From Desulfobacteraceae bacterium (GTDB lineage Bacteria; Desulfobacterota; Desulfobacteria; Desulfobacterales; Desulfosalsimonadaceae), in NCBI GenBank assembly GCA_014237465.1, contig JABZFM010000027.1:1-53256 (forward strand): DNA of 53,256 bases, read 5' to 3'. The position numbers and the translations under genes are program-made. Shown in pieces: positions 1-53,256 of the stretch. Below the pieces are notes generated by a model. It was not told where the DNA came from. It was given only the letters and a program-made list of their open reading frames with translations, and made no database searches. The stretch's first letter is position 1. The number at the start of each line of letters is the position of its first letter.

Positions 1-142
1 TCTGTTCGTCGCGTCCGGGTTTTGCCTAAGGCTTCCTCCAGACCTTGCCTCGCGACAACGCCCTTGCCATCGGCTAACGGTTCCGACCACTTCGGCCCGT
101 AGAGGACTTCCACCTCCAAGATTCACGCCATGCCTGGCGCAC
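1..142 (-). mobile_element. Group II intron, 5' end (domain I), cut by window edge
   Basis: Read on the minus strand, this GC-rich stretch starts at 142 with GTGCGCC, the GUGYG-type 5' end of group II introns, and continues with the familiar domain I pattern: a GGAGGTGGAAGTCCTCTACGG hairpin-like segment at about 88-113, CGAAGTGG, GGAACCGTTAGCCG and GGAAGCC. No reverse transcriptase is visible because the intron runs out of the window on the left. The 5' exon (143 onwards) carries a terminator-like hairpin, the preferred target of some bacterial group II introns. The class was not determined. Recognition is by remembered consensus, not a covariance model. Confidence 0.7.
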
Positions 143-149
143 TACAAAT

Positions 150-183
150 AAAAACCGGCATCATTTTGATTCCGGCTTTTTTT
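150..183. terminator. Bidirectional terminator-like hairpin
   Basis: An A-run, CCGG, ATCA, a three-base loop, TGAT, CCGG and a T-run form an interrupted hairpin with T-tails on both strands. It lies about 310 bases past the enoyl-CoA hydratase stop and directly before the group II intron insertion point, so on the minus strand it could end the acyl-CoA operon. Confidence 0.6.
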
Positions 184-495
184 ATGAGGGAAAAAGAATG
201 CTAGTTTTTAATGTATCGTAAGGTTAGGGATGCTGTGATGTACCTGTCGGATCAAGGGGTTTAAAATTAATTTCTATTTTAAAACCTGACTATATTCCTC
301 ATTGTGAATTGTGATGAAAAAGCTCGGATTGTCTTTAAGTCCTGGGTATGAGTTCCCACGAAGGATCGTAGGAACCAGAAAACCCATCAGGACTCTTAAC
401 ATATTGAAGTTGATGGCTTCGTAAAAAATATGAAGCCACCTGCATTCAGTTTTAAACCTAACAGAACAAAAAAGTTTACCGCAAAAACCCGTTTT
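184..495. other. Gene-free stretch with two imperfect palindromes
   Basis: No coding region is seen. A two-tier hairpin lies at 338-394: AGTCCTG pairs with CAGGACT outside and GTTCC with GGAAC inside. A second imperfect inverted repeat joins about 402-428 (TTGAAGTTGATGGCTTCG) with about 490-516; its right arm forms the last codons and TAA of the enoyl-CoA hydratase gene, so the present 3' end of that gene appears to be repeat-derived. Confidence 0.45.
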
Positions 496-1251
496 TTACG
501 AAGGCTTCAACTTCAATGAATACATCACCATCATCTGGTTCCGGTTTTCCATCTGCAGCGCGGCTTCCAGCCCTGCGCAATCGACATTGACATTGATCGC
601 TTCTTTGGTCATGCGAAGCCCAAGGGGTGTTTTCCCGACCATGATTTTGGCCAGTTCTTCTGCGGTTTCCATCATTTTGTCTCTGGCCACCAGGCGGCTG
701 GCAAACCCCAGCTGCATGGCCTCTTCCGCGCTCATCCAGTTGCCGGTCAGCAGAAACTCATTGGCACGACCCGATCCGATCAACCGGGGAAGAAAATAAC
801 TTGACCCCATGTCTGCGCCACCCAGACCGATATTAATATACGCGGCATTGCAGCGGGACTTTTGGGCCATAATCCGGATGTCAGACGCCATTGCCAGGGA
901 AAACCCAATCCCGGCAGCTGAACCATGTATACAGCAGACAATCGGCTGGGGAGCCTGGCGCATGGCAAGAAGTATCCTGCCCATGCGCGCCTGGCCGTTG
1001 TAGGCGGTGGTCGGATCAGCCTCAAACAATTTCGGTCCGAGGCTTTCAATATCCAAACCGGCGCAGAACCCCTTGGCCTCTCCGCCGTCTAAAATGATCA
1101 CCCTTACACTGTCATCACAGCGGCGCTCCCGCCAGAACTGCTCAAATTCATCAATCATCTGCCCATCAAATGAATTATATTTATCCCACCGGTTGAGCGT
1201 GAGATAGCCGACATAATTTTCCACTCGATAAATCAGATTTTCCACTATCAT
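496..1251 (-). CDS. Enoyl-CoA hydratase/isomerase family protein
   Basis: A 251-residue crotonase-fold protein, normal length for the family. The two oxyanion-hole segments are clear: FCAGLD at 62-67 and HGSAAG at 109-114. At the catalytic positions the usual first glutamate is not seen (the segment reads INIGLGGADMG, 139-149), leaving Asp147 near the second site, so this is more likely an isomerase or specialised hydratase than a classical crotonase. AAGGA precedes the chosen ATG. It is the last gene of a minus-strand set with the APH-type kinase and TetR gene, and presumably acts on the enoyl-CoA made by the upstream acyl-CoA dehydrogenase. The C-terminal YSLKLKPS tail overlaps a repeat. 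Confidence 0.88.
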   Translation of the reverse strand: MIVENLIYRVENYVGYLTLNRWDKYNSFDGQMIDEFEQFWRERRCDDSVRVIILDGGEAKGFCAGLDIESLGPKLFEADPTTAYNGQARMGRILLAMRQAPQPIVCCIHGSAAGIGFSLAMASDIRIMAQKSRCNAAYINIGLGGADMGSSYFLPRLIGSGRANEFLLTGNWMSAEEAMQLGFASRLVARDKMMETAEELAKIMVGKTPLGLRMTKEAINVNVDCAGLEAALQMENRNQMMVMYSLKLKPS

Positions 1252-1271
1252 TTTCCTTTTTTAATATATAA

Positions 1272-2339
1272 TTAAACTCCACCACCCTCGACAACCCGCT
1301 TGGCGCCGATTTCAAGAAGCGCCACGCCAAAAGCAAGCTTGGCAAATCGTTTGTCCTTTGTCTGTCCATGGTAAAATCGATAATATATCTGCTGAGCAAT
1401 CACGGCCAAGCGGAACAATCCAAAACAGTAATAAAAATCAAAATTATCCATTTTCCGGCCTGATTTTTCCTGGTAAAAATCCACCAGTTCTTTCCGGGTC
1501 ATCATGCCCTCCACGGTTGTGGGCATCATCCGCATCATCTGGGCTTCCTCCGGATCATCCCGGTCAATCCAGTATGCCATGGAACACCCGAAATCCATTA
1601 GCGGGTCTCCGATTGTGGACATCTCCCAGTCCAGAACACCGGTAATCTCAAGCGGATTTTCCGGGTTCAGCACCAGGTTGTCAAACTTATAATCATTATG
1701 AATAATTCCGGGAAATTCTGAATCCGGCGGCTGGTTTTCGTCCAGCCATTTCATCACCAGTTCAAAATCCGGGACATCCGGCGTCCGGGCGGCCCGATAC
1801 CGCCTGCTCCATCCCTCCACCTGGCGTCTCACATATCCTGCCGGCTTTCCAAAATCACCCAAACCGATTGCTTGATAATCCAATGTGTGCAGCCGAAAGT
1901 GAAGATCAATCATATTTTCACAAAGCGTCCGCGCCTGATTGACGGAAAAGTCCATCCCCTGCGGAAGATCTTTTCTGAAAATAATTCCGGGAATCCGTTC
2001 CATCACATAAAATGAACACCCCATGACTCGTTTGTCTTCCGTGTAGATGAGTGGCTTCGGGCAATAAGGAAATACCGGATGCAGTGCATTTAAAATCCGA
2101 TATTCCCGATTCATATCATGGGCGGTTTTGGCTTTTTTCCCTAATGGCGGGCGCCGCAAAACCATCTCCCGGTCCCCCACCCGGATAAAATAAGTCAAAT
2201 TTGAAAACCCGCTGGGAAATTGTTTGATGGAAAAAGGGCCATCCAACCCCTTTATCGAATCTTTTAAAAACATTTCCACCGCAGAATTATCCAGTTCTTC
2301 CCCTTCCCTGATTTCTGCCGGTTCATCCATAATGGCCAT
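1272..2339 (-). CDS. APH-type phosphotransferase, probable hydroxyacyl-CoA kinase
   Basis: Aminoglycoside-phosphotransferase fold of about 355 residues. The catalytic loop is HNDYKFDN (Asp221 counted from an alternative ATG at 2354) and the metal-binding aspartate is in VLDWE (Asp242, same count). The ATG at 2339 is preferred because GGAGG sits five bases upstream; ATGs at 2354 and 2351 are possible. This subfamily is the one fused to or paired with ACAD10/ACAD11 dehydrogenases and includes the Pseudomonas levulinate-pathway kinase LvaA, which phosphorylates a 4-hydroxyacyl-CoA. It follows the TetR gene almost without gap and precedes the enoyl-CoA hydratase. Substrate here is inferred from context; antibiotic resistance is unlikely. 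Confidence 0.85.
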   Translation of the reverse strand: MAIMDEPAEIREGEELDNSAVEMFLKDSIKGLDGPFSIKQFPSGFSNLTYFIRVGDREMVLRRPPLGKKAKTAHDMNREYRILNALHPVFPYCPKPLIYTEDKRVMGCSFYVMERIPGIIFRKDLPQGMDFSVNQARTLCENMIDLHFRLHTLDYQAIGLGDFGKPAGYVRRQVEGWSRRYRAARTPDVPDFELVMKWLDENQPPDSEFPGIIHNDYKFDNLVLNPENPLEITGVLDWEMSTIGDPLMDFGCSMAYWIDRDDPEEAQMMRMMPTTVEGMMTRKELVDFYQEKSGRKMDNFDFYYCFGLFRLAVIAQQIYYRFYHGQTKDKRFAKLAFGVALLEIGAKRVVEGGGV

Positions 2340-2359
2340 TTTTGCCTCCATCATTTCCC

Positions 2360-3049
2360 TTAATTAGATTTATCTGTTACAGCAGATTCAATAAAACCAA
2401 TAACAAATTCAGCATACTCATCGACGGTTATCTGCCTGCGGGCATATTTCCATCGTTTCACATACCAGTCCTGCAGCATGGATTTAATCACCGATGCCGT
2501 GAGTATCGGATTTTCAACATGAAACAGTCTTTTCCGGATTCCGGCATCAAGGATATCAATAAATACCTGTTCTGTTTCCAGCTCACTTTCAATGGATTTT
2601 TCCTGCTGCGCTTTATCCAGGTTCTTGGTTTCCATATATGAAAAATAAAACCATTTCTGCATGATCTCCGTCAGATAGAGATGGGTCCGGATCGCGGTGC
2701 GCAGCATTTCATCCGGTTCGGCATTCACATCAATCTGTCGGGTCAGTACTTTTCGCGTCAACCGCCGACCCTGATTCTGAATCATCTCAAGGAGTTCTTC
2801 TTTACTGGTAAAATAAGAATACAGTGCGCCCATGCTCAGACCGGAAGTCCGGCTCAGGTCCCTTAAGCTCATGGACTGAAACCCTTTTTCATTGCTCAGA
2901 TTCAACGCTGTATTGAATATATTGGCCAGATTTTTAACTGCCACTGCTTCTTTTTTGATTTTAATGGAAGCCTGGTTTTCCATAAAAATTTCATGGCAGA
3001 TCTCTTCCATTGAAATCATGGCCAAGTGCTTGAATTCTTCAAAAATCAT
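2360..3049 (-). CDS. TetR/AcrR-family transcriptional regulator
   Basis: 229 residues. The N-terminal helix-turn-helix domain spans about 40-85 and carries the family signature (LRDLSRTSGLSMGALYSYF); the C-terminal ligand domain is divergent. An N-terminal extension of about 35 residues is unusual, so an internal start is possible. It is followed by the kinase gene and by the enoyl-CoA hydratase gene, and so probably controls this acyl-CoA module. A perfect 12-base palindrome in the ACAD/etfB promoter region (4822-4833) is a good candidate binding site. The ligand is probably an acyl-CoA or its acid, by analogy. Confidence 0.88.
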   Translation of the reverse strand: MIFEEFKHLAMISMEEICHEIFMENQASIKIKKEAVAVKNLANIFNTALNLSNEKGFQSMSLRDLSRTSGLSMGALYSYFTSKEELLEMIQNQGRRLTRKVLTRQIDVNAEPDEMLRTAIRTHLYLTEIMQKWFYFSYMETKNLDKAQQEKSIESELETEQVFIDILDAGIRKRLFHVENPILTASVIKSMLQDWYVKRWKYARRQITVDEYAEFVIGFIESAVTDKSN

Positions 3050-3092
3050 TTTTTAGTGTCCATGTATCGTTAATTGAGAGTAAATACTTTAA

Positions 3093-3237
3093 TCTGGTTA
3101 TCCACTTCGCTCAAGTAGGGTGCGTTTTACGCACCGGGGAAAAGCTTAAACTTCACTGAATATGGTGCATAGAATGCACCCTACCTTTCAGCGATGTGCA
3201 ATTTTTCTAACCAACTTAACCGAACCGGATATGCAAA
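3093..3237 (+). repeat. 145-bp dispersed palindromic repeat, copy A
   Basis: It runs from TCTGGTTATCCACTTCGC to GAACCGGATATGCAAA and reappears in reverse complement at 16008-16152 with about two substitutions. Inside are two hairpins, GGTGCGTTTTACGCACC and GGTGCATAGAATGCACC, bracketed by GTAGGGTGC and GCACCCTAC. It has no coding capacity. It separates the acyl-CoA dehydrogenase gene from the TetR gene. Confidence 0.9.
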
Positions 3238-3285
3238 TACTTTAATTTTGATTAAATCATTAAATTTTTTAATCGTTCAAGTGGA

Positions 3286-3311
3286 TAGGTTGAAGACTGA
3301 AGGCTGAAGTA
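3286..3311 (+). repeat. Purine-rich heptamer repeat tract
   Basis: Degenerate GAAGRCT/GAAGGCT units. It faces an inverted pyrimidine tract at 3389-3415. Confidence 0.7.
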
Positions 3312-3388
3312 TCTTAATCGTATCACAAGGTTCAGATAAACTGCCTCTTTACAATAACCTTTGTTTCTCAGTGCATAAAAAAAGCCTA

Positions 3389-3415
3389 AAAGCCTTCTAC
3401 CTTCAGCCTAAACAC
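3389..3415 (-). repeat. Heptamer repeat tract, reverse orientation
   Basis: AGCCTTCTACCTTCAGCCT, the complement of the purine tract at 3286-3311; it ends a few bases past the acyl-CoA dehydrogenase stop codon. Confidence 0.7.
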
Positions 3416-3419
3416 CTGC

Positions 3420-4613
3420 CTACAAATAATTTCGCAATATCCGTCGCGCAAGGGATACTTTGTGAACCTCGTCTGCGCCGTCATAAATCCGGGCCGCCCG
3501 TTCGTGACGGAAAAAAAACGCAAGGATTGTATCATCGGTCATCCCCAGGCCGCCATGCACCTGAAGTGCCCGATCTACTACTCTTTGCATGGTATTGGCC
3601 ACCACAAATTTAATCATGGAAATCTCATCTCTTGCGGATTTTGCCCCCTCATTATCGATCCGCCATGCCGCATGGAGCGTCATCAGCCGGGCCGCCTGAA
3701 TTTCCGCCGCAGATTCGGACACCCATGCCTGGATGATTTGTCGTGAAGCAAGGGGTTTTCCATCCCGGGTGATCTTCCGGCTGTTGGCCCGCCGACACAT
3801 CAGTTCAAAAGACCGCTGGCAAATCCCCAGCCATCTCATGCAGTGATGAATCCGTCCCGGTCCCAGGCGTTCCTGAGCAATAACAAACCCATGGCCCTCC
3901 GGCCCCAGAATATTGGATTGGGGGACCCGGCAGGACTGATACAAAATCTCCGCATGGCTGAAATAATCATCTCCCGCATGCCCCATCACCGGTATATTTC
4001 GAACCAGGTTAAACCCCGGGGTATCCGTGGGGACGATAATCATGCTGGCCTGCAGATAATCCGGGGCTTCCGGATTGGTCACTGCCATGACAATGGCGAA
4101 GTTTGCACCATCGGCTGACGATGTATACCATTTATGCCCGTTGATTACATACTCATCCCCATCCTTGACAGCGGTTGTTTCAAGCAGCACCGGGTTTGAC
4201 CCGGGCATATCCACCTCGGTCATGGAAAAGCAGCTCCGGATATCGCCGGCTACCAGCGGCTTGAGATATTTTTCTTTCTGCGCTTCGGTTCCGTGTAAGT
4301 GCAGAATTTCTACATTGCCGGCATCCGGCGCCTGGCACCAGAACACATAATGGCCCAGCGGCGTTCTTCCGAGCGCCTCGGACAGCAGTCCATGTTCCAC
4401 TAAAGACATTCCCATGCCCCCGCAATCTTTCGGGAAATTCGGCGCCCAGAGTTCCATCTGCTTGACTTTTTTCTGCTTTTCTCGGATCAGGGGGAGCATC
4501 TCTTTAAAACCAAGACTGGCAAATTCCGGCTCAAGGGGAATCAGTTCCCGATCGACAAATTCATTGACCATTTCCAGAATAGTCTTCATTTTATCGGATA
4601 TGGTAAAATCCAT
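3420..4613 (-). CDS. ACAD11-type acyl-CoA dehydrogenase
   Basis: 397 residues, normal for a single acyl-CoA dehydrogenase. The FAD/substrate segment MTEVDMPGSNP is present, as is the C-terminal family block. The usual catalytic YEG glutamate is replaced: the motif is RIYDGADEVH with Asp378. DGxDEVH is the form I associate with the ACAD10/ACAD11 branch, whose bacterial members (LvaC) convert a phosphorylated 4-hydroxyacyl-CoA to the enoyl-CoA. Three genes on the same strand follow (TetR, APH-type kinase, enoyl-CoA hydratase), and an electron-transfer flavoprotein subunit is divergent upstream. The substrate is inferred. Confidence 0.9.
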   Translation of the reverse strand: MDFTISDKMKTILEMVNEFVDRELIPLEPEFASLGFKEMLPLIREKQKKVKQMELWAPNFPKDCGGMGMSLVEHGLLSEALGRTPLGHYVFWCQAPDAGNVEILHLHGTEAQKEKYLKPLVAGDIRSCFSMTEVDMPGSNPVLLETTAVKDGDEYVINGHKWYTSSADGANFAIVMAVTNPEAPDYLQASMIIVPTDTPGFNLVRNIPVMGHAGDDYFSHAEILYQSCRVPQSNILGPEGHGFVIAQERLGPGRIHHCMRWLGICQRSFELMCRRANSRKITRDGKPLASRQIIQAWVSESAAEIQAARLMTLHAAWRIDNEGAKSARDEISMIKFVVANTMQRVVDRALQVHGGLGMTDDTILAFFFRHERAARIYDGADEVHKVSLARRILRNYL

Positions 4614-4787
4614 AATGATCTCCTCTCAATTGACTTTTGAAAATAATAAAGTCCTGCTGAGCCCTTTGCCGTTCAAAGATAAAAGAGAACATGACAACCA
4701 CAATGATCTTGCGATCCGTCAATCACTTTAAACATTTTTTATTCTTTTACCGAAAACCGAGCAAATGGTCGATTTCCATTTAATACC

Positions 4788-4806
4788 TACCGGTGTCGAC
4801 CGGTGA
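4788..4806. promoter_or_regulatory. Palindrome in acd/etfB intergenic region
   Basis: TACCGGT and ACCGGTG halves around GTCG form an inverted repeat, a possible second operator in the divergent promoter region. Confidence 0.35.
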
Positions 4807-4821
4807 AGTCAACAAAATAAC

Positions 4822-4833
4822 GAACGATCGTTC
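4822..4833. promoter_or_regulatory. Candidate TetR operator
   Basis: GAACGATCGTTC is a perfect 12-base palindrome of the kind bound by TetR-family acyl-CoA regulators. It lies ten bases before the etfB -35 box, between the divergent dehydrogenase and etfB genes. Binding by the TetR protein at 2360-3049 is inference. Confidence 0.5.
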
Positions 4834-4842
4834 TATTTTTGC

Positions 4843-4870
4843 TTGACCTATAATGCCAATGAGTTAGAAT
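4843..4870 (+). promoter_or_regulatory. Candidate sigma70 promoter of etfB
   Basis: TTGACC, a 16-base spacer and TAGAAT, about 90 bases before the etfB ATG. Confidence 0.5.
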
Positions 4871-4961
4871 ACACAGAGTGACCGTGACTGTTTATTCTGC
4901 AAGCAACAGGGATACGGCATGAATATTTATATCATAACATTTTAACTGGTTAAAAAAATAT

Positions 4962-5738
4962 ATGAAAATTCTCGTTTGCATAAAAGCCGTGCCGGAGCCT
5001 GAGGATGCCATATATTCCGGCAAAGATATTCCAGAAGTGACTGTTGATGACGACACTGACATGCGAATGAACCGGTTTGATGAATTTGCAGTGGAAGAGG
5101 CTGTTTTAATTAAAGAATATTTTCCGGAAACCGTTGTGGATGTGATCACCATGGGACCGGAAAACGCCCAAAAAACGATCAAACGGGCCATTGGAATGGG
5201 AGCCGATAACGGCATACACATACTTTCCGATTATCATACCTCGTGCGATGCGGTTACGGTTTCTTCATGCATCGCTGAAGTTGCGAACGAAAAAAACTAT
5301 GACCTGATCCTTTGCGGCATCATGTCTGAAGATATGATGCAGTTTACGGTCGGCCCCATGCTGGCGCACCACTTGTCTCTCCCCTGGGCGACATCGGTAA
5401 TTCACGAAACAATGAAGTCGGATGTTCAAAAAATATATGTTGAACGCGAACTTGAGGGGGGGATTACAGCGATGCTTGATATCAATCTGCCGGCACTTTT
5501 AACCATTCAAAGCGGCATTAATGAGCCCAGGTATCCATCGCTTTCAAATTTACTGCGGGCCAATAAATCCCGGATCAACGTCATTTCTGTAGAAGCATTG
5601 CAACAACCGGAATCCTCCTGCCGAACAGCAGGATATTCATATCCTGAAAAAAAACGGGACGGACTGATTCTGGAGGGCACCCCGGATGAAAAGGCGGAAG
5701 CGCTGTTGCGCATATTAAAGGAAAAAGCGCTGGTTTAG
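4962..5738 (+). CDS. etfB: Electron transfer flavoprotein beta subunit
   Basis: 258 residues, typical EtfB length. It has the N-terminal MKILVCIKAVPEP start, the NRFDEFAVEEAV segment, and the TMGPENAQKTIKRAIGMGAD nucleotide-binding region. EtfB pairs with EtfA to carry electrons from acyl-CoA dehydrogenases. The divergent acyl-CoA dehydrogenase at 3420-4613 is the likely donor. No etfA follows: the next coding region is an unrelated nucleotidyltransferase, so the alpha subunit must be encoded elsewhere, or this is an orphan. The 3' end runs straight into heptamer repeats. Confidence 0.92.
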   Translation: MKILVCIKAVPEPEDAIYSGKDIPEVTVDDDTDMRMNRFDEFAVEEAVLIKEYFPETVVDVITMGPENAQKTIKRAIGMGADNGIHILSDYHTSCDAVTVSSCIAEVANEKNYDLILCGIMSEDMMQFTVGPMLAHHLSLPWATSVIHETMKSDVQKIYVERELEGGITAMLDINLPALLTIQSGINEPRYPSLSNLLRANKSRINVISVEALQQPESSCRTAGYSYPEKKRDGLILEGTPDEKAEALLRILKEKALV

Positions 5739-5784
5739 AAGAAGGTTTTTAGGTGGAAGGTTGAAGGTGGAAGGCTGAAGGGGA
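5739..5784 (+). repeat. Purine-rich heptamer repeat tract
   Basis: Starts one base after the etfB stop; repeated AGGTGGA/AGGTTGA/AGGCTGA heptads. Confidence 0.75.
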
Positions 5785-5912
5785 AAACAGTAGCGGCAGC
5801 ACTTCTATCTTTTCGTATGAAAAACAAATCAATTGAAAATTGAAATATTTGCCGGTATAATTCGAATTAGGCGTTTGGCGGAATTCCGTTACCGTGATGT
5901 CATCAAATGTTT

Positions 5913-6073
5913 GGGATCGCGAACTTAATAACTTGAACAATATTGCTCGTCTTTTGGCCTGTCTTCTGCGTTGCGTTAAAGCCCACATACAGCAAGTATG
6001 TAACCTTCAACGCGCCTTGAATACAAACCAAAATTTTTCGCAATCTTTGTCCAATTTATTTCGTTCCCGATCC
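5913..6073. repeat. Large interrupted palindromic element
   Basis: Outer arms GGATCGCGAAC and GTTCCCGATCC pair 10 of 11. The centre holds ACATAC-AGCAA-GTATGT, flanked by GCGTTGCG and CAACGCGCC. It fills the gap between etfB and the small ORF at 6186. No coding capacity; it resembles dispersed intergenic repeats of Desulfobacterota. Confidence 0.55.
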
Positions 6074-6185
6074 TTAGCGGATTCAAATTAGTTATTTCGA
6101 TGAACGTGATATTTTTTAAAATAAATCGTTATGATGCCCCAGGGATTCCGCTATAGGACCAAACAATTGAAATTAAATCTATATT

Positions 6186-6437
6186 ATGACGGAATGCGTT
6201 CCCGAATCGAGTATGGAAATAATGGAAACGACTTTCAAGCAACGGATGAATAGAACCCACACGCGTGTCAGATGCACGACTGACCAGCGGAACGATGATT
6301 TTGTCCCAGGCTCCATCGCCAGCCGCATCAGCATGGTATGGCCTCTCACACTTGAAGTGACCTCACTCAGCAGGTATCATGATGTTGAACGAAGATTACA
6401 GAGAGATGTTGCAGTTCTTAGCCGACGAAAACGTTAA
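6186..6437 (+). CDS. Small partner protein of the nucleotidyltransferase
   Basis: An 83-residue ORF that overlaps the next gene by 59 bases. The C-terminal half (VPGSIASRISMVWPLTLEV, then RYHDVERRLQRDV and a basic end) resembles short proteins that I remember lying directly upstream of this kind of nucleotidyltransferase. The N-terminus is uncertain; ATGs at 6213 and 6222 are alternatives and no good ribosome binding site is seen. If real, the pair may be toxin-antitoxin-like, with this as the small partner. Function is not established. Confidence 0.5.
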   Translation: MTECVPESSMEIMETTFKQRMNRTHTRVRCTTDQRNDDFVPGSIASRISMVWPLTLEVTSLSRYHDVERRLQRDVAVLSRRKR

Positions 6438-6861
6438 GTTCATACTTGTGGGCGCATATGCCCTGGCTGCCCACGGTTACCCCCGTTCGACAATGGATAT
6501 TGATATCTGGGTAATGCCATCTCCGGCTAATTCAGCCGCTGTAATTTGTGCCTTACGTCGGTTTGGCGCTCCATTGGACAATCTCACTGTTGCCGATCTC
6601 CAAAAAGACGATACCATTTTCCAGATCGGTGTCGCGCCAAGGCGCATTGACATTATGACCAGCGCATCCGGGCTTGAGTTTGACAAAACATTTGCTCACT
6701 CCATTGAAGTCGTCATCGAAGGCATTCAGGTTCACATCCCATCTGTTGATGATCTCATCCGAAATAAGCGAGCGACAGGACGAACAAAAGACCTGGCGGA
6801 TATCGAGGCTTTAGAGCTTCTTAGTCAATCGCCGGACAAAAAACCGGACCGGCGGAAATAA
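6379..6861 (+). CDS. Nucleotidyltransferase (DUF6036/AbiEii-like)
   Basis: 160 residues. The minimal nucleotidyltransferase signature is near the N-terminus: GAYALAAHGYPRSTMDIDI at about 25-43, with the DxD metal pair, followed by GVAPRRIDIMTSASG and the C-terminal IPSVDDLIRNKRATGRTKDLADIEAL block typical of the family. Such proteins often occur as the catalytic part of toxin-antitoxin-like pairs; the overlapping small ORF at 6186-6437 fits. The target (tRNA, protein or nucleotide) cannot be told from sequence. Confidence 0.82.
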   Translation: MMLNEDYREMLQFLADENVKFILVGAYALAAHGYPRSTMDIDIWVMPSPANSAAVICALRRFGAPLDNLTVADLQKDDTIFQIGVAPRRIDIMTSASGLEFDKTFAHSIEVVIEGIQVHIPSVDDLIRNKRATGRTKDLADIEALELLSQSPDKKPDRRK

Positions 6862-7061
6862 AGCAGTCGGCCAGGCAAGGCTGGAAAAGAGAGACCCCTC
6901 CCCGAGAAACGTTGATGAAAATTACAAAGGCGATGAATACCCACATTGAACAGATTCTTGAGAGGGCGTCTGTCTGAAAAAGCCGGATGCCTGATCAAAT
7001 TCGGCATGACGGAGATCTTTACTTTTAATTGATATGCATTCCCACGGGGGAACGTTTTTTA

Positions 7062-7097
7062 GGGGTTTAGGTGGAAGGTAGAAGACTGAAGGGAAAA
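7062..7097 (+). repeat. Purine-rich heptamer repeat tract
   Basis: GTGGAAGGTAGAAGACTGAAGG, directly before a palindromic repeat at the 3' end of queF. Confidence 0.7.
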
Positions 7098-7100
7098 ACA

Positions 7101-7143
7101 ACAAATGCCGGATTACGCTCTACGCGCTAATCCGGCCTACGCT
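7101..7143. repeat. Palindromic repeat overlapping the queF stop
   Basis: CCGGATTACGCTCTACGCG and CGCTAATCCGG form the hairpin. The same sequence recurs at 22213-22254 with one difference. The outer GTAGGC supplies the TAG stop codon of queF. Confidence 0.85.
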
Positions 7144-7544
7144 CCTTCTTCATAACTGGCAGTCACCGTCGTCGTAATTCCGCCTCTTGGCGTAAAATCA
7201 CCCATGATGGTCATTTTTTGGGGTGAAAGTACGCTGACCAGGTCATCTAAGATCCGGTTCACGATATTTTCATAAAAAATCCCCACATTCCGGTATTGCA
7301 GCAAATAATACTTCAATGATTTTAACTCGACAATTGTCTCGGCCGGAACATATTCAATGGTAATGCACCCCATATCCGGCAACCCGGTCATCGGGCATAC
7401 GGACGTATATTCCGGCTGTTCAATGGTGATGTGAATGTCTCTTTTGGATCGATACGCATATTCCATGGCCTCCAGAACGTCCGTTTTAATTGTATCCGGA
7501 GATTTTGATGCTTCTGCTACCGTTTTTTCATATGATTCCGTCAT
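7137..7544 (-). CDS. queF: NADPH-dependent 7-cyano-7-deazaguanine reductase
   Basis: 135 residues, the short (unimodular) form. QueF reduces preQ0 to preQ1 in queuosine biosynthesis in the cytoplasm. The nucleophilic cysteine is Cys50 in TSVCPMTGLPDMG, followed seven residues later by the conserved Asp57. The VELKSLKYYL substrate segment (72-81) and DFTPRGG near the end are also present. The gene stands alone, with repeats on both sides; the stop codon lies inside a palindromic repeat. No preQ1 riboswitch was recognised upstream. Confidence 0.95.
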   Translation of the reverse strand: MTESYEKTVAEASKSPDTIKTDVLEAMEYAYRSKRDIHITIEQPEYTSVCPMTGLPDMGCITIEYVPAETIVELKSLKYYLLQYRNVGIFYENIVNRILDDLVSVLSPQKMTIMGDFTPRGGITTTVTASYEEGA

Positions 7545-7606
7545 GATTATATTTCCTGCAATTTAATGATGTTTGTTTAGCAAATCTTTTTCATTTATTA
7601 ATTATG

Positions 7607-7643
7607 TAGGTGTTTAGGTAGAAGGCTGAAGACTGAAGGCAAA
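7607..7643 (+). repeat. Purine-rich heptamer repeat tract
   Basis: AGGTAGAAGGCTGAAGACTG heptads, about 65 bases upstream of the queF start. Confidence 0.7.
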
Positions 7644-7700
7644 TCAACCACAATCATCTATTAGTTGATATTAAAATTTCTGTCAAATACGGAGTGATTC

Positions 7701-8030
7701 ATGGAGATTTTATCCAAACCCGGACCGATGTTTACGGACCTGTATGAACTGACCATGACGGCTGCGTATGTTGATCACCAGGTCACCGGAAACGCATTTT
7801 TTCTTTATTTATCAGGAATTTTTCATGGAATCGGAATTATTTTGTCGCCGCCGGCCTGGAAGATGCCTTAAAGGAACTGGCTGAGTTCCAGCGCCCCGTC
7901 AATAGATTCCATTCGCGATCATTTTTCAGATAACTTCAAACACCTCGAAGATAAATACAAATCCCTGGATGCCGCTCAATTGTATTCAGTCAAACGGAGC
8001 AGACCCCTCGCACAATCAGCGAAGGTATAA
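7701..8030 (+). pseudogene. Nicotinate phosphoribosyltransferase remnant
   Basis: A ribosome binding site (GGAG) and ATG open a frame starting MEILSKPGPMFTDLYELTM, the classical start of nicotinate phosphoribosyltransferase. In the T-run at about 7797-7803 the frame is lost (one base fewer than needed); the next frame continues SLFIRNFSWNRNYFVAAGLE and DALKELAEF. The family's whole middle part is then missing and the sequence jumps to a C-terminal-like end (FKHLEDKYKSLD, YSVKRS) with TAA at 8030. About 110 of roughly 450-480 residues survive, so the gene is dead. Confidence 0.82.
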
Positions 8031-8102
8031 TCTATGAAAAAATTACGCTCCCGCAACTCTAACTGACAACATGAACATTGATATCACAGGAAATCATTTA
8101 TT

Positions 8103-8130
8103 TTGACAATTTTTATTTTTCATATATAAT
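8103..8130 (+). promoter_or_regulatory. Consensus sigma70 promoter
   Basis: TTGACA, 16 bases, TATAAT: both hexamers match the consensus exactly. The start point would be near 8137, leaving a 50-base leader before the ATG at 8187. Confidence 0.75.
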
Positions 8131-8186
8131 TTATTGTATTTGCATCAATTATATTGCAATTATCTGTGAAAAAAAGGAATTCACTG

Positions 8187-11100
8187 ATGAATCACCGTAG
8201 CACCATACTGTTGATCGGAATAATACCCATTATTCTTTTCTCTTTATTCACGCCTGCCCTTGCGGCCACTGTAGTCATCAACGAAGTGGCATGGATGGGG
8301 ACAGGAGCTGTTGCAAATGATGAATGGATTGAACTGCTCAATACCACATCAAGTTCTATCAGTCTGGTGGGATGGACCATCGTCGCCAAGGATGGAAATC
8401 CGAGCATCGGGCCGCTGCCTGCGGGCGCATCTATCCCGGCTTACGGATTTTATCTTCTCGAAATTACTGACGATAGTACCATCAGTGACATTCCCGCTGA
8501 TTTTATTTATCCCACAGCTGGCAACTTAATGCAGGATAACGGGGAAACGCTTGACCTGAAAGACAACTTAAACATCACCATCGATACAGCAAATATCGTA
8601 GGCTATCCTCCTGGCGACGCGTGGCCGGCCGGCGATTCATCCCCAAGCTCAAGAGCTTCCATGGAACGGATCGACCCTCTGGCAAGCGATACCGACGCCA
8701 ACTGGATAACAAACAGAGGTCTCAGCGGCGGATCAGATAGAAAAGGCAACCCCGTCACTGGGACACCAGGAAACAATAATTCAACCTTTGCGCCATATTA
8801 TGCCACTCCCGGTCCTTTTTTGTGTCTGGATTTTGATGGCATAAATGATCATGTGGAATTTAGCGACGACCCTGTTTTTGAATTTGGCTCTGAGGGAACC
8901 TTAGAGGCCTGGGTATATATGTTTGCGACTTTGGATCGCGCGGGGATCATACACAAGGGAAACGGGTTCGGGGCTGGAAATGAAGCGTACTCCCTTCGAT
9001 TCGGCTTTGGCACACAAAACGATCAAGTACAACTGGTCGTAAGAGATGCTGCCGGCGCAGATACGATCACCGGAAATACCAGCCTCACCCCCAAAATCTG
9101 GTATCATGTGGCCGGTGTATGGGACGGTAATACTGACGGGGATGCCAGTGATCAAACCATGGCCCTTTATATTAACGGCATACAAGACACATCCGGGAGC
9201 TGTACCAGAACCGCACGAGACGCCAGCGATAAACTTTTTTTGGGAGCCCTGTATGATTTCGGAACCAATCCGTTATCCGGCCGGATTGATGAGGTTAGAA
9301 TGTGGAGCGATGTAAGAACTGCCACGGAAATCCGTGCGAACATGTGTAAAAAACTGGCAGGAACAGAACCCAACCTAACAAGCAACTGGCGATTTGACGA
9401 ACTTTCCGGGACCTTCTGCTATGATTTCGCCACCACAGCTGTCTCGAATATTGGCTATATGCACAACATGTATTGGCCGGATGACCGGATATGTTCCTCG
9501 GCTTCCCTTGGAGACAACAGCGCCTATGATTACACCGGGAGCTCTCCTTCGGATTTTTCCGCAAACCTGGCTCACAGCGACGGGGATGATATGACCGCAA
9601 CCGGTGACGGCGGAACCTGGAGTGCCGGCACTAATTCCGGCCTTCATGTGTACCTGGTAGACGAAACACCGACTATCACAAGTGCGCCAATCCTATGGAA
9701 ATCGTTTGACACAATTCTACGGTACTGGGGCGTCTTTGTCACCGGCGGCACCGGCCCCACATACACCGCTGTGTATAATTATGGCAGTTATCCGGAACTT
9801 GTTGATGAAAACACCCTTGAGCTGGCATACCGGAACAACAACTGCGAATTCTGGAAAGGCACGAGCGCAACCCTTGATACCGGCACGAACACTCTGACCC
9901 GGACCGGCCTGTACGGCACTGAATTTATCCTTGGATCTTATATAGACCCTAGAAATGCGATTAATTATGACGGGAACAATGATTATGTGGGGGTTAGTGA
10001 TAACAACACACTTGATCTGGGCGCCACCGGGACCCTTGAAGCCTGGATCAATATTGCCGCTCACAACGCCAATGGCGGGATCATACACAAAGGAGTCCTG
10101 TCGACAACGGCGGACGAGGCATATTATCTCCGCCTGGGGCCGGCAAGCAATACGATCGTGCTGGGACTTGACAATGGCTCGGGCACGACCACTTCCATTA
10201 CCAGCGCGAGCACTTTAAGCACAAGCACATGGTACCACATCGCCGGTGTCTGGAATTCCGGAACGCCTGTCATGAATCTGTATATTAACGGCGTCCTTGA
10301 TCAAACCGGCGCGAGCGCCACAACACCCCAAAATTCTTCAGGCGGTCTAAACATTGGCGCCCAGTATACCACGGCCGGTTCCGAAAGCCCGTTTCAAGGA
10401 GCAATTGATGAGGTTCGGGTCTGGAATACGGAAAGGGTCCAGGCCCAGATTCGGGACAATATGTGCCAAAAACTGATTGGTTCTGAAACCGGGTTAAAGG
10501 GCTACTGGCGGTTTGACAAGGAGAGCACCAATACCAGTTGCCCGGATTATAATTTCGGGACCAAGAACAATGGCACCATGTATAATTTTGGCACCGCCGG
10601 CGCTGTCATTACCGCTCGAATCTGTTCTCCGGCCCCCATCGGTGACGACAGTGCCTATGGATACGGCACCTCAACCGCCATCTCTTCCGCCACTTTGTGG
10701 CATTCCGACGGGGATTATCTGTTTGCCACGGAAAACACCGGTACCTGGAACAATCCCTTTTCCGGAATTCAGATGTATCGGCTGGATGAAGCCCCGGTGT
10801 ACCCGCCGGATATCGCCACAGCCCCCTACGCCTTTGCGTCAGTGGGGTTGACACCGCCGCCCGGGTGGTCATCCATTGACTACTACCGGTACTGGGGTGT
10901 CTTTGTCACAGACTGGACAGTAACACCAACCTATCAAGTGGTGTATAATTATAGCGGAAACCCGAGTGTGCCCGTCGATGAAACTGTGCTGGGCCTGGCC
11001 AAGAGGGATCAGTACTGCGACCGGACATGGGCGGATGCAGCGGCTACCTTAAATACCACCACCAACACCCTGACAAAGTCCGGTGAAACCACCGAATATG

Positions 11101-11534
11101 TATTGGGCGGAAAGGATGCTCCCCTGGCCATTGCTTTGATATCATTTTATGCGGAATTCGATCAATCCAGCGACTGCATCCGGATTACCTGGAAGACGGC
11201 GACAGAAATTGAAACAATCGGTTTCCAGCTCTGGCGCAGTGATACGGAAGATGGTCCTTACACCTTAATATCAGATAGTTTCATGCCGTCCCAGGCAGTA
11301 TCTGAAACCACCGGTGCGGAATATTCTTATTTAGACTGTAATGCGGATTTAGAGACCTATATGACCTGTTATTACAAACTCGAAGAAATTGACCTGGACA
11401 ATACCAGAAAAAATCCGGTTTACGGCCCCATCGGCCCGGTTACGGAAACTGTCGGTGCGTCACAGTTCAGCAGGAGCACAAGCAAAACCCAAAGCAGCGG
11501 TGGTTGCTTTATTGATGCATTATATAAATATTGA
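8187..11534 (+). CDS. Exported LamG-repeat protein with lamin-tail domain
   Basis: 1115 residues from the ATG at 8187, chosen because AAGGA precedes it. Residues 1-27 are a signal peptide (hydrophobic core, cut near ALA-ATVV). Next comes a lamin-tail-like domain (INEVAWMG, DEWIELLN). Then two copies of one unit follow: a LamG/concanavalin-like domain (LEAWVYM and LEAWINI; IDEVRMW and IDEVRVW) plus an unrecognised domain of about 160 residues (RICS, HSDGD, YWGVFVT, ending EYVLGG). A beta-sandwich region starting IRITWKTATEIETIGFQLWR precedes the tail SSGGCFIDALYKY. It probably binds carbohydrate or surfaces outside the cell. The ligand is unknown. Confidence 0.85.
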   Translation: MNHRSTILLIGIIPIILFSLFTPALAATVVINEVAWMGTGAVANDEWIELLNTTSSSISLVGWTIVAKDGNPSIGPLPAGASIPAYGFYLLEITDDSTISDIPADFIYPTAGNLMQDNGETLDLKDNLNITIDTANIVGYPPGDAWPAGDSSPSSRASMERIDPLASDTDANWITNRGLSGGSDRKGNPVTGTPGNNNSTFAPYYATPGPFLCLDFDGINDHVEFSDDPVFEFGSEGTLEAWVYMFATLDRAGIIHKGNGFGAGNEAYSLRFGFGTQNDQVQLVVRDAAGADTITGNTSLTPKIWYHVAGVWDGNTDGDASDQTMALYINGIQDTSGSCTRTARDASDKLFLGALYDFGTNPLSGRIDEVRMWSDVRTATEIRANMCKKLAGTEPNLTSNWRFDELSGTFCYDFATTAVSNIGYMHNMYWPDDRICSSASLGDNSAYDYTGSSPSDFSANLAHSDGDDMTATGDGGTWSAGTNSGLHVYLVDETPTITSAPILWKSFDTILRYWGVFVTGGTGPTYTAVYNYGSYPELVDENTLELAYRNNNCEFWKGTSATLDTGTNTLTRTGLYGTEFILGSYIDPRNAINYDGNNDYVGVSDNNTLDLGATGTLEAWINIAAHNANGGIIHKGVLSTTADEAYYLRLGPASNTIVLGLDNGSGTTTSITSASTLSTSTWYHIAGVWNSGTPVMNLYINGVLDQTGASATTPQNSSGGLNIGAQYTTAGSESPFQGAIDEVRVWNTERVQAQIRDNMCQKLIGSETGLKGYWRFDKESTNTSCPDYNFGTKNNGTMYNFGTAGAVITARICSPAPIGDDSAYGYGTSTAISSATLWHSDGDYLFATENTGTWNNPFSGIQMYRLDEAPVYPPDIATAPYAFASVGLTPPPGWSSIDYYRYWGVFVTDWTVTPTYQVVYNYSGNPSVPVDETVLGLAKRDQYCDRTWADAAATLNTTTNTLTKSGETTEYVLGGKDAPLAIALISFYAEFDQSSDCIRITWKTATEIETIGFQLWRSDTEDGPYTLISDSFMPSQAVSETTGAEYSYLDCNADLETYMTCYYKLEEIDLDNTRKNPVYGPIGPVTETVGASQFSRSTSKTQSSGGCFIDALYKY

Positions 11535-11599
11535 TGGTTGTAACTTAACAATAAGTCCGGGCAATAACCTCTGGATTCCCGCCTTCGCGGGAATGACGA

Positions 11600-11636
11600 T
11601 TTTCCTTGTTCCCACGGACCGTGGGAACAAGGAAAA
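11600..11636 (+). terminator. Strong hairpin after the LamG gene
   Basis: TTTTCCTTGTTCCCACGG pairs perfectly with CCGTGGGAACAAGGAAAA around one base, and T-residues follow. It may end the LamG transcript. The GTTCCCACG/CGTGGGAAC core also occurs, degenerate, near 352-375, so it may be a mobile palindrome used as a terminator. Confidence 0.6.
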
Positions 11637-11641
11637 TTTTT

Positions 11642-11740
11642 CAAAATAAACCGCAGTATATTGAACAGGGAATATCAAATTTCGATGTATTTTTTTTTAC
11701 TTCAGCGGTTCGAAACTCCTTGTTCTATATCCGACATTCA
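11642..11740 (+). repeat. 98-bp dispersed repeat, decayed copy
   Basis: Reads CAAAATAAACCGCAG through TTTCGATGTAT to CCGACATTCA; it matches the reverse complement of 26759-26856 at roughly four bases in five. Confidence 0.75.
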
Positions 11741-11993
11741 CCATTAAAATGACCCGTGCCCTTAAATTAACGGTATTGGCTTGAGAGTAAATCCATCAAG
11801 CTTAGAAAAAACACTGTGCTTACCCAAACATTGATTATTGTTCACTCCCCGTCGGGCAGAGCACTCTACCTGCCTTGTTGATTCAAGGATATATCCAATT
11901 AATTTAAAATACCCTTGCCTTTTATATAATATTTTGAGATTATAATCGAAAAATGTTATGATATTTTTAAATTATAATCATGAAAGTAAAAAA

Positions 11994-13121
11994 ATGATCC
12001 CCCGACTTCTATACGAACGAATAAATAAAAAACTGTTTAAAGGCAAGGCGGTGATTATCACCGGCCCCCGGCAATCCGGCAAAACAACGCTTATTCAACA
12101 TCTGGCAAAGAATCACCAAAAAACAGCTTTAATGCTCAACTGTGACGAGCCGGATATTCGTCAAATTCTCAGCGATCAGACATCTTCACAGCTCAAAAGA
12201 CTGATAGGCGGTGTGGATCTGGTCCTGATTGATGAAGCCCAGCGCGTCCGAAACATCGGCGTTACCTTAAAGCTCATCACGGATCAAATCAAGGACGTGC
12301 AACTCATCGTAACCGGGTCTTCTTCCCTTGAACTTTCCAATTCCATCAATGAGCCCTTGACCGGTCGAAAATTCGAGTTTCTGCTGCTACCCATATCCAC
12401 CCGAGAAATGACAGCGTACACTTCGGCACTGGAAGAAAGGCGTCTACTGGAAAACCGTCTGACTTTTGGCATGTATCCGGATATCATTACCCAGGCAGGC
12501 GATGGACAGGATATTCTTCATAACCTGGCAGACAGTTATTTATACAAGGACATTTTTACCTTTCAGGATATCCGTAAACCGGAATTGATCGAAAAACTCC
12601 TCCAGGCACTTGCACTGCAGCTTTGCTCGGAAGTCTCGTTTCACGAACTGGCCGGGACGCTGGGTGTGAATTCGGCAACCGTCCAGCGATATATCGAACT
12701 CCTGGAAAAAACATTTGTCATTTTCCGTCTCACGGCATTTACCCGTAACCTGCGAAACGAACTCAAAAAAAGCCGAAAAATTTATTTTTATGACAACGGC
12801 ATTCGAAATGCCCTGATTAAAAATTTCAATCCAGTTTCCCTGAGACCGGATGCCGGTACGCTGTGGGAAAATTTTATGATCAGCGAACGAAAAAAACATC
12901 TCATTTACAATGGCATCAATGCAAATACCCGCTTCTGGAGGACACGGCAGCAACAGGAGATTGATTACATAGAGGAAAAAAATGGGAAAATACTAGCGGT
13001 GGAATTTAAATGGAACCCGAAATCAACCGCCCGGTTTTCCAAAACATTTTTAAACGCATATCCAGGCAGTGAAACGTGCGTTATAACACCCGAAAATTAT
13101 ATTGAATTTTTATCGGAATAA
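11994..13121 (+). CDS. DUF4143-type AAA ATPase
   Basis: 375 residues from ATG 11994 (MIPRLL); an ATG at 11958 in frame would add twelve residues but gives an atypical start. Walker A is GPRQSGKTT, Walker B is LVLIDEAQ, and VTGSSSLEL is the sensor segment. The C-terminal half has a winged-helix-like stretch (LAGTLGVNSATVQRYIELL) and the nuclease-like DUF4143 end (RTRQQQEIDYIEEKNGKILAVEFK). These ATPases are common, mobile and of uncertain function. It is a single gene with AT-rich flanks. Confidence 0.88.
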   Translation: MIPRLLYERINKKLFKGKAVIITGPRQSGKTTLIQHLAKNHQKTALMLNCDEPDIRQILSDQTSSQLKRLIGGVDLVLIDEAQRVRNIGVTLKLITDQIKDVQLIVTGSSSLELSNSINEPLTGRKFEFLLLPISTREMTAYTSALEERRLLENRLTFGMYPDIITQAGDGQDILHNLADSYLYKDIFTFQDIRKPELIEKLLQALALQLCSEVSFHELAGTLGVNSATVQRYIELLEKTFVIFRLTAFTRNLRNELKKSRKIYFYDNGIRNALIKNFNPVSLRPDAGTLWENFMISERKKHLIYNGINANTRFWRTRQQQEIDYIEEKNGKILAVEFKWNPKSTARFSKTFLNAYPGSETCVITPENYIEFLSE

Positions 13122-13253
13122 TCCGCACTATGACATATTGCCAAACCAACGACATCTTGTTCTGGCGACATTTTTTGCTGAGACTGACAAACCGGGAGAG
13201 CTTAACCCAACCAATAAATGGGCTTTACGTTCAGTGACTAACTATTTCTTAAC

Positions 13254-13282
13254 TTGACGGTTCTATTAATATTGATAATAAT
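13254..13282 (+). promoter_or_regulatory. Candidate promoter of the C25 protease gene
   Basis: TTGACG, 17 bases, AATAAT; five of six matches at each box, about 65 bases before the first ATG. Confidence 0.5.
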
Positions 13283-13345
13283 ATTGAGCATCTTCAATGA
13301 GAAAATTTTTAGAAAATCGGAGCACCTCTTATACGCTAACCCTTA

Positions 13346-15874
13346 ATGGAGATATATATTTCAGTGCTTAAAACACGTTTGCGCATATGGATTTCAAGCA
13401 TCTGCCTGATCATTGGAACCGGAATGATGCTGGGAACCGGAGCAATACTGGATACCGCAATGGCCTCAACCGATCCCCGCCCCAATCGCGGGAGCCTGAA
13501 AATTGAAGTTTCCACACCGGGGATTTACCGGGTTTCGGGCAGCGACTTTTCCAGTGCGGGCATCAATACAGCCAATATCAACCCCGATACATTAAAGATG
13601 TTTCATCGGGACATGGAAATTCCCGTTTTTGTGTCTTCTGCTGATACGGTTTTAGATGACAGTGACTTTGTTGAGTTTTATGCGGCTGGCATTGACAACC
13701 GGTTTACCGGAACAGATGTCTACTGGCTCTACTGGAACGGGAACACGGGCAAACGAATGTCCTGGAAAAACGGGGCAGTCAATGAAACATCACAGGATCT
13801 CCGGACGTTTACTGAAATCCGGATGATTGAAGAAAATCACCTCCTGTGGACCCAAACCCCGAATGCGCCTGAGGCTGACTACTGGTTCTGGGAAAAATTC
13901 ACCGCACCCCAGTCTGCCACCTATACCTTTGATCTTCCGTCTCCGGTCAACAATGCGGGGCAAGCGACAGTCTCAGTTTATTTTCAGGGGGTCAGCAGCA
14001 CAGACCACCGCACCATCATCACGCTAAACGGGCAAACCATTGGCGAGGATATATGGTCTGACACCAGTCAGACCACACAGGAAATATCGATTACAAATGA
14101 TCTGTTAAAAAGCAGCCGAAATCAGCTGACGATTGAATCCGCCGGCGAATCTATCGGAGCTTGGGGCAGTGTGCTCTATTTAAACAAAATAGAAGTCAAA
14201 TACACCCGGCGTTTAGCTGCGTTAGATGATCAACTGACATTTACGCTGAACCCGGATGATCCGGTTCCGGTAACTGTTACCGGGTTTACAAAAAACACCA
14301 TCCGGGTGTTTGACATCAGTGATCCGGATAACGTCAAAAGAATTTCCGGAATTGATGTTCAGGCAGATACAAACAGCTATACCGCCCGGTTTGAACACCC
14401 GGGCGGAGAAAAAACATATCTGGCCGTAACATCTGATGCTGTAAATCGCGCTGACCTAATAAAATATAAAAAGCCCTATGATTTAAAAAGCTTATCCAAT
14501 CAGGCCGACTACATCCTGATCACCGGAAAAGACCTGATGCCGGGGCTTGAAAAACTCTGTGAACTTCGGCAACGCCAGGGATTTCGCGTCAAAATGGTGG
14601 ACGTCGAAGACATTTATGATGTGTTTTCATTTGGATTTTTCGATCCGTCGGCGGTTCATGATTTTTTAAAATACGCTTACGAAAACTGGACGTCGCCTGC
14701 TCCGCAGTATGTTCTGCTTGCCGGGGATTCGAATCTGGATTACCGGGACTATTTTGGAAAAGGAAAGGAAAATATTGTCCCGGTTCAGTTAAGTGCGACT
14801 TCTGAACTGGGGTTGACACCATCTGATAACGGATTTGTCAGTTTCAATGACAACAGTCCGGTACCGAACATGTATATCGGCAGAATATCGGGAAATACCA
14901 GTGATGTCATTTCAAAAATTGCCAATAAAATCATCCGATATGAGACCGCAAAAAACTATGCGCCGGATCAGGTTCTGTTTGTTGCAGATGATGAGGAACG
15001 ACAGTTTGAAGACTTAAATGATGACCTGGCATCTTATCTGACATCTGACTATACTGCCATTAAAATCTATGCCCGGCTGTATGATGCATTAGAAGATGTG
15101 ACAGAAAATATCCTGTCGTTTATCGATCTCGGCATGCTTATTACCAATTTTGTGGGCCATGGCGATGTCATCCGCTGGGGCGCGGAGCCCTATGGCGGCG
15201 GGGACTTTATCATTGAACCGGGTGATGTTGACGATCTGACAAATCCGGGCAACCTGACCTTTATCATCGCTCTGGACTGCTTAAACGGTTATTTTTCTCA
15301 ATCTTTTGACTACAGTTTGGCTGAAGAATGGGTGATGACACCGGAAACCGGTGCCATTGCCTGTTTTGCGCCCAGCGGGCTGTCCCATCAGTGGGAGCAT
15401 GAATTTTTAAGCCGGTTTATTTTTGAAAAAATCTTTTTTGAAAATGAAAACCGGCTGGGCGTCATTACGACCCAGTCAAAAATCGATGCCTATTATTCCG
15501 GTGCATCAGACAAGGTTTTAACCTCTTTGAATCTGATCGGCGACCCGGCAACAACGCTGGCCATTCACCGGAATCCGGCCGATATGGTCACGGTTTATGA
15601 GATTGCCGCATCTGTTGGAACCGGCGGAACCATTGCGCCGGCCGGCGACATTCCCGCGTTTGAAAATTCAAATGAGACCTTTACCATTACACCAAATTCA
15701 GGATATCACATTTTAGACGTAACCGTCGACGGTGCATCGCAGGGGACGGTTGGCCAGTATACATTCAGCAATATATCTTCTAACCACATCATTTCCGTTG
15801 AATTTGAACATGAAAACAATACCGGTGGCGGCGGGGGCGGCGGCGGCTGTTTTGTTTCTTCTCTGAACGACTAA
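13346..15874 (+). CDS. Exported gingipain-like C25 cysteine protease
   Basis: 842 residues from the ATG; a GTG at 13364 behind GGAGA is an alternative start. An N-terminal signal anchor (about 10-38) is followed by a beta-rich region and the caspase-like peptidase C25 domain at about 385-745. The catalytic His605 (NFVGHGD) and Cys645 (ALDCLNGYF) are both present, so the enzyme should be active. Then comes an InlB-type repeat (GGTIAPAGD ... VTVDGASQG ... ISVEFEHE), a run of glycines, and the end CFVSSLND. In Bacteroidota such proteases leave by type IX secretion; here the C-terminus is different, a Gly-Gly-Cys-Phe tail shared with the LamG protein at 8187. Confidence 0.88.
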   Translation: MEIYISVLKTRLRIWISSICLIIGTGMMLGTGAILDTAMASTDPRPNRGSLKIEVSTPGIYRVSGSDFSSAGINTANINPDTLKMFHRDMEIPVFVSSADTVLDDSDFVEFYAAGIDNRFTGTDVYWLYWNGNTGKRMSWKNGAVNETSQDLRTFTEIRMIEENHLLWTQTPNAPEADYWFWEKFTAPQSATYTFDLPSPVNNAGQATVSVYFQGVSSTDHRTIITLNGQTIGEDIWSDTSQTTQEISITNDLLKSSRNQLTIESAGESIGAWGSVLYLNKIEVKYTRRLAALDDQLTFTLNPDDPVPVTVTGFTKNTIRVFDISDPDNVKRISGIDVQADTNSYTARFEHPGGEKTYLAVTSDAVNRADLIKYKKPYDLKSLSNQADYILITGKDLMPGLEKLCELRQRQGFRVKMVDVEDIYDVFSFGFFDPSAVHDFLKYAYENWTSPAPQYVLLAGDSNLDYRDYFGKGKENIVPVQLSATSELGLTPSDNGFVSFNDNSPVPNMYIGRISGNTSDVISKIANKIIRYETAKNYAPDQVLFVADDEERQFEDLNDDLASYLTSDYTAIKIYARLYDALEDVTENILSFIDLGMLITNFVGHGDVIRWGAEPYGGGDFIIEPGDVDDLTNPGNLTFIIALDCLNGYFSQSFDYSLAEEWVMTPETGAIACFAPSGLSHQWEHEFLSRFIFEKIFFENENRLGVITTQSKIDAYYSGASDKVLTSLNLIGDPATTLAIHRNPADMVTVYEIAASVGTGGTIAPAGDIPAFENSNETFTITPNSGYHILDVTVDGASQGTVGQYTFSNISSNHIISVEFEHENNTGGGGGGGGCFVSSLND

Positions 15875-16182
15875 CAAAAATGAACGTATTCCGTTCAGGC
15901 ACTAAATAAAAGCAAGATTGTGATTACGATTACGAATTTTTCAAGGCATAGCCGAACATCTCTGACCTGACCCTGAAGACCGGGTTTTGTAAGTTAAAAT
16001 AAATCATTTTGCATATCCGGTTCGGTTAAGTTGGTTAGAAAAATTGCACATCGCTGAAAGGTAGGGTGCATTCTATGTACCATATTCAGTGAAGTTTAAG
16101 CTTTCCCCCGGTGCGTAAAACGCACCCTACTTGAGCGAAGTGGATAACCAGATAAATCATTTTTAACCGGATTCATATATGA
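15875..16182. other. Intergenic region ahead of hybrid kinase
   Basis: No gene. It holds a small GAACG/CGTTC hairpin near 15884 and repeat copy B. The repeat ends only 30 bases before the kinase ATG, so the promoter must lie inside or beyond it. Confidence 0.6.
16008..16152 (-). repeat. 145-bp dispersed palindromic repeat, copy B
   Basis: Reverse complement of 3093-3237 with about two substitutions. It lies directly upstream of the hybrid kinase gene. Confidence 0.9.
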
Positions 16183-19100
16183 ATGTTTAACCTGAACGGT
16201 TATGAAATCATCCTTGAACGCCCTCCGAAAAACGGCGTAAAAATTTATTCCGCCCGGCATATCCAGTCTGACAGTAAGGTAAAAATCCATTTTGTACCTA
16301 TTAATAAACAATCCAAAGACCTTTTTGAAAAAATTTACCAATATTTCCTGCCCTTAAAAAAATTAATTTCGCATCATATCGCCCGCGTGTATGCGATTGA
16401 AAAAATTTCAGAAGCATCCACCTCTGGAATTGCCTTTACTCTTGGAGAATCCGATGGGAGTTCTTTAAAGGAATATTTATCAAAAAATGGTCCCTTAAAT
16501 TCAGATCAATTTATGAATATCGCTGTTCAGATTGTTACGGCCATCAATGACCTGCATAAAGTCGGATTATTCCACAACGGGCTGACGAGTTCAAACATTG
16601 CGATTGCCCCGGATCAAAATCATATCTTCATTAATGATTTTGCATTTGGTCTGTATTCAGTCCTTTCGACGGATGCGTTAAACCAGGAAAACCACGGCCG
16701 TATCACCATAGCGAATGAACATCTACCGTATATTTCGCCGGAGCAGACCGGCCGGATGAATTGCGAAATCGATTATCGAACCGATTTTTATTCCCTGGGT
16801 ATCATATTCTATGAACTGCTCACCGGAACCCCGCCGTTTACCGGCAGCAACCCCATGGAATTGATACACGCCCATATGGCCAAAAACCCGACAATACCGC
16901 GAAAAACCCGAAAAGAAATCGGCGAACCACTGTCAAACATCATCATGAAGCTGCTGTCAAAATCCCCTGATCACCGATATCAAAGCACCTATGGAATAAA
17001 ATCGGATCTGCTCCATTGCCTGAAACAAAACAGCGTCGAAAAACCCTTAACCCCGTTTCAGGTCGCACGGCATGACATCTCCGAACGATTTCGATTTCCG
17101 GGAAAAATTTACGGCCGTGAAATCGAAGTGGCCATGCTGATTGATGAATTCAACCGGGTGAAGGAAAACAATATCGGCATATCCATGATCGCCGGTTATT
17201 CCGGGATTGGAAAATCACGTGTCGTTGAAGAAATCCAGAAGTATGTCTTCAAAAAAGGGGGATATTTTATTTCCGGTCACTATGAGCTGCTTCAGCAGGA
17301 TATTCCCTACAGCGCTTTGATTCAGGCGTTTCAGGAGATCGTTAAACAGATTCTGACGGAACCGGTCGATCAGATTAACGAATGGCGTTATAAACTGCTT
17401 ACCGCCCTTGGCTCAAATGCTCAGGTCATCATCGATGTTATCCCGGAAATTGAATTTATCATTGGCAAACACCCGCCGCCGCCGGAATTATCCCCTGGAG
17501 ACGCTCAAAACCGGTTTCATATGATTTTTGAAAAATTTCTCCAGGTGCTTGCCTCAAAAGAGCATCCGCTGACACTGTTTATCGATAACATGCAATGGGC
17601 TGATACTGCCGGTTTGAAACTAATAGAGTCTTTCTTTACCGGCACCAGAACACAAAATTTCTATTTCATTGGCGCCTATCGCAACAACGAAATCAGCAAT
17701 AACCATCCCTTGTTCGACTCCCTGAATTTGATTAAAGACAAAGGGCTGCCGGTTCAGACAATTACGTTAAAGCCGATCAGTGAAACCAATGTTTGCCATT
17801 TGCTTTCAGATGCCCTGCACGAAGGCATGAACCAGGTAAAGTTACTGGCACAAATTGTCCACGATAAAACCCGGGGCAACCCGTTTTTTATTAAACAATT
17901 CCTCGAAACTTTAAATAAAGAGGGATTTCTTGCGTATGATTACGAAAACGGCCGATGGCAGTGGCGTATCGAACAGATAACCGCTCAAAGCATCACCGAT
18001 AATGTGGTTGATTTTATGGCCGCCAAGGTATCGAAACTGGGTGATCCTTCACAGCAGTCCCTTCAGCTGGCATCCTGCATCGGCGATTCTTTTTCTCTGG
18101 CACTGCTGTCTATGGCTTCTGCCAAACCGGTCGGTGCGGTTGTAACGGACTTGCGGGAAGCGGTCGCCCTTGGATTGATTATGCCAAAGGGTGATGCCTA
18201 CCGACATATGGATAAATCATTAATTAAAATTCAAGCCCAAAACAGTCTAAAGACGGACAATCCAAAAACGCCAATAAACCCGGCCGATGATGTTATATTC
18301 GAGTTTTTACACGACAAGGTCAGGCTGGCTGTTTACGCCCAAGTGCCCGATGCCCTGAAAAATAAATTCCATCTTCAGATCGGAAAACTGATTTTACAAA
18401 ATACGGATCCAAATGATCTGCCCGGCCGGATTTTCTCAATTGTGCATCACTTTAATCACGGAAAAAATCAGCTGGAAAAAAATGCCGATCTTCAGCAGAT
18501 GGCCCGCCTCAACCTCATTGCCGGAAAAAGGGCAAAAGACGCGGCCGCCTACGGCCAAGCCCTCAACTATTTGAAAACAGGAGAAAAATTTTTAACCGAC
18601 AATGCCTGGATTGAAAACTATAACCTGATTTTCGACATCAAAAAACACCGGATGGAATGTGAATATCTTCTGCATAATTTCGATAACGCGGAGAAACTGT
18701 TTCAAATCCTGCTGGACCGGGCCGATTCCAACGAAGACAAGGCCGCAATGTACAATCAGAAGATGATCATGCTGGCAAGCCTTGCCAAGCATGAAGACGC
18801 ATTAAAAATCGGCGCAACCGGCCTGCGGCTTCTCGGTGTCAGACTCCCGAAAAGAGCAGGGAGAATGGATGTGTTTCACAACCTGCTGGCTTTAAAAATC
18901 AGGTTGCATCATAAAGAGATTGATTCACTGCTTGGGCTTCCTGAAATAACTGATCCTCGTCTTTTATTGATCCTGAAAATGATGATGAACCTGAGTTTAT
19001 CCGCTTATTTCTGCCAGCCTTACTTAGCCTCTTACCTGGCGCTGGATATCTTCAAAATGACCCTCAAACACGGCAATTCCAGTGTTTCGCCATTTGCTTA

Positions 19101-21441
19101 TGTAATCTATGGCGCTGCCCTGTGCGCCATATTCAAGGGTTATACCGTCGGCTATCAATTCGGAGAGCTGGCCCTGAAGGCAAAAAATAAATTCGGCGGC
19201 ACGCAAATGACCGCCAAAGTTTTATTATATTTCGGCAATGGCATTACCATATGGACCCATCATATCAATCAAGTCATTGCGCTAAACCGAGAGGGACTGG
19301 AATCCGCCCGTGATACAGGGGATTTAAATTATTCGGTTTACCATATTCAGTCACTGATATTTTCCATGTTTGCCGGTGGTAAGCCCCTGGATGAAATTTT
19401 GGAAGAATGTGACCGCTTTTATGAATTCGTGGAACAAAGCCATGATATCGGCGCCTTAAACTATCTGATATCCGCAATTCAGTTCATCAAATGCGTGAGA
19501 GGGGAAACATTTCATATTCACAGTTTAAACGATGAACATTTTTCCGAAACTCAGCATATTAAGAATATGCAGAGCGATAACATCAAAATTATTTTATGCC
19601 GGCATCACCTGATCAAACTACGCCTCCTTTATATAATGGAGGATTATGAAGGGGCCCTGAAAGAAGCTAAAAATTGTGCGACGCTGCGCCACTACCATTT
19701 GGGAACCGTCATTATTCCGGAATATTATTTCTACCATTGCCTAGTTCTGACAGCGCTTTATAATTCAGCGTCCACCCTGAAACAGAGCCTGTATCGCCGG
19801 CAGATAATAATCTTCTGCAATCGATTAAAACATCTGTCATATCAATGCCCGGAAAATTTTGAAGACAAATATCTACTGGTCGCGGCGGAGCATGCCAGAA
19901 TCACCGGGCAGGACCGACAGGCGATTACTTTTTACCACCGCGCCATTGCCTCCGCCAATACCACCGGTTTTACCCAAAACCATGCCATTGCCAATGAAGC
20001 GGCGGCAAAATTTTATATTTCAAAAGGCTTTGATGATATTGCAAAAACATTTATGGATAAAGCCAGACAAAGTTACCATTACTGGGGAGCCAAAACCAAA
20101 GTAGACCTTCTTGAAAAAAACTTTTCATCTCTGCTGACCGTTGATCCCCGGCTCAAGACCTTTCCGGGAGGCCAGCATCTTGATTATAACGCCATTGTAA
20201 ATGCCCTGCAGGCTATCTCCACTGAAATAGTTTTAGAAGATCTGCTAAAGAGCCTCATGAAAATTGTTCTGGAAAATGCCGGTGCGCGAAAAGTGCAGTT
20301 TCTGACAATCAAATCCGACCGGATGTATCTGGAAGCACAGAACAACATCGATTATGAAGAAACCATTGTATACAAATCCCTGCCCGCGGACCGCCGGCTC
20401 GAAATCTTTAACCCGGTTTTGAATTATGTAAAACGCACCCAGACATATATGGTGCTGGATGATGCCGGCAGCGAAGGAGATTTTACCCGGCACCCCTATG
20501 TGCTGAAATATCAGCCGAAATCCGTATTATGCCTGCCGGTTATCAGGTATTCACAGATGGTGGCCCTATTATATCTTGAAAATAATATCACCCCGGCGGT
20601 GTTTACCCCGGAACGAATTAAGATACTGAGTTTACTGGCTTCCCAGGCAGCCATTTCACTGGAAAATTCCCGCCTTTATGAAAATGTCATTCAAAATGAA
20701 AAAGAGCTGCGTGAAATTTCTGAAAAACGAGAAAAAGAATCACTGCGCTACCAGGCGCAACTGAGGTCGCTGTCATCCGAGTTGTCGCTGACTGAAGAAC
20801 GTGAACGCCGGAGAATCGCGAGTGACCTGCACGACCGAATAGGGCATGCACTGGCAAATGCGTCCATGAAACTCCGACTGGTCAAAGACGTAGTGTCCAC
20901 TTCAAATGCTTCAAAACATATTGATGAAATTCATTTGCTTATCGATCAGTCAATCCAGGACACCCAGACCTTGACTTTTGAATTGAGTCCCCCCATACTA
21001 TATGACTTGGGATTGGAAGCAGCCCTTGACTGGTTAACCGAGCAGACGCAAAAGCAGCATGACATCAAAGTTGATTTTATTGACGACTTCACTCAAAAAA
21101 CAATTGATGAAAGCCTGCGTATACTGTTGTTTCAAGCCACCCGGGAATTGCTGCACAATGTGGCCAAGCATGCCCGCGCGACACAGGTCAGTGTTTCCAT
21201 ATCAAAAGAAGACGATTTTGTCCGCATTGTGATTCATGACAACGGTGTCGGTTTCGAAGCAACCAAAAAGAAGCCCGGCGTAAAAAAAGGGGGTTTTGGA
21301 ATTTTTTCAATCCAGGAGCGACTGAAGCACCGGGGAGGGCGCCTGGAAATCAAATCCGACCCGCATACCGGGTCCGGCGTTACCATTATATCACCCATGA
21401 CTGCAAGAAACGCAAATCAAGAAATCAAACAATCAGAATAG
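16183..21441 (+). CDS. Hybrid pseudokinase/AAA/GAF/histidine kinase sensor
   Basis: 1752 residues in the order: Ser/Thr kinase-like domain (about 5-275), AAA/NACHT-like ATPase (305-600; Walker A AGYSGIGKS with Lys344, Walker B LFIDNMQW with Asp468), a long helical TPR-like region (about 720-1300), GAF domain (about 1320-1490), coiled coil, HisKA_3 domain with His1550 in SDLHDRIGHAL, and HATPase_c (NGVGFE, GGFGIFSIQERL). The kinase domain lacks the catalytic aspartate: the loop is HNGLTSSN (131-138) where HRDxKxxN is expected, and DFG is D152-F-A. Lys34 and Asp152 remain. The domain probably senses or scaffolds. The histidine kinase is NarL-type and the partner regulator follows ten bases on. 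Confidence 0.93.
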   Translation: MFNLNGYEIILERPPKNGVKIYSARHIQSDSKVKIHFVPINKQSKDLFEKIYQYFLPLKKLISHHIARVYAIEKISEASTSGIAFTLGESDGSSLKEYLSKNGPLNSDQFMNIAVQIVTAINDLHKVGLFHNGLTSSNIAIAPDQNHIFINDFAFGLYSVLSTDALNQENHGRITIANEHLPYISPEQTGRMNCEIDYRTDFYSLGIIFYELLTGTPPFTGSNPMELIHAHMAKNPTIPRKTRKEIGEPLSNIIMKLLSKSPDHRYQSTYGIKSDLLHCLKQNSVEKPLTPFQVARHDISERFRFPGKIYGREIEVAMLIDEFNRVKENNIGISMIAGYSGIGKSRVVEEIQKYVFKKGGYFISGHYELLQQDIPYSALIQAFQEIVKQILTEPVDQINEWRYKLLTALGSNAQVIIDVIPEIEFIIGKHPPPPELSPGDAQNRFHMIFEKFLQVLASKEHPLTLFIDNMQWADTAGLKLIESFFTGTRTQNFYFIGAYRNNEISNNHPLFDSLNLIKDKGLPVQTITLKPISETNVCHLLSDALHEGMNQVKLLAQIVHDKTRGNPFFIKQFLETLNKEGFLAYDYENGRWQWRIEQITAQSITDNVVDFMAAKVSKLGDPSQQSLQLASCIGDSFSLALLSMASAKPVGAVVTDLREAVALGLIMPKGDAYRHMDKSLIKIQAQNSLKTDNPKTPINPADDVIFEFLHDKVRLAVYAQVPDALKNKFHLQIGKLILQNTDPNDLPGRIFSIVHHFNHGKNQLEKNADLQQMARLNLIAGKRAKDAAAYGQALNYLKTGEKFLTDNAWIENYNLIFDIKKHRMECEYLLHNFDNAEKLFQILLDRADSNEDKAAMYNQKMIMLASLAKHEDALKIGATGLRLLGVRLPKRAGRMDVFHNLLALKIRLHHKEIDSLLGLPEITDPRLLLILKMMMNLSLSAYFCQPYLASYLALDIFKMTLKHGNSSVSPFAYVIYGAALCAIFKGYTVGYQFGELALKAKNKFGGTQMTAKVLLYFGNGITIWTHHINQVIALNREGLESARDTGDLNYSVYHIQSLIFSMFAGGKPLDEILEECDRFYEFVEQSHDIGALNYLISAIQFIKCVRGETFHIHSLNDEHFSETQHIKNMQSDNIKIILCRHHLIKLRLLYIMEDYEGALKEAKNCATLRHYHLGTVIIPEYYFYHCLVLTALYNSASTLKQSLYRRQIIIFCNRLKHLSYQCPENFEDKYLLVAAEHARITGQDRQAITFYHRAIASANTTGFTQNHAIANEAAAKFYISKGFDDIAKTFMDKARQSYHYWGAKTKVDLLEKNFSSLLTVDPRLKTFPGGQHLDYNAIVNALQAISTEIVLEDLLKSLMKIVLENAGARKVQFLTIKSDRMYLEAQNNIDYEETIVYKSLPADRRLEIFNPVLNYVKRTQTYMVLDDAGSEGDFTRHPYVLKYQPKSVLCLPVIRYSQMVALLYLENNITPAVFTPERIKILSLLASQAAISLENSRLYENVIQNEKELREISEKREKESLRYQAQLRSLSSELSLTEERERRRIASDLHDRIGHALANASMKLRLVKDVVSTSNASKHIDEIHLLIDQSIQDTQTLTFELSPPILYDLGLEAALDWLTEQTQKQHDIKVDFIDDFTQKTIDESLRILLFQATRELLHNVAKHARATQVSVSISKEDDFVRIVIHDNGVGFEATKKKPGVKKGGFGIFSIQERLKHRGGRLEIKSDPHTGSGVTIISPMTARNANQEIKQSE

Positions 21442-21451
21442 GAATAGACGG

Positions 21452-22105
21452 ATGGATATAAAAATTCTGCTTGCGGATGATCACAAAATCACACGAGACG
21501 GTTTAAAAGCGCTGCTTGAAAGCCAGAAAAATATGATCGTTATCGGTGAAGCGGAAAACGGGCGGCAAGCCGTCCGCCTGGCTTTAGATCTTGCACCCGA
21601 CGTGATTGTAATGGACATCAATATGCCGGAATTAAACGGCATAGAGGCGACCCGTCAAATCATCTCCGAGTTACCGGATACAAAAATCATTGCGCTTTCC
21701 ATGTATTCTGACAAACGGTATGTGGTGGGAATGTTAAAGGCCGGTGTCTCAGGGTACCTGCTGAAAAACTGTGCATTTGATGAGCTGGTTTCCGCCATTT
21801 CCGCTGTTATCGCCAACCAGAACTACATGAGTCAGAAAATCGCCGACACGGTCATGAAGGATTATGCAAATATTCTGGAAAGCAGCGACGCCTCCCCGGC
21901 CTCCCAACTAACCGCCAGAGAAAGAGAAGTATTGCAGTTAATCGCAGAAGGGCTGAAAACAAAGGATATTGCCACCCAAATTCATGTCAGCGTCAAGACG
22001 GTTGAAACCCATCGACAGCAGATTATGCGAAAATTAAATGCAAAAAGTGTTGCGGAACTGACCAAAATCGCACTCAGGGAAGGTCTCACCTCTTTAGATA
22101 CATAG
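21452..22105 (+). CDS. NarL/LuxR-family response regulator
   Basis: 217 residues: receiver domain 1-120 with acidic pocket DD (9-10) and phospho-acceptor Asp55 (VIVMDINMPELNG), then a LuxR-type helix-turn-helix (LTAREREVLQLIAEG, then IHVSVKTVETHRQQIMRKL). It starts ten bases after the hybrid histidine kinase, whose HisKA_3/HATPase pair belongs to the same class, so the two form a two-component system. The signal and target genes are not evident; the lipase gene downstream is one candidate. Confidence 0.95.
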   Translation: MDIKILLADDHKITRDGLKALLESQKNMIVIGEAENGRQAVRLALDLAPDVIVMDINMPELNGIEATRQIISELPDTKIIALSMYSDKRYVVGMLKAGVSGYLLKNCAFDELVSAISAVIANQNYMSQKIADTVMKDYANILESSDASPASQLTAREREVLQLIAEGLKTKDIATQIHVSVKTVETHRQQIMRKLNAKSVAELTKIALREGLTSLDT

Positions 22106-22106
22106 G

Positions 22107-22173
22107 GAAATAGGTGAAAGGTATAAGGTGGAAGGTAGAAGGCTGAAGGTAGAAGGCTGAAGGCTGAAGGGAA
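22107..22173 (+). repeat. Long purine-rich heptamer repeat tract
   Basis: About nine heptads (AGGTGGA AGGTAGA AGGCTGA type), the clearest tandem array in the window. It starts at the response regulator stop and faces an inverted tract at 22296-22350. Confidence 0.85.
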
Positions 22174-22212
22174 CCAACGATCGGCTTAAAAGCACCCCCT
22201 TTTCACCTTTTC

Positions 22213-22254
22213 ACAAATGCCGGATTACGCTCTACGCGCTAATCCGGTCTACGC
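22213..22254. repeat. CCGGATTACGC palindromic repeat, second copy
   Basis: Matches 7101-7143 with one base difference (CCGGTCTACGC for CCGGCCTACGC). Lies between the two heptamer tracts. Confidence 0.85.
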
Positions 22255-22295
22255 ATTTTAAAAAAACGTCCCATCGAACGTTCAACGTTGAGTTT

Positions 22296-22350
22296 TTAGC
22301 TTCCACCTTAGACCTTAAACCTTATACCTTTCCACCTTCCCCCTTCCCCT
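22296..22350 (-). repeat. Heptamer repeat tract, reverse orientation
   Basis: Pyrimidine-rich TTCCACCTTAGACCTTAAAC and following CCTT units, facing 22107-22173; a transcript could fold into a long stem. Confidence 0.7.
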
Positions 22351-22427
22351 AATTCAAAATCAGGTTTTTCGAAGCTACATTTCAGGGTTTCCCCGATTGT
22401 TTTTTCTTTACCTTTACGTCAAGATAT

Positions 22428-22446
22428 ATGTAAACATTGTTTACAT
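22428..22446. promoter_or_regulatory. Perfect operator-like palindrome before lipase
   Basis: ATGTAAAC-ATT-GTTTACAT, eight-base arms and a three-base centre, 84 bases before the lipase ATG. The binding protein is unknown. Confidence 0.5.
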
Positions 22447-22529
22447 AAAAAAATGAAAATCGCCTCAAAAATCTTAATTTACAAAAACAAGCAAGCATTT
22501 TTTTAATAATTGGAATTCAGGGGGAAACC

Positions 22530-23429
22530 ATGAAAAAGCTATCTTTAATCGGTTTAACAATTTTATTAACTGCCATTTTTTTACTACCTGGAAGTGTTCT
22601 TGCCGGTGGAGATAGCTATACATGTGATACAAAATACCCCATTGTAATGGCTCATGGCATGGGCGCGTCTGCTGAAATCCTTGGTATTATTGATTACTGG
22701 TGGGGAATTCCGGAAGCCATGGAAGATGAAGGCGCTGATGTATACATCACTTCAGTTAACGGTATGGACAGCACAAGAAACAAAGCCGTTGATTTCAAAA
22801 ACCAGTTTCTCCAGATTAAAGCCGTCACCGGCGCTGCAAAATTAAATGTTATCGGGCATTCCCACGGGACAATTTACACTCGGGATGCCATCTCTAATTT
22901 AGGCATCAGCGGTTATGTAGCAAGCTATACCAGTATTGCCGGACCTCACCGGGGTAGCGCACTGGCCGACCTGATCATGTACAGTTTTTCTGATGATGTT
23001 GTGGATATGCTCGGCGGCTCCCTTGATTTCATTTATGCGTTTATTTTCGGAGACTCAGACCCTGAGAGCGTAGCGAACGGATACGACGTTTGTACGGATT
23101 ACATGATTGAAACATTTAATCCCAACACTCCGAATGTTTCCGGCATTTATTATCAAAGCTGGGCGGCCAAAGCCAAAACTTCCTGCCCAAGCGTTATTTT
23201 AGAAATCCCCTGGCTGATCATGCTGGGTCTTGAAGGCGCCAACGACGGTTTAGTCAGCGTTGACAGTGCCAAATGGGGCAACTTTCGCGGTGTGGAAGAT
23301 GCTGCCTGGTACAGTGTCGGCTGTGACCATTTAAACATTGTCGGTCAGCTGTTCGGCATTACCCCGGGCTTTGATGAAAATGAATTTTATGTCGACCTGG
23401 CCAGCGACCTGAAAAACAGAGGATACTAA
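22530..23429 (+). CDS. Secreted triacylglycerol lipase (family I)
   Basis: 299 residues behind GGGGGAAA. A signal peptide (1-25, ending VLA) is followed by an alpha/beta hydrolase of the Pseudomonas/Burkholderia family I type: the oxyanion stretch YPIVMAHGM (36-44), nucleophile Ser111 in GHSHG, acid Asp239 in GANDGLV and His267 in CDHLNIV. Family I.1/I.2 lipases usually need a membrane foldase, but no foldase gene adjoins. Four cysteines remain after the signal peptide, allowing disulphides. A strong terminator follows, so the gene is probably a single transcript, with the palindrome at 22428-22446 as possible operator. Confidence 0.93.
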   Translation: MKKLSLIGLTILLTAIFLLPGSVLAGGDSYTCDTKYPIVMAHGMGASAEILGIIDYWWGIPEAMEDEGADVYITSVNGMDSTRNKAVDFKNQFLQIKAVTGAAKLNVIGHSHGTIYTRDAISNLGISGYVASYTSIAGPHRGSALADLIMYSFSDDVVDMLGGSLDFIYAFIFGDSDPESVANGYDVCTDYMIETFNPNTPNVSGIYYQSWAAKAKTSCPSVILEIPWLIMLGLEGANDGLVSVDSAKWGNFRGVEDAAWYSVGCDHLNIVGQLFGITPGFDENEFYVDLASDLKNRGY

Positions 23430-23461
23430 TACCTTCGTTTAATAATAATTATTCATCAGTT

Positions 23462-23498
23462 AAAAAAGGGATGCCCAACAGGCATCCCTTTTTTTTTG
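23462..23498 (+). terminator. Rho-independent terminator of lipase gene
   Basis: AAAAAAGGGATGCC-CAACA-GGCATCCC followed by nine T. Confidence 0.92.
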
Positions 23499-23590
23499 CT
23501 TTCAGTATTGAAATTTTTATTTGTTTGCTGATACATCTAATACAATTTATCATAAAAAAAATCAGGCAGTTTAACAGGAGAAATAAAACC

Positions 23591-24460
23591 ATGCACTATG
23601 AAGGAAATATGATCCGTCCGCCCAGCGAAGCAAACAGTATTCTGCTTCAGGCCACCGTGGGATGTTCTCATAATAAATGCACCTTTTGTGGTGCCTATAA
23701 GGGTGAACGGTTTAAAATAAAATCAGATGACATCATTATGGCGGATATCGCATTTGCGGCAAAATACTGCAAAAATCAGGACCGGCTGTTTATCTGTGAC
23801 GGTGACGCACTGATCATCCCTCAGAAAAGACTGGTGATGATTTTATCTGAAATCAAAAAACAGCTTCCCTGGGTAAAACGTGTCGGGCTTTATGCGAATT
23901 CCAAAGGAATTAAGATGAAAACCGAAGAACAGTTAAAGGAACTCCACGAACTGGGGCTCGACATTGCCTATCTGGGCCTTGAAACCGGGGATGACGTGAC
24001 CTTGAAAAATATTTGCAAGGGGGCCACTGCCGACACCATGATCGCGGTGGGAAAAAAAATCCGCGCCGCCGGCATCAAACTTTCCATAACGGTGCTTCTC
24101 GGCATTGCCGGCCGTGAACGATCTCAGGCCCATGCGGAAGCAACCGGAGAGGTCTTGTCCGCCATTGATCCGGAGTATGTCGGGGCACTCAGCCTGATGC
24201 TGATTCCGGGCACTCCGCTTTATGATGATTATGAATCAGAAAAATTTCAATTAATTGAACCGATTGAAATGCTTCAGGAAATCCAGACCATGATCCGCCA
24301 TACAGAAATGTCGAACGGTCTGTTTCATGCCAATCATGCGTCAAATTATCTTCCCATCCGGGCAAAATTTCCAGAGGACAAGAAAAAAACACTCCATCTA
24401 ATCGACGAAGCCCTTGGCGGACGGGTGGCATTGAAGCCTGAGTTTTTGAGAGCACTCTAA
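23591..24460 (+). CDS. Radical SAM protein (COG1032-like)
   Basis: 289 residues from ATG 23591, chosen for the CAGGAGA site in front; an earlier in-frame ATG at 23471 lies within the lipase terminator. The cluster motif is GCSHNKCTFC (Cys25, Cys30, Cys33), the CX4CX2C variant typical of this small radical-SAM group, followed by the partial TIM-barrel (YLGLETGDD; ITVLLGIAG). No SPASM or B12 domain. The chemistry is unknown; such proteins are frequent in strict anaerobes. Confidence 0.88.
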   Translation: MHYEGNMIRPPSEANSILLQATVGCSHNKCTFCGAYKGERFKIKSDDIIMADIAFAAKYCKNQDRLFICDGDALIIPQKRLVMILSEIKKQLPWVKRVGLYANSKGIKMKTEEQLKELHELGLDIAYLGLETGDDVTLKNICKGATADTMIAVGKKIRAAGIKLSITVLLGIAGRERSQAHAEATGEVLSAIDPEYVGALSLMLIPGTPLYDDYESEKFQLIEPIEMLQEIQTMIRHTEMSNGLFHANHASNYLPIRAKFPEDKKKTLHLIDEALGGRVALKPEFLRAL

Positions 24461-24502
24461 TATGTTTCCGAAAAGCTGCGCCTTTGGCCTCAATACAGCG
24501 TT

Positions 24503-24561
24503 GCATGATTTTCGTAAATACTCACAACCAAAACGGTTGCTCCGTTTTACGAAAACCATGC
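24503..24561. repeat. Hairpin-forming dispersed repeat
   Basis: GCATGATTTTCGTAAA pairs with TTTTACGAAAACCATGC (16 of 17), 25-base loop. Lies between the radical SAM gene and tkt. Confidence 0.6.
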
Positions 24562-24662
24562 GCCTTGTCTTGAAACCAAATTCTTGCTTTTAGAAAACAT
24601 ATATTTATTTGATTTTACAAAAAATTTAAAAATATTATTAAAATTAAAAGGAGAAACAGGAA

Positions 24663-26675
24663 ATGAAAGAATGGACGGCCGGATTAGAAATTGACACCCT
24701 GTGCGTGAATACCATTCGCACCCTTTCCATGGATGCGATCCAGAAAGCAAACTCCGGCCATCCCGGCGCTCCCATGGGACTTGCACCGGCTGCCTATATC
24801 CTCTGGACCCGCTTTTTAAAGCACAATCCCCAAAACCCGGACTGGTATGACCGGGACCGGTTTGTCCTGTCAGGGGGCCACGCCTCCATGCTGCTTTACA
24901 GCCTGCTTTTTCTTACCGGTTATGGACTGACCCTTGATGATATTAAAAATTTCAGACAATGGGGCAGCAAAACACCCGGCCATCCGGAATTCGGCCACAC
25001 AACAGGCGTTGAGACGACAACCGGCCCGTTGGGCCAGGGGGTTACCAATGCCGTGGGCATGGCCATGGCCGAACGTCATCTGTCCGGCCTGTTCAACCAG
25101 TCCGGACATGACATTGTCAACCATAACACATTTGTGATGTGCGGGGACGGGGACATGATGGAAGGCATCACTTCAGAAGCCGCCTCCATTGCGGGGCATC
25201 TGGGTCTTTCAAAACTCATCTGTCTTTATGATGACAACCGCATTTCCATTGAAGGAAGCACGGACATCGCATTTACGGAGGATGTTGCGTTACGGTTCCA
25301 GGCATACAACTGGCAGGTCATCACAGTTGAAGATGGGAACAATCTGGATGAAATCAGCAATGCCATTGATGCGGCAATTAAAGAAACAGATAAACCGTCT
25401 TTGATCCAACTCCGGACCCATATCGCATTCGGCAGTCCCAACAAACAGGACACGGCTGACGCCCACGGCGCGCCTTTGGGGGAAGAAGAAGTTAAACTGA
25501 CAAAACAGTGCCTGGGCTGCCTGCCGGACGAACAGTTCTGCGTTCCGGACGGGGTGCTGGCCCATTGCCGGGGTTTAACCCAAAAAGGCGCTGATGCCGA
25601 AGAAAAATGGAACGCAGTGCTTGATGCGTATAAGAATCAATTCCCGGAACTGGCAACACAATGGGCGGCAATGATGAATGGATCAACCGAAGGCCAATGG
25701 GAAGTTGCGCTCCCAGACTTTTCCGACAGTGAGGGCCCGATTGCCACCCGAAGCGCATCCGGGACGGTTTTAAATGCGGCGGCAAGCAAAATCCCGGCTT
25801 TAATCGGCGGTTCCGCGGATCTTGCGCCGTCCAATAAAACCATTATTAACGGCTCGTCAGACTTCCAGAAAGACAATTACAGCGGACGGAATATCCGTTT
25901 CGGCGTTCGGGAACATGCCATGGGCGGCATATTAAACGGAATGTCCCTGCATAAAGGACTGCGGCCTTTTGGCGGCACATTTCTGGTCTTTGCCGACTAC
26001 ATGCGGCCGTCCATCCGGCTGGCGGCCCTGATGAACCAGCCGGTCATCTATGTTTTTACCCATGACAGTGTGGCGGTCGGCGAAGACGGCCCGACCCATC
26101 AGCCGGTGGAGCATCTCACCTCCCTCCGGATGATCCCCAACCTGACGGTGATCCGTCCGGCAGATGCCACGGAAACCGCTGCCGCGTGGCGTCATGCCAT
26201 CAAGTCCAACGATACGCCGACTGCCCTGATTTTGAGCCGACAGAAACTTCCGGTCATTGACCGAAGCAAATATCCGTCATCCGACCTGCTGGAAAACGGC
26301 GCCTATGTGCTGGCTGATTCAGACGGCACACCGGACGTGATTCTCATAGCTTCCGGATCGGAAGTCAGCATCAGCATTGAGGCAGGCAAAAAACTGGCGG
26401 GAAAAGGGGTGGCCGTAAGAGTTGTGAGCATGCCCAGCTGGGAGCTGTTTGACAAAATGCCTGAAGATTACAAAGACAGTGTCCTGCCGCCGACCGTCAA
26501 ATCCCGTGTGGCTGTGGAAGCCGGTTTGCCCTTAGGATGGGAAAAGTATACCAGTGACGCGGGCGTAACCATCGGCATCTCAACGTTCGGCGCATCGGCT
26601 CCCGGCGGCACGGTTTTGAAAAACTTCGGATTCACTGTCGACAATATCGTTGAGACTGCGTTGAAGCTTTTGTAA
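24663..26675 (+). CDS. tkt: Transketolase
   Basis: 670 residues, full length. Transketolase moves two-carbon units between sugar phosphates in the pentose phosphate pathway with thiamine diphosphate. Visible marks are [16 protein letters not shown] at the N-terminus, [26 protein letters not shown], the TPP motif GDGDMMEG, and in the second half [14 protein letters not shown] and [30 protein letters not shown] precedes the ATG. It is a single gene ended by the terminator at 26717-26754. Confidence 0.97.
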
Positions 26676-26685
26676 ATAAGGGGAA

Positions 26686-26716
26686 TAGATAGAAGATGGA
26701 AGGTAGAAGGGTAGAA
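26686..26716 (+). repeat. Purine-rich heptamer repeat tract
   Basis: Ten bases after the tkt stop; AGATGGAAGGTAGAAGG units running into the terminator. Confidence 0.7.
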
Positions 26717-26754
26717 GACCAACGCCATTAACTTAATGGCGTTGGTCTTTTTTT
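26717..26754 (+). terminator. Rho-independent terminator of tkt
   Basis: GACCAACGCCATTAA, one base, then its perfect complement and seven T: a 15-bp stem. Confidence 0.95.
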
Positions 26755-26758
26755 AAAA

Positions 26759-26856
26759 GAATGTCGAATATCGAACAAGGAATTTCCAACCGAAGAAGTA
26801 AGAGATAATACATCGAAATTCGATATTCCTTGTTCGACATTCTGCGGTTCATTTTG
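26759..26856 (-). repeat. 98-bp dispersed repeat, better-kept copy
   Basis: The ends are inverted: GAATGTCGAATATCGAACAAGG and CCTTGTTCGACATTC. A decayed relative lies at 11642-11740. No coding capacity. Confidence 0.8.
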
Positions 26857-26933
26857 AAAAAATCTTTAAAATGGCACTGTGATCAAGATGCAAAGGTATA
26901 AGGAACACGGCAGATGTCTTTAATTGATCTTTT

Positions 26934-26962
26934 CCCCTTCAGCCTTCAATCTTCTACCTAAT
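26934..26962 (-). repeat. Heptamer repeat tract, reverse orientation
   Basis: CCCTTCAGCCTTCAATCTTC, facing 26686-26716; overlaps the 3' end of the next minus-strand gene. Confidence 0.65.
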
Positions 26963-28303
26963 CACCTCTTTAACCAGCTGTTTCAGCCTTGCCAGCTCAT
27001 CCCATTCAAACCCGGATTGGCGGCAGGGCATGATCGCATTATTGGTAAAGATCGGATCAGCAGCCAGGTCATACCGGGAGGCCGCAACAGCCGCCGCCCA
27101 CATTTTGGTATGCGGAATCGGCGTGTAATACGCAAGGATCGGCGTTATGCCGCTGCGCTTGACGGTTTTAATTGACAACTCCACAGATGCCGTATTTTGA
27201 CCGGGAAGCCCTACCAGCAGGTACGCCCCCACCTGCTCTTTTTGAAAACCGGCTGCCAGCAAGCAGGAAACCGCCTGGACAAATTCCTCTTCTTTTACTT
27301 TCCGGTCTATTTCTCTTTCCTCAAACTCTAATGTTTCAAGACCCAGGCGAAGGGTTTGAACCCCTGCGGCAAACATCAGTTCGGCAATTTCAGGCGTTAT
27401 TTCCCGGATATGAACCGCATTGGGCGTGTGAAACTTAAAAGACCGACCGGATTCAATAATCCGTTTGAACATCGGCACCGCATGTTTTCCCGCATTGACC
27501 AGCAAGGCATCATCATAAAACGCAAAATCCGTTACACCGTATGTATCCTGCCAGAAAACAATCTCTTCCACCACCCGATCCGGCTCCCTGAGCATGCGCC
27601 TGGGCTGCAGAATATTTGATGCGCAATAAGCGCAGGAAAACGGACACCCCCTGGATGTCAGCAGCGGGACATACCCGATTTTCCGCTGCAGGTCAAATGC
27701 CGGGTATGGATAGGCGTTTAAATTTCCCGGATCGAACTTCAAAGAATGCCGGACACCCGTGATATCACCGACCAAATCAAGGATTTGTGTCTCCCCCGGC
27801 CCGGACAGCAAATAGTCGGCCCCGGAATTTAAAACCGCATGGTCACGGCACAGGGTCGCATAAATACCGCCAAGAACAATGGGCACGTCCGGATAGATCG
27901 ATCGAACGGCATGGATGGTTTCAAAAAGCCCCGGATACCAGTAGGTCATCACGCAGGTCACCAGCACGATATCCGGCTTTGGCAAAGCGTTCAAATCTTT
28001 TTCAAACCACTCCGGCAAAATACCGTAGCGGGAATATTTTCTTTGAATGGATGCCAATCCAACGGGCGGCGGGATTGTTGTTTTCACATAGGGGCCCCGC
28101 CCATTTCTGGCCGTGGGGTCTTGAGATGTTACTGCATTCGGATGAAACCGGTCCTGACAATCCATATATGAAACAGAAAACCCGTGCAGACGGAGAATCG
28201 ATGCAATGGACAGCAGACCGATGGGTTTTGCCCAGACATCATAGGCGGCAAAATCATGGATCCAGGGATTAACGCAAAGGATATGTGGTTTTTGAAGTTT
28301 CAA
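26954..28303 (-). CDS. B12-binding-type radical SAM protein
   Basis: 449 residues. The N-terminal third resembles the Rossmann-like cobalamin-binding domain of COG1032 proteins (GLLSIASILRLHGFSVSYMD; VLGGIYATL), and the radical-SAM cluster motif follows: SRGCPFSCAYCASN, CX3CX2C. TLRLGLETLE and VGAYLLVGLPGQ belong to the barrel. The product is unknown; the family includes methylases and tRNA-modifying enzymes. The C-terminus overlaps a heptamer repeat. It may share a transcript with ahbB, which lies 170 bases upstream. Confidence 0.88.
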   Translation of the reverse strand: MKLQKPHILCVNPWIHDFAAYDVWAKPIGLLSIASILRLHGFSVSYMDCQDRFHPNAVTSQDPTARNGRGPYVKTTIPPPVGLASIQRKYSRYGILPEWFEKDLNALPKPDIVLVTCVMTYWYPGLFETIHAVRSIYPDVPIVLGGIYATLCRDHAVLNSGADYLLSGPGETQILDLVGDITGVRHSLKFDPGNLNAYPYPAFDLQRKIGYVPLLTSRGCPFSCAYCASNILQPRRMLREPDRVVEEIVFWQDTYGVTDFAFYDDALLVNAGKHAVPMFKRIIESGRSFKFHTPNAVHIREITPEIAELMFAAGVQTLRLGLETLEFEEREIDRKVKEEEFVQAVSCLLAAGFQKEQVGAYLLVGLPGQNTASVELSIKTVKRSGITPILAYYTPIPHTKMWAAAVAASRYDLAADPIFTNNAIMPCRQSGFEWDELARLKQLVKEVIR

Positions 28304-28324
28304 ACAATTTATATTGGATATATG

Positions 28325-28352
28325 TTAGGTTGAAAGTGAAAGGCTGAAGGAA
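28325..28352 (+). repeat. Purine-rich heptamer repeat tract
   Basis: TTAGGTTGAAAGTGAAAGGC; faces 28434-28464. Confidence 0.65.
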
Positions 28353-28433
28353 AAACAGGTCACTTCCCCAAAAAAATAGCTATATGTTTTCCTCTCGGAA
28401 AGATATAAATGCCTGCACCACAGTTTTTTTTAA

Positions 28434-28464
28434 CTTTCAGCCTTCGGTCTTCAGTCTATCTACC
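28434..28464 (-). repeat. Heptamer repeat tract, reverse orientation
   Basis: TTTCAGCCTTCGGTCTTCAG just past the ahbB stop region. Confidence 0.65.
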
Positions 28465-28471
28465 TGAGCAG

Positions 28472-28954
28472 TTAAAAATCAGGGTCATCATCAAAATACT
28501 GCATGGACGTTTTTTTAAGTTCTTTTCGGCTGAAAAGAATCTCATAATTATCGACCTTGGTTTTTTCAGAAATATTTCCAGCAATTTTCCGGCAGGATGC
28601 TTCATCAACGGCATGGACCATGGTATATAAATTATACGGCCAGTCTTTTCCCGGATTTCTTCGGTAACAATGGGAAACCTGATCAAATGCAGCCATCAGT
28701 TTTCCCACTTCTTCCACCCGGCCCTCATCAACTTTCCACGCAATCATGGCATTGGCGTTAAAACCGGATTTCTGATGACGAAGGGTGGCGCCAAAGCGAC
28801 GAATGATTCCACTGTCACAAAGATCTTTTAAAACAGATAGAACCGTTTCTTCAGCAACACCGATTTTTTCTGCAATCACCTGATAGGGGTGTTTTTCAAC
28901 CGGCATGTCTCCCTGAATCAACGCAATAATTTTTCTTTCCAGATCACTAAACAT
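28472..28954 (-). CDS. ahbB: Siroheme decarboxylase subunit (AhbB type)
   Basis: 160 residues of the Lrp/AsnC-like fold. AhbA/AhbB decarboxylate siroheme to didecarboxysiroheme in the alternative heme pathway of sulfate reducers and archaea. Diagnostic segments are GIIRRFGATLRHQKSGFNAN, VSHCYRR, WPYNLYTMVHA and FSRKELKKTSMQYF; these favour AhbB over AhbA. The partner AhbA and the radical-SAM enzymes AhbC/AhbD are not in the window. The protein has an N-terminal winged helix, but a role as a plain regulator is less likely. Confidence 0.88.
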   Translation of the reverse strand: MFSDLERKIIALIQGDMPVEKHPYQVIAEKIGVAEETVLSVLKDLCDSGIIRRFGATLRHQKSGFNANAMIAWKVDEGRVEEVGKLMAAFDQVSHCYRRNPGKDWPYNLYTMVHAVDEASCRKIAGNISEKTKVDNYEILFSRKELKKTSMQYFDDDPDF

Positions 28955-29085
28955 GACGTTTTCCTTGTGTCTATTCCTCGTATCTGGGGCAAACTTAGAA
29001 ATCGCTCAAATGTAGGATTTTTTATATACTGCAACCGGTAAAAGTCAAGTGATTTCAATATAAACGGATTTCAGCGGATCTGATT

Positions 29086-30180
29086 TCACTTTTTTTCCGG
29101 AAACAACTGTTTCACATCCGCTTCATTGGCCCGGCAAACCCCCCGCTCGGTGATAAAAGCGGTGACCAGCCTTGCCGGGGTCACGTCAAACGCATAATTG
29201 GCTGCCGGGCTGTTTTCCGGCATCAGGAGATGATCATGGCTTTTGGGCGCCCCCGGAATGTAGCGGACCTCATCCGGATCCCTTACCTCGATGGGGATAT
29301 CCGCCACGCCGTCTCGAATAGTCCAGTCAAAGGTGGATGAGGGAAGCGCTACATAAAAAGGAATATTGTTGTCTTTTGCCGCAAGGGCCTTTAAATACGT
29401 ACCGATCTTGTTTGCCACATCCCCGGTATAAGTGGACCGGTCCGTTCCCACAATCACCATATCCACCATGTTGTGCTGCATAAGGTGCCCGCCGGCATTA
29501 TCCGTAATAACCGTATGCGGCACACCGGACTTCCCCAACTCCCATGCCGTCAGCCGAGCACCCTGATTCAGCGGTCGTGTTTCATCCACCCATACATGCA
29601 CATTAATTCCCATTTCCCAGGCCGCATAAATAGGGGCGGTTGCGGTTCCATACTCAATACAGGCCAAGCTCCCGGCATTACAATGGGTCAGGATATTTAC
29701 CGGTTTCCCGGGTTTTTCACGGGCGATTTCTTCGATCAACTTCACGCCATGCTGTCCGATATTCTTTGAATTTTCAACCTCTTCTTCAGCAATTTCGCCG
29801 GCGACCTGCCGGGCGATGTCAACCCTTTGGAACGAATTCTTTTCCGACAGCACGGCGGTCAGCATCCGATTTACCCCCCAGGACAAATTAACCGCTGTGG
29901 GCCGTGCATTTATAATTTTTTTAGCCTCATTTTTAATATACGTTTCGTCACCATTATATTTGTCATTTTTTAAAGCGACAAAAATTCCATATGCGCCGGT
30001 CACGCCGATAAGAGGGGCTCCCCGCACAACCATCTCCTTAATTGCAAAAATCACCTGTTCAACAGAATTTAACTCCATATCAATCTGTTCATGGGGCAAC
30101 GCCCGCTGGTCAATGACTTTCACCACATCTGACTGGTGATCTATCCATATCGGTCGGAACCGTTCGCACGCTTTGTTCAT
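29086..30180 (-). CDS. mtnA: Methylthioribose-1-phosphate isomerase
   Basis: 364 residues. MtnA isomerises 5-methylthioribose-1-phosphate to the ribulose form in methionine salvage. The fold is eIF2B-like. Visible motifs: VVRGAPLIGVTGAYG, ILTHCNAGSLACIEYGTAT (with the catalytic cysteine) and IVGTDRSTYTGDVANKIGTY (with the aspartate). No other salvage gene adjoins. It is a monocistronic gene divergent from the rhodanese gene. Confidence 0.96.
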   Translation of the reverse strand: MNKACERFRPIWIDHQSDVVKVIDQRALPHEQIDMELNSVEQVIFAIKEMVVRGAPLIGVTGAYGIFVALKNDKYNGDETYIKNEAKKIINARPTAVNLSWGVNRMLTAVLSEKNSFQRVDIARQVAGEIAEEEVENSKNIGQHGVKLIEEIAREKPGKPVNILTHCNAGSLACIEYGTATAPIYAAWEMGINVHVWVDETRPLNQGARLTAWELGKSGVPHTVITDNAGGHLMQHNMVDMVIVGTDRSTYTGDVANKIGTYLKALAAKDNNIPFYVALPSSTFDWTIRDGVADIPIEVRDPDEVRYIPGAPKSHDHLLMPENSPAANYAFDVTPARLVTAFITERGVCRANEADVKQLFPEKK

Positions 30181-30293
30181 TTGGTTCTCCAGTTGACTAA
30201 ATTTTTTCTGTGTTTATTTTTAATTTTTACGATTTTAGTGTTTTTACTTTTATAATATGCTATTAAATGGTCCGAAAATACATTGTGTGGTAC

Positions 30294-30325
30294 TTGACAT
30301 CAATGTTTTTTTATTATTTTATTAT
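30294..30325 (+). promoter_or_regulatory. Possible promoter of rhodanese gene
   Basis: TTGACA is exact; TATTAT follows after 20 bases (TTTTAT at 17), so the -10 box is uncertain. Confidence 0.3.
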
Positions 30326-30375
30326 AAGGTTATATAAGCAAATTTATAACCATTTTTGATTTGAAAATAATTTTT

Positions 30376-30873
30376 ATGAAAGCACTCTGGCAAATTCCGG
30401 CAATTTTAGCGATCACGGCCTTCATCTCGCTTGGCTACAACCAGATCCGCGCCAAAACCCTTCCCCTGGTCTGCCCTTGGAGTGAAAGCATTTCCGGAAG
30501 CTCCTTTTCCGAATATGTATCAATTGTTTCAATTGATGAAGCCGCCGCGCTTTTCAGCAACAACGACGTTGTCTTTATCGATGCGCGTCCGGAATCTCAC
30601 TATGATGAAGGACATATCCGGGGCGCGCTCTGCCTTCCCTGGCAGCAGGCTGAAGAAAAGTGTTTTCAAATCATAGAAAATATCCCCCCGGATAAAAACA
30701 TCATTACTTACTGTGATGGGGCGACTTGCGATCTGTGTGACAAGCTGGCTGTATTTCTGTGTGATCTTGGTTTTGATCAGGTCCAGGCGCTGATCAACGG
30801 CTGGACGGTCTGGAATCAGAACAAGCTGCCGGTTGACTTGCCTGAAACGCAGCTGATAATGACCAAGCCATGA
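30376..30873 (+). CDS. Membrane-anchored rhodanese-like protein
   Basis: 165 residues from ATG 30376 (a TTG at 30361 is possible). An N-terminal hydrophobic segment (about 5-22) suggests a signal anchor with the rhodanese domain outside the membrane. The domain has FIDARPESHYDEGHIRGAL and the active-site loop YCDGATCDLC, cysteine-rich and longer than in standard rhodaneses. It is followed by a MauE/DoxX membrane protein; this pair suggests a periplasmic sulfur or disulfide role. Confidence 0.85.
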   Translation: MKALWQIPAILAITAFISLGYNQIRAKTLPLVCPWSESISGSSFSEYVSIVSIDEAAALFSNNDVVFIDARPESHYDEGHIRGALCLPWQQAEEKCFQIIENIPPDKNIITYCDGATCDLCDKLAVFLCDLGFDQVQALINGWTVWNQNKLPVDLPETQLIMTKP

Positions 30874-31112
30874 TGCCCAAACGAATAAACATCACTTCAA
30901 AACACCCGGATTCAAAAAGCAGCCATCCGGTACTTCAGTTGGAAACCGCTTTATGCGGAAACGGGAATATACTTTGCGAGATCTCCAATTCGGAACAGAA
31001 AACAATCTGTATGTTCTCAATAAATCAGGGCGTTGTAGCGGAGGCCTTTAGGCCTCCATCTATAATTGGCTTATGGAAGGCTAAAGCCTTCCGCTACATG
31101 GATCATATGTGA
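30870..31112 (+). CDS. Doubtful short ORF, 3' end made of a repeat
   Basis: 80 codons overlapping the rhodanese stop (ATGATG). The first 54 residues contain ALCGNGNILCEISN but match no family I know. The last third is translated from the palindrome at 31035-31097, so the original gene, if any, was cut by the repeat. Confidence 0.25.
   Translation: MMPKRINITSKHPDSKSSHPVLQLETALCGNGNILCEISNSEQKTICMFSINQGVVAEAFRPPSIIGLWKAKAFRYMDHM
31035..31097. repeat. Palindromic dispersed repeat
   Basis: GTAGCGGAGGCCTTTAGGCC at the left and GGCTAAAGCCTTCCGCTAC at the right; each arm is itself a small palindrome and the arms pair with each other. Confidence 0.8.
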
Positions 31113-31185
31113 ACGCACATTTATCGCCCGGACTTATTGAAAAGTTACAACAATCTAACCTAACCGCCCGAATAAGCAAGAAATT

Positions 31186-31653
31186 ATGAATACACCAAAC
31201 TCTTTAAAAATTCATCATATAATATCCATTATCGTTCGTTTTATCCTTGGTGCGATATTTATCACCGCCGGAATTCCCAAAATTCTGGATACCGCATCAT
31301 TTGCCGGTGTTATATATAATTATCATCTACTTCCAGATATGCTCATCAATATATTTGCGATTGCCCTGCCCTGGCTTGAAGTCATTATCGGCTGTATGCT
31401 GGTCATCGGTTTCTGGATGCCGGGGACGGTTATATTATACAATTTATTAATGATTGCTTTTATTGGCGCCCTTGTTTTCAATATCGCAAGGGGACTTGAT
31501 ATCAGCTGCGGATGCTTCTCAACAGACTCCGGGGATCTCATAGATATGGGAACGATTTTCCGAGATATTATTATCTTAATTGCATCCATGTATCTCATTT
31601 TTGTTGTGTTTATCAAAAAAATTACCAGTGACAACATTTTTGCAAAAAAATGA
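31186..31653 (+). CDS. MauE/DoxX-family membrane protein
   Basis: 155 residues with four hydrophobic helices (about 13-30, 48-68, 75-97, 125-147). The FILGAIFITAGIPKILD start and the DISCGCFSTDSGD loop with a Cys-x-Cys pair are typical of MauE/DoxX proteins, which supply reducing power or handle thiols in the periplasm. It probably works with the rhodanese 310 bases upstream. Confidence 0.85.
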   Translation: MNTPNSLKIHHIISIIVRFILGAIFITAGIPKILDTASFAGVIYNYHLLPDMLINIFAIALPWLEVIIGCMLVIGFWMPGTVILYNLLMIAFIGALVFNIARGLDISCGCFSTDSGDLIDMGTIFRDIIILIASMYLIFVVFIKKITSDNIFAKK

Positions 31654-31986
31654 TACGAAACAGCTTACTTTTATTGGGGAGGTAAAACAAAATCAGGGAT
31701 TGATACACGGCCAGCACTTTATGGAATCAACTGAGCGAACAAGATGCATACCAGTATCTGCAAATCTCTCAAAATATTATTTTTCAGGCATTGAGGGATG
31801 ACAAACCAACAGGTTTTCAAAAAAGAGTAAAGATCCGGGTCCAGAGGGCTCGGCTTTGTGGTACCCTTGGAAGGGGCTGAACACCTCTCGATAGCTGATG
31901 GAGCAGAGAATTCAGAAGATAATAGAGGTCAGGAGCCAGAAAAAAATCGGCACGTCATCATACCCGATACAACAGTTGCCAGTTGA
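31654..31986. other. Gene-free stretch with possible decayed ORF
   Basis: A frame open from about 31707 to 31880 reads YTASTLWNQLSEQDAYQYL and RDDKPTGFQKRVKIRV, gene-like but without start or known family; later frames are broken by stops. It is probably a remnant. The rest shows nothing recognisable. Confidence 0.3.
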
Positions 31987-33339
31987 CTAATGGTTCTCTT
32001 CATAAAAAAAATGATCATCCTTAAATGCCGGCTGTAAATCACTCACCCACTTGGCATTTTTATCATATCGGGCAAAAAAGGGTTTTCCCACCCAATCCGG
32101 GTTCCTTCCCTGCAGAAATTGCAGAACAAAAACTTTTTCTCCGTTTATTTCACTGATGCCCAGCACCTGGATTTTTCCCGGGTGCGCCGACATGCTCGGC
32201 CCCCTGACGGTTCGCGCCAGTCCGCTGACTTTCTGATACGATTTCCGGAATATGTTCCAGGCCTCTTCCAGGGTCACCCCAAAATAATGATGCGTACCGG
32301 TATCTCTGACGACAAACATATAATATGGAATACACCCCAATTCCACCTGCGCCTGCCACATTTTCGACCACAATTCCGGCTGATCGTTAATATGCTTTAA
32401 CAGCGGTGACTGGGTTCGAATCTCAGCGCCGATTTCCCGTATTCGCCGAATCGCATTTTTGACAGCTTCCGGTTCCATTTCCCGGGGATGATTAAAATGC
32501 GCCATAATGGATAAATGCTTTCCTGACCGGGTTATTTTATTTAACAGATCAAGCAGTTCTTCCGAATCATCGTCGGTTAAAAATCGGTACGGCCAATAGC
32601 CCAAAGCCTTGGTGCCGATCCGGATCGTCTTCAGATGCCGGATATTTGCCTTTAGTATGGGGTTAATATAAGTTGCAAATAATTTTGTGCTCATCACCAT
32701 GGGATCACCGCCGGTAAATATCAGATCTGTTATTTCCGGATGATCCTGAATATAGCTGACCAGCAGACGGGTCTCGCGCATGGCAAACTTGATATCATTC
32801 ATCCCGACAAACTGCGGCCACCGAAAACAAAACGTGCAGTAGGCATGACAGGTCTGTCCATGACTGGGAAAAAACAAAATGGTTTCTCTGTATTTATGCT
32901 GACTTCCTTTTAATTTTAAACCGTTATGAGACGGGATATTATTCTCCTGCCCGGCCGGATGGGGATTCAGTTCCCACCGAATTTTCATTGCGGCCTGGTC
33001 AATCTCTTCTTTGTCGGCTTTGCGCTTCAACAAATTCGCAATCGCTTCGTATTGATCGGGCTTAAGCATGTCTTTTTGGGGAAAATTGAGAATAAAAATC
33101 GGATCATCCGGTACATTTTCCCAATCGATCAACTCATTTACAACATAACTATTTGTTTTAAAAGGAAAAACTCTTCCAACAACTTCTATTGCTTCTATTT
33201 GTCCCGATGACAACCGGTTTACCTGGGGGATTTGCCGAAAATTTCGAAGCGTAAAAGACTTATAATGGGCAAATGACTTCGGTGTTAGGTAATCTCTTGA
33301 TAATACAGAACTAAGCGGACTTTCAAAAAATGTTTGCAT
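31987..33339 (-). CDS. KamA-family radical SAM enzyme
   Basis: 450 residues. Related to lysine 2,3-aminomutase: the cluster motif is CHAYCTFCFRWPQF (CX3CX2C), followed by LIFTGGDPMVMS and a C-terminal GPSMSAHPGK segment that could hold the PLP lysine. Lysine 2,3-aminomutase acts with AblB in making acetyl-beta-lysine, but no ablB adjoins and the sequence is divergent, so the substrate is open (lysine, glutamate or other). Upstream lies about 0.9 kb of AT-rich non-coding DNA. Confidence 0.85.
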   Translation of the reverse strand: MQTFFESPLSSVLSRDYLTPKSFAHYKSFTLRNFRQIPQVNRLSSGQIEAIEVVGRVFPFKTNSYVVNELIDWENVPDDPIFILNFPQKDMLKPDQYEAIANLLKRKADKEEIDQAAMKIRWELNPHPAGQENNIPSHNGLKLKGSQHKYRETILFFPSHGQTCHAYCTFCFRWPQFVGMNDIKFAMRETRLLVSYIQDHPEITDLIFTGGDPMVMSTKLFATYINPILKANIRHLKTIRIGTKALGYWPYRFLTDDDSEELLDLLNKITRSGKHLSIMAHFNHPREMEPEAVKNAIRRIREIGAEIRTQSPLLKHINDQPELWSKMWQAQVELGCIPYYMFVVRDTGTHHYFGVTLEEAWNIFRKSYQKVSGLARTVRGPSMSAHPGKIQVLGISEINGEKVFVLQFLQGRNPDWVGKPFFARYDKNAKWVSDLQPAFKDDHFFYEENH

Positions 33340-34017
33340 CTTTTTTCTCCTACCTCTACTTGTTTACCGGCTCCACGATTTCCTCAGCCCAAATTTTAAA
33401 GGACGCAGATCTTAAAACACTGCCCCTCAAACGGCATCAACTACAATTAAACAACAAGTAGAACCTAATTAATTTTTTATCTTTTATTTTTAACTTCTAT
33501 TTATACCAAGCATAAACCTATAAGTCAATGAAATAATATAACAAACCAATTGACAACATAAATACAATAAACTCAAGTGTTTACTAATTGACATTTTTAT
33601 TTAACTTATAAATCTTTTTTTATTAACAGACCCTTATCGTTATAATTAAAATAATATACTGTTTTATTTATATATTTTTTTAAAAATGAGTAAAGAAAAC
33701 CAAATAGTTTTATCAAAATATTCGACGAAAATATTTAAATTATACACCTTAAGCTTTTTTACTGGATTCGATAAATAATTTTAGAAAAAAGTTAGTATAA
33801 AATTTAAAACTAAATTTAATTAAAAAATCCCTTTGCCATTGATCCGACTGAAAGGGATTAAGTCATACAACACAGACAGAAATAAACGTAAATTTAGCTA
33901 ACTATTACTGTAAACCACCGCAAAACGTGATGATATATATTTGTAGAATAAATATACGACGATTACTATCTTATTATTATATTTACTATTTCCTGTTATT
34001 ATGATATTAAATACGTC
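33340..34017. other. Very AT-rich gene-free region
   Basis: No gene. Long A/T runs with several TTGACA-like hexamers (33550, 33588) that lack well-spaced -10 boxes. A weak hairpin AATCCCTTT/AAAGGGATT at about 33826-33859 has a T-run on the minus strand and might end transcripts coming from the acyltransferase side. Confidence 0.5.
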
Positions 34018-34137
34018 CCCGGAGAACTGGCCCGCTTCAGGCAGGAGTATGAAATAATGCGGATGTTTAAATCCGACTATATTGTCAAGGCGTACAGTCT
34101 GGAAAAGTATCAAAATACCCTGGCAATGATCCTATAA
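34018..34137 (+). pseudogene. Remnant of a hybrid Ser/Thr kinase gene
   Basis: An open stretch translates to PGELARFRQEYEIMRMFKSD, YIVKAYSLEKYQNTLAMIL, then TAA. LARFRQEYEI and VKAYSLEKYQN are the conserved kinase N-lobe of the large kinase/AAA/histidine kinase hybrids, the same class as 16183-21441, but this sequence is closer to the standard form. About 39 codons remain, without start or the rest of the gene. Confidence 0.75.
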
Positions 34138-34228
34138 AATTTTAAAGGAAAATCCATGCCATGACCGCCCATTGTTTGGAGGAAAGCAGAAAAAAGTGTA
34201 TCCAGGCCGGGATTAATATAAAAAAATA

Positions 34229-35143
34229 TCAGTTTGCCATTCCAGCCGTACGATCATTTTGCGCCAACTTTGTCAGGCAGATGTCCTTTTTTCCCCAGAG
34301 CCCGTTTAACCATTTCTGAAACCGGGACTTGAATTCTGAGTCCCTGAAATAGTCCCCCAGCATCTCTTCTGTAATCGGTATTTTCTCGATTCTGACAACC
34401 ACTTCACCCACTTCCCCACAAAAAAACGGCCAGATGGTTTTAGCACCCTGAGGATAATGAATGGTTACATTTAAAATCGTTTGCAGCTGTTTTCCCAGAG
34501 CGTCCAGGACCAGGGCGGTCCCTCCAGACTTGGGGCGCAAAAGATTTTTGTAAGGAGAATTTTGTTTTTTATGTTTTTGAGAAGTATACCGGGTCCCTTC
34601 CACAAAATTCATCACAGATACCGGCATGTTTTTAAATTTTTCACAGGCCTTGCGCGTGGCTTCCAAATCCTTTCCTTTGAGGTCTGGATTTTTTTCCAAA
34701 AATTCTTTTGAATACCGTTTCATAAACGGAAAATCCAGTGCCCACCATGAAAACCCCAGCACCGGAATCCAGATCAGCTCCTGCTTGATAAAAAATTTTA
34801 AAAAAGGAATTTTATTGATAAAAATCTTTTCAAGAACCAGAATATCGGTCCATGTCTGATGATTGGAAAGAATCAGGTAAGAATCATTTTTTTTCAGATT
34901 TTCATGACCTTTAACGTTCCATCGGATATTCTGGGTCAGATCAATAATTGAGTTATTCCAGCTGTTCCATGTATTACAGACAAAAGTTATGGCTTTGTTA
35001 AAAATTTTACGCAATACCGGCACAGGAATTAAAAATTTAAATATCCCGGCAATAAACAAGGGCATCATCCACAACAGCGTATTCAATAGAATCAAGAATA
35101 AAGTTTCAATGGCGCGAACTTGACCGAATACCTTGTTCCACAC
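34229..35143 (-). CDS. 1-acyl-glycerol-phosphate acyltransferase-like (YihG type)
   Basis: 304 residues. PlsC-like acyltransferase with NHQTWTD (the HX4D motif) at about 94-100, the EGTRYT block, and an N-terminal hydrophobic region (about 15-42) for the inner membrane. Most like E. coli YihG in layout. It acylates lysophosphatidic acid or a related lipid. The gene is alone between the AT-rich region and the tRNA-Asn unit. Confidence 0.87.
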   Translation of the reverse strand: MWNKVFGQVRAIETLFLILLNTLLWMMPLFIAGIFKFLIPVPVLRKIFNKAITFVCNTWNSWNNSIIDLTQNIRWNVKGHENLKKNDSYLILSNHQTWTDILVLEKIFINKIPFLKFFIKQELIWIPVLGFSWWALDFPFMKRYSKEFLEKNPDLKGKDLEATRKACEKFKNMPVSVMNFVEGTRYTSQKHKKQNSPYKNLLRPKSGGTALVLDALGKQLQTILNVTIHYPQGAKTIWPFFCGEVGEVVVRIEKIPITEEMLGDYFRDSEFKSRFQKWLNGLWGKKDICLTKLAQNDRTAGMAN

Positions 35144-35370
35144 AGTTGTCTCCTTTCCCTATGTTTAGCTGACTTTTTACCGGTTCATCTTATTTAAAAC
35201 CCTGAACTTGCCTGGCACTCCCCTGAATCAGAATCCATTAAATTCCAATATATAAAAAAACAGCATCAATGGCAAGAGCAGGTTACTTTGCGAAGCAATA
35301 ATAGCGCCCGATACTCCGGCTCAGAAAAATATATACCTGGTATTCAGTTTCCATTTGATCCCCTCAATGA
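35144..35370. other. Short gene-free stretch
   Basis: Nothing recognised apart from the acyltransferase leader and the tRNA terminator at its right end. Confidence 0.5.
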
Positions 35371-35407
35371 AAAAAGCCCCGCGCGTTTTCACACTCGGGG
35401 CTTTCTT
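35371..35407 (-). terminator. Terminator of the tRNA-Asn unit
   Basis: AGCCCCG and CGGGGCT stem; read on the minus strand GGGGCTTTTTT ends the hairpin. It lies 35 bases past the tRNA 3' end. Confidence 0.85.
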
Positions 35408-35441
35408 ATATATAAACCCGCCTTTACGACAGGATTGAAAC

Positions 35442-35517
35442 TGGCTCCCCAGCGCGGACTCGAACCACGGACACGGTGGTTAACAGCCACCTGCTCTGCC
35501 GACTGAGCTACTGGGGA
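35442..35517 (-). tRNA. tRNA-Asn (GTT), CCA encoded
   Basis: On the minus strand the acceptor stem is TCCCCAG/CTGGGGA, the D-arm GCTC...GAGC, the anticodon arm GGTGG-CTGTTAA-CCACC with anticodon GTT, the T-loop TTCGAGT, discriminator G and encoded CCA. All arms pair. A promoter (35630-35658) and terminator flank it. Confidence 0.97.
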
Positions 35518-35551
35518 ATATAAAAACTTTACTGTTATATCCTTACTTCTT

Positions 35552-35617
35552 TGATCCCATTGCTACGGTGGTTAATCCCGCCCTGCGGGACTCTGACGAC
35601 TGAGCTGCCGGGGATCA
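35552..35617 (-). pseudogene. Degenerate tRNA-Asn copy
   Basis: Read on the minus strand it starts TGATCCCCGGCAGCTCAGTC, closely like the 5' half of the tRNA-Asn next to it, then a TCCCGC-AGG-GCGGGA hairpin replaces the anticodon stem, then TTAACCACCGTAG as in tRNA-Asn; the T-arm is gone. The ends TGATCCC and GGGATCA still pair perfectly over seven bases, so a folded RNA is possible. It is the first element of the tRNA-Asn transcript. Confidence 0.7.
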
Positions 35618-35629
35618 TCAAGATTTACT

Positions 35630-35658
35630 TAATTAATGATAAATTATATTATTGTCAA
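35630..35658 (-). promoter_or_regulatory. Promoter of the tRNA-Asn unit
   Basis: On the minus strand TTGACA (35653-35658), 17 bases, TAATTA (35630-35635); the start would fall just before the degenerate tRNA copy. Confidence 0.6.
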
Positions 35659-35698
35659 GGAAAAATTATACGATCATTTCGATTGCCCATTACAATGG

Positions 35699-37561
35699 TC
35701 AAATCCCCAATCGTTCGAGGGTTTCTTCTCTGGGGCATCCTTTTTCATCCCATCCCATTACCTTATAATAGTATACTCTGGCATGATCAAAATCAGCTTT
35801 GCTTATTTTGGCTCCCTTTGACGGGCCTTCAGAAATTGCTTCCCCCATAAATGGCAAAAATTCAGCATCTTTGCCTCCGAACCGCAGGTAAAGCTTGCGC
35901 TGCAGCTGAATGGCCCTTTCACCGATTCCCATCAAATCCTCAAAGCTAAGCTGAAACCCGGTGGCTGCATTAATCATGTCAATAATTTCATCAAAAGAAT
36001 AAATATTGCCGGGACCGAAGATAAACATACACAGGCTCAATGAATCAATGGCCGCATAGTAAGTTTGCGTTGCTTTTACGACATCTATTTTAGCCTCATC
36101 AAGGGCATCCGGCGCCGATGTCACCTCAAGATTAAACGCTTTTAAACTTCCGGGATGAGACGCAATCCAGTCATGCTCCTGCTTCATATGATCATTCGGG
36201 TTGGGACCATGGAGATAGGCAAATCCGATGCCCGGTTTTTTTCTCGGCATATGGGCCGGCATACCGACCCCATTCACAAACCGGGAATATGAGGCAGTTT
36301 GCGGGCCAAGTTTTTTCACCGCCTTAGCGATACCATCTGCCAGAAGGTTTCCCAGATCATTTTTACGAAACGCGATGTTCTCAATAAGCTCAATTACTTT
36401 TTGACCGTCTCCGAAACTGATGGAATATCCTGTTTTTTCTTTATCCAATGCACCGCTTTCAAAGCAGTTCATCAACCAGGCAATCATATTTCCGGTTGAA
36501 ATGGTATCCAGGCCCAGGCGGTTACAGAGCTCACATGCCTCAAGACATGTTTCAAGATCGCCTTCAAGACCGATGTTGGCCCCGAGTATGGCGATACTTT
36601 CATATTCCGCCAGACTGCTGTGACCGGGGTTTATCTTTGAGCTTTTTTTACACGCAACAAAACAGTTTTTACAGGGGGTAATGCGTCCAACGATTTCCGC
36701 TTTTGCTGTTTCATGATGATAATGCTTTAAATCCACTGTGTCTTCCGGACACCCGAAATTAAAGTTACGGGTGGGCAGATTACCGGTTTTCCGGTTCATA
36801 TCAAGCAGCCCATAGGTTCCGAGATGCCTTAAAACCCCGAGAAAAGAACGGGGATTCTTTTTTATGGATTCGGAAAACCCGATCCCGCCTTTGCGATTGA
36901 CGAATTTGACTGTCCCGGAATCCTTAAACATGATTTCCTGGTCTCCGCGAACCACCACCGCCTTGACCAGTTTTGCCCCCAGGACCGCCCCAAGCCCTCC
37001 CCGGCCCGCATAATGTTCCGGTTCAAACATGATATTGGCATACCGGACGCAATTCTCACCAGCCGGTCCGATGGACGCGATACAGTAATCATCTCCCATG
37101 TCTGCCAGCATCTGATTCCGGGCATCCACCCGATCCATTCCCCAAAGGTCACCGGCTTCAACAAATCCCACCCGGTCATTTTTAATGTCCACCACAACCG
37201 GAATATCGGATTTTCCGGTGATTACCAGCGCATCAAAACCCGCGCGTTTGATCGCCGGCCCAAATTCACCGCCGGCCTGGGACAGATAAATTCCTGTGGA
37301 CTCGGGAGCCATTGACAGAATATTCACCCGGGTGGCGCCGCAGACGTGTCCGCCGGCCATGGGTCCGGTGGCGAAAATGATGGGATTTTCCGACCCCAGC
37401 GAATCCACTGTTTCTAACCCGTCAATCATTTCTTCATAAAGGGCGGCCCCCAGCAGGGCGCCGCCCATATATTTCCGGTAAAACTGAGCGTCTTTTTCAA
37501 GAATTTTGAAATTTTTTCGATGCAGATCAACAACCAGTATTTTTCCCTTAAACCCGTACAT
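35699..37561 (-). CDS. Tungsten aldehyde:ferredoxin oxidoreductase (AOR family)
   Basis: 620 residues, full AOR length. AOR oxidises aldehydes to acids with ferredoxin, using a tungsten-bis-pterin cofactor and a 4Fe-4S cluster. Visible are the N-terminal domain (GALLGAALYEE, GPMAGGHVCGATRVN), the pterin-binding HYAGRGGLGAVLGAK, and TPCKNCFVACKKS for the cluster. It is the last gene of a tight set: two bases after the amidotransferase, whose start overlaps the Fe-alcohol dehydrogenase stop. This suggests its substrate is the aldehyde formed by that dehydrogenase, perhaps a gamma-glutamyl aminoaldehyde. Confidence 0.93.
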   Translation of the reverse strand: MYGFKGKILVVDLHRKNFKILEKDAQFYRKYMGGALLGAALYEEMIDGLETVDSLGSENPIIFATGPMAGGHVCGATRVNILSMAPESTGIYLSQAGGEFGPAIKRAGFDALVITGKSDIPVVVDIKNDRVGFVEAGDLWGMDRVDARNQMLADMGDDYCIASIGPAGENCVRYANIMFEPEHYAGRGGLGAVLGAKLVKAVVVRGDQEIMFKDSGTVKFVNRKGGIGFSESIKKNPRSFLGVLRHLGTYGLLDMNRKTGNLPTRNFNFGCPEDTVDLKHYHHETAKAEIVGRITPCKNCFVACKKSSKINPGHSSLAEYESIAILGANIGLEGDLETCLEACELCNRLGLDTISTGNMIAWLMNCFESGALDKEKTGYSISFGDGQKVIELIENIAFRKNDLGNLLADGIAKAVKKLGPQTASYSRFVNGVGMPAHMPRKKPGIGFAYLHGPNPNDHMKQEHDWIASHPGSLKAFNLEVTSAPDALDEAKIDVVKATQTYYAAIDSLSLCMFIFGPGNIYSFDEIIDMINAATGFQLSFEDLMGIGERAIQLQRKLYLRFGGKDAEFLPFMGEAISEGPSKGAKISKADFDHARVYYYKVMGWDEKGCPREETLERLGI

Positions 37562-37563
37562 TA

Positions 37564-38268
37564 TTATATCTCCTGAATAAATTGAATTATCCAGCGTGTG
37601 ACAACAACTTCGTCAGTTTTTTCATTCAATGTCGGGATTGCCTCATCAATGGCCTTTTGCCCGATACGATCCCGCCGGACCCTCATGATATCTTTCTCAA
37701 AAGCAGGCGTAAATTCCGGATGGGCCTGGATACCCAGAAAATTTTTCCCCACCGTATATATGGAACAGGGGCAATGCGAATTTCCGCCCAGCACTTCACC
37801 ATTTTCAGGGATCTCAGCGACCTGGTCCGCATGGCTGACAATCATCCGATAGCTGTCCAGTTCCGGCTGCATCCAGGGCATTTTTTTATGTATCTTCACC
37901 TCTTTAATGCCAATCCCCCAGCCTTGATCTGATTTTTCACATTTTCCCCCTAAGGCCTCGGCAATCATCTGGTGACCAAAACAGATACCGACAAATTTCC
38001 TGCCGTGATCATAGAGCTCACGGACATACTCTTTGAACCGGATAATCCATGGATCCTTATCATATACCGAATACCGCGCCCCGCTGCTGATAAACCCGTC
38101 ATAATGATTTACCGGATCCGGATATTCCCCTCTGGTGACATTAAACACTTCCAAAGACACTTCCGGCGCTACCCGGTCAAACAGGTTTTTAAACAGATCC
38201 GGGATATCACCATGCGCCGGCTGAAGCTCTTTTACCACATGATCACATTGGAGCAGTGCAATCTTCAC
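37564..38268 (-). CDS. Class I glutamine amidotransferase-like hydrolase
   Basis: 234 residues, a stand-alone GMP-synthase-type amidotransferase domain. The nucleophile is the cysteine in VGICFGHQM; the His-Glu pair is in GIQAHPEF. No synthetase partner is encoded next to it, which fits a hydrolase. In gamma-glutamyl amine pathways such a protein (PuuD role) splits the gamma-glutamyl acid to glutamate and free amino acid. It overlaps the upstream alcohol dehydrogenase gene by four bases and is followed two bases later by the aldehyde oxidoreductase. Confidence 0.9.
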   Translation of the reverse strand: MKIALLQCDHVVKELQPAHGDIPDLFKNLFDRVAPEVSLEVFNVTRGEYPDPVNHYDGFISSGARYSVYDKDPWIIRFKEYVRELYDHGRKFVGICFGHQMIAEALGGKCEKSDQGWGIGIKEVKIHKKMPWMQPELDSYRMIVSHADQVAEIPENGEVLGGNSHCPCSIYTVGKNFLGIQAHPEFTPAFEKDIMRVRRDRIGQKAIDEAIPTLNEKTDEVVVTRWIIQFIQEI

Positions 38269-39416
38269 AACGCCGCCTTATAAACGGATAACAGGTCCGC
38301 AAGTTCCACCGGGATCATATTGGCCTGGTGACAGGGGTCCTCCAATGCTTCTTGGGCCAACGATTCAAGGTCTTTTCCCAAAACACTATGATTTAAAAGC
38401 CCCGGCGCAATGCCCAGATTCTCTATAAACTGCCGACACATTTCCGCCAGGCCGCCGGATGGATACCCACGGTCTGAGAACAATGCCTGCACTCTTTTGA
38501 CCCGATTCCGCTGGTCCGTATCCAGGTTTGCATTTTCAATAAATGAAATCGCAGCCGGCATGAGCAGGGCGTTTGCCAAGCCATGATGCATGTTACAACG
38601 GCTGGACAGGGGATGTGCCAGGGAATGGATCATGCCGAGCCCTTTCTGAAATGCCGCAGCTCCCATGGTCGCGGCAATGAGCATGCGTTCCCGCGCATCC
38701 AGATTCCGACCGTCTTCCACTGCTCTGGGCAGCCAGTCAAGAACCAGTTCAAGTCCCTGCAAGGCAATGCCGTCGGCAATCGGGTGAAAACCGGGAGCAA
38801 AATAGGCCTCCAGGCAATGGACAAACGCATCAACGCCGGTAGCGGCCGTAATATGCGGCGGCAAACCAACGGTCAGTTCAGGTTCCAGAACCGCCATATC
38901 CGGCAATAAGTCGGGATGAAAATAAATCGCTTTTTTACCGGTTGTGCTTGAAATAATTACGGCGGATCGTCCCACCTCGCTTCCGGTGCCCGCGGTTGTC
39001 GGGATGGCATATAATGGCGGCATGGGTTCCTTAATCAGCCGGTCCCCGCCTATGGCATCATCATACTGTGCCAGGGGCGGTTCGTTCGCTGCCATTATTT
39101 TAATGGCCTTTGCCGCATCCATGGGACTGCCCCCGCCAAGGGCGATAATACTGTCGCATCGGGTGGCTTTAAAAGCCGCCGTTCCTTTTGTCACATCTTC
39201 TTCAATGGGGTTCGGGTGGGTTTCCGCAAATACGGAAAACGCAACCTGATGTGCATCAAGCAGTGACGTGAGTTTGCCCAGCACCCCGCAGGCCTTTAAT
39301 ATTGCATCCGTAACCACGAAAACCCGCTGGTAATTTTTTACCGTCAGACGATGAACAAACTCCGCAAGCGCCCCCTGCCCGCTCAATATAATGGTCGGGA
39401 AATTATACTGGTTCAT
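38265..39416 (-). CDS. Iron-containing alcohol dehydrogenase
   Basis: 383 residues, group III alcohol dehydrogenase. NAD is bound at GGGSPMDAAKAI; TTAGTGSEVGR follows, and the metal site lies in GMIHSLAHPLSSRCNMHHGL. Members oxidise diverse alcohols. The set ligase - alcohol dehydrogenase - amidotransferase - aldehyde oxidoreductase suggests that it oxidises the hydroxyl of a gamma-glutamylated amino-alcohol. The gene starts 147 bases after the ligase, across a long inverted repeat. Confidence 0.93.
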   Translation of the reverse strand: MNQYNFPTIILSGQGALAEFVHRLTVKNYQRVFVVTDAILKACGVLGKLTSLLDAHQVAFSVFAETHPNPIEEDVTKGTAAFKATRCDSIIALGGGSPMDAAKAIKIMAANEPPLAQYDDAIGGDRLIKEPMPPLYAIPTTAGTGSEVGRSAVIISSTTGKKAIYFHPDLLPDMAVLEPELTVGLPPHITAATGVDAFVHCLEAYFAPGFHPIADGIALQGLELVLDWLPRAVEDGRNLDARERMLIAATMGAAAFQKGLGMIHSLAHPLSSRCNMHHGLANALLMPAAISFIENANLDTDQRNRVKRVQALFSDRGYPSGGLAEMCRQFIENLGIAPGLLNHSVLGKDLESLAQEALEDPCHQANMIPVELADLLSVYKAAL

Positions 39417-39456
39417 TTTTCATTCTCTCAAACAGCAATCGCTGTTTAATATAATA

Positions 39457-39567
39457 ATAATTTCTGAACTAATGCTTCAATTTATTTAAATCATTAACAT
39501 AATGCTGAATACATGAAAATTGTATTTTTGTATGTTTCTGCAATTGAAGCATTAGTTCAGAAATTAT
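39457..39567. repeat. 26-bp perfect inverted repeat around ligase stop
   Basis: Left arm 39457-39482 (ATAATTTCTGAACTAATGCT and six more) and right arm 39542-39567 are exact complements, 59 bases apart. The right arm contains the TAA stop of the glutamine synthetase-like gene. A transcript on the minus strand would fold here between the ligase and alcohol dehydrogenase parts, perhaps tuning their relative expression. Confidence 0.9.
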
Positions 39568-40937
39568 ATGATTTCGAAGTACCTGTTAAGCTGCCAGTTC
39601 GTCACAAACTTTTCATATTCCCGGACTTCCCACTCCCGGGAACTGACAAAGTGATCCACGAATTCATCGCCAAACAGGTCTCTTGCTTCTTTGGACTGAT
39701 TGAAAAGCGCGGTGGCATCCCTCAGGTTTGTAGGAAACTGCAGTTCCTCCGGCAAAGATTCCTGGATTTCATAAGCATTTCCGGCAATCGGATCACCCAG
39801 GGTTAGTTTTTCCTCGATTCCCTTGAGCCCGGCCCCGATGACTGCGGCTGCGGTCAGGTAGGGATTACCGTCCGCCGCACCGACACGGAATTCCATCCTC
39901 TGGGAATTAATGCCCCCCAAAATGGCCCGCAAAGCCGTGGTCCGGTTATCAATGCCCCATGTTGCCGATGTGGGCGCCCAGGCGCCTTTGGTCAATCGGG
40001 TGTAGCTGTTAATCGTCGGAGCGGACATCACCAAAAACGATTTTAAATATTTCACAACGCCCGCGATATAATGACGCATGAGTTCACTCATACAATCCGG
40101 CTGATCCGCATCATGAAAAACAGACGCTCCTGTTTTCAGGTCATACAGGGACAGGTGCATATGACCGCTCTGTCCGGGATAATCCATAGACCATTTGGCC
40201 ATAAAGGTTGCGATCATGTCTCTTTTTTGAAAAAAAGCTTTTGAAATGGTCTTGAACAGGTTGGCTTTATCTGCCGGAATAATCCCGGTGTCATAATGGA
40301 GTGCCGCTTCCCAGACCCCCGGCCCGGTCTCACAATGAAGGCCTTCGATTTCAATATCCAGTTTTCTGAAATATTCAATATACTCATTGAACAACTCGGA
40401 CAGCCATCCACTCCTTAAAATTGAATACCCGAACATCCCCGGGGACAGGGGCGTCAGGTCCTGATAGTTTTTTTCCCGGACACTATGGGGGGTTTCCTTA
40501 AAAACAAAAAACTCATATTCAAATGAATACCTCACCCCAAATCCCATATCCTCGGCCCGCTTTAACACCCGCTGCAGCAGTGACCGGGGACAAATGGGAT
40601 GCAGTTCATCGTTTTGATGCACAAACTCCCCCAGAAAAAACGGGACATCCGCTTCTTCAGGCATTCGTCTTTCCGTGGACAGATCAATTTTAAACAATGC
40701 ATCCGGAAACGCAGTATGCCACCCGGTAAACGTCGCATTGTCATAAAGCTGATCCTCACAGTCCCACCCCAGCACACAATCACAAAACCTGCCGGTGGTC
40801 CTGGCCATGGATTTGAATTTTTTCAGGGAAAAATATTTTCCCCTTAAAACCCCGTCAATGTCTGTTAAGGCAATCTTGACACGATTGACACCCTCTGCTT
40901 CAAGATCTTTCAGCTTTTGTTCGATCATGTGCGGCAT
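39564..40937 (-). CDS. Glutamine synthetase-like gamma-glutamyl-amine ligase
   Basis: 457 residues in the GlnA family, near PuuA/GlnA4-type ligases rather than true glutamine synthetase. Metal and substrate motifs are kept: DGVLRGKY, SFEYEFFVF, CETGPGVWEAAL, GHMHLSLYD, NSYTRLTKGAWAP and RMEFRVGAADGNPYL. ATP-dependent joining of glutamate to an amine is the likely reaction. It starts 15 bases after aspS and precedes the Fe-alcohol dehydrogenase, amidotransferase and AOR genes. Streptomyces GlnA4 acts on ethanolamine in a similar setting; the substrate here is an inference. Confidence 0.88.
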   Translation of the reverse strand: MPHMIEQKLKDLEAEGVNRVKIALTDIDGVLRGKYFSLKKFKSMARTTGRFCDCVLGWDCEDQLYDNATFTGWHTAFPDALFKIDLSTERRMPEEADVPFFLGEFVHQNDELHPICPRSLLQRVLKRAEDMGFGVRYSFEYEFFVFKETPHSVREKNYQDLTPLSPGMFGYSILRSGWLSELFNEYIEYFRKLDIEIEGLHCETGPGVWEAALHYDTGIIPADKANLFKTISKAFFQKRDMIATFMAKWSMDYPGQSGHMHLSLYDLKTGASVFHDADQPDCMSELMRHYIAGVVKYLKSFLVMSAPTINSYTRLTKGAWAPTSATWGIDNRTTALRAILGGINSQRMEFRVGAADGNPYLTAAAVIGAGLKGIEEKLTLGDPIAGNAYEIQESLPEELQFPTNLRDATALFNQSKEARDLFGDEFVDHFVSSREWEVREYEKFVTNWQLNRYFEII

Positions 40938-40952
40938 GTAAATATCGTCTCC

Positions 40953-42734
40953 TTATTCCAGATCAACTTTTATCGCAAGCTCCATCAACTGCTCAGTTGC
41001 TGCTGAAGACGGTGCGTCGGTCAGCAGACAGGCACCTTTCTGTGTTTTCGGAAACGGTATGACTTCCCGGATAGAATCGCCGCCGCAAAGGATCATCATC
41101 AGGCGATCCAGGCCAAAGGCCAACCCGCCATGTGGCGGTGCACCGGAATCTAAAGCGGAAATCAAGAATCCGAATTTTCCCTCATATTCCTCTTTTCCCA
41201 TACCCAGTGCTTTAAGTACCTTGATCTGCAAGTCCTTCTGATGAATACGGATACTGCCGCCGCCGATTTCAGATCCATTCAAGACCATGTCATAGGCCCT
41301 TGAATTCATCGCCAGAGGATCTGTTTCCAAAAGTTCGTAATCGGATTCCTGTGGCGATGTGAACGGGTGATGCAGGGCCTGATAACGTTTTTCCGTTTCA
41401 TCATATTCAAACATCGGAAAATGGGTGACCCAAACAAAATTATATTCATTCGGATCCATCAGACCCAGCTTTGCTCCCAGATAGTTCCTGAGATTACCCA
41501 GGGCGTCATTGGTGATTTTCGGCTGATCGGCCACAAAAAACACCAAATCTCCTGGTTCCATGTTCAAACGATCCGCCATCTGCTGTTTCTCATCATCTGA
41601 AAAAAACTTGGCAATCGGCGACTGCCATTCATTTTCCCGGACCTTGATCCAGGCCAGACCCTTGGCCCGGTACACGCCGACAAAGTCGGTTAAATCATCA
41701 ATCTCTTTTCGGCTGAAATTTTCACATCCTTTGGCATTCAGCGCTTTAACCATACCACCTTTTTTCACCACATTGGCAAACACTTTAAACCCGGAAATGC
41801 CGACAATGTCTGAAATATCCTTTAATTCCAGCCCGAACCGAAGGTCCGGCCGATCCAGTCCGAACCGGTCCATGGCTTCCTTGTAAGTCATTCGCTTAAA
41901 CGGCGTATCCAAATTGATATCAAGGACTTCCTTGAACACCGCCGACACCAGGCCCTCGGCAATATCCATGACATCTTCTTCGCCCACAAAGGACATCTCC
42001 ATATCCACCTGGGTAAATTCCGGCTGACGGTCCGCCCGGAGATCTTCATCCCGGAAACACCGGACAATCTGGTAATAGCGGTCAAAACCGGATATCATCA
42101 AAAGTTGCTTGAAAAGCTGGGGAGACTGGGGAAGCGCGTAAAACATTCCCTGGCTGATCCGGCTGGGCACCAGGTAATCCCTCGCGCCTTCCGGTGTGCT
42201 TTTGGTTAAAATCGGGGTTTCAATATCTAAAAATCCGTTTTTGTTCATATAATTTCGAATCGCTGCCGATGCCTTGTGCCGGGTAATAATATTTTTCTGT
42301 ATTTTGGGCCGCCGCAAATCAATATGACGGTTCTGCAGACGAATACTTTCAGACACATCAATATCATCTTCGATCATGAACGGTGGTGTCTGGGCCCTAT
42401 TCAAAATCTTGAGTTCATCAGCCATAACCTCGATTTCACCGGTCAACAGGTCCGGATTGGTCATTCCTTCCGGTCGTTTTTCCACTTGGCCTTTGACGGC
42501 TAAAACAAACTCGCTCCGGATCTCATGGGCTTTTTCATGAACTGCCCGGTTGTGTTCGGGATTAAACACCACCTGGGTGATGCCGTTACGGTCCCTTAAA
42601 TCAATAAAAATAACACCGCCATGATCCCGACGGCGCTGTACCCATCCCATCAACACCACTTCATTCCCGATATTTTCTGAACCCAGCTCACAGCAATGGT
42701 GAGTTCGTCGCATATCTCCCAATGGTTCTATCAC
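40953..42734 (-). CDS. aspS: Aspartyl-tRNA synthetase
   Basis: 593 residues from a GTG at 42734, chosen because AGGAG lies eight bases upstream and VIEPLGDMRRTHHC matches the usual AspRS start; an ATG at 42797 would add 21 residues not seen in the family. Class II motifs are clear: the OB-fold anticodon domain, FLDIETPILTKSTPEGARD, FRDEDLRADRQPEFTQ and the GLDRLMMILCG end, with the bacterial insertion domain. It follows hisS by 69 bases on the same strand. Confidence 0.96.
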   Translation of the reverse strand: MIEPLGDMRRTHHCCELGSENIGNEVVLMGWVQRRRDHGGVIFIDLRDRNGITQVVFNPEHNRAVHEKAHEIRSEFVLAVKGQVEKRPEGMTNPDLLTGEIEVMADELKILNRAQTPPFMIEDDIDVSESIRLQNRHIDLRRPKIQKNIITRHKASAAIRNYMNKNGFLDIETPILTKSTPEGARDYLVPSRISQGMFYALPQSPQLFKQLLMISGFDRYYQIVRCFRDEDLRADRQPEFTQVDMEMSFVGEEDVMDIAEGLVSAVFKEVLDINLDTPFKRMTYKEAMDRFGLDRPDLRFGLELKDISDIVGISGFKVFANVVKKGGMVKALNAKGCENFSRKEIDDLTDFVGVYRAKGLAWIKVRENEWQSPIAKFFSDDEKQQMADRLNMEPGDLVFFVADQPKITNDALGNLRNYLGAKLGLMDPNEYNFVWVTHFPMFEYDETEKRYQALHHPFTSPQESDYELLETDPLAMNSRAYDMVLNGSEIGGGSIRIHQKDLQIKVLKALGMGKEEYEGKFGFLISALDSGAPPHGGLAFGLDRLMMILCGGDSIREVIPFPKTQKGACLLTDAPSSAATEQLMELAIKVDLE

Positions 42735-42803
42735 TGAACAACTCCTTTCAAGCAACTCAAGGGGCTCACTCAAAAATATGAACTTATTGTTTCGCAAACC
42801 CCG

Positions 42804-44057
42804 CTATGTCAGATGTTTTTTAATATGATTGACCATCCCTTCAATGGGGATGGTTACCTGCTCCTTGGTCTGCATGTTTCTTAAAAGTACCGCACCCTCT
42901 TCAATTTCCTGGGTGCCCACGATCAGGACATTGGCGGCACCGATCCGGTTCGCCCGTTTCATCAACGCCTTTAGACTTTTATCGGAAAAATCAATTTCCG
43001 TCCGGATTCCTTCCTGTCCGAGCGCACAGGACCACTCAAATGTTTTTTCCCGGACTTTCTCACCCAGAGCCGCAATAAAAATATCCGGGGTTAATTCTTT
43101 TTGGGCCAATCCCTGCATCACCAGGGCCACCAGCCGATCCAGACCAATGGCAAAGCCGATGGCCGGCTGCTCCGGGCCGCCGAGCATTTTAACCAGCATG
43201 TCATATCTACCGCCGCCGGCAATGGCATTCTGGGCACCCAGTGCATCCGTCTGAATTTCAAAAGCCGTCCGGGTATAATAATCAAGCCCCCTGACCAGAC
43301 GGGGATTCAGCTCAAATGGAATCCCCTGCGACGCTAAGCCTGACTGAACCGCATTAAAATGCCGAGCGCAATCATCACAAAGATAATCCACCATGGATGG
43401 AGCATCATCGATCACTTCCTGGCAGGATGGGACCTTACAGTCCAGCACCCTTAACGGGTTTTTGTCCTGCCGGCGGACACAGTCACTGCAAAGACTTCCG
43501 GTTTTTGATGCCAGATGTGATGCCAATGCTTCTTTAAATGACGGGCGGCACGCCGGACATCCCAGGGAATTGAGCTGAACGGACAACCCGGTGATTTCCA
43601 GCCGCATAAAAACCGTCCAGAGCATGAAAATCAGCTGGGCGTCAATATACGGCGACTCAATCCCGAAAACCTCGGCATTTATCTGGTAAAACTGGCGATA
43701 CCTTCCTTTTTGAGGTCGTTCCCGCCGGAACATGGGACCGATGGTATATAATTTCTGAATCGGCTCTTTTGCGTAAAGTTTCTGCTGAATGTATGACCGC
43801 ACTACAGAAGCCGTGGCTTCCGGCCGCAGCGTAATCAGCTCCCCTTTGCTGCCCGCAAATGTATACATTTCTTTTTCAACAATATCGGTATGTTCTCCGA
43901 TACTCCGTTGAAATAGTTCCGTTTTTTCAACAATCGGCAGCCGGATTTCCTTGAACCCGAAAGACTGAAAAAGCGCAATGGCCGTGTCTTCAATATGCCT
44001 CCAGGTCTGGGTTTCATCCGGCAGGATATCTTTAAATCCTCTGATTAATTGTATCAT
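42804..44057 (-). CDS. hisS: Histidyl-tRNA synthetase
   Basis: 417 residues from ATG 44057 (MIQLIRGFKDILP, the normal family start; ATG 44075 adds six residues). The class II core has RPEATASVVRSYI and GPMFRRERPQKGRYRQFYQ, and the histidine-specific motifs GLDYYTRTAFE and GGGRYDML are present, with the C-terminal anticodon domain (IEEGAVLLRNM). It opens the minus-strand run hisS - aspS - ligase - dehydrogenase - amidotransferase - AOR and is divergent from panB. Confidence 0.96.
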   Translation of the reverse strand: MIQLIRGFKDILPDETQTWRHIEDTAIALFQSFGFKEIRLPIVEKTELFQRSIGEHTDIVEKEMYTFAGSKGELITLRPEATASVVRSYIQQKLYAKEPIQKLYTIGPMFRRERPQKGRYRQFYQINAEVFGIESPYIDAQLIFMLWTVFMRLEITGLSVQLNSLGCPACRPSFKEALASHLASKTGSLCSDCVRRQDKNPLRVLDCKVPSCQEVIDDAPSMVDYLCDDCARHFNAVQSGLASQGIPFELNPRLVRGLDYYTRTAFEIQTDALGAQNAIAGGGRYDMLVKMLGGPEQPAIGFAIGLDRLVALVMQGLAQKELTPDIFIAALGEKVREKTFEWSCALGQEGIRTEIDFSDKSLKALMKRANRIGAANVLIVGTQEIEEGAVLLRNMQTKEQVTIPIEGMVNHIKKHLT

Positions 44058-44357
44058 ATTAAATCGCTCTTCCATCAGGCGATGCAGTATAATTTTTTAC
44101 GTTTGCATTGCCCGTTAATTTTTTCTATACTATAATAAGTTCAACATGATAGATTGTATGTGTAAATTAAAAGTACAATTTATAATTTATATGTAAAACG
44201 TTTCACTTAGTCAATATTAATGTTCTTTTCAGCAGCATTGATAAAACAGCAAAAAAAGTTTGCTATTACAGATGGTTAAAAGTCAATAAACCCATCTTTT
44301 CAAACTGTTTTTGCCTGGGTTAGCGATTCTGAACTTCAGGTAAAAAGGAGATACCGC

Positions 44358-45146
44358 ATGCCGTCCCATATAACCATTAACACGCTTTACAGCATGAAAC
44401 AAAAAGGGGAAAAAATCACGTCAATCACCGCCTATGATTACCCCTTTGCCAAAATATCTGATGAAGCGGGCATCCACATTATTCTGGTGGGAGACTCAGT
44501 CGGCATGGTCGTTGCCGGAGAGGACAATACCCTGGGGGTCACCATGGACCAGATGATATATCATACGAAAATCGTCTCAAAGGCAGTCAACCATGCCATG
44601 GTTATTGCGGATATGCCCTTTATGTCATACCAGACGTCTGTCGAGCAGGCCATCACCAATGCCGGACGATTTTTAAAAGAATCCAATGCTTCCGCCGTCA
44701 AACTCGAAGGGGGCGCTACGGTGAGCAAAACCATTAAAGCCATTACCGAATGCGGCATACCGGTCCAGGCCCATATCGGTCTTCTCCCCCAGTCGATTCA
44801 CCAGATGGGCGGTTACCGCGTCCAGCGGGATGAAGCACAATTGTTGTCAGATGCCCGAACCGTGGAAGAAGCCGGCGCTTTTTCCGTGGTGATCGAGGGG
44901 ATCCCGGCTGACATCGCTGCTGAAATCACCCAGACAATATCTATCCCGACGATCGGCATTGGCGCAGGTCCGGATTGTGACGGCCAGATTCTCGTCATCC
45001 ATGACCTTCTCGGGATGACGGACAGGCGTATTCCCAAGTTTGTTAAACAGTACACTTCGTTAAGGCAGCAGGCGTCCGATGGAATAAAAGAATATATCGC
45101 GGATGTGCAGAACAAAACATTTCCGCTAAAAGACCACTCCTATTAG
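44358..45146 (+). CDS. panB: Ketopantoate hydroxymethyltransferase
   Basis: 262 residues, full length. PanB adds a hydroxymethyl group from methylene-tetrahydrofolate to 3-methyl-2-oxobutanoate in pantothenate/CoA synthesis. Motifs: [43 protein letters not shown], and IEGIP holding the catalytic glutamate. AAAAAGGAG lies ahead of the ATG. No panC follows. Confidence 0.96.
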
Positions 45147-45250
45147 CCGAAGAGATGTCATTGATTTTCCATAAATAAATGGACCTGTCATATCGCTGCA
45201 TTTCGAAAAAATTAGTTCAATGACCATCCATTATGATATGATTTTATTTA

Positions 45251-47515
45251 ATGTTAAATAATATTGATCTAAATAAATTCCAGCTTAAAGCCTATTCCAT
45301 CGAACTACCGTTTGCCCTACTCAAACTCGGCGTCGATAACGTCCGCTATGATGTTTATATCAGTTCCGAATTCCGTAAAGTTACCGAACGTTTTATCTTT
45401 GAACTGATTATTAAAACCGCAGACGCATCAGAACCTTTTATTATTAACCCGGAGATTAACTGGTTTAAAGAAACATCCGAATTCCAAAGACTTTGCGCCG
45501 AAGTTCTGACTGACAGCATCAACAAGGCAAAGTCTCAAAGTGAAATTCAAATTGACTTTCTGGCCCAGACCGCTTTGGTCAAAATGCTGACGGAAGAAAT
45601 TCAGCACCAGTATGAAGAGGCTATTCAGCATTGTAAAAATGTGATCCGCAAACAGGAATTTTCTCATCAGGTGGAAACGACGTTAAAGCTCCGGGAAGAA
45701 GTCGCTTCCATTATTCAGCGAAAAAATCAAATTGTCAGAAATGTCGGCGCGGAACTCTTCGAGTACTTCGTTGAGGTTCAAAATGACGTTAATAAGCTCC
45801 GAACTGCAAACTTCGGAGATAATGCCAGGCTTCCGGAAGAGCTTTTTTCTAACCCGATTCTGCAGATGGCCACCCATTCAGACGGCTTTTTTATGATTGA
45901 AAATTATGTATTAATGGGACACCGCTTGGAAGACCCGGTCAACTACAATACATTGATCAATCTGTTAACCGCATTTTTAAACCGTATGGACAAGCCCTCA
46001 GAAAAACACGAAAAATTGACAGAAGACACCCATCAGAAATCATTGAAAAACTACACCACGTCATATGACACCCGGGCTGACGAATGGATTAAACATATCG
46101 ATAATATTGATAAATTATTTAATTATTTCCATTCTCAGGCAGTTCTAAAAAAACTAAAACAACGCAATGCGCCTCCTCAAAAAATTCAAATCTGCAAGGA
46201 CACCCTCATACTACAAAAAAGATTATTAAATCAAATATTTAAACTCATATCAAAAGAAAAAATGATCAGCGGAATTGTCGCCGCTTACCAGATGCGGCCG
46301 GCGTTTGAGCATTACTGTCCCCCCTTATCACCACAGGAATGTCTCCAGTACCTTGTTGTTCCAAAAGCCAGAAAAAACACCATCAGAAAATTAAAGCGCT
46401 TTAAAAAATATTTCGGAAAGTCATTCCCATTATCACCCTTAAAACGGACCATACGCAGGGTCCGGACAACTTCCCGGCAGGACCAGAAAAAATACCTGGT
46501 CAGGTTTTTAAAAGATTTTTCAAAGTATCACAGGGACTTGAGAAACAATCTACTGATCAAGGAAACCTCAGACAGTATCAACATCACCACCGACGAAAAA
46601 ATAATCAATCTGTCCCGGAGTAACCACTGTCTTTATGAGTTTAAATTACCTTATGAAGATGTTTTTGATAAAAAACCAATTATTAATCATGTTGTTCTCA
46701 AAGCGGATGTCAGAGGCTCATCCGCGATCATTGAGCAGATGAAATCAAAAAAACTGAACCCGGCATCCAATTTCAGCCTCAATTTTTTTGAACCGATCAG
46801 CAAAATCCTGTCCCTGTATGGCGCGGTCAAAATTTTTATTGAAGGGGATGCCATTATTCTGTCAATATTTGAACACCAGGACACGCCGGGACGATGGTAC
46901 AGCGTTTCCAGAGCCTGCGGCCTGGCGATCAACATCCTTATGATTGTGAAAAAATACAATAAGAGAAACAGAAAAAAAGGACTTCCGAGACTAGAGCTTG
47001 GGGTGGGGATCGGGTTTTCCAATGCCCCGCCGACATTTTTTTACGATGAAGAAAATCAGATCATGATTTCTCCGGCAATCACCGACGCGGATCAGTTGTC
47101 CCGGTGCGACAAGACCCTGCGCCAGTATTTGTCCAAGGAAAAACTCCCCTTTAATGTCTATGAACTGCAGCCGGCACTGAACCCGGAAACATCCATTTTG
47201 TTTAATCATAAAACACTTCGATACAATGTAAAAGGCATCCAGCTGTCGCACAAAGGATTTAAAAAACTGTCAAAAGAGATCCACTTGAAACGGCTCGAAT
47301 GTGAAATCCCGGAAATCGAGCAAGCACCGCTGACGCTTTATACCGGTAAATTCCCGACAACTGCCGGAAACTTTCAGCGCCTGATCATCAGGAAAGCCAC
47401 TATTCCTGAAGTGTCCTTGAAAGACCTGAGTATTATCGGACAAACTGAAAACACGTATTATGAAGTGTGTACCAATCAGAAGCTATATGAGCACGTTAAA
47501 AAAGCCGTCAAATAA
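45251..47515 (+). CDS. Large helical protein with class III cyclase-like domain
   Basis: 754 residues. The first 470 are mainly helical and unrecognised, with basic stretches around 380-425 ([22 protein letters not shown]). From about 478 to 650 the sequence has the class III nucleotidyl cyclase layout: [10 protein letters not shown] with Asp486, [17 protein letters not shown] with Asp533, then [13 protein letters not shown] and [14 protein letters not shown]. The two metal aspartates are 47 residues apart, close to the spacing in true cyclases. The usual transition-state Asn appears replaced, so activity is uncertain. It overlaps thiD by 29 bases. Confidence 0.75.
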
Positions 47516-48323
47516 CTTCGTCCCGACGGTTCTGACCATAGCCGGTTCCGACCCGTCCGGAGGGGCCGGTATCCAGGCAGACCTTAAAACATTTACCGCT
47601 GTCGGGGTTTACGGCGCATCGATTATTACCGCGTTAACCGCGCAAAACACTCAGACCGTGACTGCCGCCATGTCTATCCCGGCAGACTTTGTAAAACAGC
47701 AACTGGATGCGGTTTTATCGGACATCCGCGTAGACATTATCAAACTCGGCATGCTGCCCAACGCTGACATCTGCGAAACCATCGCGCCGTATTTAAAGGA
47801 TTATCCGGTTGTCTGCGACCCGGTCATAATTTCCACCAGCGGATGCAGCCTGATTGATGACCCGGCGGTCGCCGCCCTCACTGCGCATATCATTCCCCGC
47901 TCCACCTACATTACCCCCAACTATGATGAACTCAAAATACTGTATGGAAAAGAAATCAAAAACATCAAATCCGCAGGCCTTGATTTGCTTAAACGGTTTG
48001 ATAAACTGGCTGGAATCGTTTTAAAAGGCGGGCATATTGACACGGACAGTCAGACCGTCACGGACATCCTGTTGTTAAAAGACGGCAGCAGCATCCGGGA
48101 AACCGTCGAAAATAACCCCCGTTATCACACGAAAAACACTCACGGCACGGGATGCACCTTTGCATCCGCGTTTGCCGCATTTTTAGCCAGAAAACTGCCC
48201 CCTCCAGCCGCCTTTTCAAAGGCCGTCGCTTTTACCAGCCACCTGATTGATATCTCCAAAGATACGTCCATAGGCAAAGGAAACGGCCCCCTGCTGCATC
48301 ACCAAAATGATGTTTCCTGTTAA
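47487..48323 (+). CDS. thiD: Hydroxymethylpyrimidine/phosphomethylpyrimidine kinase
   Basis: 278 residues from ATG 47487, inside the previous gene's end (29-base overlap). ThiD phosphorylates HMP and HMP-P for thiamine synthesis. Motifs: [20 protein letters not shown] at the N-terminus, DPVIISTSG, and the anion-hole GTGCTFASA near 230. The overlap suggests translational coupling to the cyclase-like protein. No TPP riboswitch is possible in the overlapping leader. Confidence 0.95.
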
Positions 48324-48565
48324 GACTGCGCCATCCCAACCCGGATAAACTGGAAAAACAAAACACTGAACATTTAACGTCGGAGACGAATGTCCTTTCA
48401 CTCCAACATTCAATCAGTCTTCTACCTTCTACCTTCTACCTTTTTCCTCCCTACTTACCATTTGCTTTTTAAAACATGTAATGATATTAAAAACTTCCAT
48501 TTGCATAACAGGCTCGCGCTGCTTGCGCAAACAACTGAAAATAAAATATATATTAAAACCAAACC
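48324..48565. other. Intergenic region between thiD and tatD
   Basis: Holds only a reverse heptamer tract and AT-rich sequence. Confidence 0.5.
48414..48446 (-). repeat. Heptamer repeat tract, reverse orientation
   Basis: CAGTCTTCTACCTTCTACC and further TTCTACC units in tandem. Confidence 0.8.
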
Positions 48566-49366
48566 ATGCGATTCATGAAAATTTTTGACAGCCACTGCCA
48601 CTTAAACGATAAATCCTATGCCAGGGATATGGACCAGGTCATCGGCCGCGCAAACGCAGCATCCATTGACGCCATGATGATCGTCGGCATTACCGAACGG
48701 ACCAGCGCCCAGGCCGTTGAAATAGCTTCGTCATACCCCGGATGTTACGCCTCTGTGGGGGTTCACCCCCATGATGCAACATCCTGTAATGAAAACGTAT
48801 TAACAAAATTCAAACAACTGGCAAAGAATCCGCGGGTAAAAGCCTGGGGGGAAACCGGCCTTGACTTTAACCGGATGTATTCTCCGAAAGAGGCACAGGA
48901 AAAATGGTTTATCCGCCAGCTTGAAACCGCAAATGAATTAAACCTGCCCCTGATTTTTCATGAGCGGGATTCTAACAGACGATTTCTTGACATATTAAAA
49001 GCACATTATGCAGACAACGGGTGCAAAGGTGTGGTACACTGTTTCAGCGGCGACCGACATGAACTGGACGAATACATCAAACTGGGACTGCATATCGGCA
49101 TCACCGGCATTATCACTATTCACTCACGGGGAAAGGGCTTACGAAAACTGGTACCGCAGATCCCAACCAACCGAATCCTGGTGGAAACCGATGCCCCTTA
49201 CCTCACCCCGGCGCCGGAAAAAAACAAAACCCGGAGGAATGAACCGGCCTTTGTCCGATCTGTTTTAATGAAAGTCGCCGACGTTTTAGAAGCGGATCCT
49301 GAGCAACTGGCAGACACCATATGGCACTCGACATGCCGCTTATTTAACATAAAATCAGATAATTAA
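48566..49366 (+). CDS. TatD-family metal-dependent hydrolase
   Basis: 266 residues (the ATG at 48575 gives 263). TatD proteins are metal-dependent deoxyribonucleases. Metal ligands are visible in order: FDSHCHLND, VHPHD, GETGLDF, FHERD, VHCFSGD and ETDAPYL. Both candidate starts lack a strong ribosome binding site. It is followed by the YchF-like gene 150 bases on. Confidence 0.95.
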   Translation: MRFMKIFDSHCHLNDKSYARDMDQVIGRANAASIDAMMIVGITERTSAQAVEIASSYPGCYASVGVHPHDATSCNENVLTKFKQLAKNPRVKAWGETGLDFNRMYSPKEAQEKWFIRQLETANELNLPLIFHERDSNRRFLDILKAHYADNGCKGVVHCFSGDRHELDEYIKLGLHIGITGIITIHSRGKGLRKLVPQIPTNRILVETDAPYLTPAPEKNKTRRNEPAFVRSVLMKVADVLEADPEQLADTIWHSTCRLFNIKSDN

Positions 49367-49382
49367 ACATTGGCACCCATGT

Positions 49383-49482
49383 AAAAAGTCGGGTTTCGAT
49401 GGCAAAAACGGCTGTTGGTTGACTTTTGTCATAAATAAATTCAATATGTTATAAAAACAATCCGCCCAAAATCCGACTTTTT
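49383..49482. repeat. Inverted repeat before the GTPase gene
   Basis: AAAAAGTCGGG and CCGACTTTTT arms about 80 bases apart; possibly a dispersed palindrome or leader structure. Confidence 0.5.
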
Positions 49483-49515
49483 CGGAGACATCAAAATCGA
49501 CAGGAGTTACATATC

Positions 49516-50550
49516 ATGAAGTTAGGCATTACCGGCCTGGCCGGGTCCGGAAAAACTACGGTTTTTGAAGCTCTGACCGGAGAATTTTCAGAGGCGGGCA
49601 ATAAAATGGAAAACCGGCTGGGGACCATCCGGGTACCGGACGCGCGCATCGACCGGCTCAGTGAAATCTATAATCCCAGAAAAACCATTTACGCCCAGGT
49701 GGAATATTTCCTGCCCGGAAAATCCGGTCGGGCAAAAGATTCCGGAAAAGAAGACGCCTCATGGACGGCAGTTCGGGATGCTGATGCCCTGATCCATGTG
49801 GTACGGAATTTCAATATGTTTGGCCTTGAAGAACCGAATCCGGCGGCGGATTTTTCCGCTCTTGACCAGGAACTGATACTCATGGATATGGCGCAGACGG
49901 AAAAGCGTATTGAACGAATGGATGCGGAAGCTCAAAAAGCCAAAAAACCAGATCCGGAAGAACGCGAACTGCTGGGGAAATGCAATAAAGTCCTTGAAAC
50001 GGAAACCCCCTTGCGGCGCCAGCCCCATCTGGCCTTTGCGCACAAATTAAAAGGATATGCCTTTTTTTCAGGCAAACCCATGCTCGTGTTATTTAACAAT
50101 ACCGATGAAGACGACACCCTGCCGGGATCTGCCCCGATATTTACTGAAGAAGACTGCATGATTATCCGGGGAAAACTCGAGCACGAACTGGCCCAGATGA
50201 CCCAGGAAGAAGCAGCCGAACTGCTGGAAGAATTTGGGATTTCAGCGTCCGCCACCGACCGGGTGGTCAAGGCGTCATACAAGCTCCTCGGTCTGATATC
50301 GTTTTTCACGGTGGGCGAAGATGAAGTCCGGGCCTGGACTATTAAAAAAGGCACCGCTGCGGTGGATGCCGCAGAAGTCATTCACTCGGATATCAAAAAA
50401 GGATTTATCCGGGCGGAAGTTATCTCCTATGATGACTTCATGGACGCCGGTTCCATGACAAACGCCAAAAAAAAGGGGACTCTCCGGCTGGAAGGAAAAT
50501 CTTATGAAGTCCAGGACGGCGATATCATCAACTTCCGGTTTAATATTTAA
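49516..50550 (+). CDS. YchF/Obg-like GTPase (TGS domain, DUF933)
   Basis: 344 residues. The P-loop is GLAGSGKTT at 7-15; the C-terminal TGS-like DUF933 domain ends with KKGTLRLEGKSYEVQDGDII and NFRFNI. This layout is that of YchF-type ribosome-associated ATPase/GTPases, but the G-domain is shorter and divergent, so it is a paralogue rather than standard YchF. ACAGGAG precedes the ATG. Its role in translation or stress is inferred. Confidence 0.88.
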   Translation: MKLGITGLAGSGKTTVFEALTGEFSEAGNKMENRLGTIRVPDARIDRLSEIYNPRKTIYAQVEYFLPGKSGRAKDSGKEDASWTAVRDADALIHVVRNFNMFGLEEPNPAADFSALDQELILMDMAQTEKRIERMDAEAQKAKKPDPEERELLGKCNKVLETETPLRRQPHLAFAHKLKGYAFFSGKPMLVLFNNTDEDDTLPGSAPIFTEEDCMIIRGKLEHELAQMTQEEAAELLEEFGISASATDRVVKASYKLLGLISFFTVGEDEVRAWTIKKGTAAVDAAEVIHSDIKKGFIRAEVISYDDFMDAGSMTNAKKKGTLRLEGKSYEVQDGDIINFRFNI

Positions 50551-50610
50551 AACCTGTTGAGTAAATGTTTTCAACCCATACGATAATAAAAAATATGAAA
50601 GGATTAAACA

Positions 50611-51105
50611 ATGAGCGAAACCCAGAAAAATCTAATGGAAGCCTTTGCCGGAGAATCCCAGGCGAACCGAAAATATCTTGCGTTTGCCAAACAGGCCGAC
50701 CAGGATGGATATCCCCAGGCGGCAAAACTCTTTCGGGCAGCGGCAGCAGCGGAAACCGTTCACGCTCACAGCCATTTAAGAGTGGCCGGCGGCATCAACG
50801 CTACGGCAGAGAATTTAAAGGAAGCCATTGCCGGCGAAACCCACGAATTCAAATCAATGTATCCTGATATGATCAAAGCCGCGGAAGAAGAAGGCAACGC
50901 CCAGGCCGTCCGGACATTCTCATTTGCCAATGAAGTGGAAAAAATTCATGCCCAACTATACCAGAAAGCCTTAGATAATATGGACGCAGCTGAAGATGCG
51001 GATTACTATGTATGTGCTGTTTGCGGGTATACCTGCGAAAATGAAGCGCCGGACGATTGCCCGGTCTGCAAATCAAAGAAAATGGCTTTTTCTAAAGTCG
51101 ATTAA
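50611..51105 (+). CDS. Rubrerythrin
   Basis: 164 residues. Peroxide-reducing di-iron protein: the N-terminal ferritin-like part has AGESQANRKYLAFAKQAD and a second EXXH-like set (ETVHAHSHL; ETHEFKSMYP), and the C-terminal rubredoxin domain has CAVCGY and CPVCKS for the FeS4 site. AAAGGA lies ahead of the ATG. Typical oxidative-stress defence of anaerobes. It is convergent with the exported protein at 51212. Confidence 0.96.
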   Translation: MSETQKNLMEAFAGESQANRKYLAFAKQADQDGYPQAAKLFRAAAAAETVHAHSHLRVAGGINATAENLKEAIAGETHEFKSMYPDMIKAAEEEGNAQAVRTFSFANEVEKIHAQLYQKALDNMDAAEDADYYVCAVCGYTCENEAPDDCPVCKSKKMAFSKVD

Positions 51106-51133
51106 ATTTGAAAATTTTTTGGGTGATGATACT

Positions 51134-51175
51134 CCTTAAAACCGTTTTTGGGGTATTAAAAAGATAGTTTTAAGG
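51134..51175. terminator. Possible terminator between convergent genes
   Basis: CCTTAAAAC and GTTTTAAGG pair perfectly around 24 bases; it has no clean T-run, so this is tentative. Confidence 0.4.
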
Positions 51176-51211
51176 TCATTTTATTGAACTGATTCGATCT
51201 TCATTTTTCTG

Positions 51212-51970
51212 CTATAATAAACTGCTGAGATGGATATGAGCGTCACCAGAATAATGCCCCCCCATTCGTTCATCGTCGGAATGGACGCTGCAGCTGGCAT
51301 AGTCTGCCGCATTGACAATGAGCTGCAGGGCATTGGCATTGATCGGATTTTCGGTGTATGCCATATCGTGATTAATATGCACGACAGTGCCGCCGTTGAC
51401 GTTGCTGTATGAAATCAGTGGATTGCCATCAGTCCCGGTAATCAGAACGACCGTACCGATTTTTGCCGTCACCCAGCTCCACCCTGCTACTGTATCTTCC
51501 CAGGTGCTTGGAACACCCTGTGTGAGAGGATGACCGGTGTCCTGAACCGTCCAGGTATCCCCATAAGCATACGCCTGATCCGGGGTATATACCGGCATCA
51601 AATTTTCGATGATCGGATGTTCATCACCGTCATAAACCTCATAAGTGGTCCACTCCGTCAGCACCAGGCCGCACCCACGCGCCACAAACTGGTTGACAGC
51701 CATGGCTGCCGACTCCTGGAGCGTATTACCATATTCCACTCCGTCCAGATAAATAATCAGGCCAAAATTGTCCGGATTCGGATTCGACCCGGCCCACTCC
51801 CAGTAAAGGCCCCCGTAGGTAACATCATGTCCCGCATTGACAAGCGCCTGTTGAACTTCTGTTTCAGAACCTCCATCACCCATCAGCAGGACCCTGGCGG
51901 CATGCGCTTCACTTAAAAAACCCAGGACCAAAATCATGACAGCAAAAAACCGCAAAAACCCTTTCATCAC
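51212..51970 (-). CDS. Exported ThuA/amidotransferase-fold protein
   Basis: 252 residues with a signal peptide (1-24, ending AHA-ARVLL). The mature part looks like a class I amidotransferase/ThuA-like sandwich (RVLLMGDGGSETEVQQALVN, FGLIIYLDGVEYG, GCGLVLTEWTTYE, TVVHINHDMAY). No catalytic Cys is evident at the elbow (the segment reads FVARGCGLVLTEW), so a binding role is as likely as a hydrolase. Function unknown. Confidence 0.7.
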   Translation of the reverse strand: MMKGFLRFFAVMILVLGFLSEAHAARVLLMGDGGSETEVQQALVNAGHDVTYGGLYWEWAGSNPNPDNFGLIIYLDGVEYGNTLQESAAMAVNQFVARGCGLVLTEWTTYEVYDGDEHPIIENLMPVYTPDQAYAYGDTWTVQDTGHPLTQGVPSTWEDTVAGWSWVTAKIGTVVLITGTDGNPLISYSNVNGGTVVHINHDMAYTENPINANALQLIVNAADYASCSVHSDDERMGGHYSGDAHIHLSSLL

Positions 51971-52329
51971 CCTTCCCTCCTCTAAGTATGAGTATATTGC
52001 CTGATATATCCATAAGTTTTAATTGATATAGCAAATAAAACTATAAAATGCAAATGGTTATAACTGACCATGTTTTATGTGAAAATGTCCCGCAATCCTG
52101 CGGAAAAAGGATGGTTGTGTGATGATGTGACGATCTCATTCCCTTCCCTTCTAAATAAAAAACACGAAAATCCCAACAATGCCAATCAAGCGGAATTGGA
52201 AAGCAAGGTTTTTATTGGAATTACTTGAGTCTGTGAAGGCCTCAGGGCCACAAAGTGCTGTCGCTAACCTTTCCAATCCGCTTGTTGGTTGCGTTCGCAC
52301 CGCCTGCGGCGCCTAGGTAAAGCGGGTGA
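51971..52329. other. Gene-free stretch with attC-like palindrome
   Basis: No gene. A structured palindrome at 52182-52288 is described separately; the rest is AT-rich. Confidence 0.4.
52182..52288. repeat. Interrupted palindrome with extrahelical bases
   Basis: CCAATCAAGCGGAATTGGAAAG (52182-52203) pairs with CTTTCCAATCCGCTTGTTGG (52269-52288) with two extra bases on the left arm and a 65-base loop. This is the layout of integron attC sites, but the GTTRRRY/RYYYAAC core boxes are only partly matched (GTTGGTT, TCCCAAC). Confidence 0.45.
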
Positions 52330-52362
52330 TGCAAGTGTTCTGTGTGAAAATAATCACTTGCA
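52330..52362. promoter_or_regulatory. Inverted repeat upstream of TA promoter
   Basis: TGCAAGTG and CACTTGCA, 17 bases apart, overlapping the -35 box; a possible extra operator. Confidence 0.4.
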
Positions 52363-52386
52363 TTGAGTCTCAATTAGGTGTATTAT
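52358..52386 (+). promoter_or_regulatory. Promoter of the toxin-antitoxin operon
   Basis: TTGCAT (52358-52363), 17 bases, TATTAT (52381-52386). Two palindromic operators overlap it. Confidence 0.7.
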
Positions 52387-52397
52387 TGAGACTCAAT
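52362..52397. promoter_or_regulatory. Twin palindromic operators of the TA operon
   Basis: ATTGAGTCTCAAT (52362-52374) lies between the promoter boxes and ATTGAGACTCAAT (52385-52397) covers the -10 and start point; centres are 23 bases apart. Each is a near-perfect palindrome and they also pair with each other. Autoregulation by the antitoxin is inferred. Confidence 0.65.
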
Positions 52398-52410
52398 AGG
52401 AGGTGAAACC

Positions 52411-52698
52411 ATGAAATTCTTAAGTATCAGAGATTTAAAGACAAAATCATCACAAATTTGGAAGGATTTACCGGAGCAAAAAGAAATGGTCGTGACAAGC
52501 AACGGTCGGCCAATCGCCCTTCTTTCATCAATTAATGAAAACAATCTTGAACAAGTTTTAACTGCCTTTAGACGTGCTCGAGCAACGAATGCCTTGGCGT
52601 CAATCCAATACGATTCCATTCAAAAGGGGACTGATATGATATCCATGGATGAGATAAATGCTGAAATTGGAGTAATAAGGTCTAAACGTAAAAAATGA
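52411..52698 (+). CDS. Phd/YefM-family antitoxin
   Basis: 95 residues behind AGGAGGTG. The N-terminal DNA-binding region MKFLSIRDLKTKSSQIWKDL and VVTSNGRPIALL is typical of Phd/YefM antitoxins; the C-terminus, basic at its end, should wrap the toxin. The stop overlaps the toxin start by four bases (ATGA), the usual coupling. Promoter and twin operators lie directly upstream. Confidence 0.9.
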   Translation: MKFLSIRDLKTKSSQIWKDLPEQKEMVVTSNGRPIALLSSINENNLEQVLTAFRRARATNALASIQYDSIQKGTDMISMDEINAEIGVIRSKRKK

Positions 52699-53132
52699 AA
52701 ATCGTATTGGACACAAATGTTCTTGTCTCTGGCCTGCTCACCCCTTTCGGTCCAAGCGGTGAAATTGTTCGGATGGTATTCTCAGGCGAACTAACAGTGT
52801 GTATAGATGCCAGGATTTTAGCAGAATATAAGGATGTTCTTCACCGTCCAAAGTTTAAATTCAATAAGGACCATATTGGCATATTGCTTGATTTTATAAA
52901 GCAATACGGCCAGGTTACTTCAAGCTCGCCACTTAAGAATCGTTTGCTGGATCCCGACGATGAGCCATTTCTCGAAGTTGCCATCGCCGGAATGGTAAAA
53001 TCTTTAGTCACAGGAAATAGAAAACATTACCCTTCTTTGGTTTTTAAGGGGATAAATATTTTTTCTCCCTCTGAATTTCTTGAATTTTATAGAAAACAAG
53101 ATAAAGACACACAACGAACAAGGATAGATTGA
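52695..53132 (+). CDS. PIN-domain toxin
   Basis: 145 residues, PIN-fold endoribonuclease of the COG1569 type. The acidic site residues are visible in VLDTNVLVSGL (Asp6), ARILAEYKDVL, and LLDPDDEPFLEVAI. It is the second gene of the TA operon and is expected to cleave RNA when free of antitoxin. Confidence 0.9.
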   Translation: MKIVLDTNVLVSGLLTPFGPSGEIVRMVFSGELTVCIDARILAEYKDVLHRPKFKFNKDHIGILLDFIKQYGQVTSSSPLKNRLLDPDDEPFLEVAIAGMVKSLVTGNRKHYPSLVFKGINIFSPSEFLEFYRKQDKDTQRTRID

Positions 53133-53256
53133 TGTGAGGAACGAACCACAATCTTATCCGAAGGTTGAACAAGCCCGGTCTTGATGACTCTATATATAAG
53201 CAAATATCTTTTTTTGATCAGGGGGGATGAAGTGCGTTTTCAGGAAGTGTCATTTT

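Follow-up and report, generated by a model that had tools for sequence, protein, structure and literature searches.

What pathway could employ a glutamine synthetase (GS)-like ligase side by side with a tungsten-type aldehyde:ferredoxin oxidoreductase (AOR)? The question is raised by a locus of a Desulfobacteraceae bacterium, from which we analysed a DNA stretch of 53,256 nucleotides (contig JABZFM010000027.1; hereafter the window).

Gene content and order

Four adjoining minus-strand genes, each an open frame backed by Pfam matches, encode the ligase, an Fe-alcohol dehydrogenase (Fe-ADH), a class I glutamine amidotransferase (GATase)-like hydrolase and the AOR (Table 1), as the initial annotation had listed them. 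Its statement that the last three genes overlap or lie two bases apart also holds, as the ADH and GATase genes overlap by 4 bases and a 2-base gap separates GATase and AOR; between ligase and ADH there are 147 bases. Because the gaps from the end of aspS to the ligase gene and from the end of hisS to aspS comprise only 15 and 6 bases, respectively, we predict that the four-gene set may share the hisS-aspS transcript.

Table 1. Features of the locus in window coordinates, with proposed roles and model scores
Feature	Position	Strand	Proposed role or evidence
AOR, 620 aa	35699-37561	minus	Proposed gamma-glutamyl-aldehyde:ferredoxin oxidoreductase replacing NAD-type aldehyde dehydrogenase; AFOR_N 202.8, AFOR_C 313 bits
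Class I GATase-like hydrolase, 234 aa, GTG start	37564-38268	minus	Proposed gamma-glutamyl-glycine (gamma-glutamyl amino acid) amidohydrolase; GATase 51.4 bits
Fe-ADH, 383 aa	38265-39416	minus	Proposed gamma-glutamyl-amino-alcohol dehydrogenase; Fe-ADH 157.2, ADH_Fe_C 138.6 bits
Ligase-ADH intergenic stretch with long hairpin	39417-39563	minus	MFE and z-score
GS-like gamma-glutamyl-amine ligase, 457 aa	39564-40937	minus	Proposed gamma-glutamyl-ethanolamide (amino-alcohol) synthetase; Gln-synt_C 298.6 bits
aspS	40953-42797	minus	Upstream neighbour of ligase; NCBIfam aspartate--tRNA ligase 884 bits
hisS	42804-44075	minus	Possible first gene of transcript; NCBIfam hisS 482.5 bits

Sequence affinities of the four enzymes

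Judged by its sequence, the ligase is neither a glutamine synthetase nor PuuA or IpuC. It scores below the NCBIfam cut-offs for GlnA, GS III and GGputSyn, reaching 214 bits with the curated GlnA model (cut-off 429) and 170 bits with the model for gamma-glutamylputrescine synthetase (cut-off 650). Alignments gave identities of 25% to E. coli GlnA, 27.5% to PuuA and 37% to IpuC; the metal and ATP residues and four of the five glutamate residues are kept, with tryptophan at the position of GS E327 and phenylalanine at that of Y179. GS family membership and the conserved metal and ATP residues would also fit an ordinary or assimilatory glutamine synthetase, yet this assignment is scarcely credible in view of the low GlnA score, the tryptophan at E327, and another gene of the genome (C15) that is 54.7% identical to E. 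coli GlnA and has glutamate at this position. The tryptophan also occurs in IpuC and is thus not discriminating there. The initial annotation had proposed a PuuA/GlnA4-like ligase distinct from true glutamine synthetases. The enzyme does fall outside the latter, and it is not PuuA either.

With five aligned ligases from operons that contain an aldehyde dehydrogenase (ALDH), the window ligase shares 49-54% identity, and up to 65% with relatives among the matches listed. In the phylogenetic tree it belongs with the ligases of ALDH operons to one large clade that leaves IpuC outside. This tree combines 50 locus-derived rows, hand-picked from 102 extracted ligases, with the window ligase and IpuC; it omits the ligases of G032 (truncated), G091 (long branch) and G220 and L029 (near copies); the ligases of G063 (frameshifted) and G185 (partial) are absent from the extracted set. 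In a first tree, which it replaces, the outgroups formed long branches and one row was mis-trimmed (L020, with 11% of its columns occupied); PuuA, GlnA and G091 were left out of the rebuilt one.

The Fe-ADH has the D-x3-H and H...H motifs common to FucO, which we take to be metal-binding, and adjoins the class I GATase, as the alcohol-oxidising dehydrogenase and gamma-glutamyl amidohydrolase of an eto-type operon would. The best solved relative of the GATase is gamma-glutamyl peptidase 1 (9k7i), and its Cys96-His183-Glu185 motifs are intact. A C26 (PuuD-type) peptidase adjoins the ligase in G032 and G377 instead of the GATase, and the five f21 loci and the G385 locus that were checked yielded no intact hydrolase.

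The AOR finds its best PDB match in 1aor (275 bits) and keeps the PCKNCFVAC, DSLSLC, EYES and DHM motifs. Like the class I tungsten oxidoreductases (PfAOR and kin), it has AFOR_N and AFOR_C domains and the Fe-S cysteines of 1aor (C-x2-C-x3-C plus a distal Cys), and presumably works as a single large subunit; no small-subunit gene is seen among the listed frames beside it. The characterised members of this class, by contrast, act on other aldehydes, as far as the cited part of PMC13328260 describes them.

An AOR in place of the aldehyde dehydrogenase

Conservation beyond this genome, on which the initial annotation had made its proposal depend, was borne out by a genome search. The ligase is present in 19 of 389 genomes; the same gene run includes an AOR in 14 of them, the contig ends first in four and one lacks the AOR, which leaves 14 of 15 readable contexts with an AOR. 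Since other genera and families share the set (all four genes in f1 and f12), the grouping is more than chance. Carriers were called at 1e-70 in one genome draw and at 1e-90 in an overlapping draw, where weaker carriers are invisible; L029 and G220 are the same genome (identical stretches) and were counted once among the 389. The ligase is broken in G032 and G063. In G129 an 864-aa open frame seems to fuse ligase and ADH, but it spans a run of unread assembly bases and was discarded as evidence of linkage.

Other lineages hold an ALDH at this place. Among the best 80 named-genome loci (of at least 575) with ligase relatives, 44 have an ALDH match (two weak), 39 combine ligase, ALDH and ADH, and 16 have the GATase as well; only one, G220 from the window's own genus, has an AOR. 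In the window's kin the AOR thus takes the place of the ALDH, in agreement with the replacement noted initially. Desulfopila retains an ALDH with its ligase, so that an anaerobic way of life does not demand the AOR.

The window's AOR subfamily occurs in 12 of the 389 genomes, 11 of which carry the ligase, and hence in only one of the 370 genomes without it (hypergeometric p 1e-15, treating genomes as independent and ignoring relatedness). At E 1e-190 it is absent from eight of the 19 ligase genomes; three of these have sister-branch AORs, two have copies that are split or partial, and none was seen in G164, G377 and G063. Could the AOR be a mere bystander, or a generalist that detoxifies aldehydes and happens to sit close to the operon? 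Such genomes contain many AOR-family genes (11 matches in the window genome), and aldehyde detoxification is the presumed role of some characterised class I enzymes, according to the section of PMC13328260 drawn on here. Nevertheless, its regular place in the gene run of at least two ligase lineages, together with its near-confinement to ligase genomes, makes this quite improbable.

Phylogeny of the AOR-linked ligases

A single clade of AOR-linked ligases was rejected (p-AU 9e-7), and these ligases occupy at least two separate places of the tree. For the f21 and f11 AOR-ligases, a common clade remained compatible with the data (p 0.27); therefore only two origins, not three, are forced for the rows tested. 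In this tree the label AOR is also borne by G164, G262 and G377, whose ligase contigs end before any AOR, and the label ALDH denotes an ALDH match anywhere in the locus. In the AOR tree, the 16 AORs of ligase clusters are separate from 20 other AORs (SH-aLRT 87, unstarred); the 16 include G043, which is without such a ligase, and G185 and G262, where AOR and ligase lie on different contigs. From 64 AOR matches only those with a locus entered this tree: of 45 loci, all but the G246 fragment satisfied the length cut, and removal of eight duplicates from these 44 gave 36 rows.

The window's kin may have a tungsten-type branch dedicated to gamma-glutamyl aldehydes, inserted several times into different gamma-glutamylation pathways, where it would replace the NAD-type ALDH and make amine catabolism yield reduced ferredoxin; we consider the chances of this to be slightly less than even. 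Two further loci have related arrangements: in G091 an AOR and an SDR accompany an IpuC-like ligase, and in G043 a Pot-type transporter adjoins an AOR and an ADH. The pathways concerned would be the eto-like one, that of the window's clade, the IpuC-like cluster in G091 and perhaps the Pot-linked one in G043.

Comparison with known pathways and a proposed route

Among known systems it is the TRAP-linked eto ethanolamine pathway, rather than Puu or GlnA4, that comes closest; of the Puu/GlnA4 logic invoked initially, the gamma-glutamyl scheme itself remains. In the eto operon of Phaeobacter (sp. MED193_10021-10056) and Chromohalobacter salexigens (Csal_0678 locus), ligase, alcohol-oxidising dehydrogenase, aldehyde dehydrogenase and gamma-glutamylglycine amidohydrolase are encoded together, as stated in the cited part of PMC10132767. 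The window shares ligase, alcohol dehydrogenase and amidohydrolase in an operon, and relatives of its ligase have ALDH, ADH and GATase as neighbours, joined in Vibrio penaeicida by RpiR and TRAP genes. It differs in having an AOR where eto has the ALDH, and neither a TRAP transporter with its binding protein EtoX nor RpiR is seen beside the operon. Moreover, the EtoX-linked ligases included in the tree fall outside its ligase clade; with the Phaeobacter and Chromohalobacter enzymes the comparison is by description only. The entry 5dm3, named L-glutamine synthetase and presumably Csal_0679, was considered as the eto ligase and dismissed, as it reaches only 236 bits with the window ligase and 230 bits with that of V. 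penaeicida; it looks like another ligase lineage.

The Streptomyces GlnA4 route likewise begins with glutamylation of ethanolamine, followed by two predicted oxidations and hydrolysis, but these are assigned to the predicted dehydrogenase SCO1611 and the aldehyde dehydrogenase SCO1612, with the EpuRI regulator, and the cited part of PMC6529630 names no AOR; GlnA4 and the window ligase were compared by description only. The E. coli Puu gene set also provides for glutamylation, aldehyde oxidation and gamma-glutamyl hydrolysis, though with the oxidase PuuB and the aldehyde dehydrogenase PuuC in contrast to Fe-ADH and AOR. By annotation, the IpuC-type cluster on pTC2 of Paenarthrobacter aurescens TC1 resembles the window in its GS-like ligase with dehydrogenase and GATase, but has a short-chain dehydrogenase and a P450, and no annotated AOR. 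The initial claim that no pathway with this gene set has been described agrees with our search of the open-licence PMC literature (a scope to which subscription eto papers do not belong), where no AOR-type gamma-glutamyl pathway was found; nor did the tungsten-oxidoreductase classification paper (PMC13328260) give a text match for glutamine synthetase, ethanolamine or glutamyl.

We consider it likely that the locus encodes an anaerobic, ferredoxin-coupled gamma-glutamyl (eto-type) amino-alcohol pathway. The ligase would join glutamate to ethanolamine or a close amino-alcohol at the expense of ATP, and the Fe-ADH would oxidise the alcohol of the gamma-glutamyl amide to the aldehyde with NAD(P). 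The AOR, presumably a tungsten enzyme, would then convert the gamma-glutamyl-aldehyde into gamma-glutamyl-glycine and reduce ferredoxin. Hydrolysis by the GATase would release glycine and glutamate, the latter for reuse, and the glycine could feed the glycine cleavage system, whose decarboxylase is encoded in the genome. AORs and Fe-ADHs can also work in the reducing direction, and the two might instead reduce a gamma-glutamyl-amino acid to an amino-alcohol with ferredoxin as donor. This is very unlikely, however, as catabolism is indicated by the amidohydrolase and, for G385, by an uptake system, and the dehydrogenase replaced by the AOR is oxidative in the published pathway (PMC10132767, in the part cited).

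If the proposed eto-type route is correct, another tungsten-oxidoreductase lineage gains a concrete, testable substrate, in a family where a physiological role has been defined for only five of the 92 clades, according to the cited part of PMC13328260. It would also be a clean case of one redox enzyme class substituting another in a conserved pathway, in more than one ligase lineage.

Substrate and uptake

The substrate would be an amino-alcohol, probably ethanolamine; for the window's own lineage this is an inference. The initial suggestion of ethanolamine gains outside support from a sister operon, none of it from the window's own lineage. In G385, the AOR-type operon includes a TRAP binding protein that scores 515 bits against 4uab; this entry is the structure of Csal_0678 with ethanolamine (PMC12410723, cited part). 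In the sections of PMC10132767 used here, Phaeobacter EtoX binds ethanolamine with a Kd of 7.9 uM and the eto proteins increase on phosphorylethanolamine. EtoX was detected in two of 20 genomes searched (G385 and G091), adjoining the ligase in G385. As there is no EtoX in the window genome at E 1e-30 and no transporter was seen beside its operon, uptake is left unexplained.

With the same chemistry, the window's lineage might use another amino-alcohol (alaninol, 3-aminopropanol, isopropanolamine) or an amine yielding a gamma-glutamylated alcohol, an option that we find rather doubtful though not far-fetched. Those EtoX-linked ligases that the tree includes (L089, L093, L130) do not share the major clade of the window ligase, EtoX was found beside none of the ligases of the window's clade (103 loci), 12 of which, from gammaproteobacterial relatives, have a sodium:solute symporter there instead, and the Pot-type transporter coupled with the AOR in G043 points the same way. 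On the other hand, phenylalanine at the Y179 position is common to the window ligase and two EtoX-linked ligases (L130 and Desulfopila), whereas IpuC has histidine and PuuA aspartate.

The window genome encodes dsrA, and its source is probably a sulfate-reducing bacterium; EutB was not found in this genome. The eto-type reading suggests that sulfate reducers might bypass the Eut route and still obtain low-potential electrons from a product of membrane-lipid breakdown.

The ligase-ADH spacer

The hairpin between the ligase and ADH genes has arms of at least 22 bases (MFE -46.9 kcal/mol, z -7.7). We considered a dispersed repeat and rejected it, as a whole-genome search found nothing beyond this stretch with its two arms, and no other full copy. 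At the same spot, G084, G220 and G304 have other long hairpins (folds computed without shuffled controls), and in G149, G366, G164 and G021 the spacer has only 8 to 42 bases.

Gene organization and enzyme features

The initial annotation had reported four adjoining minus-strand genes for a glutamine synthetase (GS)-like ligase, an iron alcohol dehydrogenase (Fe-ADH), a class-I glutamine-amidotransferase-like hydrolase (GATase) and an aldehyde:ferredoxin oxidoreductase (AOR). Their position and spacing were confirmed, and family profile searches bore out the named families. When eight window proteins were scanned against NCBIfam, the curated cut-off was met by aspS, hisS and a YihG acyltransferase alone, and by none of the four. 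On the same strand, aspS lies 15 bases upstream of the ligase and hisS 6 bases further; on visual inspection, the ligase ATG follows a ribosome-binding stretch.

Features discussed in the text
Feature	Record	Position	Strand
Four-gene set	window	35699-40937	minus
GS-like ligase	window	39564-40937	minus
Ligase-ADH hairpin	window	39417-39563	
Fe-ADH	window	38265-39416	minus
GATase	window	37564-38268	minus
AOR	window	35699-37561	minus
KamA-family radical SAM protein	window	31987-33339	
Further AOR with apparent glycine cleavage genes (L172)	G000:C10:76000-95900	8653-17072	
IpuC-like ligase cluster (L025)	G091:C395		
Ligase-free AOR cluster (L168)	G043:C14		
EtoX homologue with kinase (L183)	G091:C393		

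The ligase-ADH hairpin is strong (z -7.7; each arm 22 bases or longer), and a whole-genome search found no other full copy; G084, G220 and G304 carry different long hairpins at the equivalent spot. The KamA-family protein scores under the NCBIfam cut-offs of all six matched families (best 133.6 bits versus 199.2). As the window's genome encodes dsrA (615 bits), the organism is probably a sulfate reducer.

Judged by their residues, all four enzymes look functional. In the alignment, the ligase retains the GS metal and ATP residues and four of five glutamate residues; an aspartate aligns with GS D50, in a loop that aligns poorly. It carries W in place of E327 and F in place of Y179; changes at these two positions reportedly characterise GlnA4 and PauA7, relatives that use amines (PMC6529630). 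Its identity is 25% to GlnA, 27.5% to PuuA and 37% to IpuC, 49-54% to five ligases from operons with an NAD-type aldehyde dehydrogenase (ALDH), and 61% to one gammaproteobacterial ligase. The D-x3-H and H...H motifs of FucO recur in the ADH; the GATase has a Cys-His-Glu set, its nearest solved relative being gamma-glutamyl peptidase 1. The AOR can be aligned over its full length with 1aor, the P. furiosus AOR, whose Fe-S cysteines it contains.

An AOR in place of the ALDH

Among the best 80 of at least 575 ligase loci in named genomes, several of them short, 44 have an ALDH match (two below 35% identity), 42 an Fe-ADH and 47 a GATase; ligase, ALDH and ADH occur together in 39, all four in 16, and an AOR in just one, G220, from the window's own genus. 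In plasmid records from Legionella lytica and from two Photobacterium, the genes run ligase-ALDH-ADH-GATase. Genes resembling EtoX, the TRAP binding protein of the published gamma-glutamyl ethanolamine (eto) pathway, occur in 7 of 103 loci, including two strains of Vibrio penaeicida with the layout RpiR-TRAP-ligase-ALDH-ADH-GATase. In layout and in EtoX this matches the Phaeobacter eto operon, in which Eto proteins rise on phosphorylethanolamine and EtoX binds ethanolamine (PMC10132767).

Within the window's class, the ligase (E 1e-70) is present in 19 of 389 genomes, and in 14 an AOR lies within its gene run (G000, G084, G220, G021, G129, G149, G366, G041, G304, G246, G322, G032, G385, G091). 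In four (G185, G164, G262, G377) the contig ends before an AOR is reached; in G185 and G262 the AOR is on a different contig, together with an ADH or ADH piece. Only G063, whose ligase is also frameshifted, lacks an AOR in the run. Counting against the replacement, Desulfopila retains the ALDH. A phylum-wide draw of 395 genomes (E 1e-90) gave no ligase genome besides the window's own.

Families f1 and f12 are arranged ligase-ADH-GATase-AOR and f21 ligase-ADH-AOR, with C26 peptidase remnants in G304 and G246. G032 has a ligase, C26 peptidase, ADH and AOR; G385 reads TRAP-ligase-ADH-AOR. Against the pathway reading stand the truncated ligase of G032, the frameshifted one of G063, and the five f21 loci and G385, in which no intact hydrolase was found. 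L025 of G091 reads ligase-AOR-SDR with an IpuC-like ligase; an RpiR regulator and a Liv-type ABC transporter accompany it, and it possibly marks a further ferredoxin-linked amine pathway.

The eto-type gamma-glutamyl pathway itself is already known; its ferredoxin-linked variant appears to be new. Searches of open-licence PMC papers turned up no account of an AOR together with a gamma-glutamyl ligase, and the one paper mentioning AOR, gamma-glutamyl and glutamine synthetase names the three separately in its matching passages.

Association of AOR and ligase lineages

Defined at E 1e-190, the window's AOR subfamily occurs in 12 of the 389 genomes, and all but one of these have the ligase (11 of 12; hypergeometric p 1e-15, a guide only, which ignores relatedness). 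Among all AOR relatives in 10 genomes, those outside the subfamily reach at most 38% identity. A single clade of the tree's 14 AOR-linked ligases was rejected (p-AU 9e-7), as was joining the f1/f12 with the f21 ligases (p 1e-7); f21 and f11 ligases as one clade were not (p 0.27). The f1/f12 and f21 AORs, with that of G043, group together (SH-aLRT 100), and in a quick tree 16 cluster AORs stand apart from 20 others (SH-aLRT 87, not starred). Because the ligase trees split while the AORs group, one AOR lineage has been paired with distinct ligase lineages, and this pairing is the strongest evidence that the AOR performs a pathway step.

Two results count against the association. At E 1e-190 the subfamily is missing from 8 of the 19 ligase genomes: three (G032, G385, G091) have sister-branch AORs, two (G021, G246) have copies that are split or partial, and the other three (G164, G377, G063) show none. 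The second is G043. At L168, a Pot-type transporter, an AOR of the subfamily and an eto-like Fe-ADH lie in a row, with GDPD and GATase on the opposite strand, but no eto-type ligase was found in the genome (best match just 2.5e-28).

Substrate

The binding proteins of the G385 operon and V. penaeicida match 4uab with 515 and 563 bits, the second-best PDB match being below 75 bits for both. 4uab is Csal_0678, solved with ethanolamine (PMC12410723). Given this closeness, ethanolamine is the likely substrate of the G385 operon. For the window's ligase clade it is one step removed, since EtoX was not seen in the window's genome and a symporter lies beside 12 relatives. These gammaproteobacterial loci (L041 and 11 others) have a window-type ligase with GATase and a conserved sodium:solute symporter but lack any ADH or ALDH belonging to the set; they likely represent a different gamma-glutamyl route.

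EutB was found in one of 11 genomes searched (G304) and not in the window's, which encodes a glycine decarboxylase; use of glycine would therefore fit. In G000, L172 has another AOR and a ferredoxin-like frame directly upstream of apparent glycine cleavage genes; two frames match GDC-P, the AOR was recovered in the AOR-relative search, and the other names come from frame starts only. On the short contig of L183, an EtoX homologue (72%) is found alongside a choline/ethanolamine kinase (PF01633), which would apparently offer ethanolamine another fate; the two frames between them are putative TRAP membrane genes.
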